Below, piece after piece: positions 1 through 64,000 of a DNA stretch of 64,000 bases. The notes under the pieces were generated by a model, which worked only from the letters and a program-made list of their open reading frames with translations, was not told the origin of the DNA and made no database searches. The stretch covers positions 10,649,001-10,713,000 of the forward strand of contig CM065804.1 of assembly GCA_033398695.1 (NCBI GenBank), written 5' to 3'. A program made the position numbers and the translations under genes. Position 1 is the stretch's first letter. Each line of letters begins with the position of its first letter. Origin of the DNA: Orobanche coerulescens (lineage: Eukaryota; Streptophyta; Magnoliopsida; Lamiales; Orobanchaceae).

Positions 1-2
1 TT

Positions 3-659
3 CTCTGTAAAAAGTGTGGACGCTACGGCCACGTTGACTGGAATTGCCCCAAGCCTGCGTCGGTAACAACCCTAGCCGCCGGGAAAGAGTCCAGCGCGGT
101 TCAACAGGCTGTCACCGACGAGATAATCACGGCGCCCATTAATGCTGGGACGGTTACTGAGAATGAAAATAATGAAAAAATAAATGACTGGGGTCCACTC
201 CATCATGACTCACTGATTGTAGAAAAAAAGAAACTAAACCAAACCAAACCAAACCAAACATACCCAGTATATCCCGCTCAGAGCGAGTGCAGGGAGGAGT
301 AGGATGTCTGTGACTACGCCCTACTTATTACGGTAGGGAGGCATTTCCAGTGAAGGCAGAACTTAGTGCGCGTGAGAATCTTATGTGATAAATACTGAAG
401 GAAGCGTATGATTCAAAAAGGCTGAGGCAATCGCAGGCGTGGGCTGATCCATGGGTCTTACCTAAGCGGAATTTGGCTACTTCACCCAGATGAACGCTGC
501 TCTAACAAAGAGAGGTTGGGCTCTGCTTGTAATTTCACTGTCAAAAATACAACACACGCAAAGACAATAGGATAAAATATACAATAAAAGTAAAAATGCA
601 ATGCTCTAGTAGAAAAAAAGAAACTATTGAAGAATATTCACAAAACTTTGGCGCACGAG
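3..659 (+). pseudogene. LINE ORF1 C-terminal fragment with CCHC zinc knuckle
   Basis: An open frame enters from the left edge. It begins with a CCHC zinc knuckle (C-x2-C-x4-H-x4-C, reading LCKKCGRYGHVDWNC), typical of the nucleic-acid-binding ORF1 protein of plant L1-type LINEs, and continues into a D-W-G-P stretch. The frame is broken at 237 by a 372-bp SINE-like insertion. Past the duplicated target (609-626) the same frame resumes for a few codons to a TGA near 657-659. The family role is to coat LINE RNA for target-primed reverse transcription. Only the C-terminal end lies in the window, so a host zinc-knuckle gene cannot be fully excluded. The interruption and surrounding repeats make a dead LINE far more likely. 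Confidence 0.6.
237..608 (-). mobile_element. SINE-like insertion with 18-bp target duplication
   Basis: The 18-bp sequence GTAGAAAAAAAGAAACTA is repeated exactly at 219-236 and 609-626 and brackets this segment. Read on the minus strand, the 3' part (about 352 to 262) resembles the conserved 3' domain of Solanaceae/Au-type plant SINEs, which runs from a GGAAA-x-GCCTC start through a CATCC core and GCGGGAT to a TACTGGGTATG end. It finishes in a (TTTGG)n tail, seen as AACCA repeats at 237-259. Long perfect duplication plus a short repeat tail is the signature of LINE-driven integration. I could not identify convincing Pol III A and B boxes in the 5' half, so the exact family is open. Confidence 0.6.
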
Positions 660-1067
660 GAGTGATGGGGACTAAAAAAAGAGTTTTTGACCAAATTAGT
701 GTTATTGAAAAAAGTATTTATCATAATAGTTTAATTTCAAAAATATTTACTATAATAGTGTATTTTTGAATTTTTTTTCAATTTTCAGTATTTATCATTT
801 TTTATATTTATGTTTGGGTAAATATTTTCTACACTAAAAGTTTTTGGGCTAATTTAAAGTTACACCACAACTTTTTTTTCTTCATCCGACACCAAAATCT
901 TTCAAAAATTTTGAAATCACACAAATTATGTGGATGGCGTTAAAAATTTTGTCGGAAAAATAAAAAGTAAAAAAAAAATGAAAATCTGGAAAATCTAAAA
1001 AAAATAAAAAAATTCTGAAAATTCTGCAAAATTTAAAAAAAAAAATTGGAACTTTTATTAAAATAAG
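660..1067. other. AT-rich stretch, no gene seen
   Basis: This is very AT-rich with long A and T runs. The 66-codon minus-strand frame here is low-complexity phenylalanine/isoleucine sequence, as expected by chance in such DNA. No mobile-element ends were found. Confidence 0.6.
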
Positions 1068-1107
1068 TGATCGGAGATGCATATTAAGTGATCATGCAGA
1101 TATGCTT

Positions 1108-1365
1108 TTTCCAACATGCAAAGAGTGTCCGGTAGAAAAAGCCAATCAACTCTATCATAAGCTTTTTCCAAGTCCAGCTTCAAGATCATATCACCCTGTT
1201 TACTCTTCTTGTTACGCATATGATGAACGAATTCCTGCAAAATAATAGCATTCTCCCTAGTGCGCCTTCGTGGAACAAAACTACTTTGTAAAGCACTAAC
1301 AATAGAATCAAGATGAGGTCTCACTCTACTTACCAACACCTTACAAATAAGCTTGTGGATGACAT
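1108..1365 (-). pseudogene. LINE reverse transcriptase, middle fragment
   Basis: Minus-strand translation gives IHKLICKVLVSRVRP, then SSFVPRRRTRENAIILQEF, then LDLEKAYDRVDW. These are the N-terminal palm/fingers blocks of plant L1-type LINE ORF2 reverse transcriptase, including the first catalytic aspartate in the D-L-E-K-A-Y-D block. The second catalytic block (F-A-D-D) is absent. The preceding residues (a P-K-G block and R-P-I-T-L-C-N-V) lie 21.8 kb away at 23182-23318. The Athila element was inserted between the N-V and I-H-K blocks, duplicating GACAT. Positions 1068-1107 resemble the copia sequence seen at about 23330, so the LINE piece appears embedded in a copia relic. Confidence 0.85.
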
Positions 1366-2671
1366 TGTTACGAAATTTGATTAACGCAAGTGCACGTTGT
1401 CGTAAGCAAGTAATAAAGTGATAAGTAAGATATCGTTCCCTCGAGGACTGACTCACTAATTATCGATTTATGTGTATTCTAATTTTATTTGAACTATCGA
1501 AATTGGAGTTGCAAGTAATATTTAAAGAAAATTAGTGAAAGGATGAACTAAGAATAAATAGTAAAATCAATTGTCCGAAGAAAGAAGATCAAATAGGGAA
1601 TTAATCTAGGATTGTGAATCCACCTTGGTTTATCCGAATTACTCTTGATTTATATGAATTAACTGATTTTCCAATTTATTGAAGGCAAAGATTACTAAAA
1701 TACTCTACTGCCTCTCCCGAGGTCAATAGAATTTTCTAAGGCGAATAAAACACTCTATTCCTAGGTGAATTAATTCGTCAATAGGCAAAAAGTATGAAAT
1801 CTTCAGAAAGGCCACGTAATTCCTATGTGTATATTCCTATCTCACAAGATAAAACAGTTCTCACCAATTTTCCCTACCAACTCTCCTCTCCCGATTCGAG
1901 TTGCGTAATCAAAACAAATCAATCATAGGCCACATAATTGACAGTAATTAAAACAATTGGGAAAACTCAATAAGAAAGGAAAATATATGTTAATAATGCA
2001 AAATCAAAAGTTAATTCGTCAAAACCTCGGTTTCATCAAAATCCCAGAGTAGGGTTCTAGCACGACATGCTAGAAAATAATACAGAAAGAATTGAGGAAA
2101 TCATAAAAGAAATCAAACACAGTTGAAGAACTTGGATTCCTCCGTTCTCTAGCTTCTGCTTTCTGCTTGGTTGGCGTTTTTCTCCTCTCTTCGATGATGT
2201 CTCTTCAGACCTTTTAATCCCTATTTATAACCATCCTTCGTCTCCAAAACGCGTCCGGAAATTAGGTCGAGAACAGGCTCCAAAAACGGCCCAGAAACGC
2301 GGCGAAAACAGCATTACCGCCCCACGGGCCGTGGCTCAGTAAGTGCGTGCTGCGGCCCCTAATGTCCAGCGCCCTATGCCTGGGCGCAAGTTTTCTTCAT
2401 GAGCCGCGGCTCAGCATCTTCGTGCTGCGGCCCCCGGTACAGTGAGTTCGGCGCCTTGCTGTGCCGTGCGTGTGCCGCGGCCTGGCCTTGGTGTGCCGCG
2501 GCCCCTAACCAAAAATTGTCATTTTCGCCCGTTTTTTCGTCGTTTAGGCTTCCGGACTCCAATTTCCTTCAAACATATAAAGATAGTGCATTAAAAGCTC
2601 ATTTATGCAAATTTAGACTTAACATTGGATATAAAATAATGATAAATAATCGCATAAAAATACATCTAACA
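1366..2671 (-). repeat. 3' LTR of Athila element A
   Basis: It begins TGTTACGAAATTTGATTAAC and ends CATCTAACA, so it has TG/CA termini once oriented. It pairs with 21872-23176 with only scattered differences. On the minus strand U3 starts at 2671. A CCGCGG palindrome array (2328-2500) precedes a TATAAATA box (plus 2222-2229). Several CCGCGG copies here have decayed to CCGTGG or CTGCGG, as expected for methylated CpG. Confidence 0.93.
2328..2500. promoter_or_regulatory. CCGCGG palindrome array in Athila 3' LTR
   Basis: This corresponds to 22832-23006 in the other LTR. Three pairs of GCCGCGGC-type palindromes have partners about 21 bp apart and pairs about 50-54 bp apart. Two or three copies here carry one C-to-T or G-to-A change. 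It sits in U3, about 100 bp upstream of the TATA box on the minus strand. Confidence 0.8.
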
Positions 2672-2690
2672 AATACCCCCAAACTTGAGC
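2672..2690 (-). other. Polypurine tract of Athila element A
   Basis: Read on the minus strand this is CTCAAGTTTGGGGGTATT directly abutting the U3 start (TGTTAGATG). It is the characteristic polypurine primer region of Athila elements, used to prime plus-strand DNA synthesis. Confidence 0.85.
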
Positions 2691-3814
2691 CTTTGCTTGT
2701 CCTCAAGCAAAAATCAATTTCAAATAAGAAGTATCGTGAATGATCGTGCAAATCCATAGTGCTCAACTAATCAATACTACCCTGAAAATCTCAAAGAATA
2801 ATACGAGTATCGTATTAGTGAGTCACATCACGGACAGTGATTCCACAAAGTAACCATTTTTAGTGCTAATCAATCGTTCAAGAAGAAAAACAAGCTCAAA
2901 GATTAACAAGCGTGAATTTAACCGACCGCCAATATGAAGAGTTAGAATAAACAAGCCAACTCGCCCAGTCCCACAGTCTAGTGGCAAAAAATTTCAAGAG
3001 TTTCATCGGGATAAGATAATCCTCGGACAACATTCCCTTATGTATAATCATTATAATGATTCGAGTTAACCACTAGGTTTCGGATCTCGGGATGTTTCAT
3101 CGGGATAACCCTAGGGTGGATTTCCATTCTCATGTATTGGGGAACCGTTTGACGTAAAAGACACTCATGGGGCACATGGATGCTTCTAGTTACTAAGTTC
3201 CCCTCTACAGCGGAGAAAAAACTCGAAAAGCTATTCCCGCATGTCCGATTCAAGGTTGTTGTTTTACGCGAGAGTAAACAACGGGTCACATGAATACCCC
3301 TGGTTACTAGGCTTCCCATCATCGGTAATGCGATATTTCTAAACCATTAGTCTATTTAGGGTTGTCGTTTTACGCGAGAGTAAACAACGGGTCACGTGAA
3401 TACCCCCGGTTACTAGACTTCCCATCCTAGAACATGTATAATAACTCGACTTTTTGGGAAAGACTATCCGACTCTAAACTCAATTTAGACTCATATTACT
3501 GGACGACTAGCTACGCGAAAAGTGTAACCAAACGTATAGACGGTGATTTGAAAACACGTATGTCTCCTTTCTTATACGCTAAAATTTCTACAATAACGAA
3601 AAATTTCAGACCTAAATGAATACTCAGAGGAAATAGATATCGCTGACTGCAAACTCGACCAAAACTCAACCGTTTTTTCAAAAAGAAATCAGTATCATAT
3701 CATCAGTTTTACACAAGGAAGCACGTAAAATCCACGAATGCAAATAAAATCAAGACAAGCAAGGCTAGCGTAAAAAACAACGAAAAATAACAACGAATAA
3801 AAAAAATAACTGAA
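2691..3814. other. Athila 3' non-coding region
   Basis: This lies between the env-like ORF and the polypurine tract. I see no protein similarity. Its main content is a 108-bp-period direct repeat (3139-3427) with a hairpin-forming core. Short frames here are not conserved. Confidence 0.6.
3139..3427. repeat. Direct repeats of about 108 bp with hairpin core
   Basis: Segments 3253-3320 and 3361-3427 are near-identical over about 67 bp and 108 bp apart. A more degenerate third copy lies at about 3139-3206. Each good copy contains GTTGTTTTAC, then GCGAGA, then GTAAACAAC, an almost perfect stem-loop. The role is unknown. Confidence 0.8.
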
Positions 3815-3836
3815 AGTAAACCCCCCCCCAAACTTA
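3815..3836 (-). other. Second polypurine-tract-like run
   Basis: The minus strand reads TAAGTTTGGGGGGGGGTTTAC just downstream of the env-like ORF. It closely resembles the true polypurine tract (AAGTTTGGGGGTATT) about 1.1 kb further on. It may be an internal plus-strand priming site or a decayed duplication. Confidence 0.45.
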
Positions 3837-3913
3837 GGACGTACATTGACCTCAATGGACACAGATAGTAATATGCAATAAGATAAAAGGTCAAGTACTC
3901 CCCTACTGTCAGC

Positions 3914-5138
3914 TCAGGAACTGGTGCCGGCCTCGTCCGGCGAGGAGGGTGGTGTGGATGGCCTAACTGGTGGGATGAAGGGCCCGTCCGGGTGCAATAT
4001 ATGGCTCATCCACGCAGTAAGGTAATCCTGATGATAAGCATCCCTCGCCGCCAAGCGCCTCTCCTCCCGTCTATTGGCCCGGCGGGCCTGCTCTCTCATC
4101 TCCTCCCGGACAACTGCGAGGAGGCTCTCTCTCTCTCTCTCTCTACGCATCTCCTCTCTCAGGCTGTCGAACATCGCCTGAAGGTGCTCTCTCTCGGGTG
4201 GTGGGCTGGACTCCGCTTGCTCATGCGTAAGAAGAAGAGGCTCGGGGGACTGCTCATGTGGCTCGTCAAGAAGAAATCCTCGTCCCCGAGCATGTGCCGG
4301 CGCTCCACCCCACTGGTCAAAGTGAGAAATAATGCGATGATCTATCGGACCCTGGGGTGCTAGCGTCGGCTCATCATCCAACCAAGTCATGCCCGACTGG
4401 CGGCATAGAGCGCAAATGAGAGAGGGATGCTTCAGCCCCATCTTGGCCCCTCATTGAATGCACTGAAAGATAGATCAGACCAGATGAGGGGCCACATCGA
4501 ATCTGAGTCCGGTAGTGATAGCATATAGTAGTCGGGCATGAGAAAGTAAGACCGAGCAGATATGCGAGGTAGGATCGACTCGTGCACAGAGGAAGTATAG
4601 CCAGGCTCGCCCGAGCCGACTGAGGCGCGAACTCTTAAAATAGAAGGCTGAAGAACCCGGGGCGCGCGTCTTCCAGATAGAACCGGGCTATGTGAGTGCC
4701 TCAAGCAGAGCCTCCCTCATGAGGCTACTCATACTCCGCGTATACGCCGTCTCGTCCACCACTGGCAGCTCGTATAGTCTCCAAATTGCGGCCACCGAAA
4801 AATCCACAGCCTGGACTCGGACGACGACCTGAGTACGAGTATCTGATTGCCCCATCATCTGCCGTGCCCGAATATGTCGCAAGAGAGCACTGGCGTAGAA
4901 CTCCTGGACGATAGAGATCACAGCCGGCTCGGGTGGCGCAGTGAAACGAGTCCATCCCATCTCGTTTATCATAGTCAAAAGTTCACCGTCCTGGGGGGCG
5001 GGAGTGAATCCCCGCTCCGGGATTATTGGTCGAGGCCGAATTTTCTTGTTGAATATTTTGTAATGTCCGGATCGGAGAATTGGTGAGATTCCAAATCGGC
5101 TCGGTTTTGTGATGTCTCCCCTCTTGTGGGGGATGATT
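3914..5138 (-). pseudogene. Athila env-like (third) ORF, main part, frameshifted
   Basis: Three overlapping minus-strand frames (4978-4688, 4704-4432, 4441-3914) form one decayed ORF downstream of integrase, where Athila elements carry an env-like ORF of unknown function. The upstream piece has the block FTAPPEPAVISIVQEFYASA and a later W-R-L-Y-E-L-P block, resembling the 'putative plant transposon protein' domain found in such ORFs. The C-terminal part is rich in E and R with a coiled-coil look (about 4230-4040), followed by a proline/serine tail. I see no clear transmembrane segment or signal peptide. Two frameshifts and the 10-kb insertion at 5144 break it. The start lies beyond that insertion at 15264. 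Confidence 0.7.
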
Positions 5139-6160
5139 GTGTCTGTAACACCCCGAGATATTCAGAATAATTACAGCGCCGTAAACCCTTTTAAGTAAGG
5201 ATTTACAAGGCTAAATAAAAGAAATGTAAATATAATCCATCAATACCACGGAAATTCAAATTACAAAACCGGTTCCAACTGGTTCAATGAGTTAATTAAT
5301 ACAACCATATCGAAATGATATTAATAAGACACGCGTACTCGAGTACTGAAATTGAACCAAGAAGACAAATCACAAACAACAACAAACATCACTGAACCCC
5401 TTCGTCGTCACATCGGTACTGTGACTGTTTCCCCGCTCCTCGGCTACCTGAACATCAAAACAAATGTCCACACCCGAAGGGGTTAGCAGAACGATGCTAG
5501 TACAAGTATCATTTAAACAAATCGAATATGCATCAACAATACATAACAAGATACACCACACGGACTTCCGCTACCGGAATCCGACAATGCGAATCCACAA
5601 GATTCCATTAACACAGCATGGGTATTCCAATGATCCATCGCCCTCAGCATAGATACCAAGATGATCCCGTCGGACCAACACGAGGTGGTATAACCCGTCC
5701 AATGATCCAGCGCCCTCAGCCTAGATCCCAAGATGATCCCGTCGGACCAACACGAGGTGGACATCCGATCCAGCGCCGTCAGCATAGATCGTACAACATA
5801 CACAAACACAACTCATGCATACATATATGCAAAATCGCTATGTCCATCAACATGAACATACAAACACTGAATAACGAATATCATGACAATTTAACGAAAT
5901 AAATCCCATGTTCAACAACATGAATAAACCACATGTATACTCAAAATATGAACATTAACAAATTACGATACTTGCCTCAAAGATGGCAAGAACGAAACAC
6001 TCCAATGATCTCAACACACTCGAAGGCCACCTCCTTCGATCAACGTAGCAAGCTCGAACCTTAACAAAAGAAATGGTATAGAATTCATCTCAAGTCGTAC
6101 ACTGCCTATCAATCCGGTCAACGGCCAAAAGCTCTAAATATGTAATCTGCCTGAACTACT

Positions 6161-6746
6161 TAGCGTACGCTACGTACTCTACGTAACGTGCGCTAAGTCT
6201 GCCTGTGAACGTACGCAAATGACCAAGTCTAGCGTACGCTAGCCATGTACTGACAATTCTCTCTGATCAGCCGACTGACTCGACTGATAACGTAACATAC
6301 GTTACGTACCAAACGTAGCGTACGTTAACTCATTCCCGATAGCGCATGTTAATATACATATGTTAGCGTGCTGTCACGGGACGGGAGTTCCGAAGCCCGT
6401 GCGGCATCCCAGGGGCCCTCTCACCCCGGGACCAGCCTATCCCACATAGCATGCCAACTGGTTTCGCCCTGCCATGGGCTCATCAGGGAGACGGCATTAG
6501 TCCCCGACCAGTTGTGCCCTACCAGCAACGATCCCCTTCATAGTCAAGTCCTCGACTAGCGACAAGCTCTCCGGACTAAACCGGGTCGGCATGCCTGACT
6601 CGGCCAGACCGATGCATCCGGGCAAACAACGCCTTAACGCTAATGTCGCCCCCTTTTACCCCACTTGTGGCAAGCTAACCAGAAGGCACGCCTCATTTGG
6701 ACGGTCAACACAGACACGACATATCGGGTCGTGACAGTGCGCTAAC
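6161..6746. promoter_or_regulatory. TAGCGTACGCTA palindrome array (downstream array of B LTR)
   Basis: Copies of TAGCGTRCGCTA and relatives (TAACGTGCGCTA, TAGCGTACGTTA) are spaced 23-24 bp, with one gap of about 57 bp. The last copy is split by the 365-bp insertion. The intact version is 13844-14052 in the other LTR. Confidence 0.8.
6372..6736. mobile_element. 365-bp GC-rich insertion (probable solo LTR or TRIM)
   Basis: It is absent from the matching place in the other LTR (around 14047-14050), where an intact TAGCGTGCGCTA is present. It is flanked by a 4-bp duplication GTGC (6368-6371 and 6737-6740). Its ends are inverted, TGTCACG and CGTGACA, with TG/CA termini as in LTRs. It is much more GC-rich than its surroundings and has no coding capacity. 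A MITE is possible, but TG/CA ends favour a small LTR. No 5S-like Cassandra motif is visible. Confidence 0.7.
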
Positions 6747-7442
6747 CGTGCATGGCAGTTTACTACTGGCAGAAAACTTGATCTAATGGTAATGAAACTC
6801 ATGAATTCTATGGTGATAATACATGTCATTCCCGTGCATATCATGCTCATATGGTTTTGTGAAAGATCTATACGGATTAAACGACTACGAGATACAAGGT
6901 TGCGCATAACCATCACAACACCATAGTTCATCTTGATTTTCAAGGAATATCCTAAGTTCAATCCATTACATGTCCCAAAACGTATGATTCCTTTTGTGTA
7001 AAGACATAAGAACTTGATAATCTCCAAATACTGGTCACAAACGGTTTTGAAGCTTCATAAATATTCTAGGAGTTTAAACACTAATAGGTTCAATGGATTA
7101 TACGATGAATAAGTACCGAAACATCGAAAATATCCTTCTAACCCATGAGGTTCGATTACTTACGAATTTAACTGACTAGATAATCCCAAAACATGATCAA
7201 AATGTCCTTCAGAATACTACTAATATTGGTGAAGAATCACCTACCTCAAAGTAGCGAAGAACACGAAGGAACTTGAGGAAATCCAACACCGAGGGCTTGA
7301 ACACCAATCTCCAAAGATCTACAATCTTCAAACTCGTGCTAGGAGGATGATATGAGAGGTTGAGGAGGGAGGAAGTAACTCTCTAAGCTCAAAAATTCGG
7401 ATTAGGGAAGTGAAAATATCTGAATAATGAAAAAGTAAGATG

Positions 7443-7456
7443 TCCTATATATAGGA
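7443..7456 (-). promoter_or_regulatory. TATA box inside a perfect palindrome, element B
   Basis: TCCTATATATAGGA is a 14-bp perfect palindrome, lying 10 bp from the nearest palindrome of the upstream array. The same sequence is at 14747-14760. Confidence 0.75.
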
Positions 7457-7465
7457 AATGGTTAT

Positions 7466-7770
7466 TAGCGCGCGCTAGTCCCTATCCATAGCGTGCGCTA
7501 ACGGCCATACGAAACTTACTGACTTCACTGTACTCAGCGTTTAGCGTGCGCTATCCTCATATCATTAGCGTACGCTACCGCATTGACTTGGCTTTTCCTG
7601 AAAGCCGTCCAGGTTCATCCCGACATGATCCGACCGAAATCCTCAGCCGATCTCACCTACCACCCTGTCTTAATCATGCTGACTACGTATAGCGTGCGCT
7701 AAGGTTCATGAACAGCGTGCGCTACTGATCCAAATTAGCGTACGCTACACTTAGTCGATAGCGTGCGCTA
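7466..7770. promoter_or_regulatory. TAGCGTGCGCTA palindrome array upstream of TATA (B LTR)
   Basis: About eight copies of TAGCGNNCGCTA run from 7466 to 7770. In the matching array of the other LTR the starts are 14770, 14793, 14846, 14870, 14994, about 15017, 15041 and 15064, so neighbours are 23-24 bp apart. Confidence 0.82.
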
Positions 7771-7920
7771 CATGCGCAGAATCACAATTTAAATCACATT
7801 CATGAAATCATGTGCTCAACAACACCGGATTATGAAATACGGAGAATAATACTCAGATCAAAATGCAACAATTACAATATCACAAGTTCCAAATACATAT
7901 AAGAAATCTCGGGTATTACA

Positions 7921-7937
7921 TCCTTCCTCCCTAAAAA
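7921..7937 (-). other. Polypurine tract of element B
   Basis: Minus-strand TTAGGGAGGAAGGA directly precedes U3 (TGTAATACCCGAG). Confidence 0.8.
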
Positions 7938-7954
7938 GAAGTTTCGTCCCAAAC

Positions 7955-8536
7955 TTAAGATGAAAACAACTCTGGATATCTAGTCTTCATACTGTCCTCC
8001 ATTTCCCAAGTGGCCTCTTCAACTCCGTGCCGTGACCATTGTACTTTAACCAAGGGTATTGGTTTATTCCTCAATTGTTTGATCCGACTCTCAAGTATCT
8101 TGATTGGTCTCTCCTCGAAGGTTCCATCATTAGCTATCTCGATCTCATCGAACTCAATGATATGACTGGGATCCGGTACATACTTCCGCAATTGGGATAC
8201 ATGAAACACATTGTGAACGTGACTCAGCGATGGTGGTAAGGCCAACCTGTATGCTAAATCCCCAACTCTCTCGAGGATCTCAAATGGTCCGATATATCTC
8301 GGACTTAGCTTACCTTTCCTCCCAAAACAGAAAATTCCTCATGTAGGGGACACCTTCAATAGTACGTGGTCCCCAATGTCGAACTCCAGAGGGCAACGAC
8401 GCACATCTGCATAAGACTTTTGTCGACTCTGGGCAGTCAACAGTCTTTCCCGAATCAAAGCTATCTTCTCTTGAGTTTGAACTATCAATTCCGGTTCCGT
8501 CCTGATCAAGTCCGAAGAATCATCCCAGCACAAGGG
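7955..8536 (-). pseudogene. Element B integrase C-terminus and chromodomain
   Basis: Two frames (8533-8339 and 8245-7955) in the same phase as the rest of pol are separated by a TGA at about 8336. The first carries the integrase C-terminal region (A-Q-S-R-Q-K-S-Y-A-D, then the F-D-I-G-D-H-V-L-L-K-V block). The second carries [20 protein letters not shown] and ends with a chromodomain ([14 protein letters not shown]). Chromodomains of this clade steer integration to heterochromatin by binding modified histone tails. The stop replaces an arginine codon conserved in element D, consistent with CGA to TGA. Another TGA at about 8534-8536 links to the upstream integrase in the same way. Confidence 0.88.
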
Positions 8537-8539
8537 TGA

Positions 8540-9505
8540 TCAGCATCTTCTCACGTACAAAGCTTCAAATGGTGCCATCTTAATAGAAGCATGCCAACTA
8601 TTGTTATAGGTGAATTCAATCAATGCCAAGTGAACTTCCCAATCAGTTGACCAATCTAAAGCACAAGCTCTAAGCATGTCTTCTACTGTTTGAATAGTCC
8701 TTTCGGACTGACCGTCCGTTTGGGGATGATAAGCCGTGCTAAAGTTTAGCTCGGTCCCCAAAGCCCTGTGAACTGCCTTCCAGAAGTGCGACACGAAGCG
8801 ACCATCTCGATCTGAAATAATGGTATTCGGCGTCCCGTGCAATCTGACTATCTCTGCAACAAATACTCGTGCCAATTTCTCGGGTCCCCATGTGTCTTTA
8901 ATTCCTAGGAAATGAGCCGACTTGGTTAGTCGATCAACTATAACCCAAATCATGTTCATTCCCGTCTTGGTCCTTGGCATATTGGTGATGAAATCCATCG
9001 AGATATCCTCCCACTTCCACTCAGGGATCGGAAGCGGCTTTAACATTCCGGCAGGTCGCTGATGTTCAATCTTAACCTGCTGACAAGTCAAACACTTCGA
9101 AACGTACTCTGCTACGTCCTTCTTCATATTTCCCCACCAGAAGTTTTGTTTAAGATCCTTATACATCTTACTGCTGCCCGGGTGGATAGAATAGGGCGCG
9201 CTGTGAGCTTCCTTCAGAATTGTCCGTCTCAAATCATCATCATCATCGGGAACGCAAAGTCGACTCTGAAATCTCAGAACTCCATCATCTTGTATCACGA
9301 ATCCTGGGGCCTTTCCTTTCTTTACTTCGTCACATAACCGAAGGATCAGAGAATCGTTCAACTGCTTAGATTTGATTTCCTCGGCTAGCGACGAAGTCAG
9401 TTCCATCGCATATAGTTGCCCTTGGATTTCTGGTGCCCATACTTCAATCCCTTCATGGATCAGTTCTCGTTGAATGCTGGTTTGGGACGTAAGTTCTTCC
9501 AACAC
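8540..9505 (-). pseudogene. Element B integrase (zinc finger and DDE core)
   Basis: This 321-codon frame contains the H-H-C-C zinc-binding domain (about residues 100-145, with [18 protein letters not shown] and CLTCQQVK) and the DDE catalytic core. The three acidic residues are in DISMDFITNMP, IISDRDGRFVS and the E of GQSERTIQTVEDML. The motif set is complete. The frame is closed at 9521-9523 by TGA, where elements D and F have a serine-arginine-lysine stretch after V-V-A-D-A-L. Integrase inserts the double-stranded cDNA into host chromatin. As part of one polyprotein it would not be made from this copy. Confidence 0.92.
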
Positions 9506-9523
9506 TCGAAGAGAAATAGGTTT

Positions 9524-10483
9524 TCATCTCAATGCGTCGGCTACTACGTTTGCTTTACCCGGATGATAGAGAATTTCCAAGTCGTAATCCTTGATCAATT
9601 CCAGCCACCTTCTTTGCCTCATGTTTAATTCTTTCTGACTGAAAATGTACTTGAGGCTTTTATGATCTGTAAAGATCTGACAATGAGTACCGTATAAATA
9701 ATGTCGCCAGATTTTCAAGACAAAGACCACAGCCGCTAACTCCAGATCATGAGTCGCGTAATTTACTTTGTACGGTTTTAACTGCCGAGAGGCATAGGCA
9801 ATCACCTTATCCTTTTGCATCAACACACATCCCAGACCCTGATTTGAAGCGTCGCTGTATACCATGAATCCATCAGTTCCATCTGGTAATGCTAATATAG
9901 GTGCTGTCGTCAGTCTCTTCTTAAGTTCATCAAAACCAGCCTGACATTTCTCATCCCACGTGAACTTTTGAGTTTTCTGTAACAGCTGAGTGAGTGGACG
10001 AGCAATTTTGGAAAATCCCTCTACAAAATGGCGATAATATCCAGCAAGTCCTAAGAAGCTTCGGACTTCTTTCACGTTTTTAGGAGCTTCCCATTCCAAG
10101 ATTGCTTCGACTTTCTTCAGGTCCACCTGAACTCCGTCAGCTGATATCACATGCCCAAGGAAAGTTACTTCCCTAAGCCAGAACTCACATTTAGAAAGCT
10201 TCGCATAGAGCTGTTCCTTCCTCAAGGTGCTCAAAACCACACGCAAATGCTCGACATGCTCCTCTGTGTCTTTCGAATAGATCAAGATGTCATCAATAAA
10301 AACAACCACAAACTTATCTAGGTATTCTAAGAATACTCGATTCATCAGTTGCATAAATACCGCAGGAGCATTGGTAAGTCCGAATGGCATCACCACGAAT
10401 TCATAGTGCCCGTACCGGGATCTGAAAGTAGATTTCGGTATATCCAATTCCTTAATTCTCAACTGATGATATCCTGATCGCAA
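9524..10483 (-). pseudogene. Element B reverse transcriptase and RNase H
   Basis: This 319-codon frame contains RT from the S-G-Y-H-Q-L block, then [17 protein letters not shown] and the catalytic V-F-I-D-D-I-L-I box, the thumb region ([14 protein letters not shown]) and the connection. RNase H follows, with its first acidic residue in [15 protein letters not shown] and later [11 protein letters not shown]. Both enzymes look catalytically complete. A TAA at about 10513-10515 separates it from the first RT blocks in the same frame. The sequence around the stop matches Q-G-A in element D, so the stop is probably CAA to TAA. Confidence 0.93.
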
Positions 10484-10510
10484 GTCAATCTTCGAGAATA
10501 CCCTTGCTCC

Positions 10511-10960
10511 TTACAGTTGATCAAACAAGTCATCGATCTGAGGTAAAGGATACTTGTTCTTGATCGTCACCTTGTTTAGTTCCCTGAAATCAATACATAA
10601 CCGGAGGGATCCGTCTTTCTTCCGGACAAAGAGAACGGGCGCTCCCCAAGGAGAAACGCTAGGTTGAATATAACCCTTCTGTAATAATTCCTCCAGTTGC
10701 TTCTTTAGTTCATACATCTCGGTTGGCGCCATGCGGTATGGTGCTCTGGAAATAGGAGGGGCTCCAGGCTCTAATTCGATAGTGAACTCCACTTCTCTCT
10801 GCGGAGGTAATCCAGGTAGTTCGTTAGGGAATACATCTGAAAATTCATTCACAACTGGAATAGATGAGAGTTCTACTCCTTCTTCTTTCTTCATGGCATA
10901 GCACCAAATTCCATGACATCCCTGCTTCAGTAATTTCACAGCTTTCATTGCTTTGATCAA
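10511..10960 (-). pseudogene. Element B protease-RT linker and RT N-terminus
   Basis: This frame carries the linker ([32 protein letters not shown]) and the first RT blocks: [32 protein letters not shown] and [20 protein letters not shown]. These are the fingers and the first palm aspartate region. It lies in frame with both neighbours. The TGA before it, at about 11036-11038, follows a G-A-I-L-N-Y block where element D has N-Y-R-T-R, again fitting CGA to TGA. Confidence 0.92.
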
Positions 10961-11038
10961 TTTTCCCGAGCTTCCCGGTCTCCATCCTCTGAATAGGTGT
11001 TCAAATCCGTCATAAACAATGATAGAAATGACTCTCTT

Positions 11039-11713
11039 TCAGTAATTCAGAATAGCTCCATAACGGTTGAGCCAATCGTCTCCGAGAATTAAGTCGTCAC
11101 CATGGATGTCAACTACAATAAGATTCGATGGCCAATCTCTCCCTCCTATAGACACTGGAAAATCTCTAGTTTCTAGGATTCCCACAATTCTCTCTCCGCT
11201 CGGCAAGCCCACAACATATAGTTCACAATCAAATAAGCACGAGATTTTCAAACGATTAACACAGTTCAATGATATGAAAGAATGTGTAGCTCCGGAATCG
11301 AATAAGACACTAACTGGTTGCAAAAGGATCTGAATCGTACCTGATGCAACAGCAGTGTTCTGATCGTCAGATTTCCTCATCTCGTACAGGCGCGGAGGAA
11401 CGGACCCAGCACTGGATATCTCTCTCTTCCCAACATTCTGCTGTTGAAATCCACTCTGCTGCGTCTGGTTCACACTTATTTCCTTCGGTACTGGCGTCGG
11501 AGTGCGAGTACCAAACGATCTAGTCGCCACTCCACATAAAGTCGCATGGTGCCCTTCTTGCCCACAATCGAAACAAGTCACAGAAGATGCGGGGCAATCA
11601 CGTCTAATATGCCCTGCTCGACCACAGTTATAACACTTCTTTGATGCGTCCGAAACTACTGATGTTGTCCGGAATTTCTTTCCACCTCTAGAAGGATGTG
11701 GAGGTTTCCTAGC
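11039..11713 (-). pseudogene. Element B zinc knuckles and aspartic protease
   Basis: From the N-terminal side there are two CCHC zinc knuckles in tandem (C-Y-N-C-G-R-A-G-H-I-R-R-D-C, then C-F-D-C-G-Q-E-G-H-H-A-T-L-C, about 11640-11540). A Q-rich spacer follows, then a retropepsin with active site VLFDSGATHSFIS (about 11300-11260) and the later D-L-I-L-G-D-D-W-L-N-R-Y-G-A block. The protease cuts the Gag-Pol polyprotein. The upstream junction with gag is a TAA at 11714-11716, in the same frame, probably from a CAA glutamine codon. Confidence 0.9.
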
Positions 11714-12584
11714 TTAATAAAAGGAAGACTGGCCCTTGCGGGGCCCACCACTCTTGTTTTCCGAGAAGTTGCCGGTCACTTTCTGCTTCTTTGCCTCCAT
11801 CGATTTCTCCACCGCCACCTCTTTCATGTCGTAGGCCAGCGCTTTGTCTTGATACTGTCGCAACGTAGTACACTCGAATCCGGACATGTACTGCTGAATC
11901 TCCGGCTTCATTCGCATATCGAAATGAAAAATCTTTTCTGCCTCCGTTCTGACCAAGTGTCGCACACAAGTCGGTGATGGTTAAAAGTTTTGATTATATA
12001 CATCACAGTTGCTTCGAACTCTGTGGTGAGAAAAACTCTCGGATTTTTGCCTCCCTAGCTGGACGAGGACAATATTATGCTTCCATCATTAGTTTGAATT
12101 CCGTCCAATCCGCATTATGATTCTCGGGTCGAATAGCTTCCCACCGGTCAAAGGCCTCCCGGTCGGAAAATACTGGGCAATGGGAACCTTCCTGTCCTCG
12201 GGACAGTTCATACCCGCGAATATCTTCTCTAACTCCTTTAGCCAATGATCCCAAGTAAGTGCCTCAGCAGATCCGTCAAATTTTGGCGGGTGCAATTTGA
12301 CCACCTCAGCAAGCCACCTGTCTCCCCGGTTATCCTCGTGGTGCTGCTGTCCCATCGCCGTCTGCATGCGGTCAACTACCTGAGCGAACTGGTTTATCTG
12401 AGCCACCACTTTTTGAAGCACTCCCGGCATGTTAGGATTCGCGTCGTCGTTCACCGATCCTGCGCCCTCGAGAATGGGAATCGGTTCGACTAGCCGATAG
12501 TGCAGGGGTAGTTGCGGAATCCTCTGTCTCATGTTACCACGTCGCGTCCACGACCGCGTCGCGTCCACGTCCTCCTCTCGGCAT
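11714..12584 (-). pseudogene. Element B gag (capsid region), frameshifted
   Basis: A start codon at 12584-12582 opens a short M-P-R-G-G-R-G-R run. A frameshift in the GR-rich segment then moves to the frame that ends at 12089. It contains NRGDRWLAEVVKLHPPKFDG, WLKELEKIFAGMNCPEDRKVPIAQYF and a later F-H-F-D-M-R-M-K-P-E-I-Q-Q-Y-M block (from 11965), the capsid region of Tekay-like Gag. Between about 12088 and 11966 the sequence is degenerate, with shifts and stops. The intact elements have the D-W-W-E-A and A-F-Y-D-A-Q-P-R blocks there. Gag forms the virus-like particle around the RNA. Confidence 0.85.
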
Positions 12585-12810
12585 CGTAAACACAATTTCT
12601 CAATATCCAGGACAAAATTTTCAAAAATAAAGCCCGTCAATACTCACAAAACAGAAATTAAGTAAAACGGTAGTACAAGAGATTAGGAGACTTACAACCA
12701 CGGTCCACATGACGACTTTTGGCTGAACAGTGATGTTACGAACGACCCGTAAATCAATAACGTAAACAGACCCAACTTAAAACCCGACTGCCAAGATATC
12801 TATGAATCTT

Positions 12811-12823
12811 AGCTCCGATACCA
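12811..12823 (-). other. Primer binding site of element B (initiator-Met type)
   Basis: Minus strand TGGTATCGGAGCT lies five bases after the 5' LTR. It differs by one base from the common TGGTATCAGAGC complementary to plant initiator tRNA-Met. Confidence 0.85.
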
Positions 12824-12828
12824 TATTC

Positions 12829-15225
12829 TGTAACACCCCGAGATATTCGGAATAATTACAGCGCCGTAAACCCTTAAGTAAGGATTTACAAGGCTAAATA
12901 AAAGAAATGTAAATATAATCCATCAATACCACGGAAATTCAAATTACAAAACCGGTTCCAACTGGTTCAACGAGTTAATTAATACAACCATATCGAAATG
13001 ATATTAATAAGACACGCATACTCGAGTACTGAAATTAAACCAAGAAGACAAATCACAAACAACAACAAACATCACTGAACCCCTTCGTCGTCACATCGGT
13101 ACTATGGCTGTTTCCCCGCTCCTCGGCTAACTGAACATCAAACCAAATGTCCACCCCCGAAGGGGTTAGCAAAACGATGCTAGTACAAGTATCATTTAAA
13201 CAAATCGAATATGCATCAACAATACATAACAAGATACACCACACGGACTTCCGCTACCGGAATCCGACAATGCGAATCCACAAGATTCCATTAACACAGC
13301 ATGGGTATTCCAATGATCCAGCGCCCTCAGCATAGATCCCAAGATGATCCCGTTGGACCAACACGAGGTGGAAAAACCCATCCAATGATCCAACGCCCTC
13401 AGCCTAGATCCCAAGATGATCCCGTCGGACCAACACGAGGTGGACATCCGATCCAGCGCCCTCAGCATAGATCGTACAAAATACACAAACACAACTCATG
13501 CATACATATATGCAAAATCGCTATGTCCATCAACATGAACATACAAACACTGAATAACGAATATCATGACAATTTAACGAAATAAATCCCATGTTCAACA
13601 ACATGAATAAACCACATGTATACTCAAAATATGAACATTAACAAATTACGATACTTGCCTCGAAGATGGCAAGAATGAAACACTCCAATGATCTCAACAC
13701 ACTCGAAGGCCGCCTCCTTCGATCAACGTAGCAAGCTCGAACCTTAACAAAAGAAATGGTATAGAATTCATCTCAAGTCGTACACTACCTATCAATCCGG
13801 TCAACGGACAAAAGCTCTAAATATGTAATCTGCCTGAACTACTTAGCGTACGCTACGTACTCTACGTAACGTGCGCTAAGTCTGCCTGTGAACGTACGCA
13901 AATGACCAAGTCTAGCGTACGCTAGACATATCTTGTGATTCTCTCGATCGGCCCGACTCATTGATAACATAACATACGTTACGTACCAAACGTAGCGTAC
14001 GTTAACTCATTCCCGATAGCGCACGTTAATATACATATGTTAGCGTGCGCTAACCGTGCATGGCAGTTTACTACTGGCAGAAAACTTGATCTAATGGTGA
14101 TGAAACTCATGAATTCTATGGTGATAATACATGTCATACCCGTGCATATCATGCTCATATGGTTTTGTGATCTATAAGGATTAAACGACTAGGAGATACA
14201 AGGTTGCGCATAACCATCACAACACCATAGTTCATCTTGATTTTCAAGGAATATCCTAAGTTCAATCCGTTACATGTCCCAAAACGTATAATTCCTTTTG
14301 TGTAAAGACATAAGAACTTGATAATCTCCAAATACTGGTCACAAACGGTTTTGAAGCTTCATGAATATGCTAGGAGTTCAAACACTAATAGGTTCAATGG
14401 ATTATACGATGAATAAGTACCGAAACATCAAAAATATCCTTCTAACCCATGAGGTTCGACTACTTACGAATTTAACTGACTAGATAATCCCAAAACATGA
14501 TCAAAATGTCCTTCAGAATACTACTAATATTGGTGAAGAATCACTTACCTCAAAGTAGCGAAGAACACGAAGGAACTTGAGGAAATCCAACACTGAGGGC
14601 TTGAACACCAATCTCCAAAGATCTACAATCTTCAAACTCGTGCTAGGAGGATGATATGAGAGGTTGAGGAGGGAGGAAGTAACTCTCTAAGCTCAAAAAT
14701 TCGGATTAGGGAAGTGAAAATATCTGAATAATGAAAAAGTAAGATGTCCTATATATAGGAAATGGTTATTAGCGCGCGCTAGTCCCTATCCATAGCATGT
14801 GCTAACGGCCATACGAAACTTACTGACTTCACTGTACTCAGCGTTTAGCGTGCGCTATCCTCATATCATTAGCGTGCGCTACCGCGTTGACTTGGCTTTT
14901 CCCGAAAGCCGTCCAGGTTCATCCCGACATGATCCGACCGAAATCCTCAGCCGATCTCACCTACCACCCTGTCTTAATCATGCTGACTACGTATAGCGTG
15001 CGCTAAGGTTCATGCACAACGTTGCGCTATGGATCCAAATTAGCGTACGCTACACTTAGTCGATAGCGTGCGCTACATGCGCAGAATCACAATTTAAATC
15101 ACATTCATGAAATCATGCGCTCAACAACACCGGATTATGAAATACGGAGAATAATACTCAGATCAAAATGCAACAATTACAATATCACAAGTTCCAGATA
15201 CATATCAAAAATCTTGGGTATTACA
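12829..15225 (-). repeat. 5' LTR of element B
   Basis: At 2397 bp it is the intact partner of 5144-7920. It keeps both palindrome arrays (14770-15075 upstream of TATA and 13844-14052 downstream), the TATA palindrome at 14747-14760, and a perfect donor-like GAG|GTAAGT at 14549/14548 (minus), where the other LTR has GTAGGT. By eye the two LTRs differ by a few percent. Confidence 0.93.
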
Positions 15226-15230
15226 GTGTC

Positions 15231-15277
15231 CTAGCCCTAGTACTAACCTTCTTTTTTTAGCCATGGCGAGGTTCCTG
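15231..15277 (-). pseudogene. Start of the Athila env-like ORF with splice-acceptor-like site
   Basis: On the minus strand a pyrimidine-rich TTTATTTTTTCAG ends near 15277, about 12 bases before an ATG at 15264 (M-A-K-K-R-R). The frame runs to the B insertion at 15226-15230. On the far side (5138 downwards) open sequence continues towards the main env-like pieces. An acceptor just before the third ORF would suit expression from a spliced mRNA, as known for some env-class plant elements. The splice site is inferred from sequence only. Confidence 0.5.
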
Positions 15278-15929
15278 AAAAAATAAACACCGGAAATTAC
15301 ACAACTTTGAAGGAAAACTACACCACTCTCGACTTAAGATACGCGGAACGTGAATATAGAGTCGAATGAGCTTGCACCATCGTAAGAGGAAATTTAGGCT
15401 GAGCTTTCAAGTTTAAACATGATGTAAGGGTTGGGGTACAATGTAATCCAATAAATAAATTCGTCGCATACAAATTGAAAACGTTTGGCTCAAAAAATTT
15501 CATTGACGCATTTTATCAAACACCTAGTATGCATGTGTTTAAATGAAGAATAAGAATGATAATGGTTTAATCCAATCCCCAACAATAACAACATCAATCG
15601 ATAGTCATGACAAAACGACAAATAACATCAACAATCCATACATAATCAACAAAAACCATCAACAATTAATCGATAATCACCGTACCAACTCAACTTTGAT
15701 AGAACTAAACATATTCAACATTGAATGAAGAACAATACCTCACTTTTCAAACCATGTAGCAATTAAGATTAAGAATTTAGAGTTACCTTGCTTTGGATTG
15801 AAGAAAGCAAGAAGAAGAAAACTTGAATGTAGGTTGTCCGAGCGCCGCGCAAAGAAGAAGAAAGAAACTTACCTGTCAGTATCGGCCGATCCAATTATAA
15901 AGGAATCCTGGGCGGTTGATCTTCGCAAC
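15278..15929 (-). other. Athila spacer with TATA-like and donor-like sites
   Basis: No protein-coding content is convincing. On the minus strand a TTTATAATTGG box (plus 15891-15902) lies about 35 bp past the palindrome array. A perfect donor-like CAG|GTAAGT follows at 15873/15872, then a T/C-rich stretch. With the acceptor at 15277 this would define an intron of about 0.6 kb. TATA and donor are only about 25 bp apart, so a transcript starting from this TATA might not include the donor. Confidence 0.45.
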
Positions 15930-15934
15930 AGGGG

Positions 15935-16263
15935 CCGCGACACAGCTTAAGTGAGCCACGGCCCAGAGTACAGCCTGCCTGGGCATTTTTGTGATTTCGC
16001 TGTGTGCCGCGGCTTAATGTACGCGTGCCGCGACTCGTAGTGTAAGTGTGCCGCGGCTCATCTGGTCCGTGATGCGGCACGGAGTACAGTTTCCTGGGCG
16101 TTCATGGGGCGTTTTGCGTGCCGCGGCTCAGTATAATTATGCCGCCGCTCCGGGGTCGAGTGTGCCGCGGCTCAGTAAGGTTGTACCGCGACACATAGTA
16201 CAGGAAGGTTGGCACTTTTTGTTCGACTTGTGTGTGCCGCGGCTCATTTTGGTTGTGCCGCGG
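15935..16263. promoter_or_regulatory. Internal CCGCGG palindrome array of Athila element A
   Basis: Twelve CCGCGG-type sites start at about 15935, 15956, 16007, 16028, 16051, 16073, 16121, 16142, 16165, 16186, 16237 and 16258. Neighbours are 21-23 bp apart and clusters 48-51 bp. The flanks match the LTR array (GTGCCGCGGCTCAGTA), but the sequence on either side does not resemble the LTR, so this is not simply a solo LTR. Confidence 0.75.
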
Positions 16264-16265
16264 AC

Positions 16266-16524
16266 CATTGCTAAATTTTTTCCTGGGGAGATTCCTGCAC
16301 AAAATTTTCAAAGGAAAAACACCTAGAACGTGAGAGATAAGCATATCCAAGCAAAATGACGAAAAAAATAGACTCCTAAAATGCATGAAAACACTAAAAA
16401 ATAAAAATCTACAACTAATACTCAGGTTGCCTCCCAAGAAGCGCTAAGTTTATTTTCTTCAACCGGACTTTTTTAGCATTCATCCGACGGTGGATAATAC
16501 GACGCTCATCTTCTGCACGTACGT
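16266..16524 (-). other. Athila post-integrase spacer
   Basis: On the minus strand this follows the integrase stop and contains GCGCTTCTTGGGAGGCAACC, a phrase typical of the region just 3' of pol in Athila elements. No ORF of note. Confidence 0.6.
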
Positions 16525-18072
16525 CTATTGGATTACCCAAGTAGCCTTCAACCGCTGCCCATTAACTTTAAATTTACGGTCATCTTTTTGTACTTCCACT
16601 GCTCCGTGTGGGAATACTTGAACCACTGTAAACGGTCCCGACCATCGTGAACGCAATTTCCCGGGGAATAGTCTTAAGCGAGAATTAAACAACAACACCT
16701 CTTGACCCGGAATGAACTCTCGATGTGTGATGTGCTTATCATGCCAAATCTTTGTCCGCTCCTTATAAAGCTTCGCATTTTCGTACGCATCATGGCGAAT
16801 TTCCTCCAGCTCGTTCAACTGCAAACAACGCTTTTCACCAGCGCATTTAAGGAAAAAATTTAATTTCTTTATCGCCCAGTATGCGCGATGTTCCATCTCA
16901 ACTGGCAAATGACAACTTTTCCCATAAACCAATCTGTAAGGAGACATCCTGATAGGTGTTTTATATGCAGTACGATATGCCCAAAGTACATCATCGAGTT
17001 TAAAGGACCAATCTTTTCGAGACGAGCTGACTGTTTTTTCTAAGATCCATTTTAGCTCTCGATTTGATATCTCGACTTGATCGCTCGTCTGGGGATTGTA
17101 GGCTGTAGCAACACGATGAGTGACTCCGTATTTTCTCAAGACCGCATCAAGGAATTTGTTGTCGAAGTGTGAACCACCATCACTGATAATAGCACGTGGA
17201 GTCCCAAAACACGTGAAAATATATTTTTTTATAAATTTGATTACGACATTGGACCCATTCGTTGGTAGTGCCACCACTTCGACCCACTTTGAGACGTAGT
17301 CCACTGCCACTAGAATATAGAGGTTCTTATTTAATGGAGGAAATGGACCCATGAAGTCGATCCCCCATACGTCGAACAATTCAACTTCAAGTATGGTGTT
17401 CAACGGCATTTCATGTCGTTTTGAGATGTTTCCCGTCTGTTGACACTGATCACACGTGGACACAAAGGAGTGAGCATCCTTGAATAACGATGGCCAATAA
17501 AAACCCGATTGTAAGACCTTTGTCGTTGTTCTGTTTCCGCTAAAATGCCCACCGTAGGGTGATGCATGACAATGATTCAACACGCCGCGGATTTCCTCAT
17601 CTGGAACACATCTGCGAATGATTTGATCAGGGCATCTTTTAAACAAAAAAGGATCGTCCCACAAATAATACTTAGCATCTGAAATTAGCTTCTTCTTTTG
17701 ATGATGCGAGAGATCATTCGGAATTATTTTGCTCGCCAGATAGTTCACTAGATCAGCGTACCAAGGTGCGTGTTGCGAACCCAACTTGTAGAGCTGTTCA
17801 TCGGGAAAGGTTTCCACAATTTGTGGATGACTTTCCCCCTTCTCAAGAGAATTCTCTAAATGTGAAAGATGATCGGCAATAACATACTCAATCCCCTTTT
17901 TGTTGCGAATTTCCAAGTTGAATTCTTGAAGAAGAAGCACCCACCTAATCAACCTTGGTTTAGCGTCCTTCTTCTCCAAAAGGTATTTGATCGCCGAATG
18001 GTCGGTCCACACCACTACTTTCGTCCCCAACAAATACGCCCGAAATTTATCAAAAGCAAAGATTACAGCCAA
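16525..18072 (-). pseudogene. Athila RNase H C-terminus and integrase
   Basis: This 515-codon open frame starts in RNase H ([28 protein letters not shown]) and contains a complete integrase. The H-H-C-C finger is in [20 protein letters not shown] and CDQCQQTG. The DDE residues are in [28 protein letters not shown] and the E of [15 protein letters not shown]. The C-terminal domain follows ([24 protein letters not shown]). There is no chromodomain, as expected for Athila. One TAA at about 18079-18081 separates it, in frame, from the upstream RT/RNase H piece. It is the largest intact coding block in the window. Confidence 0.93.
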
Positions 18073-18081
18073 AAATTCTTT

Positions 18082-18738
18082 TTATGTTGTGGCATAATTT
18101 CTTTGGGCGTCGTCAAGAGTTCGGCTTGCATAATACACGACGTGGAACACTTTCCCTCGTCTCTGTCCCAAAACAGCCCCAATGGCAAAATCACTAGCAT
18201 CACACATTAACTCGAACGGAAGAACCCAATCTGGAGCGAGTATTACCGGGGCGGTGCTTAGAGCTTTCTTCAATAGATCAAAACTTTCTTTACACGGCTC
18301 GTCAAAATTAAACGGAACATCCTTCATGAGCAGATTGCACAACGGCTTCGTGATTTTTGGAAAATCCTTAATAAACCAGCGGTAAAAACCGGCGTGTCCC
18401 AAAAAACTCCTTATCCCTTTTACCGAAGTAGGCGGAGGCATCTTCTCGATTGTTTCAATTTTTGCCCGATCGACTTCAATTCCATGGGAGGATATTCGGT
18501 GGCCAAGTACAATGCCCTCCTGGACCATAAAATGGCACTTCTCCCAGTTCAAGAGCAAATTTGTTTCTTCCCATATTTTTAGGACTTTCTGCAAATTCTG
18601 CAAACACATATCAAACGAATCACCGAAAACAGAAAAATCATCCATAAAAATTTCAATGCAATGCTCTACCATGTCAGAAAAAATAGCCATCATACACCGT
18701 TGAAAAGTGGCCGGCGCATTACATAAACCAAAAGGCAT
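18082..18738 (-). pseudogene. Athila reverse transcriptase C-terminal part and RNase H start
   Basis: The frame opens at MPFGLCNAPATFQRCMMAIF and contains the catalytic F-M-D-D box (IEIFMDDFSVFGDSF). The thumb (GIVLGHRISSHGIEVDRAK) and the connection with SFLGHAGFYRWFIKDF follow, then the RNase H opening with its first aspartate (LMCDASDFAIGAVLGQ). Active-site residues are intact. The piece joins in frame with 18072 across a TAA and with 19341 across a TAA at about 18790, both in positions where Athila proteins usually have glutamate. Confidence 0.92.
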
Positions 18739-18792
18739 GCGCCTATAAGCGAAAATGCCATAAGGACATGTAAACGTCGTCTTTTCTTGGTC

Positions 18793-19341
18793 TTATGGGG
18801 CTATATAAATCTGATTATACCCAGAATAACCATCAAAAAAGCAATAGAAATCGTGTCTGGCTAATCTATCTAACATTTGATCAATAAAAGGTAAAGGGAA
18901 ATGGTCTTTTCTAGTGGCTTTATTTAATTTCCTATAATCTATGCACATACGCCACCCCGTGACAATCCTAGTGGGAATTAATTCATTATTATCATTTTGA
19001 ATAACCGTTATCCCACCCTTCTTTGACACAACTTGGACCGGACTTACCCACTTGCTATCAGAAATAGGAAAGATCATACCTGCGTCGAGGAGTTTTAAAA
19101 CCTCGACTTTTACCACCTCTTTCATATTTAGATTTAAACAGCATTGATGCTCCACAGATGGTTTGTAGTCTTCCTCCATCAAAATTTTGTGCATGCAAAT
19201 GGACGGGCTTATTCCCTTAATATCCGCAATAGACCATCCCAGGGCAGATTTGTACTCCCTCAGAACCCTCAATAATTTCTCCTCTTGATCCCCCGCTAAA
19301 GTGGCTGAAAGAATGACTGGCAAGGAATCGTCGGGTCCCAA
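18793..19341 (-). pseudogene. Athila reverse transcriptase N-terminal part
   Basis: The frame includes the pre-RT segment (LRVLREYKSALGWSIADIKG, SICMHKILME) and RT fingers and palm blocks: [54 protein letters not shown] and DGYSGYNQIYIAP. The Y-R-K-L-N and Y-S-G-Y-N-Q-I blocks are as in functional Athila RT. It is in frame with the downstream RT piece. The upstream protease frame (ending at 19380) is in another phase, so a frameshift lies between 19342 and 19400. Confidence 0.92.
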
Positions 19342-19379
19342 GAATGCATATTTTAAGTGACTCGGCAGCTTTTTGAGTT

Positions 19380-21023
19380 CTAGCTTTGGCGGTTTCTCGA
19401 TTGATGGGACGGGTCGAGTTGGTGAACTTCCGAGCTCCTCACATGGTCGACGGGTGAAAATGGTGGGGAAGCATCCATGTGTCGTACATAGGCTACATGC
19501 TCGGAATTTAATTCGGAAGAAGACCCAACTAAAACGAACTCCAGTGGATCGGATGGATAATTCTCTCGAAAGGCTCTACTTACACACGAGTTAATGACAT
19601 CAACTTGGAAACAATTTTCAGCATCACTAGGATATTTTAAGGATCGAAAGATATTGAACGTAACTTGCTCCTCTTGAACTCGTAGAGTAAGCTTCCCTTT
19701 TTCCACATCAATTAAAGTTCGGCCAGTTGCCAAGAATGGTCTTCCCAAGATAATTGGGATGTCGTGGTCCTCCTCCATATCGAGCACAATAAAATTGGCC
19801 AAAAAGATGAATTTATCGACCTTGACTAAGACGTCCTCTATTACTCCCCTCGGATATTTGATAGATCTGTCAGCTAATTGCAAAGAGACTGTCATCGGCT
19901 TGGCTTCCCCAATATCCAGCTTCTTAAAAATAGAAAGGGGCATAAGGTTTATGCTGGCTCCGAGATCACATAAGGCTCTTTCAAAGGACGAATTCCCAAT
20001 GGTGCATGGAATGGTAAAGCTTCCCGGATCCCTCAATTTAGGTGGGAGCTTCTTCTGTAGAATAGCACTGCACTCCTCCGTCAATGCTACCGTCTCATAC
20101 TCCTCGAGCTTTCTTTTGTTTGATAAGATTTCTTTCATGAACTTCACATAACTCGGCATTTGTTCCAAGGCGTCGACAAATGGAATGTTGATATGTAGTT
20201 TCTTGAAGACATCAAGAAACTTGGAGAATTGCTTGTCCAATTTTTGCTTTTGCAGACGTTGGGGGAATGGAATTTGAGGAGTGGGATGAGTATTCGACAC
20301 TGCCTTTGGCTTGGGTGCCTCTTCCTTTTCTTTCTCACTGTGGTCGCTCTTGTCCTTGTTATTTGTAGGCTGCACTTTCAGCTCCTTTCCGCTTCGTAGC
20401 TCGATTGCTAGTAAACCTTGAGGTCCAGAGGACAATAGATTTGCGATCTGCCCCATTTGTACTTCCAAGTTTCGGATGGAGGCGGAATGATTTTGTAAAG
20501 TAGTCTCAGTGCGGGTCATGAATTGGCTCGTATTAGCCGCCATTTGAGCCAGAGCATCTTCCAAGGATACCTTTGGTGGTTGAGGGGGCTGCTGTGGGGG
20601 CTGCGTGAATTGAGCTTGCGGAGGTTTATTTAAAGCTTGCTCGTTCTTCCACGAGAAATTTGGGTGATTTCGCCACCCTTGATTGTATGTGTTGGAATAC
20701 GGATTATTCTGTCGACTCCTATTCCCCACAAACTGAGCTTGTTCCATCGGAGATTGCTCGAAAGGATTTCCAACTTGGCACTCGGCGCTAGGATGAGAGC
20801 CATTACACCAATTACATGATTCTGTGGTAACGGTAGAAGGAGCATGTGAAAAAGCTTGCAATTGTTGAGTTAGCGCCACAACTTGGGTTGATAGTGTAGA
20901 GATCGGGTCGTTGTCGGAAACTACCATAACTCGCTTTGGGTTCACACGTTCGGAAGGCCACTGATAAGCGTTTGCAGCCATCGCTTCCAATAAGGAATGA
21001 GCTTCCGCTATCGTCTTGCCCAT
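19380..21023 (-). pseudogene. Athila gag C-terminal part and aspartic protease
   Basis: This 547-codon frame begins with the end of the capsid domain (MGKTIAEAHSLLEAMAANAY, QWPSERV). A nucleocapsid-like zinc finger (C-N-W-C-N-G-S-H-P-S-A-E-C) and a long Q/P-rich region come next. The protease has the Athila-type active site RALCDLGASINLMPLSIFKK and the later D-I-P-I-I-L-G-R-P-F-L-A-T-G block. D-L-G-A in place of D-S/T-G-A is normal in this lineage. It is in frame with the gag N-terminus across two stops (between 21024 and 21149), of the kind made by C-to-T or G-to-A changes in R and W codons. Confidence 0.92.
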
Positions 21024-21149
21024 TAACGCTCCTCCAGCGGCTGCATCAACAAGAGTGCGTGTAGATGCACTTAGTCCGTTATAAAAGGTTTGAATTTGTA
21101 GCTAATCCGGTAAGCCATGGTGTGGGCATCTCCGTAGTAAATCCTTGTA

Positions 21150-21725
21150 TCACTCCCAAGCTTCATGCCTGAAAGTAGTTATCTCGTTCCTAAGTATCGC
21201 TGTCTTCGACGGTGGAAAGAACTTAGCCAGAAAGGCTTGTGCTAATTCCGCCCAAGTCGTGATAGAGCCCGGCGGTAATGAATTCAACCAAAACTTGGCT
21301 TTGTCCCTTAGAGATAAAGGGAAAAGCCGCAGACGAATAACATCCTCGGTAACACCGTTATTCTTGAAGGTGTCACAAATATCGAGAAATAAAGCGATGT
21401 GTGCGTTGGGATCATCGTTCGCCTGTCCACAAAATTGGCTTGCTTGTACCATCTGATTAATAGCCGGCTTAATCTCGAAGTTGTTCGCTTGGATGGTTGG
21501 ACGCCGAATCCCCAAAAAGTTTGCATTGATTTGTGGCATTACATAATCACGGAGTGCCAATGCCGGTTGAGCTTGCTGCATAGGATTATCTACTCTGTGA
21601 TTTTCTGTGTTATCGTCCATGGTGTCTTTTGTCGGTAGCTCACGCTTTTCCTTCTTGTTTTTCCGAAGAGTGCGCTCGAGTTCAGTATCCAAAGGTAATG
21701 GGCCTTCGTTACCGAATTTTCTCAT
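21150..21725 (-). pseudogene. Athila gag N-terminal part
   Basis: A start at 21725 opens a 191-codon frame with the Athila gag domain: LALRDYVMPQINANFLGIRR, the F-E-I-K-P-A-I-N-Q-M-V block, DPNAHIALFLDICDTFK and GVTEDVIRLRLFPLSLRDKA, then FWLNSLPPGSITTWAELAQA and FLAKFFPPSK. This builds the particle shell. The frame ends in TGA after H-E-A-W-E where the family usually continues with R-Y-K-D-L-L, so the stop is probably a mutated CGA. About 120 bp of leader separates the start from the primer site. Confidence 0.92.
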
Positions 21726-21847
21726 GCACTAACCAGAAATTCCTGAAAGGAAAACAAATAAAAATAAATAAATAAAATTACACAAAAATAAAATAATGTT
21801 CAAATTAAGACTAGAAATACTGAAATCGATATTAGTAAAACAATCAG

Positions 21848-21865
21848 TCCCCGGGAACGACGCCA
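21848..21865 (-). other. Primer binding site of Athila element A (tRNA-Asp-like, decayed)
   Basis: Minus strand TGGCGTCGTTCCCGGGGA lies six bases inside the 5' LTR. Athila elements typically carry TGGCGCCGTTGCCGGGGA, matching the 3' end of tRNA-Asp. Two bases differ here, one of them a C-to-T at a CpG. Confidence 0.8.
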
Positions 21866-21871
21866 AAAACT

Positions 21872-23176
21872 TGTTACGAAATTTGATTAACGCAAGTGCA
21901 CGTTGTCGCAAGCAAGTAATAAAGTGATAAGTAAGATATCGTTCCCTCGAGGACTGACTCACAAATTACCGATTTATGCGTATTCTAATTTTATTTAAAC
22001 TATCGAAATTGGTGTTTCAAGTAATATTTAAAGGAAATTAGTGAAAGGATGAACTAAGAATAAATAGTAAAATCGATTGTCCGAAGAAAGAAGATCAAAT
22101 AGGGAATTAATCTAGGATTGTGAATCCACCTTGGTTTATCCTAATTACTCTTGATTTATATGAATTAACTGATTTCCCAATTATTGAAGGTGGAGATTGC
22201 TAAAATACTCTACTGCATCTCCCGAGGTCAATAGAATTTTCTAAGGCGAATAAAACACTCTATTCCTAGGTGAATTAATTCGTCAATAGGCAAAAAGTAT
22301 GAAATCTTCAGAAAGGCCACATAATTCCTATGTGTATATTCCTATCTCACAAGATAAAACGGTTCTCACCAATTTTTCCTACCAACTCTCCTCTCCCGAT
22401 TCGAGTTGCGTAATCAAAACAAATCAATCATAGGCCACATAATTGACAGTAATTAAAACAATTGGGAAAACTCAATAAGAAAGGGAAATATATGTTAATA
22501 ATGCAAAATCAAAAGTTAATTCGTCAAAACCTCAGTTTCATCAAAATCCTAGAGTAGGGTTCTAGCCCGACATTCTAGAAAATAATACAGAAAGAATTGA
22601 GGAAATCATAAAAGAAATCAAACACAGTTGAAGAACTTGGATTCCTCCGTTCTCTAGCTTCTGCTTTCTACTTGGTTGGCGTTTTTCTCCTCTCTTCGAT
22701 GATGTCTCTTCAGACCTTTTAATCCCTATTTATAACCATCCTTCGTCTCCAAAACGCGTCCGGGAATTAGGTCGAGAACAGGCTCCAAAAACGGCCCAGA
22801 AACGCGGCAAAAATAGCATTACCGCCCCGCAGGCCGCGGCTCAGTAAGTGCATGCCGCGGCCCCTAATGTCCAGCGCCCTATGCCTGGGCGCAAGTTTTC
22901 TTCATGGGCCGCGGCTCAGCATCTTCGTGCCGCGGCTCCCGGTACAGTGAGTTCGGCGCCTTGCTGTGCCGTGCGTGTGCCGCGGCCTGGCCTTGGTATG
23001 CCGCGGCCCCTGACCAAAAATTGTCGTTTTCGCCCGTTTTTTCGTCGTTTAGGCTTCTGGACTCCAATTTCCTTCAAACATATAAAGATAGTGCATTAAA
23101 AGCTCATTTATGTAAATTTAGACTTAACATTGGATATAAAAGAATGATAAATATTCACATAAAAATACATCTAACA
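21872..23176 (-). repeat. 5' LTR of Athila element A
   Basis: The partner of 1366-2671. It carries the better preserved CCGCGG array (22832-23006) and a minus-strand TATAAATA (plus 22727-22734). A purine-rich leader with GAGAGGAGAAAAACG follows. Confidence 0.93.
22832..23006. promoter_or_regulatory. CCGCGG palindrome array in Athila 5' LTR
   Basis: CCGCGG cores start at 22834, 22855, 22909, 22930, 22980 and 23001. These are three pairs with 21 bp inside each pair and 54 or 50 bp between pairs. Flanks repeat as GGCCGCGGCTCAG and ATGCCGCGGCCCC. Confidence 0.85.
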
Positions 23177-23318
23177 GACATTACACAAAGTGATAGGTCG
23201 GAATTCTTTAAAAGAGGTGGGCCGATCCCCCTTGGGAATAAGAACCAGTAGAGTCTCCGCAGCTTTGGGATCAAAATACCCAGTAGCAAAAGCGTTTTTC
23301 ACAAAAGTCCAAACATCC
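23177..23318 (-). pseudogene. LINE reverse transcriptase, upstream fragment
   Basis: The minus strand gives W-T-F-V-K-N-A-F, LLVLIPKGDRPTSFKEFRPI and TLCNV, the segment of a plant LINE ORF2 that precedes the fragment at 1108-1365. The two meet exactly at the GACAT duplication, so this and 1108-1365 are halves of one reading frame separated by the Athila insertion. Confidence 0.85.
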
Positions 23319-23545
23319 ATGAGATGCATATTAAGTGATCCATATAAATATGCTGTAACAACATCCATGAGATGCATATTAAGATTATAAGATACCGATA
23401 AACTAATTAAATAACGAAAAGTAATGGCATCCATAACAGGGGAATATGTTACCTCATAATCAATCCCAAGTCTTTGTGAAAAACCTTGTGCAACAAGACG
23501 AGCCTTATATGTTACAATCTGGTTTTCTCATTTCGTTTCCTTACA
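23319..23545 (-). pseudogene. Ty1/copia reverse transcriptase fragment
   Basis: The minus strand reads QIVTYKARLVAQGFSQRLGI, then the D-Y-E-V-T-Y-S-P-V block, MDAITFRYLISL and LMDVVTAYLYGS. These are the N-terminal RT blocks of Ty1/copia elements, with the first catalytic aspartate in L-M-D-V. The fragment ends in a short local duplication (AACATCCATGAGATGCATATTAA twice, around 23322-23380) and fuses to the LINE fragment. The rest of this copia element is not in the window. The F LTR starts at 23548, three bases beyond. Confidence 0.85.
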
Positions 23546-23547
23546 AA

Positions 23548-24805
23548 TGTAATATCCGCAATTTCGATTTCCGATAATTTTCTTTTTTTGGTGGAAGTCC
23601 ATCTTAGAGACTCTATTGTGACCGTTTTATCATCCGAGAATGATTAATTCTACATTTTTTGTCATCCGAGATCATTTCGATGTCCTTTTGTTGAGTTCCG
23701 TGTTATTAAGCCACTTTTCCAAGTCTGAGTTCGATTTTGTAAAATCAACATCAATTCTTTGAAACACCAAAAGTTCTGAATCTTTTCAGTATTATAGATC
23801 ATCGAGTTGTCTTTTCAATGGTTTAAACGGTGAGTCAATCGGAGTCCGAACGAAGGAGTTATGGTCGAAATAGCTAAGATTGCTCTGTGTGCCTTATGAT
23901 GCTGGAGCCGGCTGTACCGCGGGCCGCGACCCTCTGCTGGCTGGGCCACGGCACTAAACCATGCTGGGTATTATTTTTGGCCGCGGGCCGCGGCACGCGA
24001 GTCTTTTCTGCACTATTTCAGCAGGGAATCGGGAGAGGACTTCAGTTCCTCTCCCTTCTTCATCTTCCACACGAATAGAGCGATTTAGGGGCGATTTTTA
24101 GGCGATTTATCTCACGTAATTCATCCTCCTCAATTTCTTGGTGTGGATTAACAACATCAATTCGTGTTCTTCGTCATTAATCTGAGGTATTTTCTTGATT
24201 CTCCGGAGTTGACCTTTTTGGGAGTTTTATTCCTGATTTCATTTTCCATACGATTTTGATAAATCGATTGGTGTTAGATATTGTTATTAAACATGGTTTA
24301 TGGATTGTATATCCATATCTTCGGTTCGTTTCAACTCCAAGGGTGATTTGAGTGTTCTTGAGGTGTAGTGAACATTTGATGTTCGATCAAATGTTCGAGT
24401 GAACTTTCCTTCGATAGTTTGTTGCAATCTCCGTTGTTTTTGGTCTTGATTCTCGTTGTAATCGTATCTTCGTTGTTTTTGGCCGGGGAATTATAGGTGT
24501 TCTAGGGTTTCCAATCAAACTTTCTCGTTGCTTCGCGTGCTTTGGATTTGAGGCAAGTACCTTGATCTACGAATTGTAACTACATGAAATCATTGTTGTC
24601 GAAGTGTATCATTTTATACGGATGTATGTATGTGTGTGTATATATATATATATATGTATAGATATATATATATATGTTAAATATATGTATTTATATACGT
24701 ATATTGATATATATGCCTATATCGGTGAAGGCCGAGTGATGAATGCTAACACTAGTTGACGTACTCAACTTGGATTGATGGATAAACTATACTTATAGAT
24801 ATAAT
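23548..24805 (+). repeat. Element F 5' LTR, left part (interrupted by element C)
   Basis: It starts TGTAATATCCGCAATTTCG, like the other Tekay-type LTRs here. A CCGCGG array (23912-24001), a leader rich in TTCTTCATC, a donor-like CTGAG|GTATTT at 24186/24187 and TTTGAG|GCAAGT at 24552/24553 follow. A (TA)n/(TATG)n microsatellite lies at about 24625-24720. The LTR is cut at 24805 by element C (duplication ATAAT) and resumes at 33553. It is inserted directly in the copia relic. Confidence 0.8.
23912..24001. promoter_or_regulatory. CCGCGG palindromes in element F LTR
   Basis: Overlapping CCGCGGGCCGCGAC and CCGCGGGCCGCGGC clusters lie about 66 bp apart, with a GGCCACGGC between. They use the same core as the Athila LTR although F is a chromovirus. 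The array is short and partly decayed. Confidence 0.6.
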
Positions 24806-27309
24806 TGTCATATTCGGGGGTAATTTTTTTTCGTGTTACTATTGTGTTGTACGTATTCATTTGGAATTGTACAAATATTGTGTATATCATTCGTGTGTGT
24901 TGAGGTGCATTGGATTGTATTTCGTTCATTCCGGTTGAGAATTGGTGGATCAACTTGGATGTCCACTATGTTGAGCTAACGTACGTTAACTTGTGTGCTT
25001 AACGTACGTTAGGCTTTAGGCATTACGTACGTTATGGCATTAATGTTACGTACGTAATGAGTGGTAGGTGGAGGGAACCTTCCTCGGACTCGACTTTCGG
25101 ACGGTGGGTCCCGGGCATCTTTGATCCGATCGACTATTGCAGTCAACGGATCCTTACGTACGTTAAGATGTGAGCTCTATGTACGTAATCCAGGTAGCTT
25201 GTTAACGTACGTAAATGGTTCTTGTTTACGTACGTTAAGGTCTTCGTATTTTTGGTCAGTTAGTTCTGGATTTAGCATTACGTACGTTAATGTTTTGGCA
25301 TAGCGTACGTAATGGTCCTTACGTACGTTATGCTTATTGTATAGCGTACGTAATGTGTTTTTCAGATTATATATCTTGGTTTCATATTTCATTTCTTCAC
25401 AAACCAAAATCATTTTTCTCTCTCTAGAATTGTCCGTCTGGACTTGTTCTTGATATTTAGTCTCTTCCAACACGATTTTGATCATCCTAGCTTGGATTGG
25501 AGCTTGAAGTTGGAAGCTTGTTGGTGCTCCTTTGGTGTTTGGAGGGTTCTTCTTGTTCTTCATTGGTAAGTTCCCTTAATCTCTTGTTCTTAAAGTGATT
25601 TTCGAATTTGGTGATGTAGTTGTTGTTGTTTTCTTCGGGTATTGATTGATTATTGGAGTATATCATGATTCTTGATGAGTTTTTATAACTTGTGATGAAG
25701 AACATGATGATTTTGTCTTGAGGGGGAGTTATTTTTGATGTTTTAGAATGTTTGGAGGTTATAATCATGTCTAGGAAGGATTATGTTAACATTGTTATAT
25801 GATTAACATAGTTTTGATATGATTATTGTTGTTGGTTGTGGTTTGAGGGATTATAACCATTTTTGTAAGGAATTGTGATGAATTATCATAATTTTGAAAT
25901 GGTTTAGTGGACCTTGTTGTTTAATCCGAATTCATGATGAATTGGTGATGGATTATTGTTTAGACATCATGTTGGTTGAGATGATGATGTTCTTGGGGTC
26001 TTGATGATGATATTAGTGGTATTATCATTTTGGAGATGTTTTTTTTTGATGATTGTTCTTAAGTGATTCTTGTTGAATTGTTTTCACAAGTGTTAAGAGC
26101 GTTTGATCATGTCGATCATTGAGGTGTTGGAGGATCTTGGAATTCATAGTTGAGAACTATGATATTCGTTGGTAGAGTTTAACCAATTCGGGGTTGAATC
26201 GGGTTTGTCCTTGGTGTTGTTTTCTATTGATTTGTGTTATTGAATGAATCGTTTTTCATTCATGGTTGTTCGAGTGTTTGTGATCGTCGGAAGGCGTCGT
26301 TCGTCGTTTCGTGCCAGGACGTTGATCGTGGAAGGACTTTCTCACCTTCGGTTTGAGGCAAGTTTTATACTTGTACTGGTCAATGAGATTAATGTTATCA
26401 TATATGTGTATGAATGTGTTGTATCATTTCGAGACATAGTCTCTTTGTGGTTTGTTGATATCAGGGGATTGTTTTATACGATACCTTTCGGAAAATTATG
26501 CCAAATGTTGTTATTATCCGATAAAAGCCGTTCAGAGCTTTGAGATACTAGTTGTTGATGTTATTGTTCAGACCAATGTGATATTGTGGCAACTTTGGAT
26601 GAGGGGGCTTTCAGGCCTTTGTAATGTCTTAGTATTTCTATTGGAGCCATCGGGCATTGTGATTCGTATCTATTGCAGCTTTGGCTTGGTTTAGCTTCGG
26701 GTAATGCATTGTTGTGTTCTGTATTGATGATTCGCCGTTGGGCGCTTATGTTCTAACCTGTTGAGCAGGTATTGATCGTATGCCGTGGGCATAGTGTTTC
26801 ACGAATGCTCGATTCTTACTTTGGTTTGTGAGCATCTCGTACTACCACTGTTGTACTGTTCATTCTGCCTTTGGATGCATATCATGTTGACATGTATTTG
26901 ATATTCATTATCTGGATCAATGACCCCGTGGGGCGGAACATGTTTTCATGTTTTAGGTGCTTGTGAGGAGAGAGTTGAGACACAGGGGTATGACGATGGC
27001 GACGAGGCATTCGAGCGATACTAGTTAGAGATATTTTGGTGTTCATGTCGGTCAGACAGTTTAGACAGTTATTGTCATTTTGTATTATCCGAGCAAGGCT
27101 CGTGGATGTTGTTGTATTTTATTTTGGCCATGTAGGCCCACTATTGTCGTTGAAATTCCATATCGGAATATTATGTTGGATGTCCAATGTAGGGATTGTG
27201 AATCCCCTTTTGGTCAGTTTGTTGTATTTTAGTCATGTCCGCCTGGTGGGATCTCCTGGTGTGGGGTCCACAGCACTGTAATGACCCAATGGGATTTGGG
27301 GATGTTACA
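24806..27309 (+). repeat. 5' LTR of element C (with internal deletion)
   Basis: At 2504 bp it begins TGTCATATTCGGGGG (TGTAATATCC in the partner). Order: ACGTACGT array 24977-25353, TATATAT at 25368-25374, donor-like TTG|GTAAGT at 25565/25566, TTTGAG|GCAAGT at 26357/26358, TTTTAG acceptor-like ending 26956. About 1.27 kb present in the 3' LTR (31522-32790) is missing here between GTTATTGT (26565) and TCAGACCA. Confidence 0.92.
24977..25353. promoter_or_regulatory. TTACGTACGTAA palindrome array, element C 5' LTR
   Basis: Twelve copies of T-W-A-C-G-T-A-C-G-T-W-A start at 24977, 25000, 25023, 25046, 25154, 25177, 25203, 25226, 25278, 25301, 25319 and 25342. Most steps are 23 bp. The partner array is at 29934-30311. 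Confidence 0.87.
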
Positions 27310-27314
27310 GAAGA

Positions 27315-27330
27315 TGGTATCGGAGAATTG
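27315..27330 (+). other. Primer binding site of element C
   Basis: TGGTATCGGAGAATTG starts five bases after the LTR end. It is a degenerate initiator-Met-type site (TGGTATCAGAGC in intact elements). Confidence 0.75.
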
Positions 27331-27799
27331 GGTTGTGAGATACCCTGATATGTGAGTTATGTGGTTCTACCGACGCGGTAGTAGTGGACTGTCAGGTTAT
27401 GACAATCTGGACAGTCGGGTTTTGTGAGTCGTGGTAGTTGGACGACTGTATAAGTCATTCTTTCATCAAGTCGTCATCAGTGAAGACTAGTATCGCAAGA
27501 CCTCGAAGCTTCGTATGACCTGTGTAAGGACTCGATTCTCTTTTATGTTCATACATTCATTATGTCATTGATTATACATGTTTTGTTGAAAATTTGTATG
27601 TAACATTTGTGTTACGATTCATTCATGATTATTTGTTTTGGAGCGTGTCGGCTCAGTATTGGCTATAATTAGCATGTTTGAGGTGATTGTTTATTTGTTG
27701 AGTATGTATACTCATGTTTGGCTATTGACTTAGCATTCTGGATTGGCCGTTGAGGCATATATTTGAGATTTGTTCATGATCGAACATTATTCTTTCAGT

Positions 27800-29063
27800 A
27801 TGGAAAGAGGAATCCGAGGACGTGGCAGAGGGGGTAAAAGCCGCAGTGCAGGCCGAAACCCAGAACCTCATGTTTATACGCGTACGGATGCTGAGATGGA
27901 TGAGAGTTCGGCCGGTGATGTTACCTACGCGATCGATTTCCCTTCAGGATGTCATACGCGAGAAGTCGATCAGACTAAGAGTGGACACATCGACCCTTTC
28001 TTACTTATGAGGGGCATGATGGCCCAGATGACTCAGATGACGCAGATAGTGGAGACCATGCAGACCTCGGTAGTTCATGATCCACCGCAGCAGGGATCCC
28101 AGGTGCCGCTTTATGGACAGGCTGGGAGAGTGAGTCAGATTATCGGCGATATCTCTCATTAGAGGCCGCCTACTTTTGAGGGTTCGTCGGAACCAGCTGA
28201 TATTGTTCATTGGCTTGAACATTTTGATAAACTCTTCGACATGGTTCAGTGTCTGGAAGAGAGAAAGGTGGCAGTAACGGCTTACTACTTGAGTAAGGGC
28301 GCTTATACTTGGTGGCTTTCTGTGAAACCCACCGATCACGATTGTGTTTGGGGCGAGTTCAAGACTCTCATGTAAGAGAGGTATTATCCGGCTCCACTTC
28401 GTGAAGCCAAGTTGTCAGAGGTTTTGAACCCCAAATCCGACGAGGACGAGGGTGTTATTGCTATTGCTGAGAAGTTTTAGGGACTTCTTTAGTTTGCTTC
28501 GTCTGTTATCCGTACTGAAGTGGATAATATCAAGTATTTTAGCAAGAGGCTGAACCCACAGTTGAAAATGCAGTTGTTCAATCCTAATTGTAACCCACTT
28601 GTCGAATTCATCGAGAAGGCTCCTGGAGCAGAGCTTTTGATCAAGGAGCTTGCTCGGAAGGACCCTTCAGTTTCTTCTGGTGGGCGGACTAGGATACCGG
28701 TTCGTTCAGAGGGACATTGGGCTGCGACGTCCAATAGGTCAGTTTCTAGTCATCTTCGTGCTGGGAAAGCATCTTCTTCTCATACGACGAGTTCGACCAT
28801 TGCTTGCTTTGACTGTGATTCAGCGGGGCATGTTAGCACTCGTTGTAATGTGCCAGCTATTGTTTGTTTTCTGTGTAGGAGGTCGGGATACCTTCAGAAA
28901 TACTGTAGGAGTTCTAGTGCCAGTAAGTCTCGAGGGAGATCACGGGTCTCGAGTGATTTTATCACTTCAGTCCGTACTTCATCCAAGGGGTCCTATCAGG
29001 CTTTGAGAGCCAGAGGTAGGGACAACCGAGGAGGAGTAGCGAGGTCAGATTTGGGTCTTCCTT
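27800..29063 (+). pseudogene. Element C gag with zinc knuckles, broken by stops
   Basis: A start at 27800 opens a basic G/R-rich N-terminus (M-E-R-G-I-R-G-R-G-R-G-G). After a TAG at about 28160, gag capsid blocks follow: RPPTFEGSSEPADIVHWLEH, FDKLFDM, KVAVTAYYLSKGAYTWWLSV and L-V-E-F-I-E-K-A. Further stops lie at about 28374, 28478 and 28490. From 28520 the frame is open to 29063 and holds two CCHC-like fingers (CFDCDSAGHVSTRCN and CFLCRRSGYLQKYC); the second has Y in place of H. The start was chosen at the ATG that aligns with gag starts of elements E and F. No protease motif follows. Confidence 0.8.
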
Positions 29064-29746
29064 GAGCCGTTGAGATTGAGGATGTCGATGATCTGGAGGA
29101 TATCGATGTTGGGTACACTTGAGATGTAGCATTGATTTTTATTTTCCTTGTTTTTTGAATTGATGTTTGATTTGGTCTGTATTGTAGTATTGTGGTTGCG
29201 AACCATTTGTTGTTGATCTATCTTGTAACGATTGTATCTGAGAATCTTGAGATTTGAGGTCATCTGATGTGTTTTTCTTTCCTTTTGGTCCTGTACCCGA
29301 GATTTTTGTGATAATCTGGGTAATTGTTCATTGTGATTCGAGACGTCAAGTCGTGAGGACTTGGGCGTGCGGTTGATATGGTCCCGAGGACTATGTCTGT
29401 GTTGTTATTATCTTTGTGTGGCGTGAGTCAGTGTTTGCATGGGCGTCTAATGCCGACGAGAATGGGGAAGTGTACACTGATGACTGTAGACATGTACCAT
29501 GGGTGGCTCCCGCGGGGTGTGTACGCCGGTGTTACTGGCTGGTCTCTAGCGGAAGAGTCATGACTCGGCTGATCTCGCACTGGGTTGAGTGTTTTTATCT
29601 CTTGTTTTTCGCCGTGTTTGGGCAGAGTATATGTGGGGACCCACCCGATTACTCAGGCGAAGTGGTTCGCAGTGAGGAGTATTCCTGAAGTTGTTGTTTT
29701 CTTATCCTGATGGATAGTCATACCCTGAGTTTCGGGGATGAAACTC
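29064..29746 (+). other. Element C non-coding region in place of pol
   Basis: About 680 bp lie between the end of gag and the polypurine tract. It shows none of the protease, RT, RNase H, integrase or chromodomain motifs seen in elements B, D and F, and no long ORF. The frames at 29378-29688 are not recognisable. Confidence 0.7.
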
Positions 29747-29764
29747 TTTTTAAGGGGGGGAGTA
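29747..29764 (+). other. Polypurine tract of element C
   Basis: CTTTTTAAGGGGGGGAGTA abuts the 3' LTR start. The preceding TTTCGGGGATGAAACT phrase matches that before the tract of element E. Confidence 0.85.
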
Positions 29765-31726
29765 TGTAATATCCGGGGGTAATTTTTTCGTGTTACTGTT
29801 GTGTTGTACGTATTCATTTGGAATTGTACAAATGTTGTGTATATCATTCGTGTGTGTTAAGGTGCGTTGGATTGGATTTCGTTCATTCCGGTTGAGAATT
29901 GGTGGATCAATTTGGATGTCCACTTTGTTGAGCTAACGTACGTTAGCTTGTGCGCCTAATGTACGTTAGTCTTTAGGCATTACGTAAGTTATGGCATTCA
30001 TGCTACGTACGTAATGAGTGGTAGGTGGAGGGAACCTTCCTCGGACTCGACTTTCGAACGGTGTGTCCTGAGCATCTTTGATCCGATCGACTATTGCAGT
30101 TAACGGATCCTTACGTACGTTAAGAGGTGAGCTCTACGTACGTAATCCAGGTAGCTTGTTAACATACGTAAATGGTTCTTGTTTACGTACGTTAAGGTCT
30201 TCGTATTTTTGGTCAGTTAGTTCTGGATTTATCATTACGTACGTTAATGTTTTGGCATAGCGTACGTAATGGTCCTTACGTACGTTATGCTTGTTGTATA
30301 AAGTACGTAATGTGTTTGTCAGATTATATATCTTGGTTTCGTATTTCATTTCTTCACGAACCGAAATCATTTTTCTCTCCCTAGAATTGTCTTCTGGACT
30401 TGTTCTTGATATTTAGTCTCTTCCAACACGATTTTGATCATCCTAGCTTGGATTGGAGCTTGAAGTTGGAAGCTTGTTGATGCTCCTTTGGTGTTTGGAG
30501 GGTTCTTCTTGTTCTTCATTGGTAAGTTCCCTTAATCTCTTGTTCTTCAAGTGATTTTCGAGTTTGGTGATGTAGTTGTTGTTGTTTTCTTCGGGTATTG
30601 ATTGATTGTTGGACTATATCATGATTCTTGATGAGTTTTTATAACTTGTGATGAAGAACATGATGATTTTGTCTTGAGGGGGAGTTGTTTTTGATGTTTT
30701 AGAATGTTTGGAGGTTATAATCATGTCTAGGAAGGATTATGTTAACATTGTTATATGATTAACATAGTTTTGATATGATTATTGTTGTTGGTTGTGGTTT
30801 GAGGGATTATAACCATTTTTGTAAGGAATTATGATGAATTATCATAATTTTGAAATGGTTTAGTGGACCTTGTTGTTTAATCCGAATTCATGATGAATTG
30901 GTGATGGATTATTGTTTAGACATCATGTTGGTTGAGATGATGATGTTCTTGGGGTCTTGATGATGATATTAGTGGTATTATCATTTTGGAGATGTTTGTT
31001 TTGATGATTGTTCTTAAGTGATTCTTGTTGAATTGTTTTCACAAGTGTTAAGAATGTTTGATCATGTCGATCATTGAGGTGTTGGAGGATGTTGGAATTC
31101 ATAGTTGAGAACTATGATATTCGTTGGTAGAGTTTAACCAATTCGGGGTTGAATCGGGTTTGTCCTGGTGTTGTTTTCTATTGATTTTGTGTTATTGAAT
31201 GAATCTTTTTTCATTCAAGGTTGTTCGAGTGTTTGTGATCGTTGGAAGGCGTCGTTCATAGTTTCGTGCCAGGACGTTGATCGTGGAAGGACTTTCTTGC
31301 CTTTGGTTTGAGGCAAGTTTTATACTTGTACTGGTCAATGAGATTAATGTTATCATATATGTGTATGAATGTGTTGTATCATTTCGAGACATAGTCTCTT
31401 CGTGGTTTGTTGATATAAGGATTTTTATACAATACCTTTTGGAAAATTATGCCAAATGTTGTCATTATCCGATAAAAGCCGTTCAAGGCTTTGAGATACT
31501 CATTGTTGATGTTATTGTCGATAAACGGTTCGCGGTATCGATGTATCGGTTGTTGTTGTTGATATTGATGTCGGTTTAAGATATCGTTGGGATCGTTGTT
31601 ATCAAATTGGTATTGTTTCTATTGGTGTTGTATTGGCCGATTGAAGGCATTTGACATATTCATTTATCATCTTCATTTCAGTGGTCGGTTTAAGGCACTG
31701 GGACATCTATTCTAATTGAGTCATTG

Positions 31727-32345
31727 TTATCGATTGGTCGTTCTAAGACAATCGAGGTATTGAATTGGGATTATCGAGAGTAATTCCCATCCGTTATATC
31801 ATTATTTATCGATTGACCTTTCTAAGGTGATCGACGTATTGAATTGGGATTATCGAGAATAATTCCCATCCGTTGCATCATTGTTTATCGATTGACTTTT
31901 CTAAGGTGATCGACGTATTGAATTGGGATTATCGAGAATAATTCCCATTCGTTGTATCATTGTTTATCGATTGATCGTTCTAAGGTAATCGATGCATTGA
32001 ATTGGGATTATCGAGAATAATTTCCATCCGTTGTATCATTGTTTATCGATTGACCGTTCTAAGGTAATCGACGTATTGAATTGGGATTATCGAGAATAAT
32101 TCCAAGCCGTAGTATCATTGTTTATCGATTGACCATTCTAAGGTAATCGACGTAATTAATTGGGACTGTCAAAGACATTTCCCATCCGTTGTATCGTGTT
32201 ATCGATCGACCATTATAAGGTGATTGGTGTATTGAATTGGGACTGTCGAGGATAGTTCCCATCCGTTGAGTCGTTGTGATTGGCCATTCCAAGGCAGTCG
32301 AGGTATTCGAATTGGGACCGCCGGGGATGGTGCCCATCCATGAAT
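31727..32345 (+). repeat. 79-bp minisatellite in element C LTR
   Basis: The TTATCGATTG-type unit starts recur at 31727, 31806, 31885, 31964, 32043, 32122 and 32199, then a degenerate copy. Each unit contains TTCTAAGGTRATCGA and GAATTGGGATTATCGAGA. A related unit is in element E (53481-53690). Confidence 0.88.
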
Positions 32346-32538
32346 TATTTTTATTGTGTTGGACGATTCAAGGGAGCACACTATTATCCTTGTGAATTCG
32401 GTCATATTTGGATCGTTGCTATTTGTGATTAATTGTGGATGCTAGTTTGGCTAGTGCTCGATGGGTAATCTTAGGGATTGAACCTTCACAGTTGGTTTCC
32501 CAACACCTACAGTTCAGTAGGTCACGGCCATTGGATGG

Positions 32539-32740
32539 CCTCATTGTGATACGGCTTCGTGCCGTGGCTTCGGCCCTCATTGTGATACGGCTTCATGTCG
32601 TGGCTTCGGCCCTCATTGTGATACGGCTTCGTGTCGTGGCTTCAGCCCTCATTGTGATACGGCTTCGTGCCGTGGCTTCGGCCCTCATTGTGATACGACT
32701 TCGTGACGTGGCTTCGGCCCTCATTGATACAGCCTCAGGC
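32539..32740 (+). repeat. 36-bp minisatellite in element C LTR
   Basis: CCTCATTGTGATACGGCTTC unit starts lie at 32539, 32575, 32611, 32647, 32683 and 32719, exactly 36 bp apart. Because 36 is a multiple of three, it makes a spurious repetitive frame. Confidence 0.9.
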
Positions 32741-33552
32741 TGTTTTGGATTCGGGCCATTATGATGATTGACAGCTTCGGCTGAGTGGTTTCAGACCATT
32801 GTGATATTGTGGCAGCTTCGGCTGAGGGGGCTTTCAGGCCTTTGTAATGTCTTAGTATTTATGTTGGAGCCTTCGGGCATTGTGATTCGTATCTATTGCA
32901 GCTTTGGCTTGGTTTACCTTCGGGTAATGCATTATTGTGTTCTGTATTGATGATTCGCCGTTGGGCACTTATGTTCTAACCTGTTGAGCAGGTATTTATC
33001 ATATGTCGTAGGCATAGTGTTTCACGAATAATCGATTCTTACTTTGGTTTGTGAGCATTTCGTACTACTATTGTTGTACTGTTCATTCTGCCTTTGGATG
33101 CATATCATGTTGTACATGTATTTGATATTCATTATCTGGATGACTGACCCCATGGGGGCGGAACATGTTTTCATGTTTTAGGTGCTTGCGAGGAGAGAGT
33201 TGAGACACAGGGACATGACGATGGCGGCGAGGCATTCGAGCGATACTAGTCCGAGATGTTTTGGTGTTCATGTCGGTCAGACAGTTTGGAGTATTCCAGT
33301 TTTGTCAGTTATTGTCATTTTATATTATCCGATCAAGGCTCGTGGATATTGTTGTATTTTATTTTGGCCATGTAGGCCCACTGTTGTCGTTGAAATTCCA
33401 TATCGGAATATTATGTTGGATGTCAGTGTAGGGATTGTGATTCCCCTTTTAGTGAGTTTGTTGTATTTTAGTCATGTCCGCCTGGTGGATCTCCTGGTGT
33501 GGGGTCCACGGCACTGTAATGACCCAATATGATTTGGGGGTGTTACAATAAT

Positions 33553-35281
33553 ATATTAAGGTTATATATATATATATATATTCGGTTGGGTTGCAATATA
33601 AGGATATATGTGCGACGTTGGTTGGTTATGCCTGAAGGCTTATTATGATTGAGTTTTGATTGATAACGTGCGTGATATTGTTTAGCTGTGTGGTTATGGA
33701 CTGACGGATAATTTGTGTGACTTGGTGCACTGAGTTGATAATTGTTGTAATGTTTGTCTATGTGCTTGATGTTTGAAATAATGTGGATACTTGTTGCGAG
33801 AAACGTCGTATCCGGGAACCCCTGAGGGGGGGACGTGTACTCCGGCCTGGTGTACGCTGCAATGTGCGGCTCCATATGGTTGGTGAACACCGATGTTACC
33901 TAATGCGCATGCAAGGGGCGGCTCTTGCGGGAGTGATCGTCGGCGCGGTGACATGTTCAAGGGGCGGCCAACATAGTGGAGTGAACGCCGGCGCACAGGT
34001 GTGCAAGGGAGGCTCCTGGCAGGCTTATTGGTTACGGATATTCGAGTGATAACTAAGACCCCGATACCGAACGATGTTCGTAATTCAAAGTTCTTTCTAC
34101 TCGCTTTAAAATGTTGGTCTTGATATAGACCGCGATTCGTGTTTCTGAAAGTTTGTTTCAACTTGTTTTAAATGTTGGTATCAGGGTTAATTAACCAAGG
34201 ATATTTAACGAGATCTCCGAGGGTTAATTAATCAGGGATCTTGAGCAGGATTTGTCAAATGAGAGGTTGTGTCCTTGATTGTATTGTGACGATATTCTGT
34301 GAATTGGTCGAGGACCCATGAAATGTTGAGATGATTGATCTCGTGATGATATTATTTGAATTGGGTCGAGAACCCCGTGAGATGTTGTAATGAGTCGCTT
34401 GTGACAGTGTTTCATAAATTGGGTCGAGGACCCCGAATAACGTTGTAATGGTTTTCTTGCAAATTATTTTCCACATGCTGGGTCGAGGACCCGAGAGCTT
34501 TTGAAGTTATTTTTTAAAAGTATTCCCATTCGATTTTCAAAACCCCAAGACGGCCCGAGTCAATAATAACGTTTTTCAAACTATCTTATCAAATTGATTT
34601 TCCTTTTAAAGAGGGTTTTTTAAGCGAGATCTTTTAACTCATTGGGGTTGTTTAAAGTTTCATTGATGTTATGATCCGTAAAGAGAATATGGCTATGTGA
34701 TTACCTTTCACCTTGTGTAAACGAATGCTTTGATGTGCTATTTGTGTGAATGTGTGGTTTGTGTTAAGGCTTCGTGGCTGTTGAGTTTGTGTTGATATTT
34801 TTCGTATATCCTGTACATTATGTACTTGCACTAGCAAAATTCCAGTTTGCTAACCCCCGAGTTTTTGGGGGGAGGGTGCCTGTTATGCTCTCAGGTTTTG
34901 GCAGCTCGGGAGCAGTCACGGGATTGGCTTGGAAGGAGATGGAAGACGACGATGCTAATCACACAAGCGTTAGAGTCTTTTACTTTTGTTTCATTTTGGT
35001 TGGTATTTCTCTTTCGGTCGAGTATCCACCCTTGCATGGGTGTAGTTTTCATTCATTAAATTAAGTTGTCATTCCTTTCTGTGTTCAAGTTTATTATTGT
35101 CATTGAGAAGTAAATTTCGTTAGTTTCTGAATTGTTTAATGACCTTGTCGGTCTGCTTTGTAATTAATTTTGAGTCCGATCGGTCAAGCATTGAGTAGTC
35201 TTTTGGAGTCTAGCCTGGTAGATCCTTGTGATAAGGGTCTACGGCGTGTGACATTTTCGGACATATTCTGGGGGTGTTACA
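33553..35281 (+). repeat. Element F 5' LTR, right part
   Basis: The LTR continues after element C and ends GGGGGTGTTACA at 35281. It holds a GC-rich block (33790-34050), a 58-bp repeat (34303-34490), ACTTGCACTAGC, CTAAC at 34850-34854, a CCCCC/GGGGG hairpin, and CTCAG acceptor-like ending at 34894. Confidence 0.8.
34303..34490 (+). repeat. 58-bp minisatellite in element F LTR
   Basis: Four copies centre on GGGTCGAGGACCCCG, with starts about 58 bp apart (about 34305, 34363, 34421, 34480). The core is itself partly palindromic (GGGTC and GACCC). Confidence 0.8.
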
Positions 35282-35285
35282 TATA

Positions 35286-35300
35286 TGGCATCGGAGCTTA
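35286..35300 (+). other. Primer binding site after element F LTR
   Basis: TGGCATCGGAGCTTA lies four bases after the LTR end. It is a variant of the initiator-Met site. Confidence 0.65.
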
Positions 35301-36013
35301 GGTTTGCGAAAAACCTAGGCCATTGGGTCAAGTCCATGTCTGGTGTAAGTCGTGCGCATCAGAGTTGTGATTAGTATCGTGGTTCCGACATCATCTTCAG
35401 GCAATCCGTGATGGTAAGTCTCCCGATCGTAAGTCCCCTTATATACTTATTTGATTATATCGTGCTAATGTGTTTAATGTGAACAAGGGTTGGAACTTGT
35501 AGGTGATATTATGGTTTTAGGATATAACATGCGTATACGGTCCGAGTGAAAATGGTTATGTAGTATATTTCGGAAGTCGAGCACATTTATCGGTTTCTAC
35601 ATTTCATTAGAATAAATCTTTGAGTGATAATTTTATCCGCTGCGTGAGTATTTTGAAATGCTTTTGGTATCTTGCAAACTGAATTTTATTTCGTAAGAGC
35701 CGATTCCTTAAACCGAGTTTTGGCATTTTGGTCTTGTACGTTTTGACGGTATTTGATATTTTATAAATGACTTTTCTGATTATTTGAAAATGCCACCGTC
35801 ATCGGCCTTTTTGGCGTTTTGAACGTTTTTTTTAAAATGTCTTTTAGCCTAGTGGGTTCCGGCGCAGGGCCCACGGTGCTGTAATATCACGAATATTTTA
35901 AAGTGGTGCTTCAAAATTTTCTAACATTGTGAAAACCCATGATTTAATGTCGTCATGGATGCTTCAAAATTTTCTTACTTATCATTGAGTTGCTTTTTCT
36001 ACCTTTTAACACC
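35301..36013 (+). other. Element F leader with an LTR-end-like remnant
   Basis: No coding sequence. At about 35848-35905 it contains TAGCCTAGTGGGTTCC, then CACGGTGCTGTAATATCACG, the phrase found near the 3' end of every Tekay-type LTR here. The terminal GTGTTACA and a primer site are not recognisable after it. This suggests a second, partly deleted LTR end in front of gag. Confidence 0.5.
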
Positions 36014-36942
36014 ATGGATGCTGGGAGAGGCCGTGGTCGTGGTCGTGGACGCAGCCGAGGACGTGGGGCAGCCGGTGAGGCGGCCATGTCACATTCTTCG
36101 GGAGCCAGAAGCACCGGTGACCGTCATAGTCATGCTACTTCACAGGATGGCGCTGATCTTGGTGTTGCAGCAGTGATGTAACAAATGGTGAACCAAATAG
36201 CTGCAATAGCTCATGCGGTTCAGAATCCGAATCCGGCCCACGCTACTCGGGGCGGAGCAGATCGTTGGCTACAGGATGTCATCAAGATGCATCCTCTCCA
36301 GTTTTCGGGAGATTCAGACCCGATTGGCTGGGAGGGGTGGATCAAGGAGATATATAAAGTCTGTGTTGCCACCAACTGTCCCGAGGACCGCAAGGTCCCT
36401 ATTGCCCAGTACTTTCTCACTAGGGACGCTACTGACTGGTGGGAAGCTGTTGAGCCTAAAAACCATGTTGCTTCATGGGTGGAATTCAAGGACCTGATGG
36501 TGACCGAATATTGCCCGTGGACAGTTATACAGGCTCGAGTCCATGCCTTTTATGATGCTCAGCCTCGGGATATTCATGTTTCGCAAGCTATTGCCGATTT
36601 TAACCGGGAGTTGGGCTTTGTGAAGGCCCAAGTTATAGAGGAGAGCGACAAAATTTTTCACTTTTCCAGACAAATGAAACTGTCAATTCGAGACTACATG
36701 TATGGGCTCGTCTGCACCACTTTGAAGGATTCTCAGAGTAGAGCTCTTGCCTATGATATGTCTGTGACGGCCAGTGAGGCGGCTCGTGAGAGCAAGAAGC
36801 AAAAATCCAGCAGAATTTTTTCGGTCACAAGTGTGGAGGTCAACAGAAATCTCAGTCTGCAAATATTCCTGCGGGTGGTTCGGCTCGTTTCTTTGGGAGT
36901 TTTTGAGGTGCTGGGAGAACCCCCGTTCATGATATCGTATGC
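36014..36942 (+). pseudogene. Element F gag
   Basis: The ATG at 36014 opens MDAGRGRGRGRGRSRGRGAA, the basic N-terminus also seen in element D. A TAA at 36179-36181 stands where D has C-A-A (A-V-M-Q-Q-M), so it is a C-to-T stop. The frame then resumes in phase with RWLQDVIKMHPLQFSGDSDP, CVATNCPEDRKVPIAQYFLT, TDWWEAVEPKNHVASWVEFK and FHFSRQMKLSIRDYM, the Tekay-type capsid domain. Near 36825 a frameshift moves the zinc-knuckle part into the next frame. Gag and the downstream pol are near relatives of element D. Confidence 0.88.
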
Positions 36943-37682
36943 TTTAACTGTGGTAAGTCGGGCTATAAGAACTGGGAGTGTCTTCGTCCGCAGTTGACTT
37001 GTCATACTTGTGGTCAGACGGGTCATAAAGCTTTCTATTGTGAGCTTGTAGGACAGATTCTCGGTGCCCAGACTTCTTTTCCAGTGCCTAGGGAGCTGAG
37101 TGTGAACCAGGGCTCGTTTGCTCCGCAGTCTCCATCGAGTGTCAGTCGAGGGATAGGTCAGGGTCAGCCCGCTAGAGGGGGAGCTTCCAGTGTCGGCTCC
37201 GCCCATCCACGTGTCTATGAGATGAGGAGTGCTGATGATCCAGCGGCCACTGTGGCGACAAGTACCTTTCACATCCATTCTCATCCTGTCAGTGTGCTTT
37301 TTGATTTGGGTGCTACACTTTCATTCGTCTCTCTGAAGTGTATACGCCATTTGAGTCTTGACTGCTTGTCACCTTGCGAGCCTTTCATCGTTAAACTCCC
37401 TAGCAGTGATAGAATCATTGGTGATCGAGAGGTTCGAGACTGTTCCGTGTTTATTTGTGAGAGGGCTTGGCTCTCTAATCTTATTGTTGTGAATATTGAG
37501 GGTGAGGATTTGATTCTCGGGGATGATTGGCTCAAGCGGCATGGTGCGAACATGAACTACCGCACGAGAATCATCACCATGTTAGCTGAGGATGGCACCG
37601 AGCACTCTTTCGCGGGGCAAAAGAGGGGAAATCAGAAGTTCGTAATTAACACCTTGAAGGCGATGAGACTCCTGCAGAAGGT
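36943..37682 (+). pseudogene. Element F zinc knuckles and protease (altered active site)
   Basis: Two zinc knuckles lie at 36943-37045: FNCGKSGYKNWEC, with Y at the usual H, then CHTCGQTGHKAFYC, intact. The protease region contains VLFDLGATLSFVSLKCIRHL and later DLILGDDWLKRHGA. In the related element D the active site is D-S-G-A-T-H-S-F-I-S. Here it is D-L-G-A-T-L-S-F-V-S, so the serine/threonine next to the catalytic aspartate is lost. D-L-G is normal in Athila but not in this clade, so the copy was probably dead here. A frameshift precedes the linker at about 37690. Confidence 0.85.
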
Positions 37683-39189
37683 GTGTGCTGGTTATTGGTG
37701 TTACACCTTGAAGGTGGAGTCGAGCTTTCATCGATTCCAGTCATTAGTGAGTTTCCTGATGTTTTTCCTGATGAGTTACCGGGGCTGCCACCAGACCGTG
37801 AGGTAGAGTTCGCCATCGAGTTAGAGCCAGGTGTGGCTCCAATTTCGAACACCGTATCGCATGGCAACTTCAGAGATGGCTGAGTTGAAGAAGTAGTTGA
37901 GTGAGATTCTTGAGTCGGGGTATATTCGACCGAGCGCTTCGCCTTGGGGCGCACCGGTTCTGTTTGCGTGAAAGAAGGATGGTTCGCTGCGTTTATGTAT
38001 CGACTATCGCGAGCTAAACAAGGTGACCATCAAGAACAAGTATCCCTTGCTGATGATTGATGACTTGTTTGATCAGTTGCAGGGAGCTGCGGTATTCTCA
38101 AAGATCGACTTGAGATCGGAAAACTATCAGCTTCTAGTGAAGGAGACCGATGTTTCGAAAACATCTTTTTGGACGAGATACGGATATTATGAGTTTGTGG
38201 TTATGCCCTTCGGGTTAACCAACGCGTCGACAATGTTCAAGCAATTGATGAACAAGGTCTTTACCGAGTATTTGGATAAGTGTGTCGTCGTCTTCATTGA
38301 CAATATTCTTATTTATTCAAAGAACGGGGAGGAGCATGCCCATCATGTGGGTGTGGTGTTAGACATTTTGAGGACCGAGCGACTCTATGGGAAGTTCTCG
38401 AAATGTGAGTTCTGGCTGAAGGAAGTGATGTTTCTGTGTCACGTGATTTCGGCCAAGGGGGTCCGTGTGGATCCATATAAGATTGAGGCAGTATTGGCTT
38501 GGGCACTGCCTAAGAATGTGAAAGAGGTCCGTAGTTTCTTGGGTTTGGCTGGCTACTGCCGTAGGTTCATCGAGGGGTTTTCAAAACTAGCTCGGCCACT
38601 TACACAGTTACTCCAGAAATCTGAGAAGTTCGTCTGGAATGACGAGAAGCAGTTGAGTTTTGAGGAACTGAAGAGGCATTTGACTTCAGCCCCGATTTTG
38701 GCGTTGCCGTGTGGCAACAAGAGTTTTGCCATTTATAGCGATGCTTCAGGTCAGGGTCTTGGGTGCGTGTTGATGCAGCACGACAAGACTATTGCATTTG
38801 CATCGAGACAGTTGAGACCGTATGAGCTTAACTACCCTACTCATGATTTGGAGTTAGCAGCGGTTGTTTTTGCGCTCAAGATTTGGCGTCACTATCTCTT
38901 TGGCTCTACGTGTCAGATTTTTACCGATCATAAAAGTCTGAAGTACATATTTACTCAGCGAGAGTTGAATATGAGGCAGGGGAGGTTGTTAGAGTTGATT
39001 AAGGATTATGATCTCGAAATCTTGTATCATTCGGGCAAGGCGAACGTTGTGGCCGATGCCTTGAGTCGGAAATCGGTCGCATTGCGGATGCTTGAGATCC
39101 TTCCGTCTCAATTTGAGCTTCAGCGGGTTTTAATCGGGTTAGGTCTTGAGATTTCATTGCCGGAACTGTCGGGCAACTTTGTGCTTTAG
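37683..39189 (+). pseudogene. Element F reverse transcriptase and RNase H (FIDN box)
   Basis: The linker ([20 protein letters not shown]) and a stop-containing stretch to 38022 are followed by a long open frame from 38023. RT blocks are [20 protein letters not shown] and [10 protein letters not shown]. The catalytic box reads F-I-D-N instead of F-I-D-D because codon 38302-38304 is AAT, a G-to-A change that removes the second metal-binding aspartate. RNase H motifs ([36 protein letters not shown]) are intact. R-S-E-N-Y-Q-L replaces the usual R-S-G-Y-Y-Q-L. RT would be inactive. Confidence 0.93.
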
Positions 39190-39672
39190 AGATTTCATCG
39201 CCACTGATCGATGAAATTAAACTAAAGCAGTTGGAGGATCCGATGATTTCTCAAATCCAAGAGAATATTCTTAAGGGAAAGTCTCCTGGGTTTGTGGTTC
39301 ATGAAGATGTACCGAACGACTCAGAATTAAGGCAGGGTATTTTACGTGAGACCCATGCTACACCTTACTCCGTTCATCTTGGTTCGAGTAATATGTACAA
39401 GGACCTGAGGAGGAATCTCTGGTGGAATGATATGAAGGAAGAGGTCGCACAGTTTGTAGCGAGATGTTTGACTTGTCAGCAGGTCAAAATCGAGCATCAG
39501 CGGCCGGCTGGGTTATTGCAGTCGCTTCCTATTCCGGAATGGAAATGGGAAGATATTTCGATGGACTTCATCACGAGCTTGCCGAGATCGAGGTCGGGCA
39601 TGAATATGGTTTGGGTGATTGTGGACCGTCTGACCAAGTCGGCATATTTTCTGGGCATCAAGGATACTTGGG
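39190..39672 (+). pseudogene. Element F integrase, truncated
   Basis: After a frameshift near 39189, the integrase zinc-binding part ([34 protein letters not shown]) and the start of the catalytic core (KWEDISMDFITSLP, VDRLTKSAYFLGIKDTWG) are present with the first catalytic aspartate. The similarity ends abruptly at about 39672 after D-T-W-G, where unrelated LTR sequence starts. The second and third acidic residues, the C-terminal domain and the chromodomain are missing. In the intact relatives (44680-44690 minus, 8890 minus) the next residues are P-E-K-L-A-R. Confidence 0.92.
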
Positions 39673-39836
39673 GTAGTTGCATTTGTTGTTGTTTTTCGAA
39701 CCTTCGGGTAGTCGGGAATAAGTTTTCTTTCAACACTCGTGTTCGTCGCCTCGAATCCTTTATGTTCGTGTCTTCATGTTTTGATTACTCGTCGTGTATG
39801 GATTTCCAGTTCATTTCTTCATGTCCTGGGAGGACA

Positions 39837-40151
39837 TAACGTACGCTACGAGTGATGTGTAATGTACGTTATGTGTTACGCTTAGCGTACGTAAGTCCGT
39901 ATTGTTACGTACGTAACGGTGTTCAGGAAATCGGGCAGTGTGCTCTGCCAGCCCCTTACTTACGCTACGAGTTTGAGGTTGTGTGCGACAACGTTGACCA
40001 TTACGTACGTAAGAGCTTTCTCATAACGTACGTAATTGCCTTTGTATTCTTCGACAATAGGTTCTGCCCATTCGTTACTTATGTAAGCCGGGAAGTCTTA
40101 CGTACGTTAATCAGCTAACATACGTTAGATATTCGAGGCTAACATACGTAA
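39837..40151. promoter_or_regulatory. TAACGTACGTTA palindrome array, LTR G
   Basis: Octamer cores (ACGTACGT and variants) start at 39839, 39862, 39885, 39907, about 39958, 40003, 40026, 40077, 40100, 40118 and 40142. Steps are mainly 22-24 bp, with larger gaps of 45-51. Confidence 0.82.
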
Positions 40152-40156
40152 TCGGG

Positions 40157-40176
40157 CCTGGGTTTATATACCCAGG
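40157..40176 (+). promoter_or_regulatory. TATA box in a 7-bp-arm inverted repeat, LTR G
   Basis: CCTGGGT (40157-40163) and ACCCAGG (40170-40176) are exact inverted repeats separated by TTATAT, so the TATA box is the centre of the palindrome. Confidence 0.75.
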
Positions 40177-42784
40177 GGTTGACCGATTTTGGCCATTTTT
40201 CTTCCTCCTTCCTTCTATCCGACCTTTGGCGATTTTTGGGCGATTTCCAAGTGATCCGACGTATTGTCACTTCAAGCTATCATCCTTCTTGAGTTCTTGG
40301 TGTGGATTATCATCACCAATACTTGTTCTTCGTCTTGATCCGAGGTAATCTCCTAGAACCTTATTTTTGGGAAATTTAGGGTTTTTTGAGTTTTTATCTA
40401 ATTCGTTCCGTATTGTTGATTAATCCATGATGTATGTGTTTAATCTCTATAGTATTCTTTCTTTCCCTATGAGTTCATGATAAGTTTCGTTGTTTTTGTG
40501 AAATTGAGAGGGTTCGGGTGCGACCGGTCCTCGTCGTTGTTTTTGTACGAACTTATATGAATCGTAGGTGGGTTTTCGGGTGTATTTCATTTCCGTATTT
40601 GTTTAGAGATTGTTGTTATTGTATTCTTCGAATCGTTAGGTTCGATTTCGTCGGTTCCTAGCGGCCGCGTTTGATTCCCTTCCGTTCGTGTCGTCGTCAA
40701 TTACTCAAGGCAAGTATTTTTGGAAACCTTTATGCTTAACATGAAATGATGATGTATTTGTTTGTGCTTTGCTCACCTCGGGAGGATCCGACGGGGCCTC
40801 GAGGGAATCCAATGGTATAGCCCTGGATTCACGTGTTTGATTCGCTAGCCACCTCGGGAGGGTCCTTATAGGCCTCGAGTGGGATCAGTGGTATAGCCCC
40901 GGTCCTAAGGCGATGCATGTGCGTGATTTGTTTTATGATATGGCAAGCTATGGAGGGTCCTTAGAGGCCTTGACTGAGACCGGTGGTATAGCCCCGGTCC
41001 TAAGGCAAATTGTTTATTAACTGTTTGTTTCGGGAAAAGACATGTCTAGTTTTGGTTTCGAAATGAATTGGTGCATGTACTATGAAATGTGTAAGCGAAT
41101 GGTTTGCCTTGATTACTTGTACTAGCGTAATTGCTATCCCTTTTGGGGACCCATTTTGGGGAAATTCTTGTTATGGATTTCAGGTTATGTTCAGCCGGAC
41201 GAGCGGGCGCTGGGACAATATGAGGATGCTGGTCAGGGTCGTTGACATGTGCAATTGAGTCCTTTTATTTCCGTTGTTTCTTTCGATATGGTTGTTGTCC
41301 ACTCTATAAACTTATAGATTGTACTCGCGAGTACTTACGTTTTTCCCTTCGGATTGTGGTTTGTATTCGTTGAAGTTATTTACATTTGTCGGTGTTGCTT
41401 TGTAACACCCCCGAGATATTCGGAGTATATTACAGCGCCGTGGACCCCTACATGGGACCCACCAGGCTAAAACAAGGAAAACACCACTCGACTAACCAAC
41501 CCAGTTAGCAAAGACACATTTAAATAATACAACCCATAAAGATACGCCCGGAGCAACCGGCGTAATAAACATCAACTGACAATATAGCAATTTGAGTTAA
41601 TATAAAACGTAGTTCGAGATGAAAAGCCTAAGTACTCGCGAGTACAACCTATATGTTTATAAAAGTGGGAAACAACCAAATCGAAGTAGACGACAGAAAT
41701 AAGAAGACCCAAATGCATATGTCAACGATCCTGGCCAACATCCTCGTACTGTCCCAGCGCTCGCTCGTCCGGAAGAACATTACCTGAAATCCATAACAAG
41801 AATTTCCCCAAAATGGGTCCCCAAAGGGGTTTGCAATTATGCTAGTACAAGTAATCAAGGCAAATCAATCGCTTACACATTTCATAGTACAATGCACCAA
41901 ATCATTTCAAAAACCAAAAACTAGACATGTCTTTTCCGGAAACAAACAGTCAAACAAATTGCCTAGGACCGGGACGAAGCCACAAATCCCACCCGAGGCC
42001 TCTAAGGACCCTCCCGAGCTGGCCATTCATAAAACAAATCACGCACAGGCATCGCCTAGGACCAGGACGCCACCATGAATCCCACCCGAGGCCTCTAAGG
42101 ACCCTCCTGAGCTGGCTAGCGAAACAAACTCGTGAATCTAGAGTAAAGTCATAGATTCCCCCGAGGCCCCGTCGGACCCTCCCAGGGTGAGCAAAGCACA
42201 TACAATATACATTACCATTCCATGTTAAGCATAAAGGTTTCCAAAAATACTTGCCTTGAATAATAGACGACGCAACGAACGGAAGGAAAAACACCGACGA
42301 CCGTTAGGAGCCGATAATCACGAACCTAACGATGCGAAGAACACAATCACAACCAATTCTAAATGAATACGGAATTGGAAAACACCCGAAAACCTGCCTA
42401 CGATTTATGTGTATTCGTATCAAAACGACGACGAGGGCGGATCGCGACCAAACCCTCTCGATTATGCAAATATCACGAAATACACCATGAGTTCGTAGGA
42501 GAACAAGAATACTAACGAGATTAATCATAATCATCAAGAATTAATCAACAACACGGAGCAAAACGAACAATATAACCGAAATCCCCCAAATCCCCCAAGG
42601 TAGGGTTATAAGAGATTTTACCTTGATTCGAAGATGAACGATGGATGATTAGTGATAGGTGGATGATATGATACTTGAATATGCCCTTACAATGGAGTTT
42701 GGATCAAAATCAGACGAACCCTAGCCTCTGCCTCCCGTCGCGAAGAGAAAAGAGAGATGTGAGAAATGAGGAAAAACTGGGCCG

Positions 42785-42806
42785 CTGCCAGTTTATATAC
42801 TGGCAG
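42785..42806 (-). promoter_or_regulatory. TATA box in an 8-bp-arm inverted repeat, element D
   Basis: CTGCCAGT (42785-42792) and ACTGGCAG (42799-42806) are exact inverted repeats around the minus-strand TATATAAA box. The other LTR (59659-59680) has one arm mismatch. Confidence 0.8.
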
Positions 42807-42810
42807 GTGT

Positions 42811-43139
42811 TACGGCCGTAACACACCCCACATACGGCCGTAACACACCCCACATACGGCCGTAACATAGGAACATTACGGCCGTAACTTGACTCTCTTA
42901 CGGCCGTAACTGGCCTCTGGAGAGAAACTGGGCAAATTTGACGAATGACACATACGGCCGTATCAAGAACACCATTACGGTTGTATCTATACTTACGGCC
43001 GTAACTCAAACATGATACGCCCGTAACTCAGGACTGGACCAGGAGGCAAGAAATGAAGCCTTGTTACGGCCGTATGAAGGAAGCTTACGGCTGTAACTCT
43101 CGATTATTATGGCCGTAACATATACGGCTTACGGCCGTA
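42811..43139. promoter_or_regulatory. TTACGGCCGTAA palindrome array, element D 3' LTR
   Basis: Thirteen TACGGCCGTA-type copies start at 42811, 42833, 42855, 42877, 42899, 42953, 42976, 42994, 43016, 43065, 43086, 43108 and 43130. The first five are spaced exactly 22 bp. The partner array is at 59685-59991. Confidence 0.9.
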
Positions 43140-43676
43140 ACATGGCCTGTGACAGCAGGCCATAGTCTGAAGCACTGCCCGACGAGGAGATGATCGCAAA
43201 GAGAAAAAAATAACAAGGTGTATCCACGACCAACGGATACACTCACCACGGATTTGAGTCAGAAACCAAAACGTTACCATGAAGCGTGATTCCAAATACC
43301 CGAAGGCTTAGGAACAACAAGGATAACAAGAGTACCCTAAACTTAGGGAAATTACGAAACGGCCCAAACGTCCAAAAATCGCGATACAACGTCGGATTAA
43401 CAAACCGAAACTCACAACACGAACAACTCAACTATGCGAACTCGTGAAACCAAAGAAATTACAAAAGCGAACGGGTTCTACGAGAAACGAACGTCCATGC
43501 CATAATACATGACATAAAACAGAATAATATCAAAACATCACCAAGATCGTCCCAAATGGAGAAACTCCAAGAATAAAATAGATTCAAAATGTCGACATGG
43601 TTACAAGCGAACTACTAAAAATGAAAATACACCAAAACGGGAATATCGAAAAAAGAAGAAAAAAGCGGATATTACA

Positions 43677-43689
43677 TTCTACCCCTCTA
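43677..43689 (-). other. Polypurine tract of element D
   Basis: Minus-strand TAGAGGGGTAGAA abuts the 3' LTR. Confidence 0.8.
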
Positions 43690-43711
43690 CAAACAAGTTT
43701 TGTCCCGAAAC

Positions 43712-44578
43712 TTAAGAAACAAACATCTCAGGGTATTTAGCACGCATGCTATCCTCGGTTTCCCAAGTTGCCTCCTCGACACCGTGTCTCGACCACTGCA
43801 CCTTGACCAAAGGGATGGTCTTATGCCTCAGTCGTTTATCACGGTGCTCCAAAATCTTCAAGGGACGCTCCTCGATGGTAAAGTCCTCAGCAATATCGAT
43901 CTCGCCATAATCGATGATATGACTAGGGTCCGGGACATATTTCCTTAGCTGGGAAACATGGAAAACGCTATGCACGCGACTCAATGTCGGAGGTAACGCC
44001 AAGCGGTATGCTAATTCACCGACTCTCTCGAGAATCTCGAAGGGTCCAATAAATCTCGGACTCAACTTCCCCTTTTTTTCGAAACGGAAAACTCCTCTCA
44101 TCGGCAACACCTTCAGTAAAACGTGGTCTCCCACCTCGAATTCCAAAGGTCGACGACGGACATCGGCATATGACTTCTGTCGACTCTGGGCAGTCAACAT
44201 CCGCTCCCGAATTAATTCTATCTTCTGCCTCGTCTCTAAAACGACATCCGGCTCGGTCCCGACCAAATCGGATGCCTCATTCCAGCAAATCAGTGATCGA
44301 CATCGTCGCCCATAAAGTGCCTCATACGGTGCCATCCGAATCGACGCGTGCCAACTGTTGTTGTACGTGAATTCGATCAATGGAAAATGCTCCTCCCAAT
44401 CATTGCTCCAATCGAGAGCACAAGCACGCAACATATCCTCAAATGTCTGGATAGTGCGCTCCGACTGTCCATCTGACTGGGGATGAAAAGAGGTACTCAT
44501 ACGCAAACGAGTACCCAAATGCCTTATGCACCGCCTGCCAAAAGTGTGATACAAAACGGCCATCACGATCCGAAACAA
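43712..44578 (-). pseudogene. Element D integrase C-terminal half and chromodomain
   Basis: This 288-codon frame includes the end of the catalytic core (the third acidic residue in D-G-Q-S-E-R-T-I-Q-T-F-E-D), FTYNNSWHASIRMAPYEALY and the C-terminal domain ([34 protein letters not shown]). [17 protein letters not shown] follows, then a chromodomain ([18 protein letters not shown]). It is the best preserved chromodomain in the window. A frameshift near 44520 separates it from the upstream core. The sequence is very close to element F where they overlap. Confidence 0.92.
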
Positions 44579-45330
44579 TAGACTTCGGAGTACCGTGGAG
44601 CCTCACAATCTGCGCGATAAACACACGAGCCAACTTCTCCGGGCCCCAAGTGTCCTTGATGCCCAGAAAATGTGCCGACTTGGTCAGACAATCAACAATC
44701 ACCCATACCATATTCATGCCCGACCTCGATCTCGGCAAACTCGTAATGAAATCCATCGATATATCTTCCCATTTCCATTCCGGAACGGGAAGTGACTGCA
44801 ATAAGCTGATGCTTGATTTTGACCTACTGACAAGTCAAACATATCGCTACAAACTGCGCGACCTCCTCCTTCATATCATTCCACCAGAAATTCCTCCTCA
44901 GGTCCTTGTACATCTTACTCGAACCAGGATGAACGGAGTAAGGTGTAGCATGGGCCTCGTGCAAAATACTCTGTCTCAACTCTGAGTCGCTCGGTACACA
45001 AAGCCGACTCTGGAATCTCAAAACACCATCCTCGTGAATCACAAAGCCAGGAGACTTTCCTTTAAGAACGTTCTCTTGGATTTGAGTAATCATCGAATCC
45101 TCCAACTGCTTCAGCTTAATTTCATCGATCAAAGACGACGAAATCTCTAAAGCACAAAGTTGCCCGACAGCTCCAGGCAACAAAACCTCAACATCTAACT
45201 CGATCAGAACTTGCTGAAGCTCAGACTGAGACGTAAGGATCTCAAGCGTTTGCAACGCAACCGGTTTCCGACTCAAGGCGTCGGACACGACGTTCGCCTT
45301 GCCCGGATAATTAAAGGATTTCGAGGTCAT
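44439..45330 (-). pseudogene. Element D integrase N-terminal part
   Basis: Two frames (45330-44824 and 44801-44439) cover the zinc-binding domain ([20 protein letters not shown], and F-V-A-I-C-L-T-C-Q) and the catalytic core start (KWEDISMDFITSLPRSR, SIVSDRDGRFVSHFW). The first two catalytic aspartates are intact. A frameshift in the segment between C-L-T-C-Q and L-P-V-P-E-W breaks the ORF at about 44810. A second frameshift at its end leads into the C-terminal half. Confidence 0.9.
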
Positions 45331-45710
45331 AATCCTTAATTAACTCTAACCACCTCCTCTGCCTCATATTCAACTCCCGCTGAGTAAATATGTATTTCAA
45401 ACTTTTATGATCGGTAAAAATCTGACATGCAGAGCCGAAAAGATAGTGACGCCAAATCTTGAGCGCGAAAACGACTGCCGCTAACTCCAAATCATGGGTA
45501 GGGTAGTTAAGCTCATATGGCCTCAACTGTCTCAACGCATAAGCAATGGTCTTGCCGTGCTGCATCAACACGCACCCAAGACCCTGACCCGAAGCATCAC
45601 TATAAACAGCAAAACCCCCGTTGCCACTCGGCAACGCCAGAATCGGAGCCGAAGTCAAACGTCTCTTCAGCTCCTCAAAACTTGACTGTCTCTCGTCATT
45701 CCAGACGAAC
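45311..45710 (-). pseudogene. Element D RNase H
   Basis: The frame 45658-45311 has [40 protein letters not shown] and [20 protein letters not shown], an RNase H with its acidic residues in place. This enzyme degrades the RNA strand of the RNA-DNA hybrid. It is joined to RT by a shift at about 45700 (missing thumb-connection residues around A-R-P-L-T). Confidence 0.9.
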
Positions 45711-46608
45711 TAGTGTAAGTGGCCGAGCTAGTTTCGAGAAACCCTCGACGAACCTACGGTAGTAGCCAGCTAAACCCAAGAAACTACGGATCTCCTTCAC
45801 ATTCTTGGTCGGTGCCCAATCCAACACTGCCTCAATCTTCTGCGGATCCACACGAACCCCCTCGGCTGAAATTACGTGACCTAAAAACATCACTTCCTTC
45901 AGCCAGAACTCACATTTCGAGAACTTCGCATAGAGTTGCTCGGTTCTCAAAATGTCTAACACTATCCGCAAATGATGGGCATGCTCTTCCTCGTTCCTCG
46001 AATAAATAAGAATATCGTCAATGAAGACGACGGCACACTTATCCAAATACTCGATAAAAACTTTGTTCATCAACTGCATGAACACCGCCGGTGCATTAGT
46101 TAACCCGAAAGGCATAACTACAAACTCATAATGTCTGTATCTCGTCCGAAAAGCTGTTTTCGGCACATCGGACTCCCTCACCCGGAGCTGATAGTACCCC
46201 GATCTCAAATCAATCTTCGAGAATACCGCTGCTCCCTGCAACTAATCGAACAAGTCATCAATCCCTGGCAAAATACTTGTTCTTGATGGTCACCTTGTTC
46301 AGTTTGCGATAGTCGATACACAAACGCAGTGAACCATCCTTCTTACGCACAAACAGGACCGGTGCGCCCCAAGGCGAGGCGCTCGGTCGAACATACCCCG
46401 ACTCAAGAAGCTCACTCAACTGCTTTTTCAACTCGGCCATCTATGAAGGTGCCATGCGATACGGCGCCTTCGAAATCGGAGTCGCGCCCGGCTCTAATTC
46501 TATAGCAAACTCGACCTCACGATCCGGTGGCAATCCCGGTAACTCGTCAGGAAATACATCAGGAAACTAACTAATGACTGGAATCGATGAAAACTCGACT
46601 CCTCCATC
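45696..46608 (-). pseudogene. Element D reverse transcriptase
   Basis: Frames 46440-46258 and 46241-45696 contain [75 protein letters not shown] and the catalytic [10 protein letters not shown] box, with the thumb ([18 protein letters not shown]). The catalytic residues are intact. A frameshift near 46250 and stops at about 46441-46570 interrupt the ORF. The linker to protease has the same E-L-P-G-L-P-P-type phrase as element B. Confidence 0.9.
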
Positions 46609-47320
46609 CTATGCCTTCAAGGCATAACACCAATAACCAGTACACCCCTTTCGCAGGAGCCTCATCGCCTTCAAGGCGTTAATAACGAACTTCTGGTTTC
46701 CTCTCTTTCGCCCCGCGAAAGAGTGCTCGGTGCCGTCATCAGCCAACATAATGATGATTCTCGTGCGGTAGTTCATGATTGCGCCATGCCGCTCGAGCCA
46801 ATCATCCCCGAGAATCAAATCCTCACCCTCAATACTCACAACAATAAGATTAGAGAGCCAAGCCATCTCACAAATAAACACATAACAGTCTCGGACCTCT
46901 CGATCGCCAATGATCCTATCACCGCTAGGAAGTTTAACGATGAAAGACTCTCAAGGCGACAAACAGTCGAGACCCAAACAACGTACACACTCCAGCGATA
47001 TGAACGAATGCGTAGCACCAGAATCGAAAAGCACACTTACAGGATGAGAATGGATATGAACGGTACCTGTCGCCACAGTGGCCGCTGGATCATCGGCCCT
47101 CCTAATCTCATAGATACGCGCCTGGGCAGAGCCGACACTGGAAGCTCCTCCTCTAGCGGGCTGACCTCGACCGGCACCCGGCAGAGGCTGCGGAGCAAAC
47201 GAGCCCTGATTCACACTCGGCTCCACAAGTGCTGGAAAAGAAGCCTGAGCACCAAGAAGCTTTCTTGCCCGCTCACAAAAGAAAGCCTTGTGGCCCGATT
47301 GACCACAAGTATGACAAGTT
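46609..47320 (-). pseudogene. Element D aspartic protease region
   Basis: Two in-phase frames (47226-46951 and 46881-46609) are separated by a stop at about 46948. They contain VSVLFDSGATHSFISLECVR, the retropepsin active site D-S-G-A, and EGEDLILGDDWLERHGAIMN. The zinc-knuckle CHTCGQSGHKAFFCERARKL lies just upstream at about 47310-47255. This is the reference copy that shows the loss in element F. Confidence 0.9.
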
Positions 47321-48303
47321 AGAGGCGGGCGAGAACACTCCCGGTTCCGATGGCCCGACTCACCGTAGTTAAAGCATTTGATATCCCGAATGGAGACACT
47401 GGCAGTACCCCGATAGCCCCCAGAGAAACGAGCCGAACTTCCTCCAGGAATATTCGCAGACTGAGACTTCTGCTGACCTCCACCCTTGTGACCCGAGAAA
47501 TTTCCGGCGGATTTCTATTTCTTACTCTCCCGAACCGCTGCACTAGCTATTACCGACATATCATAGGCAAGAGCTCGACTCTGATAATCCTTCAAGGTAG
47601 TACAGACGATCCCAGACATGTAGTCTCGAATCGACAATTTCATCCGCCTGGAAAAATGGAAGATTTTGTCGCTCTCCTCGACAACTTGGGTCTTCACATA
47701 GCCCAACTCCTTGTTAAAATCGGCGATAGCTTGGGATACGGGAATATCCCGTGGTTGAGCATCATAGAAGGCATGGACTCGAGGCTGTCTAACTGGCCAC
47801 GGGCAATATTCAATCTCCATCAATTCCTGAAATTCGGCCCACGAAGCAACATGGTCTTTGGGCCCAACGGCCTCCCACCAATCCATAGCGTCCCCAGTAA
47901 GAAAGTACTGGGCAATAGGGACCTTACGGTCCTCGGGACAGTTGGTGGCAACGAAGACCTTAGATATCTCCTTGAGCCACCTCTCCCAGCCGATCGGGTC
48001 TGATGCTCCCTAAAACTGAGGAGGATGCATCTTGATGACATCTTGGAGCCAACGGTCTGCTCCGCCCCGATTAGCATGGGCCTGATCCGGATTCTGAACC
48101 ACCTGAGCTATAGCCGCCATTTGGTTTACCATTTGCTGCATAACGGCCGCGATACCAAGGTCGGCGCGCTCCTGAGATGAAGCATGACTGTAACGGTCAC
48201 CAGTACTGCCGGCTCCCGAAGAATGCGACGTGGCTGCCCCACGTCCTCGGCCGCATCCACGACCAAGACCACGACCACAACCACAGTTTCCTCCGGCATC
48301 CAT
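47321..48303 (-). pseudogene. Element D gag
   Basis: The start at 48303 opens M-D-A-G-G-N-C-G-C-G-R-G with a G/R-rich basic N-terminus. Then come RWLQDVIKMHPPQF, a TAG stop at about 48010, WLKEISKVFVATNCPEDRKV, MDWWEAVGPKDHVASWAEFQ, VHAFYDAQPRDIPVSQAIAD and KIFHFSRRMKLSIRDYMSGI. A stop at about 47515 and a frameshift lead to the first zinc knuckle (C-F-N-Y-G-E-S-G-H-R-N-R-E-C, with Y for the second C). It is closely related to element F gag. Confidence 0.88.
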
Positions 48304-48526
48304 ACTGGTGTTAAGAGATAACAGAAGTATATTGATGATGAGTAAGGGAGGAAAAAGCAACTACGATTCGAAAAGCGGAAATACAATGCAAGAAAACAAA
48401 AGACCGAATAAGAAAACTTACGAGCACCGGAAGTATCGAGATGCTGGCAGCGATGTGACAATATGCAAGACAAAACACAACTAGACCCAAATAACCGACA
48501 AGCTTAGGTATCCATAAACCTAGTGC

Positions 48527-48538
48527 GCTCTGATACCA
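48527..48538 (-). other. Primer binding site of element D (initiator-Met)
   Basis: Minus strand TGGTATCAGAGC, the exact plant initiator-Met-type site, lies five bases after the LTR. Confidence 0.9.
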
Positions 48539-48543
48539 TTTTC

Positions 48544-49205
48544 TGTAACACCCCCGAGATATTCGGAGTATATTACAGCGCTGTGGACCTCTACATGGGA
48601 CCCACCAGGCTAAAACAAGGAAAACACTACTCGACTAACCAACCCAGTTAGCAAAGACACACATTTAAATAATACAACCCATAAAGATACGCCCGGAGCA
48701 ACCGGCGTAATAAACATCAACCGACAATATAACAATTTGAGTTAATACAAAACGTAGTTCGAGATGAAAAGCCTAAGTACTCGTGAGTACAATCTATATG
48801 TTTATAAAAGTGGGAAACAACCAAATCGAAGTAGACGACAGAAATAAGAAGACCCAAATGCACATGTCAACGACCCTGGCCAACATCCTCGTACTGTCCC
48901 AGCGCTCGCTCGTCCGGAAGAACATTATCTGAAATCCATAACAAGAATTTCCCCAAAACGGGTCCCCAAAGGGGTTTGCAATTACGCTAGTACAAGTAAT
49001 CAAGGCAAATCAATCGCTTACACATTTCATAGTACCAATGCACCAAATCATTTCAAAAACCAAAAACTAGACATGTCTTTTCCGGAAACAAACAGTCAAA
49101 CAAATTGCCTAGGACCGGGACGAAGCCACAAATCCTACCTGAGGCCTCTAAGGACCCTCCCGAGCTGGCCACTCATAAAACAAATCACGCACAGGCATCG
49201 CCTAG
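48544..49205 (-). repeat. 5' LTR of element D, portion before element E
   Basis: The R/U5 end of the LTR, matching 41401-42060. It is cut at CCTAG (49201-49205) by element E. The GTACTCGCGAGTAC palindrome is mutated here to GTACTCGTGAGTAC. Confidence 0.9.
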
Positions 49206-51800
49206 TGTAATACCCGGTTGAATTTCATTCATTTTTATTCAATATTAATCAGTCAGTAATTATCATTCAGTAAACTTCACTCATTATTAATCACTCATCA
49301 TTCGTGATTCATTCATTTCGTTCACTGTTGGTATGTTGTAATCGTATATCAGTTACCAATAGTCTTTTCATCTCCATTTATAGATCGAGATGGGAATATT
49401 ATCATTTTCATCGGGATTGGTAGTCTTGTACTGGGAGTATCATTTTTGGCATGTGTTGGACCTGTTCACTTTCACATTCGTATGATTTGTCGGATCATTC
49501 ATCAGTCGTAGCGAGGAATCGGAGTTATCGGATTTTCACCTAGTCCAGCATTGAGTTACGGCCGTAAGGATTGTAGGTTACGGCCGTAACAAGGGTCCGT
49601 TGATGTCAGGCTATTTTGGATGAACGGGACTTACGGCCGTAAGGTTTCGGAATACGGCCGTAAGTTGAGCAGGTACGGCCGTAAGGTTTGGCCGATTACG
49701 GCCGTACGTGTCGAGCAGGGTGCCCAGGCGTTTTTGGCCGAAGGCGAGTTACGGCTGTAAGGGTTGCGGCATACGGCCGTAAGTCAAGGGAGATACGGCC
49801 GTAAGGCTTGGCCGGATACGGCCGTACGTTACAGGCAGGGTACCTGGTCATTTTCGACGAATCGGGCTTACGCCCGTAAGTTTGGCCGGATACGGCCGTA
49901 TCATCCGAGTTACGCCCGTAAGGTGTGCGGGTACGGCCGTAAGGATGTCGGCAGATGTTTTAGACGAGGGCGAGTTACGCCCGTAAGTCAGGGCGGATAC
50001 GGCCGTAAGCGTCGCCGATGTTTTCGACGGCCGAGTTACGGCCGCATTTGAGTTGGCGATTCTGACCGTAAGGCCGTTGACCTGGGATGTTACGGCCGTA
50101 TGAAGGCCGTGTTACGGCCGTAATTTCCGGCAGTATATAAGGATCCGGTCGGGACTTTTTCTTCATTTTCAGCCTTTTCTTCCATCTTGTCCGAGAGAGA
50201 GAGCTTGAGGGAGGGATTTTCCTTCATCAATCACTGGAGTACTTGATTTTCTTCATCTTCATTCGTTTGGGAAGCTTGGATACTCGATTTAACTCGTGTT
50301 CATCGGATCGAAGTGGTTGGATCTTCAAGAGGTAATTTATTCAACATATTGGATTTCGATTTTGTGTTAAAATATGATGTTTTGGACGTTATAATCATGT
50401 TATATGAAGGGATATGAATATGATTATGAGTTTGTATAAAGATTCATTGGATTATTGAGGGATTATTCAAGAACACTTTGAATATCGATTTGGATTTGGG
50501 AGTTTTCGATTAATTGTTGTTATAATCACGATTTTGGATATTCATAACGGATTATTGATCGTATTGAAGATGTTTTGTTGGTTTGAAACACTTCTTGGGG
50601 ATTTGATGTTGGTATTTTTGAAGTTTGGTTATGAACAATCGTAGTTGGCCACAAAGTGTTCGATATAATGCCCCAATGAACTTGGTTTAGTCGTTTTGAT
50701 GCCTTGAGTTCATTATAATTGTGTTTGATTCGTTTATTGAGCGGATTGTTGGTATTTGTGTTTATCAAGGTTGTTCGAGCGACCGACACTTCATTTAGGA
50801 CGTTTGTTCGTGGAAGGACATTCTTCATCGGTATTGTGTAAGTTAATTCTTACTCGGTTAAAAGGATATTCATTCCTTTCGTTGTTGTTCATTCATAATC
50901 ATAATTCATTCATAAGGTACTAACCGTTCAAACTTGTAATTGTCACTTAATTACTTCATTCACGAGGAACGACGGTTCCAATCATTTCATTGAGCTGTCA
51001 TTCATTTCACCATCATTTTATCTTGGTGAGTCATTATTCATTTCGTTGTCACTTTTGTTATATCGTGGCATTCCGGGTCATGCTGGCGTGCCGGTTGGTA
51101 TGTGTAGGATTTTCATCTCGGGCACATTATAGTCGTGTGTTGGTTGGTGGCCTCACATTGGACTATGCACACGGGTTGATGGCTTCGTGAGACTGATTAG
51201 GTACAAGACCACATGTGTATTCGATCGATACTCGTTAGTGGCTTGTGCACGGACACATTTCCATCCCGGATGTAGTGTGGTGCCATTCCTTTGAGCCGTA
51301 CTGTTAGTTGATTCATATAGCATGTTTGATTGTGTATGTTTCGACAGGATATTTCATAACTTCAAATATATCGTGATTGTGTATTTTCAACCCTTGAGGA
51401 TTGTTGTTCTGTGTAACTGACCCCGGCTGGGGATTTTGTTTTTCAGGTCATGGCAAGGCAAAAGCACGGGAATAGCATGTTGACGGCGAGGAGTCCCAGT
51501 GATACTAGTAGGGAGCTCCGATCTTTCAGTTATTCATGTTGTTGTCCTTTAATTTCCGCTGCATACTTTCATTTGGATACTCCGTTTCATTCAGTGTTGT
51601 GTATTTTATCTTCATATAAAATATACTAGTATTCGGTATTGTCCTGGTGGGTTGTACTTAAACTCCTCATCGGAGTATTTGGTAATATAATGTGGTTCGG
51701 TACTACGATTATATTATTTAATTCATCATTTTCATTCGCCTGGTGGGTCCCAGTCGGGGATTCACGGCACTGTAATATCCGCCTAGTTTGGGGTGTTACA
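49206..51800 (+). repeat. 5' LTR of element E
   Basis: 2595 bp, from TGTAATACCCGG to TTGGGGTGTTACA. Order: ACGGCCGT array 49557-50122, TATATAA 50134-50140, donor-like AGAG|GTAATT at 50331/50332, TTTATCAAG|G at 50769/50770, GTAAGT donor-like at 50837/50838, CTGAC at 51417-51421, CCCC/GGGG hairpin, TTTTTCAG ending 51446. Confidence 0.94.
49557..50122. promoter_or_regulatory. TTACGGCCGTAA palindrome array, element E 5' LTR
   Basis: About twenty copies, the longest array here. Starts: 49557, 49579; 49632, 49653, 49674, 49697; 49750, 49772, 49794, 49817; 49869, 49891, 49911, 49932; 49976, 49998; 50037, 50061; 50091, 50113. Steps inside clusters are 20-24 bp and cluster gaps often 52-53. A higher-order unit of about 118 bp is visible. 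The partner is at 56677-57245. Confidence 0.92.
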
Positions 51801-51804
51801 GAGT

Positions 51805-51817
51805 TGGTATCGGAGCG
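51805..51817 (+). other. Primer binding site of element E
   Basis: TGGTATCGGAGCG lies four bases after the LTR, an initiator-Met-type site with one change. Confidence 0.85.
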
Positions 51818-52334
51818 TGGTTTTGAATACTACCTTCCGAGTCATGTCTCATTTGAAATCATCGTCATCAAACTAGTATCATTGGACTTTCGCATCACGT
51901 GTGACCTGTGCAAATGCCGAGCCAATCAGACCGAAAGAACTGTAAGATTTCTAACGCCATGGTATAATTTCTGGCAATAGTCATTCATTCATCATTCATC
52001 AATTAACAATCCTCAAACATCATCATTCATTGTGATTAGGACGATCATGTTAACTCATTAATCACTTAATTCATTTCATTACTCAGTTAATGACCAGGAC
52101 GATCATGTTAACTCATTAATTACTCAATTCATTTCATTACTCAGTTGTCGATCTGGATGATCATATTATTAATCTTGTTAAGTTATTCAAGATAATTATT
52201 TCAAGAATTTCATCAAATAACCATGTCACTTCAGTAAATCATTCATGTAATCACTAAGTTAGAGCATGTATACTCATTTTCATCATCTCATGACATAATC
52301 ATAACGTGATAATCATGCGGGAAATATAATCATT

Positions 52335-52914
52335 ATGCGACCTTCCTACTTCAGTATGGGGAGAGCTGTCAGGGGATGCACGGGGAGCGGCCACGGTGCG
52401 GGCCGAAACCCGGGAAATAATCACTCGCTGTCGGGAAATCGTGCCCAGGACTCGGCTCGATCAGAAGATGTTCGGGTTGATCCACTCACTTTTATGCAGG
52501 CCATGATGACCCATGTGCAATTGCTCAATCATTATTGCGCCACTCTGGCCGGATTAATCGAGAGAACTCTCCCGTATGAGCCGGCTGCTAAGGAAATTGC
52601 TGAACAACATGTATTTGTCAGCAAGAAATAAACGAAGCGTAATCAATCCGAAGGCGGTCAATCAACCTTCAAGAAGCCTCGTGTGAGTCCTATCGTTTTT
52701 GAGCGATCTCCTACGGCGCATAATCGTACGGGATCTCAGTCCCGAGCGGCCAGTTCGGCCATCACCTGTTTCAACTGTGGAATGCCGGGTAATTACAGCA
52801 CTAAGTGTCTGAGACCATCTATCACGTGCTATAATTGTGGGAATTTTGGGCATAAGGCCCGTTTTTGCCGAAAGGACTCCAAGTCGGCTCCGGCGGCATC
52901 TTAGGCCCCGAAGC
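52335..52914 (+). pseudogene. Element E gag lacking the capsid core
   Basis: The likely start is the ATG at 52356 (M-G-R-A-V-R-G), matching gag starts of elements C and F. After about 95 codons a TAA closes the frame at 52629-52631. A second frame has KKPRVSPIVFERSP and two perfect zinc knuckles (CFNCGMPGNYSTKC, with N for H, and CYNCGNFGHKARFC), ending at a TAG. The capsid domain of about 200 residues present in B, D and F (K-V-P-I-A-Q-Y-F, D-W-W-E-A, F-H-F-S-R) is missing. The deletion brings the N-terminus next to the nucleocapsid. Confidence 0.82.
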
Positions 52915-53480
52915 AATTAGCGATTCAGAATCAGACTGCTCTGTCAACGTGGTTTAAGACAATGGAAGCAAATAAAGTTGGAGCTCATAATTATCAGACG
53001 GGAGCATCCGGTTCGGGGGCCGGCAAGTCCCGGATTCATGTGATGAAGAGGATCGACGATCCGGTGGCCCGAATGATCTCAGGTATACTCGTAATTTTAT
53101 TTAAACCTGTGTGTACCTTTTGATACTGGTACACCGCATTCATTCATTTTCGAATCATATTTGAATAGACTTATTTTGGGATAGTCCTATTGCTTGTGGA
53201 CCTCATACCATCGGTCTACCTAGTGATGGAAAAATTTTCGGAAATCATACCGAAGTAAGCTTAGTGACCGCGATTGGTTGATGGACCTAATCGTGGTGAA
53301 TTTATCTTAGGACGATGTAATATTGGGTATTAGTTGGATGGATCGTCATGATACTATCCTTAGTGCTGTAAGCGTTTGGTCACTATCATTCCGTCGTTGG
53401 TTGTCGAATGTGTGCTTCAGTGAAGTAATCCCCGTTGTTCCAGAAGAATTATTATTATGATAGAAGCATATAAATTCCTT
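52915..53480 (+). pseudogene. Element E protease remnant
   Basis: A stretch at about 53118-53160 reads VPFDTGTPHSFIFE, an aspartic-protease active site (D-T-G). Downstream, a D-D-V-I-L-G-I-S-W-M-D-R-H-like block at about 53312-53350 matches the end of the family's protease. Multiple stops and shifts break the region. Confidence 0.7.
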
Positions 53481-53690
53481 AATCGAGTTGTTCAATCATT
53501 CATTGTATCATTTTCATCGATTGGTCTTTCTAAGGCAATCGAGTTATTCAATCATTCATTGTATCATTTTCATCAATTTGCTGTTTTAAGGCAATCGAGA
53601 TGTTCAATCATTCATTGTATCACTTTTTATCGATTGACCATTCTAGGGCAATCGAAATGTTCAATCATTCGTGGTATCATTGTCATCGGC
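53481..53690 (+). repeat. 56-bp minisatellite between protease and RT of element E
   Basis: Units beginning AATCGA lie at 53481, 53537, 53593 and 53650. Each contains TTCAATCATTC, TGTATCATTTTCATCGATTG and TTCTAAGGC. The part around ATCGATTG-x-TTCTAAGG is shared with the 79-bp minisatellite of element C. Confidence 0.85.
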
Positions 53691-53729
53691 TTACGATGTA
53701 TTTCCAGACGAGTTATCCGGTCGCCTTCA

Positions 53730-54490
53730 CTTAGAGTAGTGGAATTCAGGAGTGAGTTGGAGCCCGGTACGTCCCCGTTATCGAAGGCACCGTATCGGAT
53801 GGCCCCGACCGAAATGCAGGAGTTGAAGATTCAACTTGAGGAATAGTTCGAGAAAGGTTATCTCCGACCGAGTGCGTCCCCGTGAGGAGCACCATTGTGA
53901 TCTGTCAAGGAGAAGGTTGGCTCATCTCGTGTGTGTATTAATTATCAGGAGTTGAACAGGGTGATGATCAAGATTAGTATCCTCCACCCCGTATTGATGA
54001 TCTCTTAGATCAACTTCAGGGAACTTCAATATTTTCCCAGATCGACTTAAGATCTGGATATCATCAGTTGCGAATTCAAGAGTCGGGTATTGCAAGGACG
54101 GCGTTTCGTACACGCTATGGTCATTATGAGTTCGTAGTTATGCCATTCGGGCTAACTAATGCACATGCAGTATTCATGGAGTTAATGAATCGGGTTTTCA
54201 TCGACTTTTTGGATCAGTTGTTGTTGTCTTCATCGATGACATTTTGATTTATTCTCGTGATCGAGAGGAACGCGATGTACGTCTTCATCAGGTTCTCGAC
54301 GTGTTAAGACGCGAGCAACTTTATGGAAATTTTTCTTAATGTGAGTTCTGGATGTCCGAAGTGACTTTCTCGAGCATGTAATTTCATCAGACAGAGTTCG
54401 TGTCGACCCTCAGAAGACGGAGGCTATCCGAGATTGGCAACCTCCGAAAGATGTTAAGGAAATCCGAAGTTTCCTCGAATTAGCTGGTTA
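53730..54490 (+). pseudogene. Element E reverse transcriptase, heavily decayed
   Basis: Blocks recognisable in shifting frames are [62 protein letters not shown] and V-V-F-I-D-D-I-L-I (about 54228-54250). The catalytic F-I-D-D sequence survives, but stops and indels occur every 100 bp or so. At about 54490 the text jumps from S-F-L-E-L-A-G to the RNase H phrase [12 protein letters not shown], so the thumb/connection and the first part of RNase H (about 130 residues) are deleted. The short shared TTA at the junction suggests microhomology-mediated loss. Confidence 0.85.
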
Positions 54491-55985
54491 ATTATCCGAC
54501 CCACGACCTGGAGCTAGCAGCCGTGGGTTTCGCGTTGGAAAATTGGCGTCGTTACCTTTATGGCGTCACCTGTCAGATCTTCACTGATCACAAGAGTTTA
54601 AAGTATATATTTACTCAGAAGGAGTTAAATATGCGACAGAGGCGGTGGTTGGAACTAATCAAAGATTATGATATCGAGATCCTTTACCACCCGGGCAGGA
54701 CGAATGTTGTCGTCGACGCCTTGAGTCGTAAGTCCGTTCAGGGGCAGATGATTGCTCGTTTAACAGTTCAGAAGGAGATTCAGCAGGAATTCCTTAGACC
54801 CGAGATTGAGGTCCGACTTCAGCGAGTTCAGGGAGAGCTTTGTATGTTAGAGATTTCATCATCACTTGAGGAGGAAATCAGGGAGAATCAGGGTTCAGAA
54901 CCAGCATTGTTGCGCATCCGTGAGGACGTGGCTCCGGGTAAAGCCCCTGGATTCGTGGTCCACGAGGATGGACTTTTGATATTTAAGAATCGGTTGTGCG
55001 TACCGGCGAATGATGAGTTGAAAAACTCAATTTTGAGAGAAGCTCATGCTACCCCTTATTCTGTTCATCCGGGGTCTAGCAAGATGTACAAGGACTTGAA
55101 GCAAAATTACTGGTGGAGTAATATGAAGCGAGAAGTCGCGGAAATTGTTTCGAGATGCCTAACCTGTCAGCAAGTCAAGATAGAACATCAGTGACCGGTG
55201 GGTATGCTGAAACCTCTCCCTATTCCAGAATGGAAGTGGAAAGACATTTCTATGGATTTCATCACGAGTTTGCCGACGAGTCGTCGTGGCATGAATACAA
55301 TCTGGGTAGTTGTGGACCGTTTGACTAAATTAGCTCATTTCCTTGAGATTAAGGATACCTGGGGTCTCGAGAGACTGGCCCAGTTGTTCATCAAAGAGAT
55401 AGTGAGACTGCACGGTACTCCTAAGAGTACCGTTCCGATTGTGACGGATGGTTTGTGTCTCACTTTTGGAAATCAGTCCATCGTGCTATGGGAACTCAGC
55501 TTAATCTCAGTACCACTTTTCATCATCAGTCCGACGGACAATCCGAGAGAACCATTCAGACATTAGAGGACATGTTGAGGGAATGCGTCCTCGATTGGAA
55601 GGACGATTGGGAAGCCCAACTACCATTGATCGAGTTCACGTATAATAATAGTTGGCATGCTTCGATCAATATGGCACCTTACGAGGCCTTGTACGGTCGT
55701 CGTTGTCGATCTCCTTTGTGTTGTGACGACTTATCAGAATCAATCGTCACCGAGCCCGATATGCTTAGCCGTCCGTGGGAAGGTAGCTTTGATCAAGAGT
55801 TGTTTGTTGACCGCCCAGAGTCGACAGAAATCTTATGCAGACAAACGTCGTCGACCACTAGAGTTCGAGACGGAGGACCACGTTTTGGTCAAGGTTTCCC
55901 CGAGTCGGGGTATTTTCCGCTTCGGAAACGGGGGAAGTTGAGTCCAAGATTTTTGGACCGTTTGAGATTTTGGAACGAATAGGCG
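54491..55985 (+). pseudogene. Element E RNase H C-terminus and integrase
   Basis: From 54523 a 223-codon frame covers [40 protein letters not shown] and the integrase zinc domain ([32 protein letters not shown]). It ends in a TGA at 55192-55194 where relatives have R, so CGA to TGA. In the same phase 55198 onwards holds KWKDISMDFITSLPTSRRGM. A shift near 55440 leads to a frame with D-G-Q-S-E-R-T-I-Q-T-L-E-D and FTYNNSWHASINMAPYEALY. Confidence 0.88.
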
Positions 55986-56290
55986 AGCTAGCTTATCGTT
56001 TGGCTTTACCTCCGGCGTTAAGCCGAATTCATTATGTGTTTCACGTCTCTCTGTTGCGGAAGTATGTTGCCGACCCGAGTCACATACTTCAGTTCGACGA
56101 AATCGAGATCGCGGATGATCATTCATACGAGGAACGTCCTGTATGAGTTTTAGGGCGGCGAATCAAACAGTTGAGGAACAAGACGATCCCTTTGGTCAAG
56201 ATTCAGTGGTCTAGACACGGAGTCGAGGAGGCCACTTGGGAAACCAAGGAGCATATGCGGGAGAATTATCCCGAGCTGTTTGACCCTTAG
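55982..56290 (+). pseudogene. Element E chromodomain region
   Basis: It carries the linker I-H-Y-V-F-H-V-S-L-L-R-K-Y-V-A-D-P and the chromodomain phrase [20 protein letters not shown], ending Y-P-E-L-F-D-P and TAG at 56288-56290. One in-frame stop (about 56148) splits it. This marks the end of pol, 17 bp before the polypurine tract. Confidence 0.85.
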
Positions 56291-56306
56291 TTTCGAGGAC
56301 GAAACT

Positions 56307-56325
56307 CTTTTTAAGGGGGGGAGTA
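56307..56325 (+). other. Polypurine tract of element E
   Basis: CTTTTTAAGGGGGGGAGTA abuts the 3' LTR, the same as in element C. Confidence 0.88.
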
Positions 56326-58923
56326 TGTAATACCCGGTTGAATTTCATTCATTTTTATTCAATATTAATCAGTCAGTAATTATCATTCAGTAAACTTCAC
56401 TCATTATTAATCACTCATCATTCGTGATTCATTCATTTCGTTCACTGTTGGTATGTTGTAATCGTATATCAGTTACCGATCGTCTTTTCATCTCCATTTA
56501 TAGATCGAGACGGGAATATTATCATTTTCATCGGGATTGGTAGTCTTGTACTGGGAGTATCATTTTTGGCATGTGTTGGATCTGTTCACTTTTACATTCG
56601 TATGATTTGTCGGATCATTCATCAGTCGTAGCGAGGAATCGGAGTTATCGGATTTTCACCTAGTCCAGCATTGAGTTACGGCCGTAAGGATTGTAGGTTA
56701 CGGCCGTAACAAGGGTTCGTTGATGTCAGGCTATTTTGGACGAACGGGACTTACGGCCGTAAGGTTTCGGAATACGGCCGTAAGTTGAGCAGGTACGGCC
56801 GTAAGGTTTGGCCGATTATGGCCGTACGTGTCGAGCAGGGTGCCCAGGCGTTTTTGGCCGAAGGCGAGTTACGGCCGTAAGGGTTGCGGCATACGGCCGT
56901 AAGTCGAGGGAGATACGGCCGTAAGGCTTGGACGGATACGGCCGTACGTTACAGGCAGGGTACCTGGTCATTTTCGACGAATCGGGCTTACGCCCATAAG
57001 TTTGGCCGGATACATCCGTATCATCCGAGTTACGCCCGTAAGGTGTGCGGGTACGGCCGTAAGGATGTCGGCAGATGTTTTAGACGAGGGCGAGTTACGC
57101 CCGTAAGTCAGGGCGGATACGGCCGTAAGGCTGTCGGCAGGTTTTTGGACAAAGCCGAGTTACGGCCGTACGAGTTGGCCGGTTACGACCGTAAGGCCCT
57201 TGACCTGGGATGTTACGGCCGTATGAAGGCCGTGTTACGGCCGTAACTTCCGGCAATATATAAGGATCCGGCCGGGACTTTTTCTTCATTTTCACCCTTT
57301 TCTTCCATCTTGTCCGAGAGAGAGAGCTTGAGGGAGGGATTTTCCTTCATCAATCACTGGAGTACTTGATTTTCTTCATCTTCATTCGTTTGGGAAGCTT
57401 GGATACTCGATTTAACTCGTTTTCATCGGATCGAAGTGGTTGGATCTTCAAGAGGTAATTTCTTCATCATCTTGGATTTCGATTTTGTGTTGAAATATGA
57501 TGTTTTGGACGTTATAATCATGTTATATGAAGGGATATGAATATGATTATGAGTTTGTATAAAGATTCATTGGATTATTGAGGGATTATTCAAGAACACT
57601 TTGAATATCGAGTTGGATTTGGGAGTTTTCGATTAATTGTTGTTATAATCACGATTTTGGATATTCATAACGGATTATTGATCGTATTGAAGATGTTTTG
57701 TTGGTTTGAAACACTTCTTGGGGATTTGATGTTGGTATTTTTGAAGTTTGGTTATGAACAATCGTAGTTGGCCACAAAGTGTTCGATATAATGCCCCAAT
57801 GAACTTGGTTTAGTCGTTTTGACGCCTTGAGTTCATTATAATCGTGTTTGATTCGTTTATTGAGTGGATTGTTGGTATTTGTGTTATTCAAGGTTGTTCG
57901 AGCGACCGACACTTCATTTAGGACGTTTGTTCGTGGAAGGACATTCTTCATCGGTATTGTGTAAGTTAATTCTTACTCGGTTAAAAGGATATTCATTCCT
58001 TTCGTTGTTGTTCATTCATAATCATAATTCATTCATAAGGTACTAACCGTTCAAACTTGTAATTGTCACTTAATTACTTCATTCACGAGGAACGACGGTT
58101 CCAATCATTTCATTGAGCTGTCATTCATTTCACCATCATTTCATCTTGGTGAGTCATTATTCATTTCGTTGTCACTTTTGTTATATCGTGGCATTCCGGG
58201 TCATACTGGCGTGCCGGTTGGTATGTGTAGGATTTTCATGTCGGGCACATTATAGTCGTGTGTTGGTTGGTGGCCTCACATTGGACTGTGCACACGGGTT
58301 GATGGCTTCGTGAGACTGATTAGGTACAAGACCACATGTGTATTCGATCGATACTCGTTGGTGGCTTGTGCACGGACACATTTCCATCCCGGACGTAATG
58401 TGGCGCCATTCCTTTGAGCCGTACTGTTAGTTGATTCATATAGCATGTTTGATTGCGTATGTTTCGACAGGATATTTTATAACTTCAGATATATCATGAT
58501 TGTGTATTTTCAACCCTTGAGGATTATTGTTCTGTGTAACTGACCCCGGCTGGGGATTTTGTTTTTCAGGTCATGGCAAGGCAAAAGCACGGGAATAGCA
58601 TGTTGACGGCGAGGAGTCCCAGTGATACTAGTAGGGGGCCCCGATCTTTCAGTTATTCATGTTGTTGTCCTTTAATTTCCGCTGCAGACTTTCATTTGGA
58701 TACTCCGTTTCATTCAGTGTTGTGTATTTTCTCTTCATATAAAATATACTAGTATTCGGTATTGTCCTGGTGTGTTGTACTTAAACTCCTCATCGGAGTA
58801 TTTGGTAATATAATGTGGTTCGGTACTACGATTATATTATTTAATTCATCATTTTCATTCGCCTGGTGGGTCCCAGTCGGGGATTCACGGCACTGTAATA
58901 TCCGCCTAGTTTGGGGTGCTACA
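56326..58923 (+). repeat. 3' LTR of element E
   Basis: 2598 bp, nearly identical to 49206-51800 by eye. Array at 56677-57245, TATATAA 57257-57263, CTGAC 58540-58544, acceptor-like end at 58569. It differs mainly in a few array copies, for example near 57125-57180 where the E 5' LTR has a shorter unit. Confidence 0.94.
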
Positions 58924-58928
58924 CCTAG

Positions 58929-60529
58929 GACCAGGACGCCACCATGAATCCCACCCGAGGCCTCTAAGGACCCTCCCGAGTTGGCTAGCGAAACAAACTC
59001 ATGAATCCAGAGTAAAGTGATAGATTCCCCCGAGGCCCCGTCGGACCCTCCCAGGGTGAGCAAAGCACACACAATATACATTACCATTCCATGTTAAGCA
59101 TAAAGGTTTCCAAAAATACTTGCCTTGAATAATAGACGACGCAACGAACGGAAGGAAAAACACCGACGACCGTTAGGAGCCGATAATCACGAACCTAACG
59201 ATGCGAAGAACACAATCACAACCAATTCTAAATGAATACGGAATTGAAAAACACCCGAAAACCTGCCTACGATTTATGTGTATTCGTATCAAAACAACGA
59301 CGAGGGCGGATCGCGACCAAACCCTCTCGATTATGCAAATATCACGAAATACACCATGAGTTCGTAGGAGAACAAGAACACTAACGAGATTAATCATAAT
59401 CATCAAGGATTAATCAACAACACGGAGCAAAACGAACAATATAACCGAAATCCCCCAAATACCCCAAGGTAGGGTTATAAGAGATTTTACCTTGATTCGA
59501 AGATGAACGATGGATGATTAGTGATAGGTGGATGATATGATACTTGAATATGCCCTTACAATGGAGTTTTGATCAAAATCGGACGAACCCTAGCCTCTGT
59601 CGTCGCTCCCGTCGCGAAGAGAAAAGAGAGATGTGAGAAATGAAGAAAAACTGAGCCGCCGCCAGTTTATATACTGGCAGGTGTTACGGCCGTAACACAC
59701 CCCACATACGGCCGTAACATAGGAACATTACGGCCGTAACTTGACACTCTTACGGCCGTAACTGGCTTCTGGAGAGAAACTGGGCAAATTTGACGAATGA
59801 CACATACGGCCGTATCAAGAACACCATTACGTCCGTATCTATACTTACGACCGTAACTCAAACATGATACGCCCGTAACTCAGGACTGGACCAGGAGGCA
59901 AGAAACGAAGCCTTGTTACGGCCGTATGAAACAAGTTTACGGACGTAACTCTCGATTATTACGGCCATAACATATACGACTTACGGCCGTAACATGGCCT
60001 GTGACAGCAGGCCATAGTCTGAAGCACTGCCCGACGAGGAGATGATCGGAAAGAGAAAAAAAAATAACAAGGTGTATCCACGACCAACGGATACACTCAC
60101 CACGGATTTGAGTCAGAAACCAAAACGTTACGATGAAGCGTGATTCCAAATACCCGAAGGCTCAGGAACAACAAGGATAACAAGAGCACCCTAAACTTAG
60201 GGAAATTACGAAACGGCTCAAACGTCCAAAAATCGCGATACAACGTCGGATTAACAAACCGAAACTCACAACACGAACAACTCAACTATGCGAACTCGTG
60301 AAACCAAAGAAATTACAAAAGCGAACGGGTTCTACGAGAAACGAACGTCCATGTCATAATACATGACATAAAACAGAATAATATCAAAACATCACCAAGA
60401 TCGTCCCGAATGGAGAAACTCCAAGAATAAAATAGATTCAAAATGTCGACATGGTTACAAGCGAGCTACTAAAATGAAAATACACCAAAACGGGAATATC
60501 GAAAAAAGAAGAAAAATGCGGATATTACA
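58929..60529 (-). repeat. 5' LTR of element D, portion after element E
   Basis: The rest of the D LTR (U3 and R), matching about 42053-43676. It has array 59685-59991, TATA palindrome 59659-59680, and ends GGATATTACA. Confidence 0.92.
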
Positions 60530-60681
60530 TACTTATTCCGTCAGTTGTATCGGGCGTGTTATTTAATTTTCATCTGGATGATGTGTGTGTTTTTCCTGTG
60601 GTAATTGGTGTTTAGCCTAGTGGGTCCCATATAGGGATCCACAACACTGTAATATACTTTGAATATCTCAGAGGTGTTACA
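60530..60681 (+). repeat. LTR G, terminal part
   Basis: After element D the G LTR continues: TAGCCTAGTGGGTCCC, then GATCCACAACACTGTAATAT, then AGAGGTGTTACA at 60681. No primer site follows, so G is a 3' LTR or a solo LTR. Confidence 0.78.
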
Positions 60682-61952
60682 TATAATATACAATTCAATC
60701 AAATATTAAGATTAATGTTGAAAGTAGACTCTTAGATAATATCATATGTTAAAAATTAGCCCTTCAAATGAAACAAATGATACTTTTTTCGTCTCAATTT
60801 TGTTGGAGTGTAGTCTCAATTTGGAGTAGTTTTGGTCCATTTTCAAGCATTTTTTTTATTTTTTCTAAATATTTTTAGTATTTAGGAAAATTTATATATT
60901 CTCTAAATTGAATAATTAAAAATACAAGTCAAGATTTTTATCTCTATTTATACAAGCATCTTTGGCTACCATAGCTAGGGTTCTTAAGGAAAATTAGGGT
61001 AATTGAATCTTTATATTACGTTATTATTAATATAATAGAGTCTATCAATATTAATTCAACCAACTAAATAAATAATATTGCACTTTATACCAAAATTCTA
61101 ATTTAGAAAATTGAGCTCTTTTTTGATTAATTATTTCTCGTACCATTAATTAATTTAAGCTACTGATAGTTATACTTAATTTATTTATCGTCCAAACCTT
61201 ATTGTTATAACAAAAAGTAATCCACATATAATAGACATTTTGAGTTCCGTAAGGGGACACCATCAACCTAAATGAGTCGATATCATCAACCTAAATGAGT
61301 CGGATACGATTTGTAGTTGTAATATTAAATATCATATAAATAATATTATTGCCAAAATATCCATCATATTGACTTTCCACCCTTAATAAATCAAATCGAT
61401 GAGTGTTATAAATATACAATTAAATATTCGAGAGTATAATTAAGAAAGAATAATATGATCGAGATCTTGTGCCTTTTAATTTATTTAGTTCTTATAATTC
61501 TCACCACCCCGATGAAACCCAAATTGTCAAAAACAAATGCTGTTAATAATTTTTTCATGACTATTTCAATAATGTAATTTTCTTATTCTAATAAACTAAT
61601 AAAATTCTTACTAGATTTAAATACTTTGAAATATGTTATTCATTTGAATATTTATAGATTATGATTTGTGTGTCTTACAATCTCAATAATATTTATTTAA
61701 TCGTAATGTTCTTTGCTTCTTGCGTTTTTTATATGATTTTAACGTAAAAAAAAGAAAAGAATAATTACAATGACCTTTCTTAGAAAAGCTCCTCCATTTT
61801 TTTTATAATGGAGACAAAGACTTCTTATTCTTTGATTCTGAATTATAATGGAATAAAATAAAATAACTCACTATACTGACTGTCACTTCTTTTTCTCATG
61901 AAGTACTAGTCATTCCATGCAAATCTCGATGCAATTTATATTTTGGATTATC
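60682..61952. other. AT-rich intergenic sequence, nothing recognised
   Basis: No ORF, repeat family or RNA gene could be supported. The sequence is strongly AT-rich with short poly-T runs. Confidence 0.6.
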
Positions 61953-62060
61953 TGGAAACAGTCTCTATGTGTTAAGACATGGGTAAGGCTGCGTACATCC
62001 GACCCCTCTTTACCCCATTTTTTACGATAGCTGTTGAGATATTAGGATAATGTTGTTGTG
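61953..62060 (+). mobile_element. SINE remnant (Solanaceae/Au-type 3' domain)
   Basis: GGAAACAGTCTCTATG, then GGGTAAGGCTGCGTACATCC and GACCCCTC, and a GATAATGTTGTTGTG end are the hallmarks of a widespread plant SINE 3' domain. The same phrase, degenerate, is on the minus strand at 262-352. No duplication flanks were found. Confidence 0.6.
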
Positions 62061-62340
62061 TTTCTTAGAAAAGTCTTATCAGTGGACGACCCCACAACTT
62101 CTTCACAAAATATCTATTTTGACAGCACGATGAAGACTTGAAGACATTTTTTATTGATGCTAGCTGCAAAACGGGACGGGTATTATATCATACAACGTGA
62201 TGTATATAGTATATCAATTGCGGATTATATTAGATATTATTTGTGATTGTTTGACCGCGTCATATTTTTACTGTAATTATATTATATATAATTATTGTTA
62301 TGTAATACACCAATTGTAATAGTGTTATATATATATATAA

Positions 62341-63165
62341 TAGCGTTACGGATTTTAAGTATTAGATTAATTTTCTCTTTTATGTGGCATTCTCTTAAAT
62401 TTGGATTCCTATTTATCTAAAATCTTGAATCCCACATCAATTTAAGATAGTACTTAATCGATGGACAATCTAAATAAATAGAATTCAATATCTTGAATCT
62501 CATATCGATTTAAAATAGAACTCCACCAATAGAGAAGTTAAATATATACTTAGAATTCAATTTGTATTTTTAAACCACACAATTATTTTACACACAAGCT
62601 TAAGAATATTATTTTTATTGTACTTAATTTGGCCAATTATTAAGTTGGACAAATAAATAGCTTAAATTTTTAATTAATTTTAATTGGGTCAATTATTAAA
62701 TTTACAATAATTTTATTTGTCTAAAATCGGAATCCCACATCTGTTTTATTTAGTAGTTTTATAATGATTGAAAATATATACAAGAGCGTTACGGATTTAA
62801 AGCACCACAATAACTCTCTCTCCTATGTGTCATTCCCTTAACTTTGTATTCCTATTTATCTGAAATCTTGAATCCCACATCGATTAAAATTGGTACTTAT
62901 CTGATAGACAGCCTAAATAAATACAATTCAGTGTCTTTGATCCCATATCTATTTAAAATAGAACTTCAATACTTTTTTAATTCCATATTTATATTTCACA
63001 CACAAGTTTAAGAATTTTATTGTTATTGTGTTTAATTCGGCCAATTATTAAGTTGGACAAATAAATAGTTAATTTTTTTGTGAAAATTTAATTTGATCAG
63101 TTATTAAATTTACTTTAGTTTATTTGTCTAAAATTTGGATCTCACATCTGTTTTATTTAGGCCCT
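62341..63165. repeat. Direct duplication, offset 443 bp
   Basis: The segment from AGCGTTACGGATTT at 62342 to about 62784 is repeated, diverged, from 62785 to about 63165. Shared phrases in order: CATTCYCTTAA, ATTCCTATTTATCT, TTGAATCCCACATC, AATTATTAAGTTGGACAAAT and CCCACATCTGTTTTATTTAG. A further degenerate copy extends to 63590-64000. Confidence 0.7.
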
Positions 63166-63182
63166 ATTCTTAATTTTCGATT

Positions 63183-63560
63183 TTGATTCGATTAAGTTCG
63201 ATTCAGTCCATTCGCTTTAGTTCGATTCGATTCGAGTCCATTCGATTGATCAGTTCAATTCAGTCCATTGATTCGATTCGATTCGATTCTTTTTCCTTCT
63301 TCTTATTATTATTATTAACCTTAATTATTATTATTGTTATTATTACTATTAATATTACTATTCATTGTTGTTGTTGATTACTATTATTATTATTTACCAT
63401 TATTATTATTATTTACCCTTAATATATATTTGATTCGATTCGATTCAGTCCATTCGATTCGATTCGATTCAATTGATTCGATTCATATCCATTCGATTAA
63501 GTTCGATTCGATTCGAATCCATTCGATTCGATTCGATTCAATTGATTGATTCAATCACCC
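63183..63560. repeat. (TTCGA)n satellite flanking a (TTA)n block
   Basis: Two blocks of TTCGATTCGATTCGATTC-type repeats (about 63183-63290 and 63430-63548), with interspersed CAGTCCA, flank a (ATT/TTA/GTT)n tract (63300-63425). The ORFs here are artefacts of the 5-bp and 10-bp periods. Confidence 0.85.
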
Positions 63561-64000
63561 GAAAAGAATACAGACTTAGTAGTTTTATTTCAATTGAAAA
63601 TTTTAGTTTGGTCAATATTAATAATATCAGTTATTAAATAAATTATTTTATTTTTATTTCAGATTCTAATTTGATGAATTATTAAATTTGCATTAATCGT
63701 ATTTATCTAAAATTACCACATCGATCTTAAATGAGGCTCTGTCGATTGGAGAACTAAATAAATATTTAAAATCAATGTTATTCTTGACTCCATAATTATT
63801 TTGCACGTATAATAGTTTTATTTTTAGATAAAATATTTTGGCTAATATTAATTTGGCCAATTATTAAGCCAAATGAATCGTTTTATTTCTATTAAAATTT
63901 AATCTGGCCAATTATTAGTTTTGTATTAATAGTATTTATATATAAATTTAAATCCCACATTGTTTTTAAAAGAGACTCCATCGATTGGATAATTTAAATA
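63561..64000. other. AT-rich region with degenerate duplicate of 62341-63165
   Basis: Phrases such as TTGGCCAATTATTAAG, ACCACATCGATCTTAAAT and AATCCCACATTG recall the duplicated unit upstream. Nothing coding was seen. Confidence 0.5.

What the first reader, a model, noticed from the sequence alone, without database searches (positions are those of the whole stretch)
49557..50122. Helically phased palindrome arrays in the U3 of every gypsy LTR in the window
In elements A, B, C, D and E and LTR G (F more weakly) I measured start positions of short CG-bearing palindromes in the LTRs. Neighbours are 21 (A), 23-24 (B), 23 (C), 22 (D), 21-23 (E) and 22-24 bp (G) apart, with recurrent 50-54 bp gaps between clusters. 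These are about two and five helical turns. Palindrome sequence differs by family but spacing does not, across two distant lineages. This suggests repeated binding of dimeric proteins on one face of DNA, or a nucleosome or methylation signal, kept by selection on spacing. I do not know of a description of this.
Basis: seen in the sequence. Interest (0 to 1): 0.88.

Follow-up and report, generated by a model that had tools for sequence, protein, structure and literature searches.

The report
Phased palindrome arrays in retrotransposon promoters
Promoters of common retrotransposons in this plant genome carry rows of short mirror-image DNA boxes set about two turns of the double helix apart, probably docking sites for paired proteins that switch the elements on; similar boxes are known in another element group, but I found no description of this regular spacing.

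Summary
Window plus 20 random 10-kb stretches of this 3.6-Gb genome hold 40 arrays (shuffles: 0) of two box types: TWRCG-NN-CGYWA (chromovirus-like elements) and GNGCCGCGGCNC (Athila-like). Over 18 sequence families, 89 of 150 neighbouring boxes lie 20-24 bp apart (random placement 20 +/- 4); only 5 lie 25-41 apart (random 46). Spacers are nearly random, so one tandem 22-mer does not explain it, though multi-box units have duplicated. In the first type longer gaps follow a 10.7-10.9 bp period, and TATA starts 21-26 bp after the last box start in 9 of 11 arrays with a TATA. TTACGGCCGTAA occurs 184,551 times genome-wide, its mirror-order palindrome 83 times. Athila carries a second array, with its own TATA, before the ORF downstream of pol.

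Best reading: an upstream activating array bound cooperatively by dimeric, probably host, proteins; binding is inferred. Such palindrome clusters upstream of TATA and env are published for Ty1/copia Sireviruses; two Ty3/gypsy lineages, the quantified spacing and TATA on the lattice appear new. One-face phasing is weaker than claimed (23 bp is not two turns), and Athila's long gaps are not shown to be phased.

The parts
49556..50123 (+). E, U3 of first LTR: array of 17 boxes (<=1 mismatch), mostly TTACGGCCGTAA, steps 20-24 and gaps 39-54
50134..50139 (+). E: TATATA, 22 bp after the start of the last box
56676..57246 (+). E, U3 of second LTR: array of 17 boxes
57257..57262 (+). E second LTR: TATATA
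42810..43140 (-). D, U3 of 3' LTR: array of 11 boxes, TTACGGCCGTAA type
42794..42799 (-). D: TATATA inside the inverted repeat CTGCCAGT-ATATAA-ACTGGCAG
59684..59992 (-). D, U3 of 5' LTR: array of 11 boxes
39837..40151 (+). C LTR: array of 10 boxes, TWACGTACGTWA type
40163..40168 (+). C: TATA (TTTATA) inside the inverted repeat CCTGGGT-TTATAT-ACCCAGG
24977..25353 (+). B first LTR: array of 11 boxes, TWACGTACGTWA type
25368..25373 (+). B first LTR: TATATA
29934..30310 (+). B second LTR: array of 12 boxes
14770..15075 (-). A 5' LTR: first array, 6 boxes of TAGCGNNCGCTA type
14747..14760 (-). A 5' LTR: TATA within the palindrome TCCTATATATAGGA
13844..14052 (-). A 5' LTR: second array, 8 boxes, about 700 bp downstream of TATA; no TATA within 60 bp after it
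7466..7770 (-). A 3' LTR: first array, 8 boxes
6161..6351 (-). A 3' LTR: second array, 7 boxes, cut by an insertion
22831..23009 (-). Athila-like element, 5' LTR: 6 boxes GNGCCGCGGCNC at 21, 54, 21, 50, 21
2326..2504 (-). Athila-like element, 3' LTR: 6 boxes, same spacing; TTATAAATA follows about 95 bp further on
15932..16266 (-). Athila-like element, internal array of 12 boxes between pol and the downstream ORF
15896..15901 (-). Athila-like element: TATA (TTTATA) 30 bp after the internal array
15262..15264 (-). ATG after a TTTCAG acceptor-like signal; start of the ORF downstream of the internal array, interrupted by element A at 15225
   Evidence: same order in L012 and L019

Best explanation
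The arrays are upstream activating regions of retrotransposon promoters. Each 12-bp box is a two-fold symmetric site, two half-sites round a loosely specified centre, for a dimeric DNA-binding protein, most likely encoded by the host. Boxes stand in short ladders at about two helical turns, ladders are often separated by about five turns, and in the chromovirus type the ladder runs into the TATA box, so that neighbouring dimers and the TATA complex can bind cooperatively. Athila uses the same module twice, in the LTR and before its downstream ORF. Shown by computation: boxes, spacing, near-random spacers, independent half-sites, position relative to TATA, abundance. Inferred: that a protein binds, that it activates, that it is host-encoded, and cooperativity.
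For: Spacing against random placement and motif-blind; phase period 10.7-10.9 bp in the chromovirus type; spacers nearly random; halves of a box agree no more than shuffled halves of the same array, 0.74 against 0.72, P 0.25; TATA 21-26 bp after the last box start in 9 of 11 arrays that have one; Athila arrays before two different promoters, LTR and internal; an ENV ORF promoter is reported for Arabidopsis Athila6A (PMC4977677, passages); box CpGs lost less often than long-gap CpGs among E copies, 11 of 287 against 11 of 105; single box 184,551 times against 83. The retroelement ORFs scanned gave only retroelement domains and PF20167; no binding protein was identified.
Against: No binding or expression data. 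No factor is named. 4 of 15 oriented chromovirus-type arrays have no TATA within 60 bp, among them the second arrays of A and L026; orientation of the other 11 was read from the TATA itself. Steps of 23 bp do not keep one face. Indels per kb among E copies: short spacers 5.5, boxes 3.4, long gaps 10.8, flank 3.0, so short spacers are not protected relative to flank. LTR pairs of A, B and D are too few and mixed on CpG loss (B boxes 4 of 46 letters, flank 1 of 15; D boxes 1 of 42, flank 0 of 76; A boxes 0 of 26, flank 1 of 12). Env-like genes are elsewhere said to be driven from the 5' LTR or by splicing (PMC7264820, PMC2829016, passages).
Confidence: 0.6

Rival explanations
1. The arrays act in RNA: transcribed in the 3' LTR they fold into long hairpins, used by the element or seized by the host as a source of small RNAs and methylation, as argued for maize Sireviruses.
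For: Strong predicted folding, z -10.1 for the E array and -9.1 for the B array; Sirevirus palindromes are described as small-RNA hotspots (PMC5311732 and PMC10760457, passages).
Against: No pairing signal between neighbouring boxes or between halves of a box beyond array composition; hairpins do not need 20-24-bp steps, a phase near 10.8 bp or a fixed place before TATA. Any repeated palindrome folds well.
Confidence: 0.15
2. Neutral product of duplication and gene-conversion-like turnover: boxes and multi-box units multiply because repeats recombine, and spacing is inherited, not selected.
For: 118-bp offset in E; tandem units of 22, 41, 45, 65, 66 and 119 bp within arrays; slight excess of spacer similarity; short-spacer indels not depleted.
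Against: Near-random spacers with preserved boxes, few distances at 25-41, phase of the long gaps, and a similar step in a second, unrelated motif.
Confidence: 0.1
3. Anti-silencing platform, like VANDAL elements: an element-encoded protein binds the boxes and strips silent chromatin.
For: Motif repeated in noncoding DNA, different motifs in different lineages, concerted change of box centre between C and D, whose U5 is alike.
Against: No candidate binding protein found in the ORFs examined; not searched exhaustively. Within the chromovirus type the motif is shared between families.
Confidence: 0.08
4. Nucleosome-positioning or methylation signal.
For: Period near 10.8 bp; CpG observed/expected 1.17-2.01 in eight of nine window arrays measured (0.96 in the Athila LTR) against 0.8-1.17 in the five LTR remainders.
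Against: Sequence specificity is far beyond a dinucleotide signal, and boxes sit next to TATA.
Confidence: 0.05

Closest known systems
Sirevirus repeated motif (RM) boxes, Ty1/copia (Bousios et al. 2010, PMC2829016; sections 9, 10, 19 and passages read)
   Same: Palindromic CG-bearing boxes in high copy in the LTR upstream of TATA, forming CpG-rich stretches, with further clusters before the envelope gene; flanks diverge while boxes are kept.
   Different: Ty3/gypsy here, in two lineages; core CGG-CCG only in the GC-centred boxes; step, gap and TATA lattice measured; the paper calls the motif Sirevirus-specific and gives no spacing rule in the parts I saw.
Palindromic structures of maize Sirevirus LTRs (Bousios et al. 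2016, Genome Res; not held, known only as cited in PMC5311732 and PMC10760457)
   Same: Palindrome clusters in the LTR cis-region with strong predicted folding.
   Different: Other element group; there linked to small RNAs, not tested here.
VANC-target repeats of VANDAL elements (PMC10398659, passages)
   Same: Short family-specific motifs repeated in noncoding regions and changing in concert.
   Different: DNA transposon with an element-encoded binding protein; 'palindrom' and 'spacing' do not occur in that text.
Athila6A ENV ORF promoter, Arabidopsis (PMC4977677, passages)
   Same: An internal promoter before the ORF downstream of pol in Athila.
   Different: No palindrome array is mentioned in the passages I saw.

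Membership tests
Sirevirus RM array | Palindromic box in at least 8 copies in the LTR | tested here: met
   Met by D, E, B, C and one LTR of A (8-17 boxes); not by the Athila LTR (6) or A's other LTR (6 in array 1)
Sirevirus RM array | Core CGG-CCG signature | tested here: not met
   Only GC-centred boxes (TTACGGCCGTAA) have it; TWACGTACGTWA and TAGCGNNCGCTA do not; Athila boxes have CCGCGG
Sirevirus RM array | Cluster upstream of TATA in U3 | tested here: met
   11 of 15 oriented chromovirus-type arrays, 4 without TATA in 60 bp
Sirevirus RM array | Extra cluster before the envelope gene | tested here: met
   Athila internal array in window, L012 and L019; L014 disrupted. That the ORF (PF20167 in L012) is envelope-like is not shown
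Sirevirus RM array | Element belongs to Ty1/copia Sireviruses | tested here: not met
   Gypsy-type domain set and order; SH3_Tf2-1 and a sub-cutoff Chromo match in D
VANC-type anti-silencing target | Element-encoded protein that binds the motif | not testable with these tools
   Ten ORFs scanned with Pfam gave retroelement domains only; binding needs an experiment
Simple tandem repeat (22-bp minisatellite) | Adjacent units alike over their whole length | tested here: not met
   Spacer identity near shuffled; local exceptions in D and E
Lineage names Tekay and Athila | Placement in a reverse-transcriptase tree | not tested

The most novel reading that the evidence does not exclude
Retrotransposons of unrelated lineages have converged on one promoter grammar: ladders of dimer sites at about two helical turns, gaps near five turns, and the TATA box as the last rung, in some families inside a dyad of its own, while the box letters differ between lineages. 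This would be an enhanceosome-like code kept by selection on geometry and copied in very large numbers in one genome.
Probability: 0.35. Interest if true: 0.8.

Novelty: new variant of a known kind. Interest (0 to 1): 0.62.

Why it matters
It carries a feature that was called specific to copia Sireviruses over to gypsy elements of two lineages that are common in this genome, and adds a quantitative spacing rule that makes the open question of what drives these promoters directly testable by shifting a rung half a turn. If a factor binds, it would be a shared activator of a large part of the genome's retrotransposons.

Tried and rejected
Relatives outside this genome: the chromovirus RT query found no relative in viral contigs. 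Box-pair patterns gave 0, 2 and 0 stretches there; the two hold single box pairs in contigs of 57% and 72% GC and no array. So nothing is known here about other species.

Literature for the box letters: 38 papers, 20 listed, none about retroelements by title. 'Helical turn' with LTR and palindromic: 0 papers. One search failed on a short term. PMC6911290 (passages) concerns palindromes at insertion targets, a different matter.

A general second box inside the long gaps: dyads reached P 0.05 in 2 of 29 gaps, so it is not claimed. TATA inside an inverted repeat: P 0.001 in 3 of 11 arrays tested (D, L022, C), over 0.05 in the other 8, combined 2e-5; a side result. Helical phasing of Athila long gaps: not shown. 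Other repeated 8-bp palindromes were a 62-64-bp repeat in L013, TAGATCTA in L014 and AATTAATT in L016.

Rows dropped: L001-L008 left out of the census because they were chosen by similarity; arrays under 4 boxes not counted; one representative per family; 15 of 26 chromovirus-type arrays oriented, the rest being second copies or unplaced; Athila gaps not tested for dyads. L016 passes the array rule but its steps (15, 46, 27) make it doubtful. Genome counts of GTGCCGCGGCAC, TTACGTACGTAA and AATCGGCCGATT did not complete.

Full report
What is there. The window is a nest of Ty3/gypsy elements in a 3.65-Gb genome: an outer Athila-like element on the minus strand with LTRs 1365-2671 and 21871-23176; A (minus, LTRs 5142-7920 and 12827-15225); B (plus, LTRs 24806-27309 and 29765-33547); a truncated C with an LTR from about 39690 to 41345; D (minus, 41401-60530); and E (plus, 49206-58923) inserted in the 5' LTR of D. 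Pfam finds gypsy-type pol domains; D has SH3_Tf2-1 and a Chromo match below the curated cut-off.

Boxes. U3 of A-E holds rows of 12-bp near-palindromes: TAGCG-YR-CGCTA (A), TWACG-TA-CGTWA (B, C), TTACG-GC-CGTAA (D, E). All fit TWRCG-NN-CGYWA. Over 119 boxes of the family representatives of this type the centre is loose (TA 36, CA 24, TG 20, GC 19, CG 10, others 10), while the outer letters and both CGs hold; that is partly built in, since boxes were called with at most 1 mismatch. Athila boxes follow GNGCCGCGGCNC, called with at most 2.

More than chance. With one rule (at least 4 boxes, neighbours at most 160 bp apart) the window and 20 random 10-kb stretches give 40 arrays, 26 of the first type and 14 of the second; 5 Markov-1 shuffles give none. 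Sixteen of the 20 random stretches hold at least one, L016 doubtful. The 40 fall into 18 blastn families. One representative each gives 150 neighbour distances: 89 at 20-24 (null 20.4 +/- 4.0), 21 at 49-54 (7.7 +/- 2.7), 5 at 25-41 (46.4 +/- 5.7). Without assuming a motif, CG-bearing 8-bp palindromes of the random 200 kb give 20 pairs at 20-24 and 16 at 49-54 against 1.2 and 1.8 in shuffles; removing the two box types leaves 3 and 1. Genome-wide TTACGGCCGTAA occurs 184,551 times and its mirror-order palindrome 83 times; two such boxes 14-44 bp apart occur 60,854 times, control 0. Of the 50 places listed (the first on one contig, related copies included) the spacing is 22 in 24, 23 in 8, 19-21 in 7, 30 in 6 and 42-44 in 5.

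Step and phase. The step depends on the box: mean 21.0 for Athila (n 23), 21.8 for GC-centred (n 12), 22.95 for TAGCG type (n 40), 22.0 for TWA type (n 8, two of them 18). Gaps of 38 bp and more in the chromovirus type are phased: R 0.58 at 10.9 bp, reached in 0 of 2000 jitters (n 34); best in-phase period 10.7 for these gaps and 10.9 for all distances. Athila gaps are not shown to be phased (n 17, P 0.06; cosine 0.05 at 10.5). One-face geometry is therefore approximate, and helical phasing is shown for one lineage.

TATA. I oriented 15 of the 26 chromovirus-type arrays; 11 have a TATA within 60 bp, starting 21-26 bp after the start of the last box in 9 and 31 bp in 2; 4 have none. For the 11 the orientation itself was read from the TATA. 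In D, L022 and C the TATA lies inside an inverted repeat (P 0.001 each; 11 arrays tested, combined 2e-5).

Not one tandem unit. Mean spacer identity is 37% against 33% shuffled (70 spacers) and 40% against 31% (19 spacers). Multi-box duplication does occur. C and D LTRs are 70-94% alike from about 40385 on, and 24-53% in the U3 array and start region before it, yet both keep the ladder, with different box centres.

Protein site or RNA stem. The two halves of a box agree no more than shuffled halves of the same array (0.74 against 0.72, P 0.25), and neighbouring boxes show no pairing signal. The RNA would still fold strongly (z -10.1 and -9.1), so a silencing role stays open. Among 7 E copies compared with E5, CpGs are lost in 11 of 287 box, 11 of 105 long-gap, 16 of 124 flank and 3 of 70 short-spacer cases, after dropping 5 sites lost in most copies (4 long-gap, 1 flank). 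Six of the 7 copies were picked by array similarity. Indels per kb were 3.4 in boxes, 5.5 in short spacers, 10.8 in long gaps and 3.0 in flanks, so short spacers are not protected relative to flank. The LTR pairs of A, B and D are too small to decide and are mixed.

A second promoter in Athila. An array lies at 15932-16266 after pol; 30 bp on comes TTTATAA, then a leader with GTAAG-like donors and TTTCAG before an ATG. L012 has the same order, TATA 29 bp on and a TTTTAG before the ATG, leading to a 241-aa ORF matching PF20167. L019 has TATA 31 bp on and a broken ORF with a similar start. In L014 no ORF of 90 aa follows. An ENV ORF promoter is reported for Athila6A (PMC4977677, passages), while other authors put env-like expression down to the 5' LTR promoter or splicing (PMC7264820, PMC2829016, passages).

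How it most likely works. Two-fold sites with independent halves, a step near two turns, a ladder ending at TATA and re-use before a second promoter fit an activating array bound by dimers. That a protein binds, and which, is inferred. I hold this at 0.6.

Known or new. Sirevirus RM boxes (PMC2829016; sections 9, 10 and 19 and passages) are the same kind of thing and were called Sirevirus-specific. I saw no spacing statement. Searches for a gypsy counterpart listed none by title or in the passages opened; their lists were partly cut, and many subscription papers are not held. I file this as a new variant of that kind, not as a member, since two defining features, the CGG-CCG core and the copia lineage, are not met.

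Noticed in passing
window 6372-6736: About 365 bp present in one LTR of A and absent from the other, beginning TGTCACGACCC and ending GTGACA; it interrupts the second box array.
   Followed up: no
window 31721-32726: A 79-bp tandem repeat (7 copies) and a 36-bp tandem repeat (5.2 copies) in the second LTR of B only, so its two LTRs differ by about 1.3 kb.
   Followed up: no
window 39690-43677: C and D LTRs look like a mosaic: U5 70-94% alike, U3 and start region 24-53% alike, as if the promoter module had been exchanged or evolves much faster.
   Followed up: partly
L018 7182-7694 and L023 4967-5501: Arrays that mix TA-centred and GC-centred boxes, perhaps a switch of box type in progress.
   Followed up: no
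window 53481-53688 and 52038-52168: 56-bp and 58-bp tandem repeats inside the internal region of E.
   Followed up: no
L013 5438-5765: Palindromes CTCCGGAG and GAGGCCTC repeated at 62-64 bp, unlike the two box types.
   Followed up: no
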